Positions 1 to 64,000 of a stretch of DNA of 64,000 nt are shown piece after piece. Made by a program: the position numbers and the translations under genes. Numbering within the stretch: position 1 is the first letter of the stretch; each line of letters begins with the position of its first letter. The stretch is taken from NCBI GenBank assembly GCA_963693285.1, contig OY848926.1, forward strand, positions 191,001-255,000. Direction: 5' to 3'. The notes below the pieces were generated by a model. It made no database searches, was not told where the DNA came from, and saw nothing but the letters and a program-made list of their open reading frames with translations. Origin of the DNA: Xestospongia muta (Eukaryota > Porifera > Demospongiae > Haplosclerida > Petrosiidae).

Positions 1-2334
1 ATAGTTGAGAAAGATGAAATGTTTCTGGTTAATATAACTGTTCCATCTCACCGACCTGAAAATCTCATGGCTACTGTGATAATTACTGATGAAGACGACA
101 GTGAGTTTAGTCTTAAAAGTACATTTACTTGTTGAACTCTTTTGTTACAGCTGCAGAGTTGAACATCAAGTCCACAGATTATCGGTATCCTGAAAGTATT
201 GGTGATGCTACTGTTTGTGTTAACACAACTAAGGCATTGAGTAATGATGTTAATATTCGTCTATACACTAGCCCTGTTACTGCTATAGGTCAGTGGAAAA
301 AATCCAATATATTTATAGTATTTATTTTGCTCTTTATCTTAAAGCCAATGATGATTATACACATGTCAATAGAATTAAAGTTCTACCAGCTGGAGACACA
401 GAAGTGTGTTTTTCCATTCCTATCAGACAGGATACAGTTGACGAAGATGAGGAATATTTCCGTGCACACTTTGAATTTGCAAATCCAAGTGATGTTCAAA
501 TGTGCTATGGTACTCGAGTTACTATAGGTAGCAGAGCCATTGCTAGAGTCTATATCCTTGATGATGATGGTATGATGGATAGTAATTTACACATGTCAAT
601 AACTGAGGAAATGTTATTTTTTAGAACGTAATCGATCTTTGTGTCTTATTGAAGAGCCTCTTAAAGTCTCTCCATTTCATACTCCTGGTCAAAGCATACG
701 CCCAATGTACAACTTTCATGGAATCTGTGAGCATATTTTAGCCAAGCCTTGTAATGTCACTAAATTTGCTGTGGTTGCTGACTTCTTGTCACGTGATCTA
801 TCAACTGGAAGAGTAGGGCTTCAAGTACCTGAAGGAACACTCATTATTGATGAAGATCTAAATCATATAGCTCAAGGTCTCACTAATATCAGCATGAATG
901 GTCAAATTGAATATACTGGAGGAGTTATTGTCACCAGAGAAGTTACTAACAGTACTGTTACCAAGGTAACAGTGGCATTACGGTCTGGAGATGTTAGTGT
1001 TGAACGTACATCTACTTCTGTTTCTATATATGTCAGACCAGACATTGAGTTGTGTGGTTTATGTGGTAATACAAATGGAACACTAGTCTCATCTGATGGT
1101 AATCGTTTGACTGATCTAATGAACCAAACTAAAGTAAATGCATTTGCTGACAGTTGGCAACGACAACCATATCAACAAGTTCTCAGAGAGGACAGAAGAG
1201 AATGCGGTAAGTATTAATCATTGACATATAAATAATTACTTTTTTTTAATAGCTGTCTTGAAAAATGATACTATAATTGGCGATCCACTTTATGAAGCTG
1301 CCCTTTGGGTTGGAGAGGAACTGTGCAAGTATGCTTTGTGTTATGAAATTCATGGAGAAAATGGAAGACATTTCAATCTTCTTTCAGACAAGTGTGTCTC
1401 TGTTAGTGCTCTATACAGTTCCATGTCAGATCCTACTGCTGGCAATATTATTAGTGCTATCGGCATAAGAGCTTCTGATGACACTAATTCATGTGTAAAT
1501 ATTAGCATTGTACAAGACTCTAATACTGGGAGATGTGTTACAACTGTCGGTGGACAGGCACTGGTAGTTGGAGGTGAAATAAATGTAAATGGAATCAATG
1601 TCAAACAACGTATGATGTCTCGAGTACGTGTGTCTGTACCCAACTGTGACAAGATTCCACTGGTCATGTGGATCACCTGTCAAAACATTAGTAATGAGTT
1701 GATGATGAGATTTGATATTTCTCGTGGTGTTAATCTCCGCCCTTCATCTCATGGGCTTTTAGGTAAAAATTAACATGTATATATCATATATGCACTTTAA
1801 AAGTAGTAATGTAATTTATAAGGTATTACAACAAACCCAACTATGAGATCATGTAGATGTGCCTTAATTAGAAACAGAAAGTGTCTAAATTTTAGACTTA
1901 CTAATATTTATTCTAAAACTGAATACATTTAATTATTATCAGAAAATAATATCACATTTTTGTCTTGTCATACAGGTCAATTCTGGAATATTAAAATGCA
2001 AGCTAAGAAATTTGATGATCAACAAATTATTAATCTACTAGACCCAACAATCTATAGTGTTAACGACCTGTGGGTTGTTACTGTGACTCCACCCCCAAGA
2101 AATGGCATAACTATACCCACAAGAGAGTTTGTAGGTGAATTGTATGAACGTGCCTGGGACAACAGCGTTGGACCTTGTCTCTATGCAGGCACTGGACAAG
2201 GTGGTGCTGCAGTAGAGTTTGGAGATAAGTATGGGGATTCTGTGATTGAGGGCAAGTATTCCGATTACATTTTAACTGATCGGTTTGAAACAGACTTTGA
2301 TTACTCCATGTTTGATAAATCACAATGTAATTAG
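1..2334 (+). CDS. Aggregation-factor-like Calx-beta/vWD protein, 3' part (gene 1)
   Basis: This is a secreted cell-adhesion or matrix protein cut by the left window edge. Exons: 1-100, 151-288, 345-569, 625-1206, 1253-1762, 1976-2334 (stop TAG); about 637 residues are visible and every intron is phase 1. Exon 1 is the second half of a Calx-beta domain ending in an acidic DEDD run. Exons 2-3 form one more Calx-beta domain. Exon 4 is vWD-like: it begins with a CEHIL..PC motif and ends with CGLCGNTNGTLVSSDG and AFADSWQ. The last two exons are the shared C-terminal module. As in gene 2, an intron separates the last Calx-beta half from the vWD-like exon; genes 4, 6 and 7 have these fused. No transmembrane segment is visible near the C-terminus. 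The assignment to the sponge AF family is an inference from domain content. The long terminal intron (1763-1975) holds nothing recognisable. Confidence 0.8.
1253..2334 (+). other. AF C-terminal module of gene 1 (candidate Wreath domain)
   Basis: Two exons, 1253-1762 and 1976-2334. The first carries NDTIIGDPLYEAALW, then LCYEIHGENGRHFNLLSD and CVSVSALY, and ends in SSHGLLG. The second starts GQFWNI and carries CLYAGTGQGG and VIEGKYSDY, with a terminal Cys. The same ordered motifs recur at the 3' ends of the five other AF-like genes in this window, always behind a phase-1 intron. Its identity with the published Wreath domain is inferred; I cannot align it here. Confidence 0.75.
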
Positions 2335-2565
2335 AAGCCAGCTGTACAATAGTAGCTAGAAACTCTGCATACACTAGTTTACCATTCACATTTAGTGACT
2401 TCACCTGATGTCTCATTGCTATATTAGTTGACTTAAAAATTTTGTCAATTAAAAAATCACATGAATTTAAATTTTACCTATGGTCCTTACAATGGTAGGC
2501 ATTACACAAATTAATCATGTGTAAATTGCCAATCATATATTTACAAAGTAAACATGAGGCTGTAT
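2335..2565. other. Convergent intergenic spacer between genes 1 and 2
   Basis: 231 bp separate the stop codons of two convergent AF-like genes. An ATTAAA at 2448-2453 could serve as a polyadenylation signal for gene 1. No other structure was seen. Confidence 0.5.
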
Positions 2566-3476
2566 TTAGCAGAGAGAAGTATCAAATCTAGAATACTTAA
2601 AAGTTGTGCCAACTAAACCATCAGTGACATCATAATCTCTATACACTCCCTCAATGACACTGTCTCGAGGGCCAGCAATGTCTATTGATCTCCCTCCTTG
2701 TGAACTTCCAGCATAGATACAAGATCTCAAAGTACGATCCCAACTTCGATGGTAGAGCTCTCCAATGAACTGCCTGGTGTGTCCACTGGGTGGAGTTACT
2801 TTTACTAGGTATAGCTTGTCTGGGTCATAGTCATCTTTAATGTCATCACGTAGTTCAGTATGGTAATTCTGAGCAGTCACTGGAATATTCCAAAATTGTC
2901 CTATTAAAGGTGATATATTATGTTTCCATCTTAATAGTCTACTTTACAACAAAAGCAACTATTGTTTGTTACAAATTGGCTTACCTACTAAACCATGTGA
3001 AGATGGACTCAAGTTAATGCCTCTACTGATAACAAAGTCTATCATTTTTTGTCCATTAATGTCTTCACATAAGATCCACATGACCAATTGCTCACTTTCA
3101 CAATTTGGTACTGAAAGTCTAACTCGACTCATGTGTTTTGCCACATTTATTCCTGACTGATCATAACGCAGAGCTTGCATTCCATTTATCTGTGGATTAC
3201 ACTGGTCCTTCACACTTACTATAATATTAATACATTGCCCCTGGTTATCAACAGCCTTGACACCAATTGATGTAATTATATTAGCATCTAAGGAGTTGTT
3301 CATAGCATCATATAGAGCATTCACAGAAACACATCTATCAGAAATAAGATTGAACGTTTTCCCAATAGCTCCATGGATTTCAAAGCATAATGATACATCC
3401 TTTAATGATGTGTTAAACAGGTACAAAGGTGTTGCAAAGAGAGGATCACCAACTATACTGTCATTGCCCAAAATAC
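2566..3476 (-). other. AF C-terminal module of gene 2
   Basis: Exons 2985-3476 and 2566-2900. Motifs: GNDSIVGDPLFATPLYLF, LCFEIHGAIGKTFNLISD, CVSVNALYDAMN, SSHGLVG, then GQFWNIP, CIYAGSSQGG and VIEGVYRDYDVTDG, with a C-terminal Cys. The layout and phase-1 boundaries match the modules of genes 1, 4, 6 and 7. Confidence 0.75.
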
Positions 3477-6400
3477 CTAAGAGAAAACAAGAAAGTACAT
3501 AAAAAACATTGCTCTGTCTTACCACATTCTTGTCTATCTTCTCCAACAATATGTTCTCCTGGATTAACTAACCAACTTTTAGCAAAAGTAGTAATTACAT
3601 TTTTGTCTCTTGCTGTCACTTGTGTCTTTCCATCACTGTAGACAAGGGTGCCATCTAATGTACCGCAGAGACCACAAACAGTTTTGCCATTGTAATTTGT
3701 TGCATTAACAAGTAAAGTCTTGTTATCAAGGACTTTGTTATATATTACAGTTATATCTAGTCCTAAAGAATTTACAGATATTGTTACTGTTTGTGACATG
3801 GTATCATTTGTTTGAGATACCACTATGTCATTCTGAGACACTTGATTATCAACCATTACATTTAAGTCCTCAGATATAATAACCACACTATCATTCACAC
3901 GCAACCCAACTCGAGACAGCATCAAATTATTAGGACTGTGGTCGGCAGTGACAACAAATGAGCTGGTTAAATTACATTCACGAAGAACAATACGTTCACA
4001 GTTGCCATGGTAACAATATGATGAAGAAGTTGCTAGGGGTTTAGGAAAAGGAGTAACAACCATAGAGTCTTCTACTGCACAAAGATGTAGCATAGAACGT
4101 TCTGAAATATAATGATAAGTAGATTCTAACAATATATTATATTAATATACCAGGAGCTGAAATAGTCACAGTGATTGCTGACAATGGACAGTATTGAGTA
4201 AGACTTGTAGATGAGAGTTGAACCCGACCAGATAATGGGTGGATCAAGGTGACACAAATGTGCTCTTCTGATTCTTCTTCGTTATCAGGAAATACAGAAA
4301 TATTGAAACAAATTGATGACATTCCTCTAGTTAGAGTTACAAGTTGAACAGTGTCATTAAAGTCTACTCCATCTGTAGACAAATGCCACTTATTTAATCT
4401 CCATATTTTATCACATACTTATTGCTGGATCAAGTAATGGAGTTACAAACATACTGTAAAGGTCCACATCAAATGTATTGACAGTCAAAATCTGAAGACA
4501 AACTTTTACATTACCCTCATCTTCACTTGTAACCACATTATCTCCTCTTAACACTAAAACTATTAAGAACATACTGATATCCTTATCACAGAGTTCCTCT
4601 TACTATTCTGATCAGTGATATTGACAGATGCTTCTTTTTCAGAAATTATTACTCCTCTTTGGGTGCCCGGATTTACCAGAGATAACTGAATAAAAAACAT
4701 TTCTACATCTTCAAAGAATACATCTCTTAATGCTTCAACTACAATGATCCTCTCAGTAACTTGAGGAGAAAACTGTAATGTAGTTGAAATTTCTTTGTAG
4801 TCCCTATTTGCTATAAGTTGAGACAAATAGTTACATGATTAACAAAAGTGACTCACAAAGGGCTTGAAAATCATGAGATGTGACCATCACTTGAGCATTA
4901 TCATTAACAGCTCCAATTTGTAGTACTTTGATTGATAGAGTCTCATTTTCCTTCACTTCATAAGATAGTTTTTCAAAGGAAATAATAACGGCTATACATA
5001 ATGAAACAAGTAGAAAAGTCAGAATGTTTGAAACTGGCTAACCTTCATCATCAAGAATAGTTATGGACACATTTCTATCTAAAATTGAGAAGAATATTCT
5101 ATTATCAAAACTAAATTCAGCAAAAAAAGTTTCAGCAACTTCACTGGAGTTGTCATTTATTAGTGGTATTTTTAATGTTTTGCTTTGCTCATCAACATCA
5201 ATTTCAAAAACTCTTGCAATTCTGTTATAGTCAAGTCCAGCTATAAAATTATATAATTTTAATTTTGAGAACAAGACACTCGTTACCTTTAGCTGAACCA
5301 TCATGTGTAAAGAAATTGAATGGAATGGATGTCTCCCTATCTCCACTTACATCAATTGTAATTTGTGCTTCAACATCACTTTCATAGAATGTCACATCAC
5401 TGCTTAGGAGAACAACTATAATAACTATAGAAAAAAGAGATAGACAATAGAACAGGAATGGTTAGGGATTACTTGGTACATTTTTATCAAGAATTCTGAC
5501 TGTTACTCTTTCTGAACCATTTCTAATCATAATATGATTTGATGTAATATTGAAAACAATGTAAAAAATTTCTACTGTCTCATAGATAAAATCTTCTTTA
5601 ACATTAACAGGTACTGTCGTAAAATTAGCATCACTTTTAAGTTTAATTTCTTCTGAAAACGACTGGAAATCTTTCTCAGCTATTTCAAAGAGAAATAAAA
5701 AATTCTGAAAAAGTCAAATTGGTTGATCTATACCATTAGCTGTATCTTCAATTGTCATTATCTGCACACTAAGAGGAATTGCAAACTGTCCTTCCCACAT
5801 GACAGTGACTTCCCCATTAGGACGATCTTCACTGATGTTATAAACAAGAGAATCAAAATAAACCTCTACAACTAAAGATATCTATAAATTATATAGTTCA
5901 AAACAACATCTTACAGTCATCATCAAGTATGATAATTTTTGTTGTATTGACTTCAGTTAAGATGTGGTAATTGGCTGTAACAAACATCATTATAAAGAAA
6001 TCTTCTTTTTCATCTTCAACAATGTCATCATCGACTAAAAGAAAAGAGACATTCAGGATGGACATGTTACTTTTGATAAAGTCTGATTTTAGAACTGCAT
6101 TGTAATCTGATCCTCCTGGGAGTAGAAAAGAAAGATGAATTAAATACAGTATTCAGGCAAATGAATCATCACTAATCATTCTTTGACTTACCTTTAGCTG
6201 AACCATCTATAGGCAATAAAGAAATAGGAATGTCAATTTCTGCTTCGCCAAGTTTTTCGACCATCAAAGTAATTTTCTTCTCTTTCTCTCTGACTAACAC
6301 TTCTCTATCAGTCAATGTAAGAGTGACATCTGTCAGTTAAGAATAAATTAAACTATAATATATCTACAATGTACATACTATCATTATCAATGATAGTTAT

Positions 6401-9400
6401 TTCTGTTGATGAGATTTTTCCTAGCACTGTTTGACTGCCTTGTTCAAGATTGAGTCTTACTCTGAAGGTCTCTGTTTTTTCTAATATTATGTCTTCTTTG
6501 ATATCAATGTTAATAACATGTTCACTTGTATTAACAGGCAAGACAATAACTTGATTTGTTATAGAATTAAAGTCTGTCTCTAAAACAAAGAAAGTATAAA
6601 ATGGTTTACTCATTTTCTAAAATTAAAAATGAATAATACTTAAAATTAGTTCCATTTTCAATTATTATTCATTGAAAATTATAATAATTATATTGAGCGT
6701 GCTCAGTGGTATTGGCATCAACGTTAAATCAATAATCATGGTTTTCATTATCCTAGTGACCAGGTCACTTTGCTATAGAGCTGTGTGTCTAGAAACAAGA
6801 ATATATACTCATATTGTAATATTTTTATAATTAAAAACAATTGGGTGCTATTTTCTAATTACTATTTAATTGAATGTATTGAGCATGCTCAATAAGGATT
6901 GTGTGCTATTGAGCATGCTCAGTAATAAATTATCCCCAGTGAGCATGCTCAATACATCAATGAATAATAATTAGAAAATGGTACCCAATTATTTTCAATT
7001 TAAAAAAATATTACAAAATGAACACAGTTTCTTGTTTTTAGGCACAGAACTCTATAGCAAAGTGAACTGGTCATTAGGATAATAAAAAGCATAATTTACA
7101 ACTGAGCATGCTCAATAGCACTAACATCAACACAATATATTCTGATCATCATAGTGATAGCTTCTCTAATTAATGTAAATAATCCATTTAGTAATGGGTA
7201 TACAAGTACCTCCAGCTGTTCCAGACTCAGTATTGATGATAATTGTGGTAGTATTAACTGGAGTACCTACTATCCTTACTATCACCTGAACAGACTGGCC
7301 TTCACCAGTTGAATAATTGGCAGCAGAAAATCCAATGATAGCAACTACAAAATACATCTATCAATTAGTTGCTATATTAAAGAAACTTACCATTGAGATC
7401 AAATATAGTGACTGTTGCTACTTGATTGAGATCAACATTCACTGGACCAAGTATTGGAAGAAGTATAATATCAACTGTTTCTGTCACTTCTACTTCAGAA
7501 TCTACTAATATTCTGAGTGGATAAGATTTTGTTGTTTCATTCCTTGAGAATGTGACAGTTCCTAATGACTCAAAATCAATACCATCTGTAAAACAATTAA
7601 AAGTTATATGTCATCATAGAATTATTGTCACACCGATAGCTGTTCCTTCTGCAGCTTCCAGTCCCACAATAACAGATGTATCAGCAACACCCGTCTTAAT
7701 CAACTTAATCATGACAGGATCATCCCCTTCTCTGCCTGAATAGCTGGTAGGATTCATAACCACCAACACCCCTAATTAATGAGTGAATATGAATGACAGT
7801 TTTGTGCATTAATCACTTAGTTGTCTTTTGCCCACAATACTTACTATCATCTTCGTTGATAGTGACAGTAGCCTGTTGTCTGGAATTATTCAGTTTAACA
7901 AAGATAGAGTCCATTAATGAAGCAGACAAAGACACAGTAAAACCTTCAGACACCATCTCTGCTATATCATCATTTGTTATATTAATAGACACCACAATGA
8001 ATGATTTGTTAGCAGGAAAAATAAAGTCTTTGTCAATTGGTAAATAGTCTTTGTCTAGATGAAACGAAAAGTCAATATAATAATTATAACAAAACAAACT
8101 CAAGATAAGAAAATCCACTAGAAAGAAAATTCTCTTGTGAACTAATGTCTGGCCTCAAAGCAAACCTTAAAAGATAAATTACCTTCTTTTGCTTGCTGTT
8201 CAAATGTTTCCAAATGTATCAAAAAGTTTCTAAAAGCCATTCCACTATTCAGTTCAATTGTAATTGTGACGCTTCTTTCATTTTCATCCACTGTATAAGT
8301 TTCTCTTGTAAAACCCACAGTAACAGCTGTTTATATTGACACATAAATATTATACAAATTATTAGACTTACTATCATCATCCTCAATGGTGACAACAGTA
8401 TAAGGATTAGAGTCAAAGTGGATATGATTACTGTGTTCTTGAGTTGCAGTCAGGTTGAGTAAAAACATCTCATCTCCTTCAAGAAAGTTATCTTGTAATA
8501 TAGTTACATTTAGTGTCTGGGTTCTTTGCTCAAATGCAAATGTTATTTTTGCTTCTTTTATTGGAACATAGTCAACATATGCTGAATAAAATAATGATAA
8601 TTACAACAATTTTTTACAAACATCTCCAATTTAACCTGATGCTGTTATATCTGAGCTTGTCACTAGCACATCTAATGGTATTATGTTTTCACCAGTTTTA
8701 GTAAATGTAACAACTCCTTCATTTCTTTCAGGATAATTGAAAGAGATTGAAGAAAATTGTACAGCAATTGCTACAATAAGATTGTAATAATTAGGTGTCT
8801 ATTATCAATCATATAACTGACTGTCTTGGTCTGTGATATTGACTTGAACTCGCTCATTTCTTAATTTAACAGGAACAGTAGCACTGTCAACTTCAAACTT
8901 GACAAAGAAATATTCAGTTGTTTCAACATTGTTGTCATTTTGTATTTTTATTTTAATTTGCCATGACGAAGCACCAGGAAGAAGAGTTTCAGTATCACGA
9001 CTACGTCGATCATAATCCATTGTTTCTAATGAGAAAATAATCAAAAGATGATACTTAAACTTTGTCATGAATACCCAATGCTGTGCCATCTTCTGTTGAA
9101 ATAAGGACCCTCACACCACTGTCCTGAAGGGGTATATTAGAGCGCAATAAAAGGACAACCTCATCTGATTCTTCTAATACAGTATAAGATGGTTCATCAA
9201 ACTCAATCACCAATTCTAAAAAAAGATAAATGCAAAGAAGTTAAAATCAGAAATACCATCGTTATCTTCAATAAACAGTTCAGCCTCCATAACAAGGAAA
9301 ACAACATCTTCATCATCATTGGGTTTAAGAACAAGCTGAAAAGTCTCCAGTGGTTCAACCAGTAGATCATCTTGTACAATAAAAGTAACATTGGAAGTAG

Positions 9401-11404
9401 TTTGTCCATAATCAAAGTACACAATGTTTTCCGTTGACTGAAAGTCATTAGATGCTATTGTAAAACACTATTCAAATATGAGATGAATGTTTAAAACTTA
9501 CCAGTATCTGTTCCAAGTGCACGTATCTCTACTTTTATTTCAACTTCCCTAAAAATATCCCCACTTCTCAAACAAGTGATGGTTACATTAACATTTGATT
9601 CAGAACCATTAAATTGACTCTGTCCAAATGATATAGCAGGCACTAGAGAGAGTTATACAATAAAGTGTGTGGCATAAGCAAAAGTATTCATAATTGTTAA
9701 AAATTTAAACTTCCAAATATGGTCATGAGTTGACAACTGTGGCTTGTCTAATGCAATACCAACTTTCAAATGGGAGTTCTTCCTATTGCTATGGGTTCCT
9801 GGTGTATTGTGCTAACAGACAAAAGAGATAACAAAGAGAAGACTATCTAATGTAAAAGCACAGATGGTCAGTGTGATAACTTGGGTGAGTAAACACTGAT
9901 TACTGTACTATATGTAATCCTCACCTCCTATAGGATTCATCCCAAATCCAGCTGGGTAGGCATAGCCTTTTTCAATTTGCCAACCATATACAATAACATT
10001 AATGGAAGCATTAGGGTTTGTATGTTGAACTGTATGAGTACCAATGTTAACTCTCTTACTAATACCATAACCACATGGATCATTTTGAGTGCAGTCAATT
10101 GTATTCCATTCAGTAGTGTTAGTCTCTAATGGTGTACCATCTAGTAATATTGCATTAGGATCAAAGTATCTTGCTAATACAGTCACTGATATGTAATGTG
10201 TAAAGTTATCACTAAACAACTCAGTAGAGATTACATGTCTGTTCAAATGCTGACTAACTGGTGCAATCCAAACCATTGCAGAATCGACAGTATCATTGAA
10301 AAGTCCTTTTGCATATTGCATTACAGCTACTGGACGATCAGCTTCAAATGAACATGCATTTTGTGCTGGAATATCAATACTAATACCCTCAACTGTTAAC
10401 AAGTCTGACAATGTGATATTAGAATTATTGTCACATGTCCAGTTAAAGGTAGTGTTGTCGTATCGAGGAAGAATTTTAATTATATAGCCGGAATCTCTTC
10501 CTTTAAAAGGAAGTGTGAGAAACAAGTAACCCCATGTATAAGATGGAGGTATTTGCTCCAATAAATGGTCACAACTTTTATTATTGTTGGTAACTTCACA
10601 GCTGTGTGAAGCCATAAATCCAAAAGGAAGATTTGACCATGCAAATAATCCTGTCATATCAAAAGTAGAATTTTCAAAATGAAATGTCTCAAATTGTTTC
10701 ATTCTACGTAATGGTGTTGGTCGATCTTCAACTGTTTCTCTTGAATCAAGAAATAATCGATAAATATCACGTACAGATGCTAACTTTGATAACAAAGGTG
10801 GAGCTTGAACTGTTGGTACTATTCCATTCCTTTCACAAGTAACCATTACAAACATTGAAAAATCTAAATTTGATGCATGTTCTGTAGAACTTGAGAATTG
10901 AGCATATTGGTATCGTGATATACCAGGAAAAGTAGTAATAGGTAGTGCTAAAAATACATCTTCTCCACTATTACCAGTACTGATACCAATTACACTAATT
11001 GAATGAGACTCATTAATAGTATGAATACTGATGCCTTTTAATGCAGTGTCTGTTACTGATATTGACAATGCAGAGTTCAACATAATTGTTGTTGGTTGTC
11101 CATCAATTACTTGATCGCTAATGGTTTCTAATGAATTGAAGGATACATTAAATGCTACAGGAGTACTTTCTGTTGTTGATATTATCAGAGACAGCATCGC
11201 CTGTTGATTGTATGGAAAAGCAATACAAAATTTGCTACCATAGTGAGAGTAATTCAAAGAAAGAGGAAGACCTACATCGATTCAAAAATTTTTATTGCAT
11301 TAAATAATAACAGTAATCTTACCTCGATCTTTTAGTAAGTTGGAGGCTGTTGTAATTACAATGACAACGAAAAGCAAGAAAACGTGATGCAGTGTAGCAG
11401 CCAT
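2566..11404 (-). CDS. AF-like protein: IgGFc-binding domain, 11 Calx-beta, vWD, C-terminal module (gene 2)
   Basis: Predicted secreted matrix protein of about 2198 residues in 27 exons, all introns phase 1. Start ATG is the complement of 11402-11404, followed by a hydrophobic signal peptide (HHVFLLFVVIVITTAS). Order: signal peptide; IgGFc-binding-type domain (about residues 28-476); 11 Calx-beta domains (477 to about 1730); vWD-like domain (1731-1923); C-terminal module (1924-2198). Calx-beta domains use exon pairs: the first half ends near a GTA(K/E) motif, the second starts with xDY and ends in DDD or DQN. Exons (high to low): 11323-11404, 9925-11271, 9502-9642, 9257-9454, 9075-9215, 8822-9025, 8636-8770, 8372-8581, 8183-8326, 7845-8054, 7634-7771, 7391-7585, 7210-7344, 6379-6579, 6192-6329, 5915-6115, 5734-5871, 5473-5679, 5287-5415, 5043-5240, 4857-4991, 4604-4810, 4419-4553, 4151-4372, 3523-4101, 2985-3476, 2566-2900. 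The 630-nt intron 6580-7209 holds a palindromic element; most others are 40-60 nt. It lacks the Cys-rich N-terminal exon of genes 4-6. Confidence 0.82.
6690..7115. repeat. Intronic palindromic (MITE-like) element with GAGCATGCTC motifs
   Basis: This is a large imperfect inverted repeat inside intron 6580-7209 of gene 2. The left arm (about 6738-6892) is complementary to the right arm (about 6940-7097). For example, TTTGCTATAGAG at 6769-6780 pairs with CTCTATAGCAAA near 7050-7061. The 10-bp palindrome GAGCATGCTC occurs at 6881, 6911, 6941 and 7104, with a one-base variant at 6695. No open reading frame is visible, which fits a non-autonomous foldback/MITE element. Target-site duplications were not clearly identified. 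Confidence 0.7.
9925..11271 (-). other. IgGFc-binding-type N-terminal domain of gene 2
   Basis: A single 1347-nt exon (449 codons, phase 1 at both ends) codes the domain. It begins with FCIAFPYNQQ and contains PVAVMQYAKG and MVWIAPVSQHLNRHVIST, and ends GYAYPAGFGMNP. This order resembles the N-terminal domain of vertebrate Fc-gamma-binding protein and related animal and bacterial adhesins, where a leading FI.AF motif and a trailing YAYPAG motif are typical. Being one symmetric exon it can move as a unit. The domain call is by motif recognition only. Confidence 0.7.
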
Positions 11405-11459
11405 TGTTCTCAATGTTATGAATATTTAATAAGGGCGTGGCTTTGTAGTAAACAAAAAG
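11405..11459. promoter_or_regulatory. Bidirectional promoter, gene 2 / ATG13
   Basis: The start codons of gene 2 (-) and ATG13 (+) are 55 bp apart, so the 5' UTRs and core promoter must be shared or overlapping. A GT/KLF-type box GGGCGTGGC lies at 11433-11441. No TATA box is evident. Confidence 0.6.
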
Positions 11460-13018
11460 ATGGCGTCACAGGAAAAGAGGGAGTTTGATAAGTATCTAAA
11501 ATTCTTTACTCAAAAGGTAGTCATATTATTCTAACATGTGTTAATTGTGTTATTAGGCAGTACAAGTCATTATTCAATCACGTGAGGGAATCAAACTGCG
11601 TACTCGATGTAATCCTAGTGAAACAGAATGGGTATGTTCGTATATAATTCATGATGGTTAATGTTTCGTTACTTTATTTAGTTTAATCTTGTATTACCTG
11701 ATAAACGAGATATTGTCAGTGAATTAAAACGGAATGTAGATCCTCCATTACCTCACCATAATCTTCCAATTAATGTTGAAATAACAATAGAAGCACCCGA
11801 GGTAAACCACAAAATCTAATTGAAATGCTAGCATTAAATTATTTTAGGGAGATAACTTTACATTAGAAATATGGCGCATTCATTTGGATACATTAAAACG
11901 TGATGTGACAGTCTCAGTATCACATTCTCTCTATCCTCGTATGTCCCTGCTATTAAAGTCACTAATAGCAATGACAAGAGCTGTACCATCATATCAACTA
12001 TCACGTAAAAATGAAGACATTAAATTTGGGTGAGGTATATGAAGACAAACATAACATATAATTTTTTTCATAGATATAGAATATCTTCTGGATTTACTGA
12101 ACATTTAACAAGTGAAGGTAAATATATTTGTAGTAATATAAAGGAGATTTTCCTTCACTAGATGTGCAGAATGCTACATTAGGTGATATCTCATCACCTT
12201 ATGGCTTAGTAAGCTTATCTGTTGAATACAAAACTCAGTTTGTTCGTCCAGAGAGGTAAAAAAGGTATACAATTTAATATAATTGACTTTATTTTTACAG
12301 AGCGACAACAGATACTAATTTAATAGCAGATCAAAATACTAGGTATATAATGATTGGAAATTATTAGCAATAAATGTATTGAGTCACAATTCTCCAGTTT
12401 AGAGTCACCAAAGTCAACAGGTTTGAGACATCCTCTGTGTTCTTCAATGGACTCTCAAGTAAAGTTGTCCTTTTGTTGACAATAATAGAACTTTCTTATA
12501 GTTACCAAGTCTATCACAGCCTTCTCACCCATTTGCAGCAGTTTTACCTAGACCAATACCAACGTCCCTCCTTAGGACACCTTCAACAGAAAATGGAACA
12601 CCTGTGGGAGATTTAAAACAATTTCATTAATTATAATTGTTTTTCAGGTTGAGGACAATAGCTTAACTGTTGAGAGGAAATCTTCAGATGATATACAGGC
12701 AGTCACAGTACGAAGCAATAATGATGGTTATTTAGTTCTAGACTTAAATGAAACTGTAAGAATGCAAGAGAATAATAAGCATTATGAAAATATCTTTCAT
12801 TAAATTTAGAAGCCAGCCTTTGGTACAACTCAGACAAGTGACCTTACTCAGCTATTACAATTAAGTTCAGATCCTCCTCTACTTGATTTGTTTACTGAGG
12901 GAACAGATGTCACATTAGCCTGTGTATGTAAAATACTATTACTATCATAATATACTTATACTCTAATTAATAGAATTATCTGGACAGACATGTCACTTTG
13001 AAACCTCAAACGTCTTGA
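11460..13018 (+). CDS. ATG13: Autophagy-related protein 13 (ATG13)
   Basis: ATG13 is the HORMA-domain adaptor of the ULK1/Atg1-FIP200 kinase complex that starts autophagosome formation in the cytosol. Twelve exons: 11460-11516, 11557-11631, 11682-11801, 11848-12029, 12074-12117, 12162-12255, 12301-12342, 12398-12458, 12502-12603, 12648-12755, 12810-12923, 12974-13018; 347 residues, intron phases mixed. The HORMA region spans about residues 1-180: KAVQVIIQSREG, FNLVLPDKRD, LEIWRI, SLYPRMSLLLKSLIAMTR, YQLSRK and SSPYGLVSLSVEY. A Ser/Pro-rich linker follows. Near the C-terminus DGYLVLDL (Y287 to L290) looks like an LC3-interacting motif and lies just before KPAF, as in animal ATG13. It is shorter than vertebrate ATG13 (roughly 480-520 residues), the difference lying in the linker. 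The exon 8 acceptor (after 12397) was chosen by frame. Confidence 0.88.
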
Positions 13019-13294
13019 TAAATCACTCGTTCTTTTTACTAAAAAATTACAATATATTTTTATCATGAATTCATTATTATTATTGCAATGCGCTATTGAT
13101 TTTTAGTACACTTCAAAGTACTGATTTTACTGAGTTAATAGTGGTACTATAAAACAACAGATGGTAAGGTTTGTAGAAGTCTCTAATTCTCTTTGTGTTG
13201 CGGTAGTCGGCCGCCGCATAATTAGCCGCTTTAATTAACACGTAACTTTCTCTTGATGCGTAGATGCAGTACTTTCAAGCTGTACTACGTACAA

Positions 13295-16200
13295 ATGGCT
13301 ATCGTTATATGTTTAATGGTTCTTCTTTCGCTGTTAGGTAAGGTTTAACTTATAAATGTTTCTATTTTCATTTTTTCATTTTTATCAGGAGCTCATGCCC
13401 AATTTATATGCTATGTTGATAATGTATGTTCATCTTCTACTTCTGGTATTACAAATGAAGAACAATGTTGTAGTCAAGTATTAGTACGTTGTACAAGTCC
13501 AGGATGTTTTGTAACATTTCGTGATGGGGGAGTATCTGAACCATGCCGGCATTGCCACAGTAATTTATGTGGTTAGGATTACACATAATTAGTTCCATTT
13601 CTTTGTAGTTATTGGATTTGAATCAGGAACTATATCATTAAATGAATCAGATACTGAATATCAAATACCTGTCAGAGTATCATCATTCTCACCAGTACTT
13701 GGTATAAGTACCTTTAGACTCACATCTACTGTTGTCACTTCAAATGCTTCTTCAGGTAAATTGTATATCTGCAATAATACTTGTCACTATTCCAATATTA
13801 TAGGAATTGATTTTGAACATACTGAACAGACATTTACTTACTCAACTGGTACATTTCCAACTTCCCAAACTCTACGAATAAGAATTAAAAAGGATAACGT
13901 TGCTGGTGAAGGATCAGAGCAGATACATATTCGTCTTGTATCAAATCCAGTAAATGTTATAGGATTACATGGTATTCATGATCTCATCATCAAAATACAA
14001 GATAATGATAGTAAGTTTCTGCCACCAACAACTCTTAGTATCAATTCCATTGACAGAGTTAAAAGTTGGACTCAATAGTTCATTCTTTGAAAATGTTGAA
14101 GGTCAGAATGTTAATGTATTAATTGATAAGGAGATGAGTAATATTCCTGTGTATTTGAAACTAACATCTCTTACTTATGATGCTTATAATATGACAAAAG
14201 CCAGTGAAACAAGTCTTCCTGCACTAGATGATATTACTACTGTACCTTACCCAACTGATCCAGCAGAAAGTATGTATGTCATTATATCATAGAAAGTCTT
14301 CACTCTTTTTATTTTAGATAAAGATTTCAATTCTACAATCATATATTTTAAAATTTCTGGAGACAATACACAACTCACAATACCACTGTTTCTTTTTCAA
14401 GATATGATTAACGAACATAAGGAAGGATTTGTCATTATTCTTGAAGAAGATGATACTCGTAATTTTAATAATCCATTCATAGAGTTCAACACCACTGTGG
14501 CTATTGTTCAGATCAATGATGATGATGGTAACTGTGTCGATATTTGGTATCACATATTATTATTATAACAATTGTCAGATCTTTTCATTGGTTTTCAAGA
14601 CAATCTCTACATAGTGAATGAGACTGCAACAATTCTCTCTATTCCTATTTTAACAGCATTTGGTAATGTCACTGAAAAAGTGAATATTGATGTCATTTTT
14701 CAAGTTAATCCAAACAGTGGTTGGTATTTTATATTTACAAACATGAATTAACAATATGTGTCATCTTTTTAGGCAATGATGTCATATTTTCTCCACCACC
14801 TGGACCAATGTTATTTGATCAGAAAACTTTGATCAATGCATCAATCTTGTCAGACTTTATACTTGAGCGAAATGAAACATTTACACTTCAATTAACTAGT
14901 AATGATGCTAAATTCTTTCCATTTGATTCTACACAAATTCTGATTATTGATAATGAAGGTAAGTCATTGTGATTAACAAGTATCATTAGTACACACTAAC
15001 TCTATTAGTGCTTGAGTTAACATTACATGGACCTGCTACTATTAGGGAAGGCTCTACAGTTGACATATGTGTTAATATAACACAACCAGATAGTATCTCA
15101 TCAGATTTGACAATTCTAGTAATATTGACTATCCAAACTGTTAATGCTATTCACGGTAGGGACTTTTACATAAATATGAATATATTTTTTGTATGTTATT
15201 ACAGCTCCAACTGGTGATTTTGTGCATATTGATCAAATAGTGACAACTCAGAGAACATTAACTTTATCCACAAATCACACTATTGAATGTGAAACTTTTC
15301 TTATCCTAAACGACTCTTTAGCAGAAAGTGACGAGACTTTTCAACTTCAAATCCAAGTTCCATCTAATTCTCAAACTTCATCTTACATTGACAGAACAAT
15401 TTACAATCCTCAACAGTTATCAGTCACAATTAAAGATGATGATAGTTAGTTACTAGTTTTCTAAGCTTTTATATAAACTCTCCCTTTACATTCAGTGGTG
15501 ACTATTGGTTTCATTGACACTCAGTTTATATACAATGAAGATAGTAACACTGTTCATATTGGGTTAGGTGTACTTGATGGAATACTTGGAGACTCTGTTA
15601 CTGTAAGAGTGGAATTTATTGATAATACTGCATTAGGTAATAATGACTTAATGAGGACCTCTTTTATTATTCCATTGGATATTAATAATATATGTATCTT
15701 TACAGGTGGCAGAGACTATTTTGTAACCACACCACAGGACTTTGTTCTCACTAACACTGACTTTATGTACAATGTTTCTGTTAACATTATTGATGACAAC
15801 ATCACTGAACCTATGGAAAATTTTAACATATCTCTTTCCATAATTAATAGTGGTGGTGTGAATATCAAATTAATAAATGAAAATCCTTCTGTATTTATTA
15901 TTGATAATGACCGTAAGTTTTAAGTTGTTTATTGTAACCTTCAACTTATTATCTTTTTATTAGGAGTAATTATTGGTTTATTACAAGATGCTTACAGTGT
16001 CAGTGAAGGTATAGGTTCAGTAACTGTAACTACAGCTGTGATTGATGGACAACTACAGGACACCACACTATTGAACTTCTCTATAATCTCTCAAACTGCA
16101 CTTGAAGGTTTGTGTTGAGTTCCTTCATATGTTATACTATAATAATTTCTTGTATTCAGGTGATGATTATACAATTACTGGAAGTCCATTGTATTTAGCC

Positions 16201-19200
16201 TTCAACAGTTCTCAGACATCAAGGAATGTTGTAATTAATATAAATGATGATAATTTACTTGAAGCTGAAGAATACTTTCTAGTCAAATTACAAGTTGTGT
16301 CATCTGCCGGAGTAGTTATCATAATGCCTTCGATGGCATTTGTAAACATCACTGATAATGATCGTAAGTGTTTATTAAGACAAAGTGTATAATATATTTA
16401 CTTTATGAGCTCTGACCATTTATTTATTATAGGAGCTCAAATTGGATTTACAAGTGTGTCCACTTCAATAGAAGAGGGTTCTATTGTCACTGTTGATATT
16501 GTTGTGCTCAATGGTTCACTAGGTGTAGCTGTATCAGTTCGATTTAACACAGTAGATACTGGCAATGCTACAAGTCAGTGTATTGTTTAATATTTTAATC
16601 AGTTTATTTAAAATAACCTTCAGGTGCTGTGGATTACAAAGATACTACAGAGTTATTATTGTTTAATAGTGACAAAACTAACCATTCTGTGGCTATTGAA
16701 GCATTAACTGACAGTATGTATGAATATGAAGAGATATTTCAGGGGAAACTGACATTGTTAAATGATATTTTTGAAGGAAGATTGTCTATTGTACCTGATG
16801 AGTTACAAGTGACCATCTTAGATCAAACAAGTAAATTTTATAGTTTTGTTCAATGATATGGCATGACCTCCATTACTTCTTACAGATATTAAGATTGGTC
16901 TCACTAATACAAGTGCATCAATACCTGAATCACAGGAAAATATAACTTTAACTGTTTCCTTAGATTTATCAAGTGGAACATTAGCACGAGATGTTACAAT
17001 TCATTATATGACTGAGGATATTACAGCTGAAAGTCAGTTCTTCCGTGTAAACAATATTACTTATATATTGCCATATTACAGGTAGTAAAGATTATATTGC
17101 AATTAGCGGGTCTCTTGTCTTGGATAATCGCACAACTAAAGGCCAAATAACAATACCTATTAAAAATGATGATATTCTAGAAACCTATGAACAATTCCGA
17201 GTGCTTTTGTCAGTAGATCTGCAAAGAATACAGCTACAAGAAAGAGAAACAGTAGTAACAATAATAGATGATGACAGTAAGTAAAATCATTGTATTATTA
17301 CTACAACCTGACATACACTTTTGTATTCCAGCTGTCACTGTAGGAATTGTAGTAGAGAAAAATGTATTTTCAGAGGAGAATCAGAGAGCTGATTTTAATA
17401 TCTCAGTCCTTGCTGGTCAGCTTGAAGCCTCTTTTTCTGTTCTCTACTCCACACAGCCAGGGAGTGCAATAGGTATTCTTAACATACAATATCCTTACAT
17501 CTACCATCTTTTTCAGAAGGGGTAGACTACGAAGGTGTCACTAATCAATCAGTCACATTATCTTCTTCTCAGTCAACTCATAGTTTTCACATTGTTATAA
17601 AGGATGAGACCAATGTTGAAAATGATGAAACATTCACAGTATTTCTTGAATTACCAACAACAATTTCAGCTGAAATAAGACCTCGAATCTCTCTTCAGCC
17701 AAAATCTGTTTTACTGACAATTACTGATGCAGACAGTTAGTTCTTTTAACAATATTTGAATGTATTCATCACATTATAACAGAGGCTGAAATAGGACTCT
17801 ATCCTCTTACAATTTCACAAACAGAGACCAACATCAATGTTCCTATTAGAATCCAACTAATTGGAGGAAAACTAGAGAAAAGTGTTCATGTTCGTATTCA
17901 AACAACAGGTCATGGAAACAATGGACAAATATTAGGTAAAATAAAAATGAACTAAAATATTAACAATGATATACTGTATAGGTAACACTTCAGATTTGAT
18001 ACCAATTGTAGACATGCAATTGACATTCAATAATTCTGTACGAGAGAGAGTTATTGTAGTCTCTCTTGTAAATGATGTGTATGTGGAGATTAATGAACAA
18101 TTTAATATTGAACTCAGTTTAGTTAGTTCTGACAGTGACTTTGAGATCATAAATAGTACAACAATTATCACTATCATTGATGATGACAGTGAGTACCTTG
18201 TAAAAAGGTTGTAGTTACTTAATTTATATCATAGATATTGGATTCCTGTTTGTAAGACTATCTCCAATATCTGAGGAAGCTGCTGTTGTTCCTGTGTGTG
18301 TAAGACCACAACAAAGTCAAAGATTACAACGCTCTGTTGATATCATTTTAAATACAATAGAAGGAACTGCTACAAGTAAGTAATTGCTATGTTACTCCTG
18401 TTATTAATCCTTCTTTATTGACAGAATATGATGATTATGTTCCTTTAATTAATAAAACATTAACTTTTACTCCTGGTGTGGTTGAACAATGTGCTAACAT
18501 TACTTTAATGGGAGATGATGCAGTTGAGGGACAAGAAATGTTTTCTGTCAAAATGACCTCTCCTGTTTCTGCTGTTAATGTAGACAGTGATCTAGTGATT
18601 ACACTCCTAGATAATGATGGTATTAATTACTATTACAATATAATTATTATATTTGATACTTAGCTGTTGAGATTGGAATATTTGGTCCACAAGCACCAGT
18701 TCTAGAGTCACTACCATCAACATCAGTTACAGTAAGAGTGACTGGAAAACTTGAGCAGGAAGTTATTGTACTTGTTTCAACTAAAGATAACACAGCTAAA
18801 GGTATATATTGTGAATTGTATGACTTAAGAGACCATCTTTGTGTATAGAGGGTGAAGACTATTTTAAAGTAATGGAAAATGTGACTCTAAGTGGACAGAT
18901 CTCATCACAATCTCTTAATGTTCGTCTCAGAGAAGATCGCTTAGTTGAAAATAATGAATCATTTATTGTTGAACTACAGCTACCTCAAGCTAATCCTGGT
19001 GTTATGCTTACACCTCAAAATACTGACATAATAATCACAGATAATGACAGTAAGAGCAACCATTTTTGTATGAAAATTGATTAGCATAATCTGAGCATGG
19101 TTAGTGCTCAAAAATAGTTTTCCCACCATTTTATTATTAATTTCATTTTCTTAGACTGAGCATGCTCAAAAGGTCTGAGCATGCTCAGTATTCAAAATTG

Positions 19201-22200
19201 TTTTTTCTGCCATTTCATTATTAATAATTGGTCTTAAACTGAGCATGCTCAGAACATCTCTGAGTATTAAAAGTAGATTCAAAAATTTTCAAAAACACAT
19301 GAACAATTAGGTTTACATATTAATAAAACTACTCTTACTAATTGAGAACACACTAAATTATTTGCCATAGTGTTAACTACAATAGCTATTTCTCTGTTAT
19401 GTGTTATGTCTGTTAAAAATTTAGGAGCGACTGTAGGTTTCATTATAAATTCAACAAGTGTGAATGAGGGTTCACCTCCAGTGGATATATGCTTCAGATT
19501 AAAGGAAGGCTCATTGGAGAGAACTATAACTGTAGCTATATCTTCTACATCTACAGATGCTATTCTAGGTAAATGGATTATTACATTATATTACTATATA
19601 ACAATTGTCTAAAGGTATTGACTATGCAGATCCCAGTGGTTTATTTACATTTAATGCTACTTTTACCAGTGATCATTGTGTTGAATTTACTCCAAATGAT
19701 GATGACAAAGTTGAGAGAGATAAAACTGTGACACTCCATCTCTCAACTAATGATTCTGCTGTAGACATTGATGGTGATCAAGTAGTGGTTACAATTACAG
19801 ATGATGACAGTAAGATAATTTGCTATTATTAGTAAGTGTATTAACATTTACTACCATCAGCAATGGCCTTTCTGTTTGTAAGACTATCTCCAATATCTGA
19901 GGAAGCTGCTGTTGTTCCTGTGTGTGTACGACCACAACAAAGTCAAAGATTGCAACGCTCTGTTGATATCATTTTAAATACAATAGAAGGAACTGCTACA
20001 AGTAAGTAATTGCTATGTTACTCCTGTTATTAATCCTTCTTTATTGACAGAATATGATGATTATGTTCCTTTAATTAATAAAACATTAACTTTTACTCCT
20101 GGTGTGGTTGAACAATGTGCTAACATTACTTTAATGGGAGATGATGCAGTTGAAGGACAAGAAATGTTTTCTGTCAAAATGACCTCTCCTGTTGCTGCTG
20201 TTAATGTAGACAGTGATCTAGTGATTACACTCCTAGATAATGATGGTATTAATTACTATTACAATATAATTATTATATTTGATACTTAGCTGTTGAGATT
20301 GGAATATTTGGTCCACAAGCACCAGTTCTAGAGTCACTACCATCAACATCAGTTACAGTAAGAGTGACTGGAAAACTTGAGCAGGAAGTTATTGTACTTG
20401 TTTCAACTAAAGATAACACAGCTAAAGGTATATATTTTGAATTGTATGACTTAAGAGACCATCTTTGTGTATAGAGGGTGAAGACTATTTTAAAGTAATG
20501 GAAAATGTGACTCTAAGTGGACAGATCTCATCACAATCTCTTAATGTTCGTCTCAGAGAAGATCGCTTAGTTGAAAATAATGAATCATTTATTGTTGAAC
20601 TACAGCTACCTCAAGCTATTGCTGGTGTTATGCTTACACCTCAAACTACTGACATAATAATCACAGATAATGACAGTAAGAGCCTTGATTATGACAGTAC
20701 ATTATTTGCTATCATTCCTTAGGAGCGACTGTAGGTTTCATTATAAATTCAACAAGTGTGAATGAGGGTTCACCTCCAGTGAATATATGCTTCAGATTAA
20801 AGGAAGGCTCATTGGAGAGAACTATAACTGTAGCTATATCTTCTACATCTACAGATGCTATTCTAGGTAAATGCATTATTACATTATATTACTATGTAAT
20901 AATTGTCTAAAGGTATTGACTATGCAGATCCCAGTGGTTTATTTACATTTAATGCTACTTTTACCAGTGATCATTGCATTCAATTTACTCCAAATGATGA
21001 TGACAAAGTTGAGAGAGATAAAACTGTGACACTCCATCTCTCAACTAATGATTCTGCTGTAGACATTGATGGTGATCAAGTAGTGATTACAATTACAGAT
21101 GATGATAGTAAAATGAGCATGTTTTGTGCTTCATCTACTTATATAATATTATCATATTGTAGGAGTGGTGTTTCAGTTTGTAATACCTGCAGATACTTAT
21201 TCTGAAGATGTTGGTGTTGTTGCAGCATGTGTTAGTCTTTTGTTTCCAAATGATACTCAGTCACTAGGGGTGGCTGTGTCTGGTATGGTGACTGCAAACA
21301 ATGTTACTGCTTTAGGTAAATGGTATACAAAGAAATGATTGCTACATAAAATTTCTCTTAGAGCATGAAGACTTTGTTTTACAGACAACAGCTATTTCAT
21401 TTGCTGCTAATTCCCCTCCATTGAGTACATCTTGTGTACTAATTAAAATAATTGATGACGATTTAATTGAGGGACCTGAACAATTTACACTTCATTTATC
21501 TTCAGATGATCCTGCTGTTCAAATCAGTTCAGTATATCAGCCAATGTTTAATACCATCACTGATAATGATCAAATTAGTGGATTTCAATGCATTGTCAAC
21601 TCATCAAGATTTTTAAGTCCATTTCATTTGATTGTTGGTGGTCCCTACACTGACTACTACATTCCTAATTGTGAACATAAGCTGATATCTAGCTGTGATG
21701 TATCATTAAATCTTGATATACGGATTGATTTTATAGATGATTTCTCTTCTGGTCATCTTGTACTGCTCTACAATGGAACCAAAACAACTATTAGAGAAGG
21801 TCCAGTAGTTGATTCTCCTCCACAAACTAGTGGAGTAATAGTTAACAGTAATGACAATGCAGTCGTTGTTTCAATACCAGCTATCGGTCTATCCTTACAA
21901 CACAATGGAACTTTCATTAAAGTGACTGTCATTCATTCTTTACACTTAACTGGATTGTGTGGCAGTTTAAATGGTACATTAATTTTCTCTGATTGCCAAC
22001 GTAAGGCTGATCCATCTGACCCAATGTCTGTTGGTAGATTTATCAATAGTCATATCGTGGAGCCACCTCAGCAGATAGTTCGACCTCAAAGAGAGGAGTG
22101 TGGTAAGTATAAAAAATGAACTTGACAGCACTTATTTTAAACATCATACTTTTAAACTTAGGTCTATTCAAGAATGATACTGTGATAGGGGATCCATTGC

Positions 22201-23097
22201 TAACAGTCCCCATCTATACTGATGTCTCTAATGTCAATCTAACAAAGCCTCTTCAACTTTGTTTTGAGATTCATGGAAAAAGTGACAAATACTTTAATTT
22301 GATTTCAGATGACTGCACTTCAGTTGTGGCCCATTACATGACTCCTAGCAATGCTGATTTCTTAAATGTAATTGATAGCGTGTCTATTTTAGCAGTAGAC
22401 CATCAAAATCAATGTCATGAGATCCAAATCAGTGTAGAAACCTGTTCTACAACATTTGATGGTCATACCATTCAAAAGATGACATCTAGGAAACGAACTG
22501 TTATACAGTCACCATTTGCTTACCAAGGCATTAACATCAGGAGTTATTCATCTCGTGTTCGTGTTAGTGTTCCTAATTGTGCTGATGCTAGCCTCATTAT
22601 GTGGATTATGTGTCAGTCACCTAATGTCACAGATCCACGATCAAGAATGCAATTGGGTACAATCAAGATGATCAAATTTGTTGTAGCCCGAGGATTTAAT
22701 TTACATGAATATTCCCATGGATTGTTAGGTATAATAAATTCACTAACTGATTTCTTTGACAATATTTTTTGTCACAGGTCAATTCTGGAACATTCCACTA
22801 AATGTCACTAAATATAATGGGCCTATAAAAGATGGTGACCCTAATGCTAATTACTATACAATTGCTGTGGCTCATCCTCGTGGTAGTCATCGTCAATTTG
22901 TTGGTCGTCATTATGACTTGTCTTGGAGTAGAGATTTTGAAGATTGCCTCTATGTTGGGAATCGTCAGGGAGGTCCAATCAGGGAGGTAGATTCCCCAAA
23001 TGATCCTGTCATTGAGGGTCATTATACTGATTATATTGTAACTGGGGCTTTCCAGACTATGTTTAAATATTCAGTGTTCAATAGCACATACTGTTAA
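13295..23097 (+). CDS. AF-like protein: Cys-rich N-terminus, 17 Calx-beta, vWD, C-terminal module (gene 4)
   Basis: Predicted secreted AF-like protein, about 2543 residues in 38 exons, all introns phase 1. ATG at 13295 opens a signal peptide (MAIVICLMVLLSLLGAHA). Then come a Cys-rich exon, 17 Calx-beta domains, a vWD-like region fused to the last Calx-beta half (21362-22102) and the C-terminal module. Exons: 13295-13337, 13389-13571, 13609-13755, 13804-14010, 14057-14269, 14318-14527, 14579-14719, 14773-14958, 15009-15155, 15205-15444, 15496-15636, 15706-15912, 15964-16107, 16160-16363, 16433-16573, 16624-16830, 16886-17032, 17082-17276, 17332-17472, 17517-17735, 17783-17935, 17982-18188, 18235-18375, 18425-18619, 18664-18801, 18849-19049, 19425-19568, 19615-19809, 19861-20001, 20051-20245, 20290-20427, 20475-20675, 20723-20866, 20913-21107, 21163-21315, 21362-22102, 22162-22728, 22778-23097. 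Exons 23-28 and 29-34 are a recent duplication. A possible ATTAAA polyadenylation signal is at 23149-23154. The donor at 14720 (GTTGGT) is atypical. Confidence 0.82.
13389..13571 (+). other. Cys-rich N-terminal module of gene 4
   Basis: One 183-nt phase 1-1 exon directly after the signal-peptide exon. The spacing is C-x5-C, then CC, then two isolated Cys and a C-x2-C tail (FICYVDNVC, EEQCCSQ, PCRHCHSNLC). Genes 5 and 6 have a comparable exon in the same place. I do not recognise the fold. Confidence 0.6.
18246..21107 (+). repeat. Tandem duplication of three Calx-beta domains in gene 4
   Basis: Copy 1 (18246-19809) and copy 2 (19872-21107) each hold six exons (three domains) and are nearly identical by eye, introns included. 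The offset is 1626 bp at the first exons but 1298 bp at the last two, because copy 1 carries about 330 bp of extra sequence in intron 19050-19424. The break lies inside exon 19861-20001: its first 11 bases differ from exon 18235-18375, and identity starts at CTGTTTGTAAGA. Confidence 0.85.
19080..19424. repeat. Second GAGCATGCTC-bearing intronic insertion (gene 4)
   Basis: This extra sequence is absent from the duplicate intron (20676-20722). GAGCATGCTC occurs at 19158, 19177 and 19241, with a decayed copy near 19092. About 75 bp are directly repeated (CATTTTATTATTAAT... and CATTTCATTATTAAT..., each leading to TGAGCATGCTCA). The shared palindrome suggests kinship with the element at 6690-7115. 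Confidence 0.6.
22162..23097 (+). other. AF C-terminal module of gene 4
   Basis: Exons 22162-22728 and 22778-23097. Motifs: KNDTVIGDPLLTVPIY, LCFEIHGKSDKYFNLISD, CTSVVAHY and HSHGLLG-type ending (EYSHGLLG), then GQFWNIP, CLYVGNRQGG and VIEGHYTDY, with a C-terminal Cys. About 20 extra residues (KMTSRKRTVIQSPF) interrupt the middle relative to the other copies. Confidence 0.75.
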
Positions 23098-23880
23098 GTA
23101 ATGCTACTTTTAGTTTTAGTATTTCTTTTAGTAATCTTTCTTTCTTTTATTAAAGTCATTGTGGTTTTGTTAGACATCAATTTAGTATCATCCCTAAGTG
23201 TTGTGACACTAACTAGAATCAGCATTTATACCTAGTACACATATATAGACTACACATTTTTTAGCTCAAACACTATTGGTTAGGATAACACCTCCTATGC
23301 AGTTAGAACTTAGACATCTTCCCACACATATACACCAATTTAATGTTTATTTATTCTTACCTGGCCACTGTGGGTTTATGTATGCACTGCCATAATCTTG
23401 CTATTATAAGTTATAGTATGAAAGATTTGTCTTGACTGTTTTTTGACATTTAATCTGAGCATAAAGGTGAATCCAATAAGTCATTTTATTGGAAAGTGTT
23501 TACAAATTTAATAAGAGAAATCCATCTAGTTTCATTTGAATTCTTGTACCATAACCGATTACAACTAATCAACAATTATTAATTAGTTTTAATTTTGTCT
23601 ACTATACATCTCCACCTTCTCAACATCAGAGACTTATTTCTTGTATCTCATAGTAGTGTCTACCATAAAATAACTGTTATGCCAAGTCTTTGCTAGATGT
23701 AGTCATGGAGCCATTATGTATTAATGTTATTAGCTTTAGTTAAGAGACTGTAGTAGGATGTTTTCCTTGACACTACTCCACCCTTTCTCTGTGCCAAACA
23801 TGTTTGTATGAATGGGTGTGGTACAGTTCAGTATATAAAAGGGTCTCTAGTTTCTAATCTTACACAGACACTCACTAAAT
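23098..23880. other. Intergenic region between genes 4 and 5
   Basis: 783 bp with no supportable gene. It probably holds the gene 4 3' UTR and the gene 5 promoter. A GGGTGTGGT box lies at 23814-23822 and a TATA box at 23832-23840. Confidence 0.55.
23832..23840 (+). promoter_or_regulatory. TATA box of gene 5
   Basis: TATATAAAA lies 40 bp upstream of the gene 5 start codon and just downstream of a GGGTGTGGT box. The position fits a core promoter with a very short 5' UTR. Confidence 0.6.
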
Positions 23881-26800
23881 ATGAGGTGGCAGGTAACGTG
23901 GTTACTGCTACTAGCATTAGTGCAGTATGGTAAGAGCAAATTATTTCAAAAATAGGCTGACAATGTTATTTGTTTTACTAGCCTCGTTAATTGATCCAAA
24001 CAATCCTAATGAGTTAGTGAAGTGCTTTCCAAGAACCAGTTGTGATCATTCTCCAATAAAAGGATCTAATGGAGAGATCTATGTACGAGCTGAAGACTGT
24101 TGTAATTATCTAGGAAAGACATTACTAACTCGACCTGGTGGTGAAGCTGGAAACAGGTGCCTACCTTGTTTAAGTAAGAAACTTTATATGTAGACACCAG
24201 TTATCCCTGTTACTCTTCTCTAAGGTGTTACTTTTAAGAACTCCCATGTCACCATTGCTGGTCGCAGTACAAAACATACCATTACTGTTGAATTGAAGGC
24301 AACCAGGCCTTCTCAGCTTCCATCATTACTGTTGGGATTGAAGATCACAGAAACAAACAGAAATCGGTGTAAGTTTTTACATGTTTATATGATGATTCTA
24401 TTACCTTAATTTATCAGCTCTGACAGGAATTCTTGATCTTGAAAATTACCCTCTTCCGACAGCAATTTCTTTTGCTAAGACAGATACAGTGAAGAATATA
24501 ACAGTAAAAATCAAAGATTCAGAAAACAGCATAGGATTAGAAGAAAATGCCAACTATACATTGCGTTTGAGTCTTGTATTTCAACCCATTCTTACAGCAT
24601 TTCATTTTCAGCGCAGAGAGCTCTATCTTTCAATAGTTGACCCAGATGGTAAGTTGTTCATTCACTAAGCATAATGTTATGAATAAATGTGTTTATCTTG
24701 TTATCTGTTGGACATAACCAAGTAGTGTAAGGACACAACATTCCTTATGTAATGTGTCACTAACAAAATGAGTCAACATAATTATAGAACATGACGTGTG
24801 GTGTCTTTATGTAATGATTGTTTGCTTGTAATCTAAGCAAAACAGACAAAGCAATCTGTATATTGTTATATTTATTTATCAAAATGAAGGTTTATGTTGT
24901 GTTTACTCATTTAGCTGTTGCTATAAGTTTCAGTCAAGATCTATATACATTCTCTGAGAATGTAGGAACTGCATCACTTCAACTTATACAATCTGGAGCT
25001 ACTGCTCATCCTTTCTTTGCTATAGTTACATGTGGTATGTCAAAAACATTAGAGTTATTTTATTGATGTTGATTTTCCTGTACTCAGAAAGATTATTTGA
25101 TTCCATAAAGGTCATTTTTCCTGCCTCTAATTCTACTACTTCAAATGCAACCATCTCCTTCAATATTCCAAACAATTCCATTGCATTTGAAGGCTCAATT
25201 AATGATACTTTAAAAATTGAATCAGTGTTTGACGCTCGTGTTTCTATTAAAGCACCAAGCACTTCAATTGTTCAAGTCATTGATGATGATGGTAAGAACA
25301 AAGGTGATGATATCTTGTCATTAAGATTTACTTATGTTTGTAGTTTTATATGCTGGATTTCTACAAAGTAGCTATCAATTTTCTGAAAGTGATGGCACTG
25401 TCACCATCAAGGTTGGTCTTTCAGTTTCCATTGGACGAGTCCTGCGTTTACGAGTATCTGGAGGTTTTTAAACACCCAGTTGGTTATACCTATTATATTG
25501 TATTTACTTATAGGTCCAGTACGTCAATCAGACACTATAGTCACATCAGGCACAGCTGTTGACAAAATTATGGTCTTCCTTCCTTCCAATGATAATGTTG
25601 CTTTAGTAATATTCAATATAATTGATGACAATGTTGGACTTGAAACATTGGAAGCATATCCTCTTTCTCTGTCCATTGTTGGTACAAGAGATGGTATTGT
25701 TTTAGGAAATAGAGCAAGAAGTTACTATTCTACAACTATTATAAGTATTACTGATGATGAAAGTAGGTTCAGTTATCTGTTAACAGCTAATGGCTCATAT
25801 ATTATTATATTTATTTATCAAAATGAAGGTTTATGTTGTGTTTACTCATTTAGCTGTTGCTATAAGTTTCAGTCAAGAGCTATATACATTCTCTGAGAAT
25901 GTAGGAACTGCATCACTTCAACTTATACAATCTGGAGCTACTGCTCATCCTTTCTTTGCTATAGTTACATGTGGTATGTCAAAAACATTAGAGTTATTTT
26001 ATTGATGTTGATTTTCCTGTACTCAGAAAGATTATTTGATTCCATAAAGGTCATTTTTCCTGCCTCTAATTCTACTACTTCAAATGCAACCATCTCCTTC
26101 AATATTCCAAACAATTCCATTGCATTTGAAGGCTCAATTAATGATACTTTAAAAATTGAATCAGTGTCTGACGCTCGTGTTTCTATTAAAGCACCAAGCA
26201 CTTCAATTGTTCAAGTCATTGATGATGATGGTAAGAACAAAGGTGATGATATCTTGTCATTAAGATTTACTTATTTTTGTAGTTTTATATGCTGGATTTC
26301 TACAAAGTAGCTATCAATTTTCTGAAAGTGATGGCACTGTCACCATCAAGGTTGGTCTTTCAGTTTCCATTGGACGAGTCCTGCGTTTACGAGTATCTGG
26401 AGGTTTTTAAACACCCAGTTGGTTATACCTATTATATTGTATTTACTTATAGGTCCAGTACGTCAATCAGACACTATAGTCACATCAGGCACAGCTGTTG
26501 ATGAAATTATAGTGTTCCTTCCTTCCAATGATAATGTTGCTTTAGTAACATTCAATATAATTGATGACAATGTTGGACTTGAAACATTGGAAACATATCC
26601 TCTTTCTCTGTCCATTGTTGGTACAAGTGATGGTATTGTTTTAGGAAATAGAGCAAGAAGTTATTATTCTACAACTATTATAAGTATTACTGATGATGAA
26701 AGTAGGTTCAGTTATCTGTTAACAGCTAATGGCTCATATATTATTATATTTATTTATCAAAATGAAGGTTTATGTTGTGTTTACTCATTTAGCTGTTGCT

Positions 26801-29800
26801 ATAAGTTTCAGTCAAGATCTATATACATTCTCTGAGAATGTAGGAACTGCATCACTTCAACTTATACAATCTGGAGCTACTGCTCATCCTTTCTTTGCTA
26901 TAGTTACATGTGGTATGTCAAAAACATTAGAGTTATTTTATTGATGTTGATTTTCCTGTACACAGAAAGATTATTTGATTCCATAAAGGTCATTTTTCCT
27001 GCCTCTAATTCTACTACTTCAAATGCAACCATCTCCTTCAATATTCCAAACAATTCCATTGCATTTGAAGGCTCAATTAATGATTCTTTAAAAATTGAAT
27101 CAGTGTCTGATGCTCGTGTTTCTATTAAAGCACCAAGCACTTCAATTGTTCAAGTCATTGATGATGATGGTAAGAACAAAGGTGATGATATCTTGTCATT
27201 AAGATTTACTTATGTTTGTAGTTTTATATGCTGGATTTCTACAAAGTAGCTATCAATTTTCTGAAAGTGATGGCACTGTCACCATCAAGGTTGGTCTTTC
27301 AGTTTCCATTGGACGAGTCCTGCGTTTACGAGTATCTGGAGGTTCTTAAATACCCAGTTGGTTATACCCATTATATTGTATTTACTTATAGGTCCAGTAC
27401 GTCAATCAGACACTATAGTCACATCAGGCACAGCTGTTGATGAAATTATAGTGTTCCTTCCTTCCAATGATAATGTTGCTTTAGTAACATTCAATATAAT
27501 TGATGACAATGTTGGACTTGAAACATTGGAAACATATCCTCTTTCTCTGTCCATTGTTGGTACAAATGATGGTATTGTTTTAGAGAATACAGCAAGAAGT
27601 TACTATTCTACAACTATCATAAGTATTACTGATGATGAAAGTAGGTTCAGTTATCTCTTAAGGGTTAATGGCTCATATATGTCATGTAGATGTTGTTGTT
27701 AAGATGCAGCAATCTGCTATTGATGTTGATGAATTATCTGGTGTAATAGATGTGTGTGCTGTATTGTCTAACTCTGTTGTAAGGGACATCTCACTGACCT
27801 TTTCAACAACACCAGGCACTGCTAAAGGTTAGAATAATTGTATTTGTCTCTTTATGAATTATTGTAAACAGACCCAAGTGATTATATTGGTGGATTACAA
27901 AGGAAAATCTTCTCTGATCATACTAGTACTTGTGCAACTTATAGCATTCAACAAGACAACAATATTGAAGGAGATGAATCATTTACAGTAGACATAAGTA
28001 ACTTGCAACCATCTAATCTGGTCAGACTACATTTAGGGACACAAACTTCAACTACTGTTACAATTAAAGACTCCAGTAAGTGATATTTATCAAAATGATA
28101 GACTATTATTATTTTTTAACTTGCAGGTGTGGAACCGATTGGTAAGTGACTATCTAAAATATAAAATGTGAATATTTCTCCCTTAATCCCACAGAGCCTA
28201 CTTGTAATGAAGGAATAGATGTTCTATTTATCCTTGACTCTTCTGGTAGTGTTGGATTCAATAATTACACTATAATGACAAGTTTTGCATCAGTTGTAGC
28301 AGATCAGTTTGAATTTGGGCTTGAGAAGGCTCAATTTGGTGTTGTCACATTTGCTAGTTTAGCTTCTTTAGATATACCTCTTGGTACACACTTTGATCCA
28401 TCTTCTTTCAGGCAAAGTATTATCGGCATTCCTTATAAGGCAACCAAAACTAACACTGCACAAGCTCTTCAAATTGGGAGGACAGAGCTAACCACTAATG
28501 GACGATCTGGTGTACCACATGTAATTATTCTATTAACTGATGGACAGTCAGATGAGCCTGAAGTTACAATGCAAGAAGCATTACTAGCACATTCTCAGGG
28601 AATCAGAATATTAGCAATTGGTATTGGTCCTAAGATTAATCTTACAGAACTAAATGGTGTTGCTACTGACCCTGATATTGGCCATGTGTTTTTAATAAGC
28701 AGTTTCTCAGGAATGGAATTTTCAAGCATTCTCGCTCCGATTGTCAGAGAAACTTGTGGTTAGTGTAGCTGTAATTAGCAACAATATACATTTGTAATGT
28801 GTCCTTTATATAGAGATCGTTATTGGATTTTTCATGTCAGAATATCAGGTGAATGAAGGCAGTCGTTTTGTAGAGGTATCATTTGGAGTTCAAAATGGCA
28901 CATTGAACAGAGAAATTACAGTTCAATTTTCTTTTGTGTCTGGCACAGCAAAAGGTAAGTTATGATATTAAAATGTTTAGTTCAATATATTACATTAGAA
29001 AACAATGACTTTACTGGCACACGTCAGAATTATACATTAAGTCCCTCTTCAGCAAAAGTTTTTTTAAAGTTCAATATCATTGATGACTTGTTGCCAGAAG
29101 AACAAGAATTTTTCACTGCTTCTATCTCCACATCTGATGAATTTGTCAAAGTAGTACTACCAACAACGCGAGTTTTTATTAATGACAATGATGGTAATGA
29201 TAACATTGACTTAATGTTTGTTATTATCCATTTTCTTTTAGTTAAAACATGTAAAGACAAAATTGATCTTATAGCTGTTATCGATTCTTCTGGGAGTATT
29301 TCACCAGATGACTTTGAGACTGTAAAAGAATTTGTTTTGAAATTCACAAACGAGTTTCAAATTGGTCCTAATAGAGCTCGTTTTGGAGTAATTACATTTA
29401 GCAATGATGCTAGGGTAAACATTAACTTAGGAGAGATCAAGGCGGCTTTTGAGTTCCGTAAAGCTGTAAACCAAATTCAATTTCAACCTGGACTTACAAA
29501 TACAGCAGCAGCTATTGAATTGGCCAGGCAGCAATTCAGACAAAATGGTCGACAAGATACACCTCATGTCTTATTAGTAGTAACTGATGGACGCTCCAAT
29601 GATCGAGATGCTACCCTTCAGGCAGCTGCTAATACAAGAGCACATGATATTGAAGTATTTACAATTGGTGTTGGGTCTAATGTGGATACTGATGAACTTA
29701 ATGCTGTAGCTAGTGATCCTGATAGTAAACATGTCTTTTTACTTGCTGATTTCTCATTTGATTCATTACTTCAACCACTAGCAAAACGGGTCTGTGGTAA

Positions 29801-32800
29801 GTATCTGCACTAACATATGTGGTGCATAACTTAACTCATTTCTCTTTAATAGAACCTATCTGCCAGCGTCAAATTGACTTTATGTTAGTGATAGGTTCCT
29901 CATCTTCCATTGGCAACAATAATTTCAACATATTGAAACAGTTTCTAAATGATCTAGTGGAAAGATATGAAGTGGGTGTCAATAGTGTCCACTTTGGAGC
30001 AGTAAGATATAGCACCAGTGCTGCTGTTGTGGTTACATTAGGAAGTATTAAGAGTCTAAATGGATTACAAACAGCACTGTCTAGTATATCTTATATTAGT
30101 GGTAGTACAAATACTGCTGAAGCAATTCAGTTAGCAAAACAACAGTTTATTATTAATGGGCGTCCAGAAATTCCTCAAGTAATGATAATCCTAACAGATG
30201 GTGAATCAGATGACACAGAGGCTACAAGAACAGCTGCAAGTCAGAGTCGGCAAAGTGGTGTTGAAATATTTGTGGTTGGTATTGGTAATAATGTTAATGA
30301 TGATGAATTAAAAGATATAGCAACTGATACTACTGGTACCCATGTGTACAGAGTGACTGAGTTCAAAGTATTGTCTTTTGATGCTATTTTGAGTGATCTG
30401 AACAGAGAAACCTGCCGTGGTAAGTGAATACATACAACTTTATCATATGTGGCTTTAACAGATTTGACATCAAACCACTTCCTCTTTCATAGTTCCAGTT
30501 TGTCTAGTCCCTCCTTTGGATATTGTTTTTGTTTTGGATAGCTCCAGCAGTGTGGGATCGGGGAATTTTATAATCCTCTTAAACTTCATAGTGGATGTCA
30601 TTAGTCAATATAATATTGAAAAGAGAAGTGGAACACAAGTGGGTGTGGTCACATTTTCTACTACAGCAAGAACAGCTGTCTCATTAGTTCAGTTTCAAAC
30701 AAGGGCAAGTCTGAGTAATGCCATAATTAACATTCCATTCTCAGGGGACGGTACTAATACACACTTAGCTATACAACATGTTAGAAATGAATTTACTAAC
30801 AATGGTCGTGACAATGCAAGGTCTGTACTGGTGATGGTGACTGATGGAAGGTCAAATAATCCAGTCGCTACAGTCACTCAAGCTCAATTAGCACATGAAG
30901 AAAACGTAGAAATATTTTCAATTGGAATTGGATCTAGAACGAATCAGCAAGAATTACAAGATATTGCTTCTGACCCAGACTCAGGTCATGTTTTTACTCT
31001 TAATAACTATACTGCTAATTCATTTGCTACCATTTCACAATCTTTGACTAAAGGAATTTGTAGAAGTGAGTTTGTATTAATTATTAAATTCTATTGAGTT
31101 GCTGTTATTTTAGAACCACTGAAATGCAGTCATGAAGCAGAAGTAGTGTTTGTTATTGATTCCTCAACGATTGTAGGACCTGACAATTTTGAGAACCTTA
31201 AACTCTTTTTAATAGGGACTGTATCTGAAATTGACATAAGTCTGACAAAGACTCGTGTAGCTGTTATCCAGTATAGCACTGATGCTAACCTGATCATAAG
31301 GCTGAATGATCACAGTGATGCCGCAAGCCTTATTAATGCCCTATCATCTCTGAATTATGTTCCAGGGACAACAAACACAGCCTCTGCTCTGAATCTAGCT
31401 CAGCTAGAGATCAGAAATGAAGGCAGAGTAGGTGTGGTTAGTATTGTGTATGTGTTCACTGGCAGTGAGTCTAATGATCTTGATGTAACACTAACGGCAG
31501 CTGACGAGGCTCGTAGAGATGGAGTTACCATAGTATCTATAGGAATATCAAGCAATGTCAATGTGAATGAAGTAAGAGGGATTGCGTCAAATGATAATCT
31601 TGTATTTCTTGTGAACAATTATCAATTGTCATCACTTAATACAATTCATGAGAACATTGTAAATAGTGTATGTAATCAAGGTAAGTTACAGAGCACTAAT
31701 TATCACTGATGTTATCTATTTTTCTAGAACCACATTGTCGGTTAGATATCATTTTTCTATTGGATTCTTCCTCAACTATTTCTTCTGTTAACTTTAAATC
31801 ACAGCTTGAGTTCATAATCCGAATTGTCAATCAGTATGAAATATCTGCTTCTGCTACACAAGTTGGAGTCATCAGCTTTAGTTCCACAACATCTGCCACA
31901 AATCCATTTGGTTTTAGTATTGGTTCTATCTTAGATAAGAACCAACTAGTGCAAGCTATTTCCTCTCTTCAGCAATTCTCTGGTGTTGGACGAAGAACTG
32001 ACCTAGCACTATCTCGTGCTTATCAAGATCTTCAATCATTTCGTTCTGATGTGGTTAATGTGGTAGTTGTTATAACAACAGGAATATCAAATAATCCACA
32101 AACTACCTCTGAAGCTGCTCAGCGTCTTCATTCCTTAGAAGATACTGAGGTTTTCACAGTTGCTATAAGTACTGATACATCTGATGAGTTTCTCAATGAG
32201 ATTCATGTCATTGCAAGTGAACCAAACTATGATCATGGATTTGTGCTGAATGACTTTCGGCATCAGTCCTTTGATGCCATCTATGGATCTCTTATCACTG
32301 AAATCTGTGATGGTATGTCTTATAATAATCCTCTAGTTATCAGTTATTATAGTTCCTTACGTACAGATGACAGTAACATCCGTGCAGATCCATTGTTTAC
32401 TGTTCCATTGAGTGGCCATATTAATATCCCATCACTTTGTTATGAAGTATATGGAATGGCAGACAAATACTTCAACATTTTGTCAGATCAGTGTGTATCA
32501 GTTAATGCCCATTATTCAGAAGTAAAGAAAGTTGGACATGGAGCAACAAGACCCCTTCATATCATTGGTAAAATTGCTATAAGAGCTGTTGATAATGTCA
32601 CATCTCAATGCATTGATGTTGTTATAGAAACAAACAACCATACATGCTTATTGTCTGTCAATGGAGCTATATTGAGACATGGACACTTTACTAAAGGAGA
32701 CATGCACATATCATATTCCCTAACTCGTGCAGTACTCTCCTTATCTAACTGTGACAATGGGAAGATAGTTTTTGCTGTACAGTGCAAGAAGCTACCAACC

Positions 32801-33520
32801 AACTTTTTGGAATTGGAGATAGAAAATGGGGAGGGCATTACATTATCATCTCATGGTTTAGTTGGTATGTATAGCTTTTATAGTCTGTTGTTGTTATGGT
32901 AAACTGTAGATAGAAAATGGGCAGGGGATTACATTATCATCTCATGGTTTAGTTGGTATGTATAGCTTTTATAGACTGTTGTTGTTATGGTGAACCCAGA
33001 GATAGAAAATGGGGAGGGCATTACATTATCATATCATGGTTTAGTTGGTATGTATAGCTTTTATAGTCTGTGGTGGTTATGGTTTCTGGTAGTAACACCC
33101 AATATCCTTTTAACAAAACAGCAGATGTCTAACCATGTTTAATGTGGTTCCATCTATTACCTACTATGGCCTCTTTTGTCTCTATCTTTTTCAGGTCAAT
33201 TTTGGAATGTACCTGTTGACATCACAAATGAAGGCATTAAACTACGACAAAGTCATGATATGGAGGTGGACAAATTCCGTGTTATTACATTTACACAATC
33301 TAATGGTAATGTGAGAAATGTACCTGCCAAGTTACAGTCTCGTACATGGAGTTCAAGTCAAGTATCTCCTTGTTTGTATGCAGGAGATTCTGAGGGAGGA
33401 CATTTGTTTGAAGTAGAAGAACCAAATGATTCTTTGTTGGAGGGATCATATGAAGATTATGTAATGGCAACATTGTTTAGTACTAAATATAAATATAGTA
33501 AATTTGTTAGTGACTGTTAA
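23881..33520 (+). CDS. AF-like protein: Cys-rich N-terminus, 9 Calx-beta, 6 VWA, C-terminal module (gene 5)
   Basis: Predicted secreted AF-like protein, about 2558 residues in 28 exons, all introns phase 1. ATG at 23881 opens a signal peptide (TWLLLLALVQYA). Order: Cys-rich module; Calx-beta 1; three copies of a two-domain block; Calx-beta 8; VWA1; Calx-beta 9; VWA2-6; C-terminal module. There is no vWD-like domain, unlike its paralogues. Exons: 23881-23929, 23982-24173, 24225-24368, 24418-24648, 24915-25034, 25088-25291, 25344-25463, 25514-25762, 25854-25973, 26027-26230, 26283-26402, 26453-26701, 26793-26912, 26966-27169, 27222-27341, 27392-27640, 27690-27827, 27872-28075, 28127-28141, 28195-28758, 28814-28954, 28999-29193, 29242-29796, 29853-30419, 30493-31065, 31114-31680, 31728-32864, 33195-33520. 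Exon 31728-32864 joins VWA6 to the C-terminal module without the usual intron (see findings). Confidence 0.8.
23982..24173 (+). other. Cys-rich N-terminal module of gene 5
   Basis: One 192-nt phase 1-1 exon after the signal peptide: KCFPRTSC, then EDCCNY, then RCLPCL. The C-x5-C, CC, C-x2-C spacing matches genes 4 and 6. Confidence 0.6.
24862..27678 (+). repeat. 939-bp tandem triplication in gene 5
   Basis: Three head-to-tail copies have an exact 939-bp period: first exons start at 24915, 25854 and 26793, and fourth exons end at 25762, 26701 and 27640. Each copy has four exons (120, 204, 120 and 249 nt), which is two Calx-beta domains and 231 residues. Introns are as conserved as exons, so the event is recent or the copies are homogenised. 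Differences are few, for example a CAAGAT/CAAGAG change in the first exon. Confidence 0.92.
28127..28141 (+). other. 15-nt microexon in gene 5
   Basis: This five-codon phase 1-1 exon lies between a good acceptor (TTGCAG) and donor (GTAAGT). It links Calx-beta 8 to VWA1 and adds SVEPI. Skipping it keeps the frame, so it could be alternatively used. Confidence 0.65.
28195..32312 (+). other. Six VWA domains of gene 5
   Basis: Each VWA is one phase-1 exon: 28195-28758, 29242-29796, 29853-30419, 30493-31065, 31114-31680 and 31728-32312 (5' part of a larger exon). A Calx-beta pair separates VWA1 from VWA2. Metal-site motifs: VWA1 DSSGS and TDG; VWA2 DSSGS and TDG; VWA3 GSSSS (Asp lost) and TDG; VWA4 DSSSS and TDG; VWA5 DSSTI and TGS; VWA6 DSSST and TTG. 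VWA1, 2 and 4 could bind a metal ion in the usual way; 3, 5 and 6 look impaired. Confidence 0.85.
32337..33520 (+). other. AF C-terminal module of gene 5
   Basis: The 3' part of exon 31728-32864 carries RADPLFTVPLSG, LCYEVYGMADKYFNILSD, CVSVNAHY and SSHGLVG. Exon 33195-33520 carries GQFWNVP, CLYAGDSEGG and LLEGSYEDY with a C-terminal Cys. It follows a VWA domain here instead of a vWD-like domain. Confidence 0.72.
32817..33090 (+). repeat. Triplicated 91-bp block carrying an exon end and splice donor
   Basis: Three copies start near 32817, 32908 and 33000. Each contains the end of the SSHGLVG-coding exon and its GTATGT donor, giving donors at 32865, 32956 and 33048. Only the first keeps the frame into exon 33195-33520; a TAA follows soon after it. 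Confidence 0.8.
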
Positions 33521-33686
33521 AAGTAGATTATATAATTGGTATGCACTAAAATTTTATTTGTACTTTGCGCAACGGAGCAGCGCAATGCGGCTGCTTTCAT
33601 CTCAAACAAGAGATCGCAATCGCTATATATTAGTTGGCTTTTGCACTGTCATCAGTCCTTACAGGCACTGCTGTTTCGGGAGAAAG

Positions 33687-36600
33687 ATGGCGAATGCTGC
33701 AACATTTCTGTTGTTAATCTTTTTACCTGCTACAGGTAATGGAAACTTACGACCATAATTAGCATTATCTTTTTTCAATAGTATTAGCTCAGACACCAGC
33801 TGTTTCAACTTTTAATGAAGATGACATAGTTCAATGTTTTAATAATGTTACATCCTGCAATGCTAACAATAATGTTATGATGATAACAGCTGGACAGTGT
33901 TGTAATTCAAGTGGAGGGTCCTCTCGACATGTTAGGGTTATTTTTACTGGTAATCAGGTTTTCTGTGGCAGTTGCTTTAGTGAGTTACATAAATGTAATT
34001 ATCGAAATTTAAAGAATACGAAAAGTGCAAAAAGTTGCAAAGGACTAAATTTACATACAGAAAAGGGAAAAAACAAAATCAAAGTACAACCATAGTGCAA
34101 CTTGTACATTAACTGCAACTTATTTCTCATTTTATTTTATTTTGTTCATGTATCTACAAAAGTATATTAGTCCTGAATCACAATCAATGATTGAAAATTA
34201 ATACACTGTGTTTCATTGTAGCTGTTACATTCAATCAAAGCTCATATAGTTATGGACCTGAAAACAGTGGGACAACTGTCTCTTTTCCAATTACTGTTTC
34301 CTACTTCTCTGGTACTGGTAACTATGATGTTAGGCTCCGAGTTAGCAATAACCCAGATCCCTTACAAAGTAAGCGTTTTGTTAAATATGATTATATTTAT
34401 TGCCTCTGTAGATGGTGGACGGTTTATCAGTAGTTTCTCCAATAATGACATTCAATACACACCTTCAACTACATCACACAATTTTATGATGACATTAGCT
34501 GGTAGTGGTAACCAGGTTGCTCTTGAAGATGCTCTGAGTTTTACTCTTGTGATGTCTGTTACATTCTCCTCCTTCAGTGGTTTTACAGTTATTGTATTGA
34601 GTTCACCTAATGTTATAATAGATGATTTAGATGGTGAGTAAATCTGACATACTTGTGCAAATATATGTGAACATTAACATCATGCACGATGACTTTCTTT
34701 AGTAATCAAAATAAGATTTGATGAAGCAAGTCGTCTTCATGAAGCTCAAGAATCATCTGGGAGTGTGTCTGTGGTAATTAATCGTGATACCATTGGATTT
34801 CATACTAGTTTTAATGTGACTATTACAACAAGAGAGTACAGTCAAGATCTAATGACGTTGACCCCAGATCAGTCAATTGCAAGACCTAATATTGGTATGA
34901 TGTTCTTCATATTATTGAATTGGTGATAATTCTAACTGTTTTTAGATTTTGTGGATGGTCAAACAGTGACAAAGCAATTTATAGCTGAAAGTACAGACAC
35001 TGAAAGAACATTTGAATTTACAATCATAAATGATAAAATCGTTGAGTTAGATGAACTCTTTGATCTTGTTATCACTGTTAGTGATCCTCGAGTACAGATA
35101 GAACATGATGTGGGTTTTGCTTCAATTTCTGATGATGAAAGTATGGCTGTATATTATAACATGTGTATGCTATATCTTGTTGTTCTATAGAATTCAGTGT
35201 TGGCTTTAATCAAACAGAGTACACAATATATGAAGGTGAAGATACAACATTGGTTGTTATAGAGTATCAAGGATTCATTGGTGGTATTGCAAGTGGTGGA
35301 GTGCCTGGATTTCGTCTACCTGGATCTTTCCTGGAATTCTTTGGTATAGACAGCTCAGCTCGTGAAAGTTAGTATCATTCCTTGAAAAAAGAATATCTCA
35401 TATTTTTCACTGTAGATCTTGACTTTACAATCAACAAAAACCTTTCTCGATTCTCATACTCTCCTAGTAACACTATCAACACTATTTCTGTACCTTTTCA
35501 AAGTGTAAGCGATAGTGTTCTTGAGAGATCTGAAATAGCTGTTCTAGAAATAAGACTTGCTACAACTGGTGTTTTTATTCAAATTCACAATAGTATTGTC
35601 CAACGTGTTGCTATCACCATTTTGGATAACACTTGTAAGATTTGTATTACATTTGAACATTAATATAATATGTGGTGGTGCTGTAAAAATTCAATGTTTA
35701 GAACATTAGCCATATACTTCAACAATTTATCACTAAATAGTTGAATGGTGACACAAGAAAGTTGTGTCACCATCTGATTTTATTGGGTGCATACTTAGAA
35801 AAGCATTTGTGATATTGTAATTGGACTGATCTGTATAGTAAAATACTGAAGTTTTAAGTTGTGGAGCAATTATTGAAACATCATAAATACTGCCCTTGAG
35901 GTTGTGGTAGAGGCTTCATTGGTTGTTATGTATATTAGCAGGTTAATTCTATTAGTTGTTTTTAACTGTTGGATTTAACAACAATACAATGAAATCTTGA
36001 AAATGGGCATAGATTTATACATTTACAATGGTGCCTCCTTTAATGGACTCACTAAATAACAAAAACCTGTCTAATATGGACATAATTCTGTGTTCCACAA
36101 TGAATTCCTGATACACCTAGTATTTACACAATTTCTGAAATATTAAAACTTCCAGACTCAATGTAAAAAACACCTTTTGTTATTTGGATAATAAACAATT
36201 TTCTCTCATAATGGAAAGTGGTGTACCTGATGGTAATAAAATGTTATTACCACTATTATACATATCTGTAGCTAATTTAAACCTCTAAATAAATGACATG
36301 TCTGTCATTGCTGTAATTGGGACCCAGGTCCTAATGTCCAGAATGTGGTAGTTCCATTATATATCTATAGACATGTGGCCCAAAGTAGAATTATAAGCAA
36401 GTTAAAATAAAGTTCTAACATCATAATTCCTGGGAGAAAGCAGTAGTATAATGTATTAATACATGTCTGTATATAAAGTATTAATACGTGTCTGTATATA
36501 AAGTATTAATACATGTCTATCTATCTATAGTGGCCACAGTGAGACTAAATGCTAGTAAATATAATACATCAGAACCAGCTGGAGGAGTCCAGGTGTGTGC

Positions 36601-39600
36601 AGACTTAATTAATGCAACTTTAGGATCTCGTCAAAGTTTACAAGTAAATTTTGCTTTTATTGATGGATCAGCAAAGCGAAACCGTAAGAGTTGGACAATA
36701 AAATCTTAATGTTTATTGACATGCTCTTTTTTGTAGAGGATTATTCTCGATTACCTTTTGAGCCTTTCTTTTTTAATTTTATGGCTCCCGATACACAAGC
36801 ATGTGTTACTATTAAAATTGAGGATGACAACATCAGAGAACCTTTACTTGAGTTCTTCAATATAACATTACTACCTTATGATCCTAATACAAGTCCAACT
36901 CCAGGTTATGCAGGGCTGACTGTAGATACAACTCCTTCAAGTATTTGTATAGAAGATGATGATCGTAAGTTGATCTGATCAATTTGTTAGTTAAATATTC
37001 ATTCTCTTGAGCAGAAGCTGAGGTTAGATTTGAGCGATCAAATGTCACATTCTCTGAAGCTGATGGTGATCAAAATATATATGTTATACTAGATGGAGGA
37101 CAAATATCAAACAATCAAACTGTAGAAGTCTATGATATCAGAACAAGTAATCACATACTACAATATATTAGCTTTATGTTTGAGGTCAGCCACTGACTTG
37201 ATATTTTTTTCCTTTTTCAGGCCAAACTCTTGGTATTGTTACATTTGTTGGTGGAGTACAAGCTCCTCAAAGACAACCTGTTGTCTTCCCTGTTGTTGAT
37301 AACGATATTGCTCTGGAGTTTGACATATTAACACAACTTGGTTTAAGAAATTATGGTCAACTACAAGAAGGAACTCCATTTACTATGAATGTAACAGTTG
37401 TGGATGATGATGGTAAATAAAAAAATAATAGAAATTTATTAAAATGTATTGCCTTAATTTTAATATGTAATTATAACTTGCATTATTTCTCTTTAGCTGT
37501 TACAGTGAACTTTAGTCAGGCCCTATATCCTTACAGTGAGAACGATGGTGTAGTATCAGATATTATTGTTGAATTATCTAATGAAATTGCTCAGGATCTA
37601 ACTGTCACTATATCTGGAGGTAATTAATCCTTAGTTTCGTGACTATTTAACATATTGTTACTTTAGGACCTGGTAATCAACCTTCAACTGTTAATATATC
37701 TGGTGTCTATGTGACTCAAACTATGACATTTTCAGCACATGGAAATCAATCTCAAGGACTATCTAACTTTACTATCACAAATGATGATGTTGCCCTGGAG
37801 ACCATAGAACAATATGATCTTTCCTTTAGTAATCCTTCCATTACTAATCGTGTCACATTGGGTCCAAATACAACAATACAGATTACAGATGATGATGGTG
37901 AATAATAATAAAGTATATTTTATTAAGTAATGATTTTCTTCTTTGTTTAGTTGTTACTGTCAATTTTGGTCATAGCTTGTATTCTTACAGTGAGAACCAT
38001 GGAGTAGTATCAGATATTACTATTACATTAAGTAGTGCAATAGCTCAAAGTCTTACTGTCACTGTATCTGGAGGTAATGATAAATATGTAATAAATGTTT
38101 AATATAATGTTATTTTAGGACCTGGTAGTCAACCTTCAACTGTTGAAATATCTGGTGTCAATGTAAATGAAATGATTACATTTGGTGCACGTGGATCTCA
38201 ATCTAAAGGACTATCTAACTTTACTATCACAAATGATGCTGTTGCCCTGGAGACCATAGAACAATATAATCTTTCCTTTAGTAATCCTTCCATTACTAAT
38301 CGTGTCACATTGGGTCCAAATACAACAATACAGATTACAGATGATGATGGTAAATAATAATAAAGTATATTTTATTAAGTAATGAATTTCTTCTTTTTAG
38401 CTGTTACTGTCAATTTTGGCAAGAGTTTATATCCTTACAGTGAGAACCATGGAGTAGTATCAGATATTACTATTACATTAAGTAGTGCAATAGCTCAAAG
38501 TCTTACTGTCACTGTATCTGGAGGTAATGATAAATATATAATAACTGTTTAATATAATGTTACTTTAGGACCTGGTAATCAACCTTCAACTGTTGAAATA
38601 TCTGGTGTTGATGTAAATGAAATGATTACATTTGGTGCACGTGGATCTCAATCTAAAGGACTATCTAACTTTACTATCACAAATGATGATGTTGCCCTGG
38701 AGACCATAGAACAATATGATCTTTCCTTTAGTAATCCTTCCATTACTAATCGTGTCACATTGGGTCCAAATACAACAATACAAATAAATGATGATGAAGG
38801 TATTTCAAATTTTGAAATCAAAAATGTATTTTTTTCCTGTAGTACTTCGTGTTGATCTCGATCCACAAATGTCCTTCTATGATGAAGGACAACCAGGTAA
38901 TTTAAGAGTGATATTATCTTATATCATAGCTCAGGATTTCAGTGTTGATGTCAATGGATGTAAGTTATTATGATAAAGATCTCTAGTTATATATGAATGT
39001 ATAGCTTCAGGACCACAGCTAAGGGTTATGAACAGTGGCCCTCCTATAAATCAGAGAGTTATGTATACTGCTCGTGGTACAAGAACAATGAATATTCCAT
39101 TCACTGTTGGAAATGATGATGTGGCTAGAGAAGATATGGAGAGTTATCAAGTTGCTCTCTCAAATCCTAGTAATACATCAGCCATTTTGGGTACAGCAGC
39201 TACCATCAATATTAGAGACACTGATTGTAAGTGGGTACTTATTTTTTTGTCTTAAAACAAAAAATTTCTTGCAGATGCCAACATTACTTTTGAACAACCT
39301 CGATATGAATTCCTCGAGAATGCAGGGCTAACAATGGTTGTAACAGTCATTTTGAACAAAGAAATAGCTGAAGGATTTACTGCACGAGTTGTAGGAGGTG
39401 AGTGTTCACTTAGTATTCTTCATTGATCTGTTCATATATTGTATAAAGACCCTGGTATGCCACCTCCTACAATTGTTAATTCAGGCAGTGTTGTTAACTA
39501 TAATATAACTTTCCTACCATTTAATAATAGTTTAGTAAGTTATTACTACCTGATAATATATATTATGTTTAATGTAATTACAGGCTAATTTACAGAAGAT

Positions 39601-42600
39601 AATTCCTGTACAAATTGTTAATGATTCAACCTCAGGAGAGCCAGATCAAACATATGATTTAACATTTGTGGGAGTACCTACTGGAACAGGAACCAAAGCA
39701 GTCAATGAATATCCACATGAGAGAACAACAATTGTTATTATTGATGATGATGGTCAGTATTGTTAACAGTCTAAAATAGTCTATAAGCTATATTTTTTTT
39801 CGTAGTGGCTCGTGTTTTCTTTGATTCTCCTGAGACCACAACACTTGAATCTAATCAAGGTGCTTACATCACTGTTGTTCTCACTGGTAGTATATCTCAA
39901 AATGTATCAGTGGATGTTGTGGATGATGATAGTAAGTAATAATTGTGTATTAATAATGTAATACCTGCTTTTACATTGTGTTTCTATATTTTCTCTGTTT
40001 ATAATAGAACTTGTGTTATTATGTATATTATGTTACTTGGTTTCTTTGTCAAGGTAATCTTGTACGTACAGTTATATTTCAACCAATGGCTACATCAAGA
40101 CAAACAATGAGGTTTTTTGTACCCTATCCTGATGATATAATTGCTCTAGAACCTGATGAGTATTTTAATTATTACTTGATGAATGCAAAAGATGTTATCA
40201 TTACTTCACCTAACACCACTCGACATCGTCTTGTTGATGATGATGGTACATTCCAATATGACTTGATTTGCTATTATTAATACCTTTATAGAGCTTCTTG
40301 TTACATTTGTCCAATCTGCATATGATTTCAATGAAGATGATCAATCTGTTTACATTGAGGCAGAAATCTCCAATCCAATTGCTCGTACTTTTAGAGTGTC
40401 CACAACATTTATAAGTAAATCACTTGTATACATTTCACGAATGCTTATTTAAAACCATTTTATTTCTATAGGGCAACAAATTCAACCATTTGTTTCAATC
40501 TCTGGTCCATTTTTTACTGACACATTAATTTATCAGCCGAATAGAACTCGAATTCTTCGTATTAGTGGGTTTGTTAGAGATGATGATATTGCTCTGGAAG
40601 ACGTGGAGACTTATTTTGTTCGATTTATCAATCCCGATCCAAGTCCCAATGCCAATCCTTATGTTAAAATTGGCAATGATACTCTGATATCAGTATTTGA
40701 TGATGACAGTGAGTTAGGCATTTTGTAAAAATATTTTATATTGAATTTACAAATTAGCTGTCAATGTGACGTTTAGTCCTGGTAATCATTTTGATGAGGC
40801 ACAAACTACAGAACAAATAGCAGTAAGGATTAATGCACCAATAATTCGAGATTTACGTGTGAACATTAGATCAAGTGAGTATAATCAATAATTGATATAA
40901 AGTACATCTATTGTTATCTCCGTTAGCTCCTCAACCTGATCCATTGGTGGAACAATCAGGCTCATTCTATACTACTTTTGTGACATTCCCAAGTCAGGGT
41001 AGCTCGATACAGCTTTTTACCTTTCCTATTAATGATGATACTGTTGCATTTGAAAATGTTGAAAATGTGGAGCTATCCTTTATTAATTCAAGTTATACCG
41101 ATGGTGTCATACTTGGTAGTAATGAAATAGCAACAATCACTGATCCTGATGGTATATTACTATATATAATGTCCTTGCAGTGCACACTGTTTCTTCTCTA
41201 GGTGTAACTGTGATGTTTGTAGACTCTGTAGTTAATGTTTTTGAGAATGAGACTTCTGTAACAGTACAACTGATGACCAGTAATGTTATTAAGAGGAATG
41301 TTTCTGTCAGAGTTAGAGGAGGTTTGTACAAAATAATTACTGTTAATGACCTTTAAGTATTGCCCATTCTTTAGGACCAAATCGATCTCAGCAATTTGTG
41401 GAATTTTCTGGAACAGATATTGACCAATATGTCACATTTATAGCTGATGGATCCAACAAGGCTTCCTTTACTTTTGCTCTTAATGATGACATGAAAGCTT
41501 TGGAAGTTACAGAGACATACCAGCTTTACTTGAATGGTTCAATGCCATCTCAGAATGTCAATTTACTTGGCCCTATGACTGTAAACATATTTGATGATGA
41601 TTGTAAGTTGGAATAAAGACTGGAAGGATATAATTGTTGTCATTGCAGATTTGAATGTGATGTTTGGTCAACCAGAGTATGTGTTCTATGAGAATGTATC
41701 TATGGGTAGTGTGGTGGTTAAAATTGACAAAGAGATTTTACAAGATTTTACTATACAAGTTACTGGAGGTAAACTCAATATTATATTAGTTACATTTGAT
41801 TATATATTATTAAAGGACCTGGTACTCAACCTATGACAGTTGTCATATCAGGTTCTGATGTCAATAGTACTGCCACTTTCACAGCTGATGGGTCTCTTAT
41901 GACAACAGTGACTTTCAGTATCTCTGATGATTCAGTGTCTCTTGAAGATGATGAAGAGTACTTTTTAAATATGCAAAATCCTAATCCATCAACAAGAGTA
42001 ATAGTGGGTGATAGAACCAAAATTATCATCAAAGATGATGACAGTATGTTGTGTTGTATTTATTTAGTTAATGCTATTACTATTATACTGTTTTCAGCAT
42101 TGGTATATGGTTTTACTGATTCATTCAGAAGATTTATTGAAAATGGAGGAAATGGTACCTTTAATTTTGTCGTCTCCCGAACTGCTAAGCCAACTTCATA
42201 TAACCTAACAATCAGTAAGTATAAAATAGTGAGACTTAACAATCTTAATAGCATTACTCAATACTTACTGGCTATATTATATTATTATTACATTGTAGAC
42301 AGAATCCTTCCATCAAACATTGTACGCTCTTTGCTTAACTTGGACTGTGGCCAAGATGCTTCCGGAAATCTCAATGTTCCTGCATCTACTGCATCAGATA
42401 GTGTTATTACTTGCACTGCTGTTATTCAAGATGACAGTATAGCACTAGAGGATGATGAGACTGTCACCATAACTGCTATACTGGTTACTCCAAATCCTTC
42501 AACTATTATGGTATCACCTGGAATTAGAACACTGCCAGTAACTGTTGAAGATGATGATGGTATATAGTGATCTTTTGTGGATTTAATGATAATTGTATGT

Positions 42601-44569
42601 ATTATTTTTCTAGAACCAATTGTGACTATGGTTGATTCAACTAAAGATGTCACTGAAGGAGATATGGTAGAAATATGTATCCAAGTTAACAAGATGTCAG
42701 TGCGTGATATCACAGTCAGACTTAACACTGCCAATGGTAAAGCAAAAGGTAAGAAGCAGTAAATTTTGTCTGATATCTCTTCAGAAATATTATTATATTT
42801 GCATGCCCACATTATTGATGAATACAGAAAGTAATATAATATTTTCTAGATGGCTTAGACTATACTGGTGGACAGAAGTCACTAATCATTCCAGCAGGAT
42901 CCCAGGGACCAATCTGTGTAAACTATACCACTTTACCAGACACAATAAATGAAGGTGATGAAAACTTTAATGTTACAATAATCACCACCTCATCTACGAC
43001 ACCAAATTCTGGAAACCCCAAGCGTCCTGATATTGGTAGTCCAGATACAACCAATGTCATAATCAAAGATGTTGCTCCACCAACAAGAACCTGCACAGTT
43101 GATGGTATCACAGGACAGCTCAGTACATTTAATAATCTAGACAATTACATATATAACAGAAGCTGTGAACATATCCTTGTAATTCAGCAGACAAGTTATG
43201 GAGAATTTGCTATAGTCATTGATACACTGGATGGTACATACAGAACTGCACGACTTGGTGTACGCCTTGGTAATGAGACACTTGTGATTAGTGCAGCTAA
43301 TTTAACTGTTTTGAAGAGTGTAAATCTTCGCCTAATTGTAGTAAATATTGAAACTAATTTAATTGAAATCACAATTGCTCCGTTTGGGCTTACAATTAGA
43401 GTCACAAGTGACAGTATAACAATTGACATTGAAACTGGGTTTTTAAACTTTCATCTTGGACTCTGTGGTAATGTTATGGGCAACTTAGTCTTCAGAAATA
43501 GCACTGTTGTTGATACAAACGATCCAAAAGCATTGAACAAAGCCATCAATCAATATCTTGTTCCTCCCAGTGAGACTATTACTAGAACAGTTGCCAGAAG
43601 ACATTGTGGTAAGTTCTGAAGCATGTTTTGTGTGTATTTGTATACCATCCCTTTTTCTAGGTCTTTTGGTAGAGGATGTTGAGACTGGAGATCCTATATA
43701 TACAGTACCTCTCTATACTCCTGATCAATCCAAGCCACACACTTACTCAATTTGTTATGAAATTCATGGAGAAGCTAATCGATACTTCAATTTTATCTCT
43801 GATGAATGTACATCTGTCAATGGTCATTACTTTGGAACTCGAGATTATGATCCTGACTCGACTCGAGATTTCCATGGAGTTGATGGTGTCTATGTTTTAG
43901 CAGTGAACAATGACAAACAATGTGTTAATATAACAGTCTCTCTTGACCAGATTAATGACTGTGAAACCAGTCTAAATGGTGGTAGAATATCTTCCTATAA
44001 ACATCGAGGCATTTCAGTTCAAGTAGCAGGCAACACTACTAATATTACAGTCCCTAATTGTGTGGATGGTGCACTTACTATGCAAGTAATTTGTAAAGCA
44101 ACTACTAATGGAACGAAATTCCAAGAATTCCGAGTAATACGTGGTCTAAACTTGAACGAGGAGTCACATGGACTTATTGGTAAACCAGTTTAAATTTGTT
44201 TGAAATGTCTTCCCTCTCTAAAATCATATCATTTATATTTCTTTAGGTCAATTTTGGAATGTTAAGAGTGTGGTTACTAAATATAATGAATCTCTCCGAG
44301 ATGGTTCAGTTAATGAAAAAGCATACAAAATTGAGTTACAACCAAAAAATAAGCCCACACGTACTTTTATTGGATTCCTGGAAGACGTGACTTGGGACTT
44401 TACTCCACAGCAGTGTCTTTATGTAGGTAATGCTCAAGGAGGTCCCATCAATGAAGCAGCTGATGGGGAACCTAATGACTCTCTCATTGAAGGAGATTAT
44501 ACTCAGTACATAATGGATTCTTCATATGATGTTGGATTTACTTACCAACATTTCAATAGCCAATGCTGA
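33687..44569 (+). CDS. AF-like protein: Cys-rich N-terminus, 17 Calx-beta, vWD, C-terminal module (gene 6)
   Basis: Predicted secreted AF-like protein, about 2568 residues in 39 exons. All introns are phase 1 except the phase-0 intron 39535-39583. ATG at 33687 opens a signal peptide (ATFLLLIFLPATVLA). Exons: 33687-33735, 33782-33979, 34222-34368, 34412-34633, 34703-34894, 34946-35140, 35191-35367, 35416-35634, 36531-36683, 36737-36964, 37015-37146, 37221-37412, 37497-37619, 37667-37897, 37951-38073, 38119-38349, 38401-38523, 38569-38799, 38843-38959, 39011-39226, 39275-39397, 39449-39534, 39584-39752, 39806-39931, 40054-40245, 40292-40414, 40472-40708, 40758-40874, 40927-41151, 41202-41321, 41375-41602, 41649-41768, 41816-42043, 42098-42214, 42299-42559, 42614-42748, 42850-43608, 43661-44179, 44247-44569. 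Exon 42850-43608 fuses the last Calx-beta half to the vWD-like region (CEHILVIQQ, LGLCGNVMGNLVF). From about exon 15 onward the gene has a near-identical copy in gene 7. Confidence 0.82.
33782..33979 (+). other. Cys-rich N-terminal module of gene 6
   Basis: One 198-nt phase 1-1 exon: QCFNNVTSC, then GQCCNSS, then FCGSCF. It has the same Cys spacing class as genes 4 and 5. Confidence 0.6.
35745..35773. repeat. Perfect 12-bp stem, 5-nt loop inverted repeat
   Basis: ATGGTGACACAA, loop GAAAG, TTGTGTCACCAT, inside the long intron of gene 6. It could be a mobile-element remnant or an RNA hairpin. Confidence 0.7.
36453..36518 (+). repeat. 25-bp short tandem repeat
   Basis: About 2.6 copies of a unit beginning GTATTAATACATGTCTG and ending TATATAAA, just upstream of the acceptor of exon 36531-36683. 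Confidence 0.75.
37490..38800 (+). repeat. Three tandem ~450-bp Calx-beta units in gene 6
   Basis: Exon pairs 37497/37667, 37951/38119 and 38401/38569 have identical lengths (123 + 231 nt), spacing of 450-454 bp and near-identical sequence, introns included. Gene 7 keeps two such units (45673-46071 and 46124-46522). Confidence 0.88.
43661..44569 (+). other. AF C-terminal module of gene 6
   Basis: Exons 43661-44179 and 44247-44569. Motifs: ETGDPIYTVPLYT, ICYEIHGEANRYFNFISD, CTSVNGHYFG and ESHGLIG, then GQFWNV, CLYVGNAQGG and LIEGDYTQY, with a C-terminal Cys. Confidence 0.75.
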
Positions 44570-44652
44570 GTTTAACTTTTCCCACATTCTCAATATAATA
44601 ATTATTAAAAGTAGTGGTAGTTTGTTATAGTTTTTGCTTTGTAATTTACAAC

Positions 44653-44658
44653 AATAAA
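44653..44658 (+). terminator. Polyadenylation signal of gene 6
   Basis: AATAAA 84 bp after the stop codon. The copy behind gene 7 is at 52367-52372. Confidence 0.5.
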
Positions 44659-44899
44659 TTGTTTATTTTCTACTACTTAATCTTGTTAACATTGACAATA
44701 ATCAAACTTAGTAACTGCAATATAAAAAAGTGCTAAACTCATATCATAAACTCTAAACCCTAAATCTCCTACAATAAATGTGCTTTATTTAAAGTAACTC
44801 AGAAATTTATTTAAAAAGGGTAGAGGCTAGAGTTGTTATCATAATGCAGGAAGCATACAGGGTGGAAGCGCCCTCCCTCCAGTTAAAAGTGAGAAGAAC

Positions 44900-47800
44900 A
44901 TGGAGCTGGACTCTGGAGAAGATGGAATACAACGTGGCAAACTCCTTAATCGACTTCTCAATCAGAGTGGTTATGGTTGTTTCCACGTTTTCTTGTTAAT
45001 TGGTAAGACAACATTTAACATATTAAGATTACAATACTTTAGTGTGTGGTGTTGCCTTGGCATCGGATTCTGTGGAAGCCTCAAGTGTCTCATTTGTAAC
45101 TCCAGTCTTAGATAATGCTACTGGTTCTGTACATCCAAATAAAATCTCTCCTCTAGATGTAACCGTTATGTTTGTAGACTCTGCAGTGAATGTTTTTGAG
45201 AATGAAACTTCTGTAACAGTACAACTGATGATCAGTGATGTTATTAAGAGGAATGTTTCTGTTAGAGTTAGAGGAGGTTTGTACAAAAGAATTATTGTTT
45301 ATGACATTTGAGCATTGGTCATTCTTTAGGACCAAATCGATCTCAGCAATTTGTGGAATTTTCTGGAACAAATGTTGACCAATATGTCACATTTATAGCT
45401 GATGGATCCAACAAGACTTCCTTTACTTTTGCTCTTAATGATGACATGAAAGCTTTGGAAGTTACAGAGACATATCAGCTTTATTTGAGTGGTTCAATGC
45501 CATCTCAGAATGTCAACTTACGTGGGCCTATGACTGTAAACATATTTGATGATGATTGTAAGTTGGAATAAAGACTGGAAAGATATAATTGGTGTCTGCA
45601 GATTTGAATAATCTAAATATATATGTATCACTATCCTATCATCAATCTCATGTTTTAATTATAATTTTTTAGTTGTTACTGTCAACTTTCTCCGGAACTT
45701 GTATTCTTACAGAGAGGACCATGGTTTAGTATCAGATATGGCTCTTATATTATCTACTGAAATTGCTCAAGATCTTACTGTCACTGTGTCTGGAGGTAAT
45801 GATAAATATATAACAACTATTTAATATAATGTTACTCTAGGACCTGGTAGTCAACTTTCAACTGTTGAAATATCTGGTATCTATGCAATTGTTAATATTA
45901 CATTTGAAGCACATGGATCTCAATTACAAAGACTACCAAGTTTGTCTTTCATCAATGATACTGTTGCCTTGGAGACTGTAGAACAATATAATTGTTCACT
46001 TAGTAATCCCTCAATAACTCAAGGTGTCATATTGGGCCCAGATGCAATAATACAAATTTTTGATGATGATGGTAAATGATAATGAAATATGTTTATTAAG
46101 TAATGACTTTCTTTTTTGTTTAGTTGTTACTGTCAATTTTGGTAAGAGCTTGTATTCTTACAGTGAGAACCATGGAGTAGTATCAGATATTACTATTACA
46201 TTAAGTACTGCAATAGTTCAAAGTCTTACTGTCACTGTATCTGGAGGTAAAGATAAGTATATAATGACTGTTTAATGCATTGTTACTTTAGGACCTGGTA
46301 ATCAACCTTCAACTGTTGAAATATCTGGTGTCAATGTAAATGAAATGATTACATTTGGTGCACGTGGATCTCAATCTCAAGGACTACCTAGTTTTACTAT
46401 TATCAATGATACTGTTGGCCTAGAGACTGTAGAACAATATAATGTTTCCTTTAGTAATCCTTCCATTACTAACAATGTCATACTGGGTCCAAATACAAGA
46501 ATACAAATAAATGATGATGAAGGTATTTCAAATTTCGAAATCAAAATGTATTCTTTTCCTGTAGTACTTCATGTTGATCTCGATCCATTAATGTCCTTCT
46601 ATGATGAAGGACAACCAGGTAATTTAAGAGTGACATTATCTTATGTCATAGCTCAGGATTTCAGTGTTGATGTCAATGGATGTAAGTTATTATGATAAAG
46701 ATCTCTAGTTATATATGAATGTATAGCTTCAGGACCACAGCTAAGGGTTATGAACAGTGGCCCTCCAATAAATCGGAGAGTTATGTATACTGCTTGTGGT
46801 GCAAGAACAGTGAATATTCAATTTACTGTTGGAAATGATGATGTGGCTAGAGAAGATATGGAGAGTTATCAAGTTGCTCTCTCAAATCCTAGTGATACCT
46901 CAGCCATTTTGGGAACAGCAGCTACCATCAATATTAGAGACACTGATTGTAAGTGGGTACTTATTTTTTTGTCTTGAAACAAGTTCTTGCAGATGCCAAC
47001 ATTACTTTTGAACAACCTCGATATGTTTTCCTCGAGAATGCAGGGCTAACAATGGTTGTAACAGTCATTTTGAACAAAGAAACAGCTGAAGGATTTACTG
47101 CACGAGTTGTAGGAGGTGAGTGTTCACTTAGTATTCTTCATTGAACTGTTCATATATTGTATAAAGACCCTAGTGTGCCACCTCCCACAATTGTTAATTC
47201 AGGCAGTGTTGTTAACTATAATATAACTTTACTACCATTTGATAATAGTTTAGTAAGTTATTACTACCTGATAATATCTATTATGTTGAATATAATTACA
47301 GACTAACTTACAGAAGATAATTCCTGTACAAATTGTTAATGATTCAACCTCAGGAGAGCCAGATCAAACATATGATTTAACATTTGTGGGAGTACCTACT
47401 GGAACAGGAACCAAAGCAGTCAATGAATATCCACACGAGAGGACAACAATTGTTATTATTGATGATGATGGTCAGTACTGTTAACAATCTAACATAGTCT
47501 ATAAGCTATACTTTTTCGTAGTGGCTCGTGTTTTTTTTGATTCTCCTGAGACCACAACACTTGAATCTAATCAAGGTGCTTACATCACTGTTGTTCTCAC
47601 TGGTCGTATATCTAATAATGTATCAGTGGATGTTGTGGATGATGATAGTAAGTAATAATTGTGTATTAATAGTGTAATACCTGCTTTACATTGTGTTTCT
47701 ATATTTTCTCTGTTTATAATAGAACTTGTGTTATTATGTATATTATGTAACTTGGTTTCTTTGTCAAGGTAATCTTGTACATACAGCTATATTTCAACCA

Positions 47801-50800
47801 ATGGCTACATCAAGACAAACAATGAGGTTTTTTGTACCCTATCCTGATGATATAATTGCTCTAGAACCTGATGAGTATTTTAATTATTACTTGATGAATG
47901 CAATAGATGTTATCATTACTTCACCTAACACCACTCGACATCGTCTTGTTGATGATGATGGTACATTCCAATATGACTTGATTTGCTATTATTAATACCT
48001 TTATAGTGCTTCTTGTTACATTTGTCCAATCTGCATATGATTTCAATGAAGATGATCAGTCTGTTTACATTGAGGCAGAAATCTCAAATCCAATTGCTCG
48101 TACATTTAGAGTGTCCACTACATTTATAAGTAAATCACTTGTATACATTTCATGAATCCTTATTTAAAACCATTTTATTTCTATAGGGGAACAAATTCAA
48201 CCATTTGTTTCAATCTCTGGTCCATTTTTTACTGACACATTAATATATCAGCCGAATAGAACTCGAACTCTTCGTATTAATGGGTTTGTTAGAGATGATA
48301 ATAAAGCTCTGGAAGATGTGGAGACTTATTTCGTTCGATTTATCAATCCCAATCCAAGTCCCAATGTCAATCCTTATGTCAAAATTGGCAATGATACTCT
48401 GATATCTGTATTTGATGATGACAGTGAGTTAGCCATTTTGTAAAAGAATATTTTATATTGAATTTACAAACTAGCTGTCAATGTGACGTTTAGTCCTGGT
48501 AATCATTTTGATGAGGCACAAACTACAGAACAATTAGAAGTAAGGATTAATGCACCAATAATTCGAGATTTACGTGTGAACATTAGATCAAGTGAGTATA
48601 ATCAATAATTGATATAAAGTACATCTATTGTTATCTCCGTTAGCTCCTCAACCTGATCCATTGGTGGAACAATCAGGTTCATTCTATACTACTTCTGTGA
48701 CATTCCCAAGTCAGGGTAGCTCAATACAGCTTTTTACCTTTCCTATTAAAGATGATACTGTTGCATTTGAAAATGTTGAAAATGTGGAGCTATCCTTTAT
48801 TAATTCAAGTTATACCGATGATGTCATACTTGGTAGTAATGAAATAGCAACAATCACTGATCCTGATGGTATATTACTACATATAATGTCCTTGCAGTGC
48901 ACACTGTTTCTTCTCTAGGTGTAACTGTGATGTTTGTAGACTCTGTAGTTAATGTTTTTGAGAATGAGACTTCTGTAACAATACAACTGATGACCAGTAA
49001 TGTTATTAAGAGGAATGTTTCTGTCAGAGTTAGAGGAGGTTTGTACAAAATACGTATTGTTTATGACATTAAAGCACTGGTCATTCTTTAGGACCAAATC
49101 GATCTCAGCAATTTGTGGAATTTTCTGGAACAGATATTGACCAATATGTCACATTTATAGCTGATGGATCCAACGAGGCTTCTTTTACTTTTGCTCTTAA
49201 TGATGACATGAAAGCTTTGGAAGTTACAGAGACATACCAGCTTTACTTGAATGGTTCAATGCCATCTCAGAATGTCAATTTACTTGACCCTATGACTGTA
49301 AACATATTAGATGATGATTGTAAGTTGGAGTAAAGACTGGAAGGATATAATTGTTGTCATTGCAGATTTGAATGTGATGTTTGGTCAACCAGAGTATGTG
49401 TTCTATGAGAATGTATCCATGGGTAGTGTGGTGGTTAAAATTGACAAAGAGATTTTACAAGATTTTACTATACAAGTTACTGGAGGTAAACTCAATATTA
49501 TATTAGTAACATTTGATCATATATTATTAAAGGACCTGGTACTCAACCTATGACAGTTGTCATATCAGGTTCTGACATCAGTAGTACTGCGGTTTTTACA
49601 GCTGGTGGCTCTCTTATGACAACAGTGACTTTCAGTATCTCTGATGATTCAGTGTCTCTTGAAGATGATGAAGAGTACTTTTTAAATATGCAAAATCCTA
49701 ATCCATCAACAAGAGTAATAGTGGGTGATAGAACAAAAATTATCATCAAAGATGATGACTGTATGTTATGTTGTATTTATTTAGTTAATGCTATTACTAT
49801 TATACTGTTTTCAGCATTGGTATATGGTTTTACTGATTCATTCAGAAGATTTATTGAAAATGGAGGTAATGGTATCTTTAATTTTGTCGTCTCCCGGACT
49901 GCTAAGCCAACTTCATATAACATAACAATCGGTAAGTATAAAATAGTGAGACTTAACAGTCTTAATAGCATTACTCAATACTTACTGGCTATATTATATT
50001 ATTATTACATTGTAGACAGAATCCTTCCATCAAACATTGTACGCTCTTTGCTTAACTTGGACTGTGGCCAAGGTGCTTCAGGAAATCTCAATGTCCCTGC
50101 ATCTACTACATCAGATAGTGTTATTACTTGCACTGCTGTTATTCAAGATGACAGTATAGCACTAGAGGATGATGAGACTGTCACCATAACTGCTATACTG
50201 GTTACTCCAAATCCTTCAACTATTATGGTATCACCTGGAATTAGAACACTGCCAGTAACTGTTGAAGATGATGATTGTATATAGTGATCTTTTGAGGATC
50301 TAATGAAATTGTATGTATTATTTTTCTAGAACCAATTGTGACTATGGTTGATTCAACTAAAGATGTCACTGAAGGAGATATGGTAGAAATATGTATCCAA
50401 GTTAACAAGATGTCAGTGCGTGATATCACTGTCAGACTTAGCACTGTCGACGGTAAAGCAAAAGGTAAAAAGCAGTAAATTTTGTCTGATATCTCTTCAG
50501 AAATATTATTATATTTGCATGCCCACATTATTGATGAATACAGAAAGTAATATAATATTTTCTAGATGGCTTAGACTATACTGGTGGACAGAAGTCACTA
50601 ATCATTCCAGCAGGATCCCAGGGACCAATCTGTGTAAACTATATCACTTTATCAGACACAATAAATGAAGGTGATGAAAACTTTAATGTCACAATAATCA
50701 CCACCTCATCTACGACACCAAATTCTGGAAACCCCAAGCGTCCTGATATTGGTAGTCCAGATACAACCAATGTCATAATCAAAGATGTTGCTCCACCAAC

Positions 50801-52279
50801 AAGAACCTGCACAGTTGATGGTATCACAGGACAGCTCAGTACATTTAATAATCTAGACAATTACATATATAACAGAAGCTGTGAACATATCCTTGTAATT
50901 CAGCAGACAAGTTATGGAGAATTTGCTATAGTCATTGATACGCTGGATGGTACATACAGAACTGCACGACTTGGTGTACGCCTTGGTAACGAGACACTTG
51001 TGATTAGTGCAGCTAATTTAACTGTTTTGAAGAGTGTAAATCTTCACCTAATTGTAGTAAATATTGAAACTGATTCAATTGAAATCACAATTGCTCAGTT
51101 TGGGCTTAGAATTAGAGTCACAAGTGACAGTATAACAATTGACATTGAAACTGGCTTTTTAAACTTTCATCTTGGACTCTGTGGTAATGTTATGGGCAAC
51201 TTAGTCTTCAGAACTGTTGTTGATACAAGTGATCCAAAAGCATTGAACAAAGCCATCAATCAATATCTTGTTCCTCCCAGTGAGACTATTACTAGAACAG
51301 TTGCCAGAAGACATTGTGGTAAGTCCTGAGGCATGTTTTGTGTGTGTGTGTATACCATTCCTTTTTCTAGGTCTTTTGATGGAGGATGTTATGACTGGAG
51401 ATCCTATGTATACAGTACCTCTCTATACTCCTGATCGATCCAAGCCACACACTTACTCAATTTGTTATGAACTTCACGGAGAAGCTAATCGATATTTCAA
51501 TTTTATCTCTGATGAATGTACATCAGTCAATGTTCATTACTTTGGAACTCGAGATTATGATCCTGACTCAACTCGAGATTTCCATGGACTTGATGGTGTC
51601 TATGTTTTAGCAGTGAACAATGACAAACAATGTGTTAATATAACAGTCTCTCTTGACCAGATTAATGACTGTGAAACCAGTCTAAATGGTGGTAGAATAT
51701 CTTCCTATAAACATCGAGGCATTTCAGTTCAAGTAGCAGGCAACACTACTAATATTACAGTCCCTAATTGTGTGGATGGTGCACTTACTATGCAAGTAAT
51801 TTGCAAAGCATTTGTTTATGGAACAAAATTCCAAGAATTCCGAGTAATACGTGGTCTAAACTTGAACGAGGAGTCACATGGACGTATTGGTAAACCAGTT
51901 TAAATTTGTTTGAAATGTCTTCCCTCTCTAACATCATATCATTTATATTTCTTTAGGTCAATTTTGGAATGTTAAGAGTGTGGTTACTAAATATAATGAA
52001 TCTCTCCGAGATGGTTCAGTTAATGAAAAAGCATACAAAATTGAGTTACAACCAAAAAATAAGCCCACACGTACTTTTATTGGATTCCTGGAAGACGTGA
52101 CTTGGGACTTTACTCCACAGCAGTGTCTTTATGTAGGTAATGCTCAAGGAGGTCCCATCAATGAAGCAGCTGATGGGGAACCTAATGACTCTCTCATTGA
52201 AGGAGATTATACTCAGTACATAATGGATTCTTCATATGATGTTGGATTTACTTACCAACATTTCAATAGCCAATGCTGA
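44900..52279 (+). CDS. Chimeric gene: SV2-like N-terminus fused in frame to AF Calx-beta/vWD tail (gene 7)
   Basis: Predicted protein of about 1935 residues in 28 exons with 12 Calx-beta domains, a vWD-like domain and the C-terminal module. Exon 1 and the start of exon 2 copy the neighbouring SV2-like gene; at 45143/45144 the sequence becomes AF, in frame. The hydrophobic run CFHVFLLIVCGVALA (the transporter's first membrane segment) ends in ALA-SDS and could act as a signal peptide or anchor. The ATG at 44844, equivalent to the transporter start, is out of frame because of a 4-nt loss, so I use the internal ATG at 44900. Exons: 44900-45002, 45043-45276, 45330-45557, 45673-45795, 45841-46071, 46124-46246, 46292-46522, 46565-46681, 46733-46948, 46993-47115, 47167-47252, 47302-47470, 47522-47647, 47769-47960, 48007-48129, 48187-48423, 48475-48591, 48644-48868, 48919-49038, 49092-49319, 49366-49485, 49533-49760, 49815-49931, 50016-50276, 50330-50464, 50566-51318, 51371-51889, 51957-52279. 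It may instead be transcribed poorly or be an assembly join. Confidence 0.68.
45043..45276 (+). other. Fusion exon (transporter exon 2 / former intron / Calx-beta exon)
   Basis: 234 nt, phase 1-1. Bases 45043-45143 match SV2-like exon 2 (52772-52872). Bases 45144-45156 are the pyrimidine tract and AG of an AF intron, now coding ISPL plus one base. From 45157 it matches AF exon 41202-41321. The 13 intron-derived bases restore the phase exactly. Confidence 0.8.
51371..52279 (+). other. AF C-terminal module of gene 7
   Basis: Exons 51371-51889 and 51957-52279. The 99 residues from the first in-frame Met of the last exon are identical to gene 6. The first exon differs from gene 6 at about ten residues, for example ICYELHG for ICYEIHG. 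Confidence 0.75.
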
Positions 52280-52568
52280 GTTTAACTTTTCCTACATAAA
52301 TTCTCAATGTAACAATTATTAAAAGTAGTGGTAGTTTGTTATAGTTTTTGCTTTGTAATTTACAACAATAAATTGTTTATTTTCTACTTAATCTTGTTAA
52401 CATTGACAATAATCAAATTTAGTAACTGCAATACAAAAAAGTGCTAAACTCATATCATAAACTCTAAACCCTAACTCTCCTACAATAAATGTGCTTAATT
52501 AAAAACAACTCAATAAGTCTTAATCATAAAATTAATTAAAAAGGGTGGAGGCTCGAGCTGTTATCACA

Positions 52569-54829
52569 ATGCAGGAAGCAAACATACAAAGTGGAAGTGC
52601 CCTCCCTCCAGTTAAAAGTGAGAAGAACATGGAGTTGGACTCTGGAGAAGATGAAGTAAGGCGTGGGAAGCTCCTTGATCAACTTCTTGATCAGAGTGGT
52701 TATGGTTGTTTCCACGTTTTCTTGTTAATTGGTAAGACAACATTTAACATATTAAAATTACAATACTTTAGTGTGTGGTGTTGCCTTGGCATCGGATTCT
52801 GTGGAAGTCTCAAGTGTCTCATTTGTAACTCCAGTCTTAGATAATGCTACTGGTTCTGTACATCCAAATAAAGTCCAGGCTGGTGCTTTAGACTCTATCA
52901 TTTTCTTAGGAATGATGGTACATCATACAGTACTTTCTATGAGGTTGTTATAATCATCGTAGGTTGGTGGTTATATGTGGGGTGGTTTAGCTGATGTTAT
53001 TGGACGTAAAACTTGTCTTTTATTGTCACTCACAGTTAATGGGATATTTGGATTAGCATCAGGACTATCTCCAAACTTTGCTACTTTCATGTTGTTTCGT
53101 TTTGGCAGTGGAGTAGGGTACAGTTATTAGTAGTTAGTGCATGAACACATAAAAATAAAAGTTAATATAATATTATAAAGTTATATTTAATCGAAAGAGC
53201 ACTACACTGGTGATTGCTTAACATAACTAGATGTTGTATGAATTTCTTTTAATGATCATATTATTGAAGTTTTTAAATAAGATCATAGCACTTTGTATAA
53301 CTAATAAAGTTTTCTCTCTATTTTAGAGTTGGAGGATCTGTACCTGTTGTGTTTTCTTACTTTTCTGAGTTCTTCTCCAAAAAATATCGAGGGAGTTTTA
53401 TTATTATTTTAGCATCATTTTGGACAGTTGGTCGACTTTATGCTTCTATTATCGCCTGGTTAATTATACCTCGTAATATCAGCTTTTATATAGGATCAAT
53501 GGATGTTAACAGCTGGCGTGTCTTTTTAATTCTATGTACTCTTCCCTCATTTTCATCTGTGGCTACTTTAACATTTTTACCAGAAAGTCCTGGATATTTA
53601 TTTACTGTAAGAATAATTCCTTTGGTTTATTGTAGTTCTGTTTCCTTAACAGAAACGTAAGCATCAAAAAATGCTCAAAGTTTTGAAAAGAATTAGCTAT
53701 TGTCGATGTAAGAAGAAAATTGATATTGTAGAAAAAAGAGAGGTATAAAGTTTAAGTGTGTGCTTCAACATAATTACTGCATTGCAGACAGAACAGTTAT
53801 TACAATCACTTGATTCAAAATTCATGTCTAAAATGGATGTGTCTGATAAAAAGAAAAGCATTACAGAAAAGCTAAAAATTGTAAGAAACAATAGCATCAT
53901 ATTATCCTTGATATATCTATGTATTTAGCTCTGGTCTGCAACAGTGGACTTGTTTCATCCTCCATATCTCCGACCAAACATTGTCATGATAGTTGTATTT
54001 TTTACATTATCCTTTGGGTAAGCCATTACTTCATCCATAATGAAGTATCTCCTTCTTAATACTTATTTAGTTATTATGGTCTTGTACTGTGGTTTCCAGA
54101 ATACTTTAAACATATTGAAAAAAAGAATTGTCTCAAATTGAATGCCACAGATTGTGATGTCTCATCATCTTACACAGATAATAAAGTGTATTTGGATAAT
54201 TTATATGTATCTTTGTCAACAATACCAGGAATTGTGTTTGGAGTATTTTTAGTTAATATTGTTGGAGCTAAAATACTCCTTGGTAAGAAGTACTAATGAT
54301 TGTGAGGCATACAAACTATTGTATTTTTATTTTACAGCATTTTCAATGGTTGTGTCTGCCTTAAGTACTTTTGCTATTTGGGCAGTCCCAAAGAAAGCAA
54401 GCATTATTGTCATTCTTTCCTGTGTATTTACTGGATTTTCAACTATTGGATGGATTGCTTTGGATGTGATAGTACCTGATTTATTTGCAGTACATTTACG
54501 GTATGTAGAAATAAAACAGTCTTTATATGTTGTACAAATAAAATAGTCTATATATATTGTTCATTTTTCATAGATCAACTGCATTTGGTTTTCAATCAGC
54601 TGTTGGTCGTATAGGATCCATTATTGGGACAGTATTATTTGGGAAGCTGATCACAGTCAATCCATATCTACCCATTTTAATTGTTGCTTCTCTCTTGATT
54701 TTTGGAGGGCTTGTGGTATTCCTAGCACCCTCTGATAAAAAGAGGATCACGTTGTCGTGTATTTGTCGCTGTTTAGTGTTACCATGTCGCGATTATTGGA
54801 GAAAGAAAGACTATTATAATTTACAATAG
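52569..54829 (+). CDS. SV2/SVOP-like major facilitator transporter A
   Basis: Twelve-helix-type membrane transporter of the synaptic vesicle glycoprotein 2 branch of the major facilitator superfamily; substrate unknown. Ten exons: 52569-52731, 52772-52917, 52963-53117, 53327-53606, 53653-53742, 53788-53880, 53929-54017, 54071-54282, 54338-54500, 54574-54829; 548 residues, intron phases 1, 0, 2, 0, 0, 0, 2, 1, 2. Motifs: ADVIGRK (MFS motif A), SGVGVGGSVPVVFSYFSEF, YASIIAWLIIP, SWRVFLILCTLPS and FLPESPGY. SV2-like residues follow in the C-terminal half (TIGWIALDVIVPDLF, STAFGFQSAVGR). The loop after helix 7 is only about 45 residues (with an NATDC glycosylation site) and lacks the long pentapeptide-rich luminal loop of vertebrate SV2. 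Its promoter and first exons were copied into gene 7. AATAAA at 54890-54895 follows. Confidence 0.85.
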
Positions 54830-54889
54830 TGTTCAATATCTTTAACTTTCTAGATGTCTTATAATAATTATGAAGCTTTTTAATTGTAC

Positions 54890-54895
54890 AATAAA
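54890..54895 (+). terminator. Polyadenylation signal of transporter A
   Basis: AATAAA 61 bp after the stop codon. Confidence 0.5.
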
Positions 54896-55024
54896 ATGTT
54901 GAATTATAATAATTATTATTTATATAATAATGTTTAATAATCTGTAAAACGGAAGTATATTAACATTATCTGGAGAGGGGGCGGAAGAGGAAATGAATAA
55001 ATTAATACTCCGTATACTATAATT

Positions 55025-57132
55025 ATGAAGCCCAAGGAAAAAGACAGTGAAAGACAAATTGTTGATCGAGTTATTGATAAAACGGGCTATGGATGTTTCC
55101 ATATCTTGTTGTTGTTTGGTTAGTATGGGAAATTTACATTCTCTATGAGTAATATTGTTTATTACACTAGTTGCTGGATGGGCCATTATATCTGATATGG
55201 TAGAGATTACTAGTATCTCATTTGTGATTCCAGTCCTAGACAATAGTTCTGATCCTTCTATACAACCTACTAAGTTCCAATCTGGTGCTTTGAGCTCTGT
55301 TATATTTGTTGGGATGATGGTACAAAGATAAATTGTTATGTAACAATATATAACACATCTTTTGTCTTGTGTTAGATTGGTTCATATTTCTGGGGAGGTT
55401 TAGGTGACATTATTGGTCGTAAAGTTTGTCTCATGTTATGTTTAGCAGTTAATGGTGTCTTTGGATTTACTTCTTCTCTTTCACCAAATTTTGGTGTATT
55501 CATGTTTCTTCGTTTTGCAAGTGGAATTGGGTAAATGGTACATAGATATGATAAACGATATGTTGTATGTAATAATTGTTAGTTTTAATTTTACAAACTT
55601 GTCATTCCATTCTCATCATTTCAGAGTTGGAGGCTCTGTTCCATTGGTATACACTTATTGTTTTGAGTTTTTCTCTCAAAAATATGGTGACATGTTCATA
55701 GTTACTATTGCAACATTTTGGGGAATTGGTCGACTTTATACTTCCTTGTTAGCGTGGCTAGTGATACCTCGCAGTATTAGTTTTAATATTGGAACATTAA
55801 ATATAACAAGTTGGCGTCTCTTTATAATGTTATCTGCATTTCCTTCACTTTCATCTGTGGTAGCTCTACTGTTTTTACCAGAAAGTCCAGGTTATTTATT
55901 TTCTGTAAGTTTATTGTTGTGTTCAACAAGCACTGTTATGTTTCTCTCACTAAACCAGAAAAACAAGCAACAAAAAGCTCTTAAAATTCTAGAGAGAATA
56001 AGTTGGTGTAATCGTTGCAGGAAAAGACCTAATGATGAAGAAGTATGTGACTTGACTTTGTTCAATGAATGATATGTTAAATTGTAATTTTTAGACTGAT
56101 CAGCTCCTATCATCATTAAAAAATGGATCGGTCAGGAACAGCTCTAGTGTTGTTACAATTAATGTTACAATTAAAAAAATGAAAATAGTTAGTGATGTTT
56201 GAAGAATGCTTAGCTATTATTATTACAAATTATACAGGTTTGTTTAAGAACTATTGACTTGTTTCGTATTTCACATCTTCGATCTACAATTGTCATGATT
56301 GTTGTATTTTTTACACTCTCTTTTGGGTGAGTTTAAACTCACTACATGTCTTATCATGAAACTTATCTTATTTTTAGTTCATTTGGTTTTACTCTTTGGC
56401 TACCAGAGTACTTTAAACTTATTGAACAACAGGAAAATAATGGAACTGACATAAGGACATCATACACTGATAGCAAAATATATTTAGATAACATTTATGT
56501 CTCATTAGTAGCAGTACCGTCATTTTTAGTGTCATTAATACTTATAAAAATAATTGGAGCTAGGATATTGCTTAGTAAGAAGCCATTTAGTATGTTAGTA
56601 ATTCTATTATTTTATTATTTTACAGCAATCTCAATGGTTGCGTCTGCTCTCAGTACATTTACTATTTGGGGTGTTCCTAAGAAGATCAATCTGATAGTTC
56701 TATTGTCTTGTGTGTTTAATGGAGTATCTGGTAGTGGATGGACAGCATTAAATGTTGTAGTTCCTGATCTCTTTGAAGCATATCTGAGGTAAATGGTCTT
56801 ACATTTAATAGGTTGTTGTATTTGTCGTAAATAGAACAACAGCTTTTGGCCTTTTTTCTGCTGTGGGTCGTCTTGGCTCAATTGCTGGGACACTTATATT
56901 TGGGAGACTAATTACAGTGAATCAATATCTTCCTATTTTAATTTCTGCATCTCTCTTTGTGATTGGTGGACTAGCTATACTTGGAGCACCTTTTAACAAG
57001 AGAAAGCCACGTATAATACGTTATATATCCTCAGCTCTTCACTGTTACTATAAGAAAAAATACTTCAACATAAATAGAAATGTTGAAGAATCTGTCATTT
57101 TTAATTCTGACAGCAAAACAGTTAATTATTGA
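55025..57132 (+). CDS. SV2/SVOP-like major facilitator transporter B
   Basis: Tandem paralogue of transporter A, about 533 residues, with the same ten-exon structure and intron phases: 55025-55118, 55171-55319, 55376-55530, 55625-55904, 55959-56042, 56095-56187, 56238-56326, 56378-56574, 56626-56788, 56835-57132. Motifs: IISDMVEITSISFVIPVLD in helix 1, GDIIGRK, SGIGVGGSVPLVYTY, FLPESPGY, GSGWTALNVVVPDLFEAYL and TTAFGLFSAVGRLGSIAG. The N-terminus is shorter than in A. Its start lies 195 bp after the stop of A, and the two differ throughout, so this duplication is older than the AF/SV2 7.7-kb event. Confidence 0.84.
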
Positions 57133-57369
57133 GGTCTACAATTTAATATTTTATTTCCTCATAAAATATTCTTGTAATAATTGTTGCTAAAATCTGATTT
57201 ATGCTGATAATATTTTATTTGTTAGTTTTATCTTTGCAATACCAATTGTACATTTTATATGTGTCATACAACTTCATGGAATGGTCTGTCCCACATGATC
57301 CTGTACATGTACCCATTGTAGCTAAACATATATATAGAAAACTATCATTATTATTATCAACTTAGAAAG

Positions 57370-57421
57370 GGGAATGTCACATCAATTGGGAATAGGGAAA
57401 TGTCACATCAATTGGGAATAG
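57370..57421 (+). repeat. Two-copy ~26-bp tandem repeat
   Basis: The core TGTCACATCAATTGGGAATA occurs twice in a row, the second copy ending at 57420. Confidence 0.75.
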
Positions 57422-57639
57422 ACTTGCTGTTTGTCCTATGAAGAGAAACATCAATACATTAATGAACAAAGATTGGAATAAGAGGTAATGGTTTATGCAA
57501 AGAGGTATGGACAGTTTGATACAAACTTGGTCTTGGATAAGAGGATTGTGTCAACACTTAAAGAAGAATGAATGTGATAATATATTGAAAAAGTGGATGT
57601 AGTTAAAGAAGTAGAAATATGAAAAGTTCAGTTATTTAA

Positions 57640-58300
57640 AAAGTTCATGTAGCTTTGTTTTGTATGTGGAATTGGATAAAAAATAAATTGTTATGATAAG
57701 GATATGTATATGATTATTGTTAGTTTTAATTCTACAAACTTGTCATTCCATTCTCATTATTTCAGAATTGGAGGCTCTGTTCCATTGGTATACTTTGAGT
57801 CATCTCAAAAATTATGGTGACACGTTCATAGTTATTATTTCAACATTTTTGGGAAATGGTCACTTTATACTTCCTTCTTGTTAGCATGGTTAGTTATATC
57901 TCATAAAATTAATTTAAAGTTGGCATTTCTTTTTAAATATATGTACCTAATGTTTTTACCAGAAATTCCTGGTTTTTATTTGCTGTGATTATATTTAGAT
58001 AACATTTATGAACAGAGTATCTGGTAATGGGTGGATAGCATGAAATATTCCTGATCTCTTTGAAGCATACTGAGGTAAATGGTCTTACATTTACTAGATT
58101 ATTATATTTATTGTAAATAGAACAACAACCTTAGCTTATTCCTACTGTGGGTTGTCTTGGCTCTATTACTGGGACACTTATATTTGGGAGACCAACTACA
58201 ATGAATAGGTGGACTAGCTATATATTTAGCACATAACACTATTATGAAGAAACCATTTCTTTTGTATTTATGTCTTCAGCTTTTCAATATTGTTTTAGGA
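57640..58300 (+). pseudogene. Decayed third SV2-like copy
   Basis: This matches transporter B in order but with gaps and frame breaks. The end of exon 3 and its intron match near 57660-57765, and exon 4 from 57766 (GAATTGGAGGCTCTGTTCC) with internal deletions to about 57985. Then come a fragment of exon 8 (TATATTTAGATAACATTTATG), exon 9 (58015-58078) and exon 10 (from 58120). Stop codons and indels are scattered, and exons 1-2 and 5-7 are missing. Confidence 0.85.
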
Positions 58301-58681
58301 AATGATACCAAAGGTTGAGCATCAGTGAAAATAATAATTATATTGTTTTTTAATTGTGTAGTCTTGTCACGCATAAAATTAATATAATTGCATCAGTGTT
58401 TAATATTAAAGTATGTTGGTATTGATAAGTGACTGTGTTGTCATGGAAATAATTATCAACAGCTAAACTATAATTATTACACAGAAACTATTGTTATCTG
58501 ATTATATTTGATAAGATAAATTCTGTTTAGAGTAATTATAAAAATATTGTAGTTATTATTAATATTATTAGCAATGAACGCCCCCATCATTGATTAGTCA
58601 AGTATATATAATTGTCGTCAAGTCCACCTCTCGTAACAGTGGTAGAAGAACTATCACTGACTGAGTTACTTTCTGTTTGTA

Positions 58682-61252
58682 ATGGCTGAGTTGAAGACAG
58701 AACAAACTGGACAGGAGGATGAACTACCTCCATTAAGTCCTGCTGCTATTGCTGCTAGAGAGAAGGTCCGAGCTATGGTCAAAGAAATGGAAGAAGCTGA
58801 ACGAACTCGTCGCATTTCTGAAGAGAAAACAGAGCCAGACAAGACCGCCTTGGACAAGTTAGTAACTGTCCAAGAAGATTTGATACGTTCAATAAACCGT
58901 CGTAAAGTAAGTGTACATATTTATCAATGCATAAATTTGAAATGATAGGGCTAAACTAAAAAAAAAGACTTGTATTATTTTATTATGTATAATATTGTAT
59001 CTGTAAGTGTTAGTTGTGTTCCTATTGTTTATATACTATTGTATTTGCTGTAATGCTCAATGCTATTGTCCAAATAAATGTATCAGGGGCACCATTAATG
59101 ACAGACACCAATAAAGTAGGCCTGTCGGAACTTGATACGTACATGTATAGATAGATAGATGTATATAAAGGCTAGCTTTGTTTATCACAAGTTGATAAGG
59201 GTTGTGTCTAACAGTATTACCATAGTGACAACATTATATATTGAGTTATACATAAGTGTATGTACATTGTTTTGCAATGAAGTATGGAGTACATATTGTA
59301 AGACTACTTAATATATTATTGAAAAATTCTATTATTTATTTATAAGGTATAAAGTCCAACCAGTCAACCTTGTTCTTAACAATAATTCTCTGAATAATTG
59401 AACAAGGTTATATTATAGAATTGATTAATTTTATTTTAATTACTGTTAAATGTTCATCCTGTTAACATGTACATACTAAGTACATGTATATATTGACATA
59501 CTAAAAGTAAAGTGCTTACTTTATTGAAAGTTAACAGCAACTATTGATATCATTATTGTATTGACAAGAGAGTACAATATGTACTTTATAAATCTATTTG
59601 TTATTTGCAATTTAACGTCTCTATAATAGCTCTACTTCCTTATATGGACGTTTCAATGACAATACTAAGGACACATGTTGTACTACATTGAACATGTACA
59701 TATTTGGGTATTTGGAAGGACACGATTTACACAAAGATTAAATTTTGATTAAATAACCAGTATAAACTAGTTACATTATTTGTAGCAAGAATTGTACCAT
59801 GTTTGGTTATAAACACAATGTCATCTTTGTGACGTTATTAGGTCAAAGAAGCTGAAGAATTGGAACGATGTCAAAGAATTACAGAAGATAAGAAACGTGA
59901 TGTCCATGATGAACTGGTTAGAAAAGCAGCTCAGAAAGAAGTAAGAAAGTTATTCTCTATCAGAGATTAATGGATTTTATTGCTGTTTTGATAGATTTTG
60001 AAGGAAGAAGAAAAAGAGAGACTACGAAGAATTGAAGCAAATAAAGATGCAAGTTCAGAGGAACAAAAAGAGCGCATGAAGACTTACGACCGTTTGGTTA
60101 ATGTCCAAGAAGATCTCTTGCGCCATATTCAAAAATTGAAGGTTTGAAACTAAATGTGTTTTAAGTAACCAGTAAAGTTTATCCAGGCAGGATGCCTAAC
60201 ATTTTAACACATCTGCTATACTTAATTGTTTGTTTATTATGACATTCCTTGTGGTTAAAACAGTAGTAATTGATTGAATATAATTTTGTTTCAACCATCT
60301 GGATTCTGGTATGGTAATTATAATGATACTCCTTTAGGCTGATGCGGCCCTGAAGGAAGAACAACAACAGAGGATTACAGAAATGAACAAAGCTGCTATG
60401 CAGGAACAACTAATAACTCAGGTTTGTATTAGCTATGTCTTTTAGCATAAAGTACTGTGGTTAACATAGGTACATCGTCGTCAAGCTGCTGAAGCTTATC
60501 AGAAGGAGCAAGAACGGCAAATTGATGAATTAGAGAATTTGAATGAAAAAGAGATAGAAAATCGAGTTGCCATTGCTGCAAAGTTATTGCAAGTCCAGAA
60601 AGAATTATTGAGTACCCACAAACCTACTCAGGTATTAATGTACCATGATAATGTGATTATAGTAATATTTTGTAGGCTATTCCTGATCACCATGCTGACC
60701 AAATATTGGAAGATTTTAAGATATATATGCAGGAACAATTGATACGTAAAGCAAACCAAAAAGAGGCTATTGCAGTAAGAAAAGATTTAAAAGAAGAGTA
60801 CATACAATTAACCTTTTTAATTTTAGGCTATGGAAGAAGAGAGGCAACGACGGTTGGCTGAAGGTGGAGATAAATCTCCTAAACACACCATGTCTGATCA
60901 ACAAGCTGCTGTATTAGAAGAAGTCTCTAGAAAGGTACAAAGATACTCATAATAACTATTTTTTACTGCTTTTGTAGGCTAATCTTAAAGATGCAAAAGC
61001 CATGTTTGAGGAAACACAACAAGAATATATACGTCAGGAACAGAAGACGCGTGCTCAAGAAGCAGCAATGAGACAAGTCCATCAGAAACAAGCTGATAAA
61101 GCTATGGATGTGAGGATTATAATTATAATAGGAAATTGTAATGTTTTTCTCTTTTATAGAAGGAACAAAAGGAACGTGTTGCTTCTATGGAGGGCAAGCC
61201 ATCTCCAACCTTGAATCCCTCCTTAAAGAAGGAAATAGTAGAACATAAGTAG
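58682..61252 (+). CDS. Coiled-coil protein, function not recognised (gene 10)
   Basis: 382 residues in nine exons, all introns phase 0: 58682-58906, 59842-59940, 59995-60141, 60338-60421, 60470-60631, 60676-60774, 60827-60934, 60978-61109, 61160-61252. The protein is highly charged (Glu, Lys, Arg, Gln) and looks helical almost throughout; no signal peptide or membrane segment. A motif recurs: LVTVQEDLIRSI (exon 1), LVNVQEDLLRHI (exon 3) and, weaker, LLQVQKELLS (exon 5), suggesting an internal repeat. Most later exons begin with Ala at the junction (GCT after AG). The N-terminus has PPLSPAAIAAREK. ATG 58682 is the first in frame. Reading through exon 1 into intron 1 would add 12 residues and stop, a possible short isoform. 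It may be a cytoskeletal or centrosomal type protein, but nothing in the sequence decides this. Confidence 0.75.
58907..59841 (+). other. 935-nt intron 1 of gene 10
   Basis: Long for this locus. AT-rich with simple GATA-type repeats near 59149-59160 (ATAGATAGATAG). No exon or conserved element could be supported. Confidence 0.5.
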
Positions 61253-61378
61253 AGAGAAGGTTTAGAGGGAACAGTTTATTAATTAGAGTGCCCCCATTTT
61301 TAAAGATATTATTAGTTCATTATTAGTTTTTCTGTTGATTGACAAATCCCAATCAATATAAATATTAAAAATACACAC

Positions 61379-61384
61379 AATAAA
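61379..61384 (+). terminator. Polyadenylation signal of gene 10
   Basis: AATAAA 126 bp after the stop codon, in the 197-bp gap between convergent gene 10 and ABHD2. Confidence 0.45.
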
Positions 61385-61449
61385 ATATACTAACTAGATG
61401 TCCTAAAATATACTAACTACATGTCCTATATAATAATACTGTGTTAAAA

Positions 61450-63456
61450 TTAGGAGAACTTTCTTCTTAGTTTCCTAGCGACAGGGACATACTCAAAAAT
61501 AAGTCGATCTATCCAGGCCATTTTATTTGGATATATAAAGCCACCTTCAAAGAAACCAAGGTGTCCACCATGTTCAGTTTGAATCAACATAGCATTGGGA
61601 TTATGTTCTAAAAATAAACTAGTAACATTATATTTCACACAATAAGTGTCCTCAACCTTTGATGTACTTTATTGGGAAGACTTGTAATTCTTCTGGTATA
61701 AGTGGATCATCAATTGCATTGACAAATATTATCGGCAATGAAGGTATTTTCTCTAGAGAGGGGACACAAGATGACCACTGATACATCTCCTCGACTGACT
61801 CAAAACCCATAACTCGCCTATATAAAAATATTATATCATTGATGTAAGACCTCTCTGACTCTCTGAATAGGGGATTTTCCTGTTAATCAAGCTAATTATT
61901 GACATGGGATATAAGTATACAGACCATTGTTTAAATAGATACCATACAATGTCATTTAATTACCATAATAACAACTTAATATACCTGAAATAATAGTCGT
62001 CAAATTGTAACATACAATTAGCAGACCAGATTCTTGAATCAGGATTTAGTATCTTATCACTATTGGTAGCAAAACCATTACTATCTCTCTCTTGACCTGG
62101 TTCTGATGCAGTTACTAAATGTATCATATTATTATTAGTTGTTTTGTAACTTGTAATTTGAGATGATTGGTTAAACAATCTCTCTTGATGCTTTTTAAGA
62201 AGGTTGATCATTCTTTTACAAATTGCAAAATTATAAAACCTTCTTAATTCAGTCCATGAGTGCCAAAAACGAGTGGCCCTATCATTAGCAGTAGTTAATA
62301 AATTAAATTATAATTAACTTACGTTACAGGACAATAGGCCTGACAAAAAGAGAAAGCACATAAAAAGTGATTTTGACGTGTTCTATCTTCTCCAAGAAAT
62401 CTTAAAAGAATACTAGCTCCTAAAGAATATCCAATACCAACAAATTGAACAGAGTCACCATAACGTTTGATCAAGTCATTATACATCAGAGCTGTGTCAC
62501 CAGTTCCACCTTAAAATAGAAGAGAAAGAGGAAAGTTTGTACAGTTAGTTCTTTGGACATTTACCATAAGTAAATATTCTTGATCCTTGAAGTGGTATGT
62601 TCAGAGCTCCCAAATGATTCAAGGCCGCAACTCGATATCCTCGGTCAAGTGAAAAGGAAATAAAGGCTTTGATATAATCGGATTCTGCAGTATTATTAAT
62701 ACCTAAAGTGTAGCAATAAATGTAGTATCTGTGTATATATTTATGCCATAAATTAGATTAATTCTGTAGTTGTTTAATTTTATGAAGCTCACAATTTGCA
62801 AACATTAATGTGGACAATATTATTTTTGCATTTTTAACATGGAGGATCATAGTTTTTCTGAAAATTACCATCTTTGTAAATTTAAAAACATGATAATTTT
62901 GTGCATGAAATAAAGCCAATCTATACTATGTATATTAATGCTATAATAAAAGGAACATAGTCATTTGATAATGATAGTACAAATCTATGGTGTTTTTAAG
63001 TCTTTACTGAAATACACCAACCTGGTAGGACAAAAAACACAATATTTTCTTGAACATTATCTCCAGATGGTTCAAATAAATCATATGAGACTATAGAACC
63101 ATCGGACTGAATACAAAATTGATGTCGTATACCATTCACTTTGTAATCTTTTAATCGGCCAAATATAGAAAACATAAATGTTTGAATATGACCAACATAG
63201 CCCCATAATGGCGGAGAATATCTAAGAGAGACAAGATAGGTAGTAATACATAATACAGGAAGCAACACCTCTCTGTCAAAATACTGCAAAGTTGGATTAG
63301 ATCGTTGCAGTAGTCAGACTGGCGTTGGTAGAACAATCGAGGGAGATTATTGCCCCACCATATTGTCAATAAAGGCTTGGCTATCGAGCGCGCAGTCACT
63401 GGAAATACAAGTAGAGCTAACAACAATAAACCGACAATGACTGCTACTGTGAACAT
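61450..63456 (-). CDS. ABHD2: ABHD2-like monoacylglycerol lipase
   Basis: Alpha/beta-hydrolase of the ABHD1/2/3 group; in vertebrates ABHD2 is a membrane-anchored monoacylglycerol lipase. 441 residues in seven exons (high to low): 63269-63456, 63022-63221, 62565-62702, 62323-62509, 61985-62278, 61657-61817, 61450-61607. An N-terminal signal-anchor helix (VAVIVGLLLLALLVFPV) is followed by LWGYVGHIQT, DGSIVSYDLFEP and VAALNHLGALNIP. The nucleophile elbow GYSLG places Ser at about residue 204. The acid is in AIDDPLIPEE (Asp 372/373) and the base in EHGGHLGFFEG (His 405). Length, domain order and the GGHLGFFEG motif point to ABHD2 more than ABHD1 or ABHD3. The 319-nt intron 62703-63021 and the 167-nt intron 61818-61984 hold nothing recognisable. 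Confidence 0.87.
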
Positions 63457-63510
63457 AATTTGCTGTCACTGTAATTTGGGTGTGGTTCATATAGTGATAT
63501 TCATTAGATC
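63457..63510. promoter_or_regulatory. Bidirectional promoter, ABHD2 / gene 12
   Basis: Only 54 bp separate the two divergent start codons. A GGGTGTGG box lies at 63478-63485, resembling those before gene 2/ATG13 and gene 5. No TATA box is seen. Confidence 0.55.
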
Positions 63511-64000
63511 ATGGCAGCTAGTGAGAGAATGAATGATGCTGTTGAATTAGATTTGAGCCGAGATCTCTGCTCGTTACGAGCTGCATTAGCGTCTGAAGAA
63601 GATGAAGACAATGACTATAGTGATTACGAAGATCTCGAAGAGGAAACGCTAGCGATATCTGACCAACGGACATCAAGTAAGTTCAAATTATTAGCAAATT
63701 CATACGTTGTGGATACGTTGTGTATACGTACAGGATCTCACGAAGGAGTTGAAGATAGTGGAGCGTATCAACCAGTAAGTGTATTATTACTAATAATGTG
63801 TATTTATTAATATTCTAGATATCTGTAGAGAGAGGTAGTATTGGTCGTCTACCAGTGTTACAAAAACTGAGGGTGTGCTTGTATCAAAATGTCCAGCTAC
63901 AGGTAGTACTCATGTGATTGTCATGTGATTGATACAATCGTCACATCATTTGTTACATCTCTTACAGGAGAAATTAGAATTTTTGTTGTCTAAAGTTACG
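63511..64000 (+). CDS. Unrecognised acidic protein, N-terminal part (gene 12)
   Basis: Cut by the right window edge; 108 codons visible. Exons: 63511-63676, 63734-63774, 63819-63902, 63968-64000 (continues). The N-terminus is Asp/Glu-rich (SEEDEDNDYSDYEDLEEE), followed by a likely helical stretch (LPVLQKLRVCLYQNVQLQEKLEFLL). No signal peptide. The ATG at 63511 is the first in frame and a second Met lies six codons on. A remote likeness to the N-terminal region of SNAPC4-type proteins crossed my mind but is too weak to name. Confidence 0.65.

Follow-up and report, generated by a model that had tools for sequence, protein, structure and literature searches.

How could a gene of the aggregation factor (AF) type come to begin with the first exons of a transporter gene, and can such a gene still yield a protein? 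The question is raised by a stretch of 64,000 nucleotides (C10:191001-255000, hereafter the window), in which SV2-like coding sequence runs directly into an AF-like gene; coordinates below are positions in the window unless a contig is named, and all features lie on its plus strand. Judged by its sequence, the fusion is a real chimeric gene present in two assemblies, and the copy in the window carries damage and may not yield a full-length protein.

Parent genes, junction and transporter-derived head

The AF-type parent, AF1 (33687..44569), was modelled with 38 exons and 2588 codons and no internal stop. It begins with a signal peptide of its own (MANAATFLLLIFLPATVLA; signal exon 33687-33735), which a 5'-truncated AF copy would otherwise be without, in line with an earlier note on this DNA. 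Sponge AFs are marked by a Calx-beta array, a VWD region and a Wreath domain, and their genes are clustered; to judge by this gene family, the genome is probably that of a sponge. The AF-type body claimed in that note is borne out by Calx-beta matches above the cut-off and by VWD matches that are clear in paralogs. In AF1, Pfam PF03160 (Calx-beta) reaches 5.2e-22 over the first 937 aa. In the fusion gene this family reaches 2.3e-8 (34.5 bits, against a cut-off of 27) over a 932-aa part but only 21 bits over the first 463 aa, and the first fused module alone has no Calx-beta match in Pfam. VWD scores 13.8 bits in an AF1 exon, under a cut-off of 22.9 that two of three cluster paralogs exceed. 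The last AF exon matched no Pfam family, and exons of its type occur at at least nine places in the genome including itself, six on C10 (all within the window) and three on C9. AF-like sequence is also found on C2 (10512000-10521999 and 10725000-10744999; loci L016, L014 and L015), with parts that correspond to stretches within the 5' half of AF1 (33.8-38.4 kb) and are 76-88% identical to them, for the most part 80-88%; when two C-terminal exons of the AF type were used as queries, none of the matches listed lay on C2.

The parent of the head lies downstream, where a gene model at 52569..54829 matches SV2A (2.7e-77, in three stretches), with MFS_1 and Sugar_tr above their cut-offs and the SV2 model TIGR01299 at 1e-59 over 227 aa, below its whole-protein cut-off; the exon chain of this model is uncertain from about 53606 to 54071, where two of its exons measure 4 and 11 nt. 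The best eight solved-structure matches of this gene are SV2A or SV2B, in agreement with the SV2-like identity first proposed for the head. Behind the locus, SV2-like sequence recurs in pieces 74-85% identical (53312-58206), and a second copy of one SV2-like exon lies at C10:246611 with 59% identity.

Alignments to both parents confirm the transition placed earlier at 45143/45144, where SV2-like coding sequence is followed by 13 bases that once belonged to an AF intron, and these by a Calx-beta-type exon. Homology to the downstream SV2 copy, whose matching part ends at 52872, does not extend past 45143, and AF homology continues from 45144 through both exons of a copied module, as aligned with two AF modules. 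The intron remnant (45144..45156), which retains the old AF acceptor AG, matches the intron end before 41202 at 10 of 13 positions and was also aligned with that at 48919; on translation it now codes ISPL and the first base of the next codon, GAT, just as had been read before. The fusion exon, 45043-45276, is likewise as first described, 234 nt long, open and of phase 1 at both ends, with AG before it and GT after it. We nevertheless rejected the in-frame join as a sign of function: 2380 of the 7150 breakpoint pairs tried (one in three) gave an open in-frame exon, because nearly all AF exons are of phase 1 at both ends. The old AF acceptor (exon start 45157), with a score of 7.7 where the SV2 exon-2 acceptor has 7.4, could let splicing omit the SV2 part of the fusion exon; splicing to 45157 leaves the frame open up to the same stop as in the full form (discussed below), which is codon 1342 of the shorter form. 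No donor in the AF1 range scores lower than that of the fusion exon, GTTTGT (3.1), but we dropped this counter-argument because the parental exon has the same letters.

The intergenic stretch 44570..44843, which follows the AF1 stop and precedes the first SV2 ATG, is a candidate promoter of the fusion gene, resembling the sequence before the downstream SV2 gene with 93.7% identity over 271 aligned sites; an SV2-type head with its upstream sequence occurs at at least two places in the genome (158 Mb, 28 contigs searched). The start at 44844 that had been proposed for the fusion is not supported: translation from there (44844..44999) is out of frame with the fusion and ends after 51 codons at TAA 44997-44999, because four bases of the 52.57-kb copy are deleted here, and the in-frame ATG is at 44900. 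The out-of-frame ATG has A at -3, which by the Kozak rule makes a usable start context. From the in-frame ATG, fusion exon 1 (44900..45002) encodes an SV2-like N-terminal tail and the start of the first transmembrane segment (TM1), and is followed by a 40-nt GT-AG intron (45003..45042) in common with the downstream SV2 gene, the GT of the donor at 45002 and the AG of the acceptor at 45043 both being found in that copy too. The SV2 part of the fusion exon (45043..45143), which represents 101 of the 146 nt of modelled SV2 exon 2, encodes by alignment to SV2A the rest of TM1 and the start of the first loop, and shows a single difference from 52772-52872 in 101 bases. Differing sites are unevenly spread: exon 1 has 12 in 102, whereas intron 1 and the exon-2 part together have 2 in 141. 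We do not claim positive selection on the N-terminal tail, since synonymous change there is high too.

With the limits of the TM1 and TM2 helices placed where we take them to be on the SV2A alignment, the fusion point falls between the two, in the first loop just past TM1; SV2 homology ends at 45143, after TM1, and the twelve-helix SV2 core is not present in the fusion. The hydrophobic segment of the head is accordingly best described, by this alignment, as SV2 TM1. This qualifies the suggestion that the segment, with its ALA-SDS end, could work as a signal peptide. A possible cleavable signal stands, with a score of 8.58 at ALA|SDS (attained by 116 of 2000 shuffles) on a von Heijne matrix; but given that the segment is SV2 TM1, a signal peptide and an uncleaved membrane anchor would be equally likely. 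The fusion's 8.58 is lower than the 13.06 of the signal of AF1, and the SV2 gene has the same 8.58, so the score alone cannot tell anchor from signal peptide; in an SV2 transporter TM1 is presumably uncleaved. In the form spliced to the old AF acceptor the score falls to 3.4. The tail of the fusion has lost acidic residues beside the hydrophobic segment (+3 versus 0 over 16 residues), and the charge is SV2-like in P0009, a protein of the other assembly that matches the exon-1 frame.

Duplication layout and proposed origin

The earlier note had explained the locus by one clean tandem duplication of 7.7 kb, an account that proved too simple. Comparison of the window with itself shows a duplicated body (37942-45143 versus 45665-52872) of 95% identity, and 45147-45609 matches 41192-41656 and 48909-49373 instead, with 92-93% identity; 466 bp from another module therefore lie at the join and are followed by a second breakpoint, at 45609/45610. 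This templated copy (45144-45609), drawn from the 41.19-kb module, has a join on each side and contributes the two AF exons that come first in the fusion. For the first half of the copied module (45157..45276), identity to the copies at 41.2 and 48.9 kb is 92-93%, measured over 45147-45400 and over 45147-45609, and the second half (45330..45557), also aligned, encodes the motifs TNVDQ and NLRG. Behind it stands a composite intron (45558..45672) made up of the module intron, its acceptor (which scores 3.0), 8 bases of the next exon and then an array-type intron. The segment 45610-45680, or nearly all of it, has 81-85% identity to three places on C2.

These joins could have arisen by a duplication with a copied insert or by several events. 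We put at about one half the probability that a tandem duplication, together with the copied AF module, set a 5'-truncated AF gene behind an SV2 head and that TM1 routes the product. The segment duplicated in tandem would have stretched from the AF array as far as SV2 exon 2, with the copy of another module inserted at the join, and the truncated AF gene would thereby have come to lie behind SV2-like upstream sequence, a start codon and a first transmembrane segment. The join would be in frame because the copied module supplied an acceptor and two exons. TM1 of an SV2-type transporter has its N-terminus inside and runs from inside to outside; since the break falls in the next loop, SV2 TM1 would lead the product into the ER and place the array outside. 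The Calx-beta array would then be displayed outside the cell, held in the membrane by TM1 or set free if cleavage occurs after ALA. It is in this sense that we infer the number of events and the promoter use, splicing, targeting and topology of the fusion.

Stop codon, divergence and the second assembly

Mapping of the AF1 exons places the Calx-beta array of the fusion gene in exons 4-23 (45673..50276) and the last Calx-beta unit, the VWD region and the C-terminal region in exons 24-27 (50330..52279), behind a stop. The acceptor AG and the length modulo 3 are kept in 24 of 24 exons shared with AF1, and the donor GT in all 23 shared exons that have a following exon, so that, with parental splice sites and three head exons, the model comprises 27 exons and 1955 codons. 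In the part of the array that corresponds to 37497-38799, AF1 has three units of about 450 bp and the fusion gene two, a difference due to local expansion or loss. Both models also contain a stretch, near 42.05 and 49.77 kb respectively, that may be a small in-frame intron. The intact chimera implied by the earlier note does not hold under the parental splice pattern: codon 1380 of 1955, which is split between exons 23 and 24 (base 50276, then 50330-50331), reads TAA instead of the GAA (Glu) of AF1. The frame is open to codon 1379 and the stop precedes the VWD and last-exon regions, so a full product would need altered splicing; with parental splicing ending at codon 1380, we would expect mRNA decay, a truncated Calx-beta protein or alternative splicing that bypasses the stop.

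Divergence from AF1 bears on whether this copy has been maintained. From 38843 on, the comparison of AF1 with the fusion body covers 1529 codons with a dS of 0.047 and a dN of 0.022, and the resulting dN/dS of 0.476 (bootstrap 0.349-0.704) rises to 0.565 over all 1765 shared codons and to 0.726 in the array part alone; these ratios compare two copies and do not isolate the branch of the fusion. The head has a dS of 0.12 over 68 codons, but all of its synonymous change lies in exon 1 (dS 0.31) and none in the exon-2 part; given this unevenness, the age of the head is not firm. The copied module differs from its native relatives by a dS of 0.09-0.21, compared with 0-0.02 among the natives themselves. 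Taken together, the values for head, module and body would fit an old fusion whose body was homogenised with AF1 by gene conversion.

These same data allow that the fusion is a decaying pseudogene, kept similar to AF1 by gene conversion and making no useful protein, which we regard as possible but unlikely. The window haplotype carries two lesions, the out-of-frame first ATG and the stop at codon 1380, which count against present function, and near-identity to AF1 is patchy: the last exon (44247-44569 versus 51957-52279) has 0 differences over 106 codons and the adjoining flank is 6.3% different, a contrast that points to recent gene conversion, and conversion from AF1 could keep even a dead copy tidy. 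Neutral simulation with half of the divergence assigned to the fusion copy left at most one stop in 107 of 1000 runs, as decay would allow, but with all of the divergence on that copy only 4 of 1000 runs did so. Also counting against decay are the retained splice motifs, the fusion exon, which lies beyond repair by AF1 and is open in two assemblies, and the depletion of coding indels, with a single indel of 6 bp, which keeps the frame, in 4601 coding bases and six indels in 1169 intronic bases (Fisher p 0.0004; the count leaves out four more at 44585-44853, outside AF1). The rarity of indels and the simulations together suggest that the fusion copy was probably constrained or refreshed for most of its history, which need not extend to the present. 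The gene probably kept working until fairly recently.

An improbable alternative is that the gene still makes a working secreted or membrane-anchored variant, through splice forms that drop exon 23 or exon 24 or use an acceptor at 50363. By each of these three routes the model can be read through to its usual end without a stop, but the acceptor at 50363 is weak (4.1 versus 9.5 for the normal one), and skipping an exon would be expected to break a Calx-beta unit. A stop-free model of the fusion gene was rejected, being open solely by way of that weak acceptor.

A protein search with the fusion-exon frame returned eight proteins from ten candidates, of which one, P0001, has the fusion, P0002-P0006 are AF-only and P0007-P0008 are SV2-only. 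P0001 is encoded on a contig of 599,794 bases that does not derive from the window, and it has the same join at 84% identity, with the junction peptide PNK-ISSL-DVTV where the window has PNK-ISPL-DVTV. We read the join as inherited rather than made twice because the window and P0001 share the D in LDVTV and the A before VN, both missing in all five AF-only matches (P0002-P0006); the SSL of P0001 would fit the parental intron end TTCTTCTCTAG. The contig that encodes P0009 is likewise of 599,794 bases. Searching with the copied module's second half yielded two proteins: P0010, of native type, and P0011, which lies on a contig of 1,062 bases and has TNVDQ and NLRG in common with the fusion. On the 757,263-base contig that encodes P0004, P0007 and P0010, no fusion frame was found among the matches; overlapping frames may compete in gene calling, which may hide one. 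The matching contigs may represent a diverged haplotype of the same species. The recurrence of the junction in a second assembly argues against an assembly error and against a very recent origin; near-identical tandem copies are known to misassemble, but with the same junction found elsewhere at 84% identity, no N in the window and copies that are about 5% different, an assembly or haplotype artefact is hardly credible.

Comparison with known chimeric genes

Formation of a chimeric gene by tandem duplication is a known kind of event; what is unusual here is the pairing of an AF with an SV2 gene, and no report of an AF/SV2 fusion was found in the open-licence literature. Sdic of Drosophila melanogaster is a chimera of two adjacent duplicated genes whose coding region comes from one parent alone (PMC3395120). 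The AF/SV2 fusion resembles Sdic in the persistence of both parents, in a remade 5' end and N-terminus and in frameshift deletions near the start, and differs from it in joining coding sequence of both parents and in transferring a transmembrane segment. Tandem duplications in Drosophila yakuba are similarly described as creating chimeric structures and shuffling regulatory elements (PMC5460883). Those chimeras were measured in population-sample RNA, whereas the AF/SV2 fusion is described from DNA, is found in two assemblies and has a second breakpoint.

Compared with SV2/SVOP-type MFS transporters, the fusion keeps the N-terminal tail, TM1 and the start of the first loop, without the transporter core. 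Set beside the sponge aggregation factors on which Grice et al. reportedly worked in 2017, the parent AF1 has its own signal peptide and the fusion has SV2 TM1. AFs serve in adhesion and allorecognition (PMC8380372), and a study of Amphimedon grafts saw no enrichment of AF-mediated adhesion genes (PMC5450542).

The locus offers a base-level example of an AF-type gene gaining a new 5' end: its phase-1 exons let the gene withstand breakage, and the splice acceptor came from a copied module. If expressed, the fusion would give a secreted adhesion or recognition protein the option of a membrane anchor and the regulation of a transporter gene. We consider it a tentative and rather doubtful extension that SV2 TM1 was co-opted as the export signal and anchor of an allorecognition-type adhesion protein, kept across two lineages and varying between individuals; were this true, there would be a membrane-tethered or differently regulated AF variant, which individuals could carry in intact, shortened or alternatively spliced form. 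Since the fusion is common to two assemblies, its age, spread and polymorphism are directly testable in populations. Tandem repetition is also seen elsewhere in the window, at 24859-27036, where a unit of at least 300 nt occurs three times at 99% identity, with a spacing of 939 bp.
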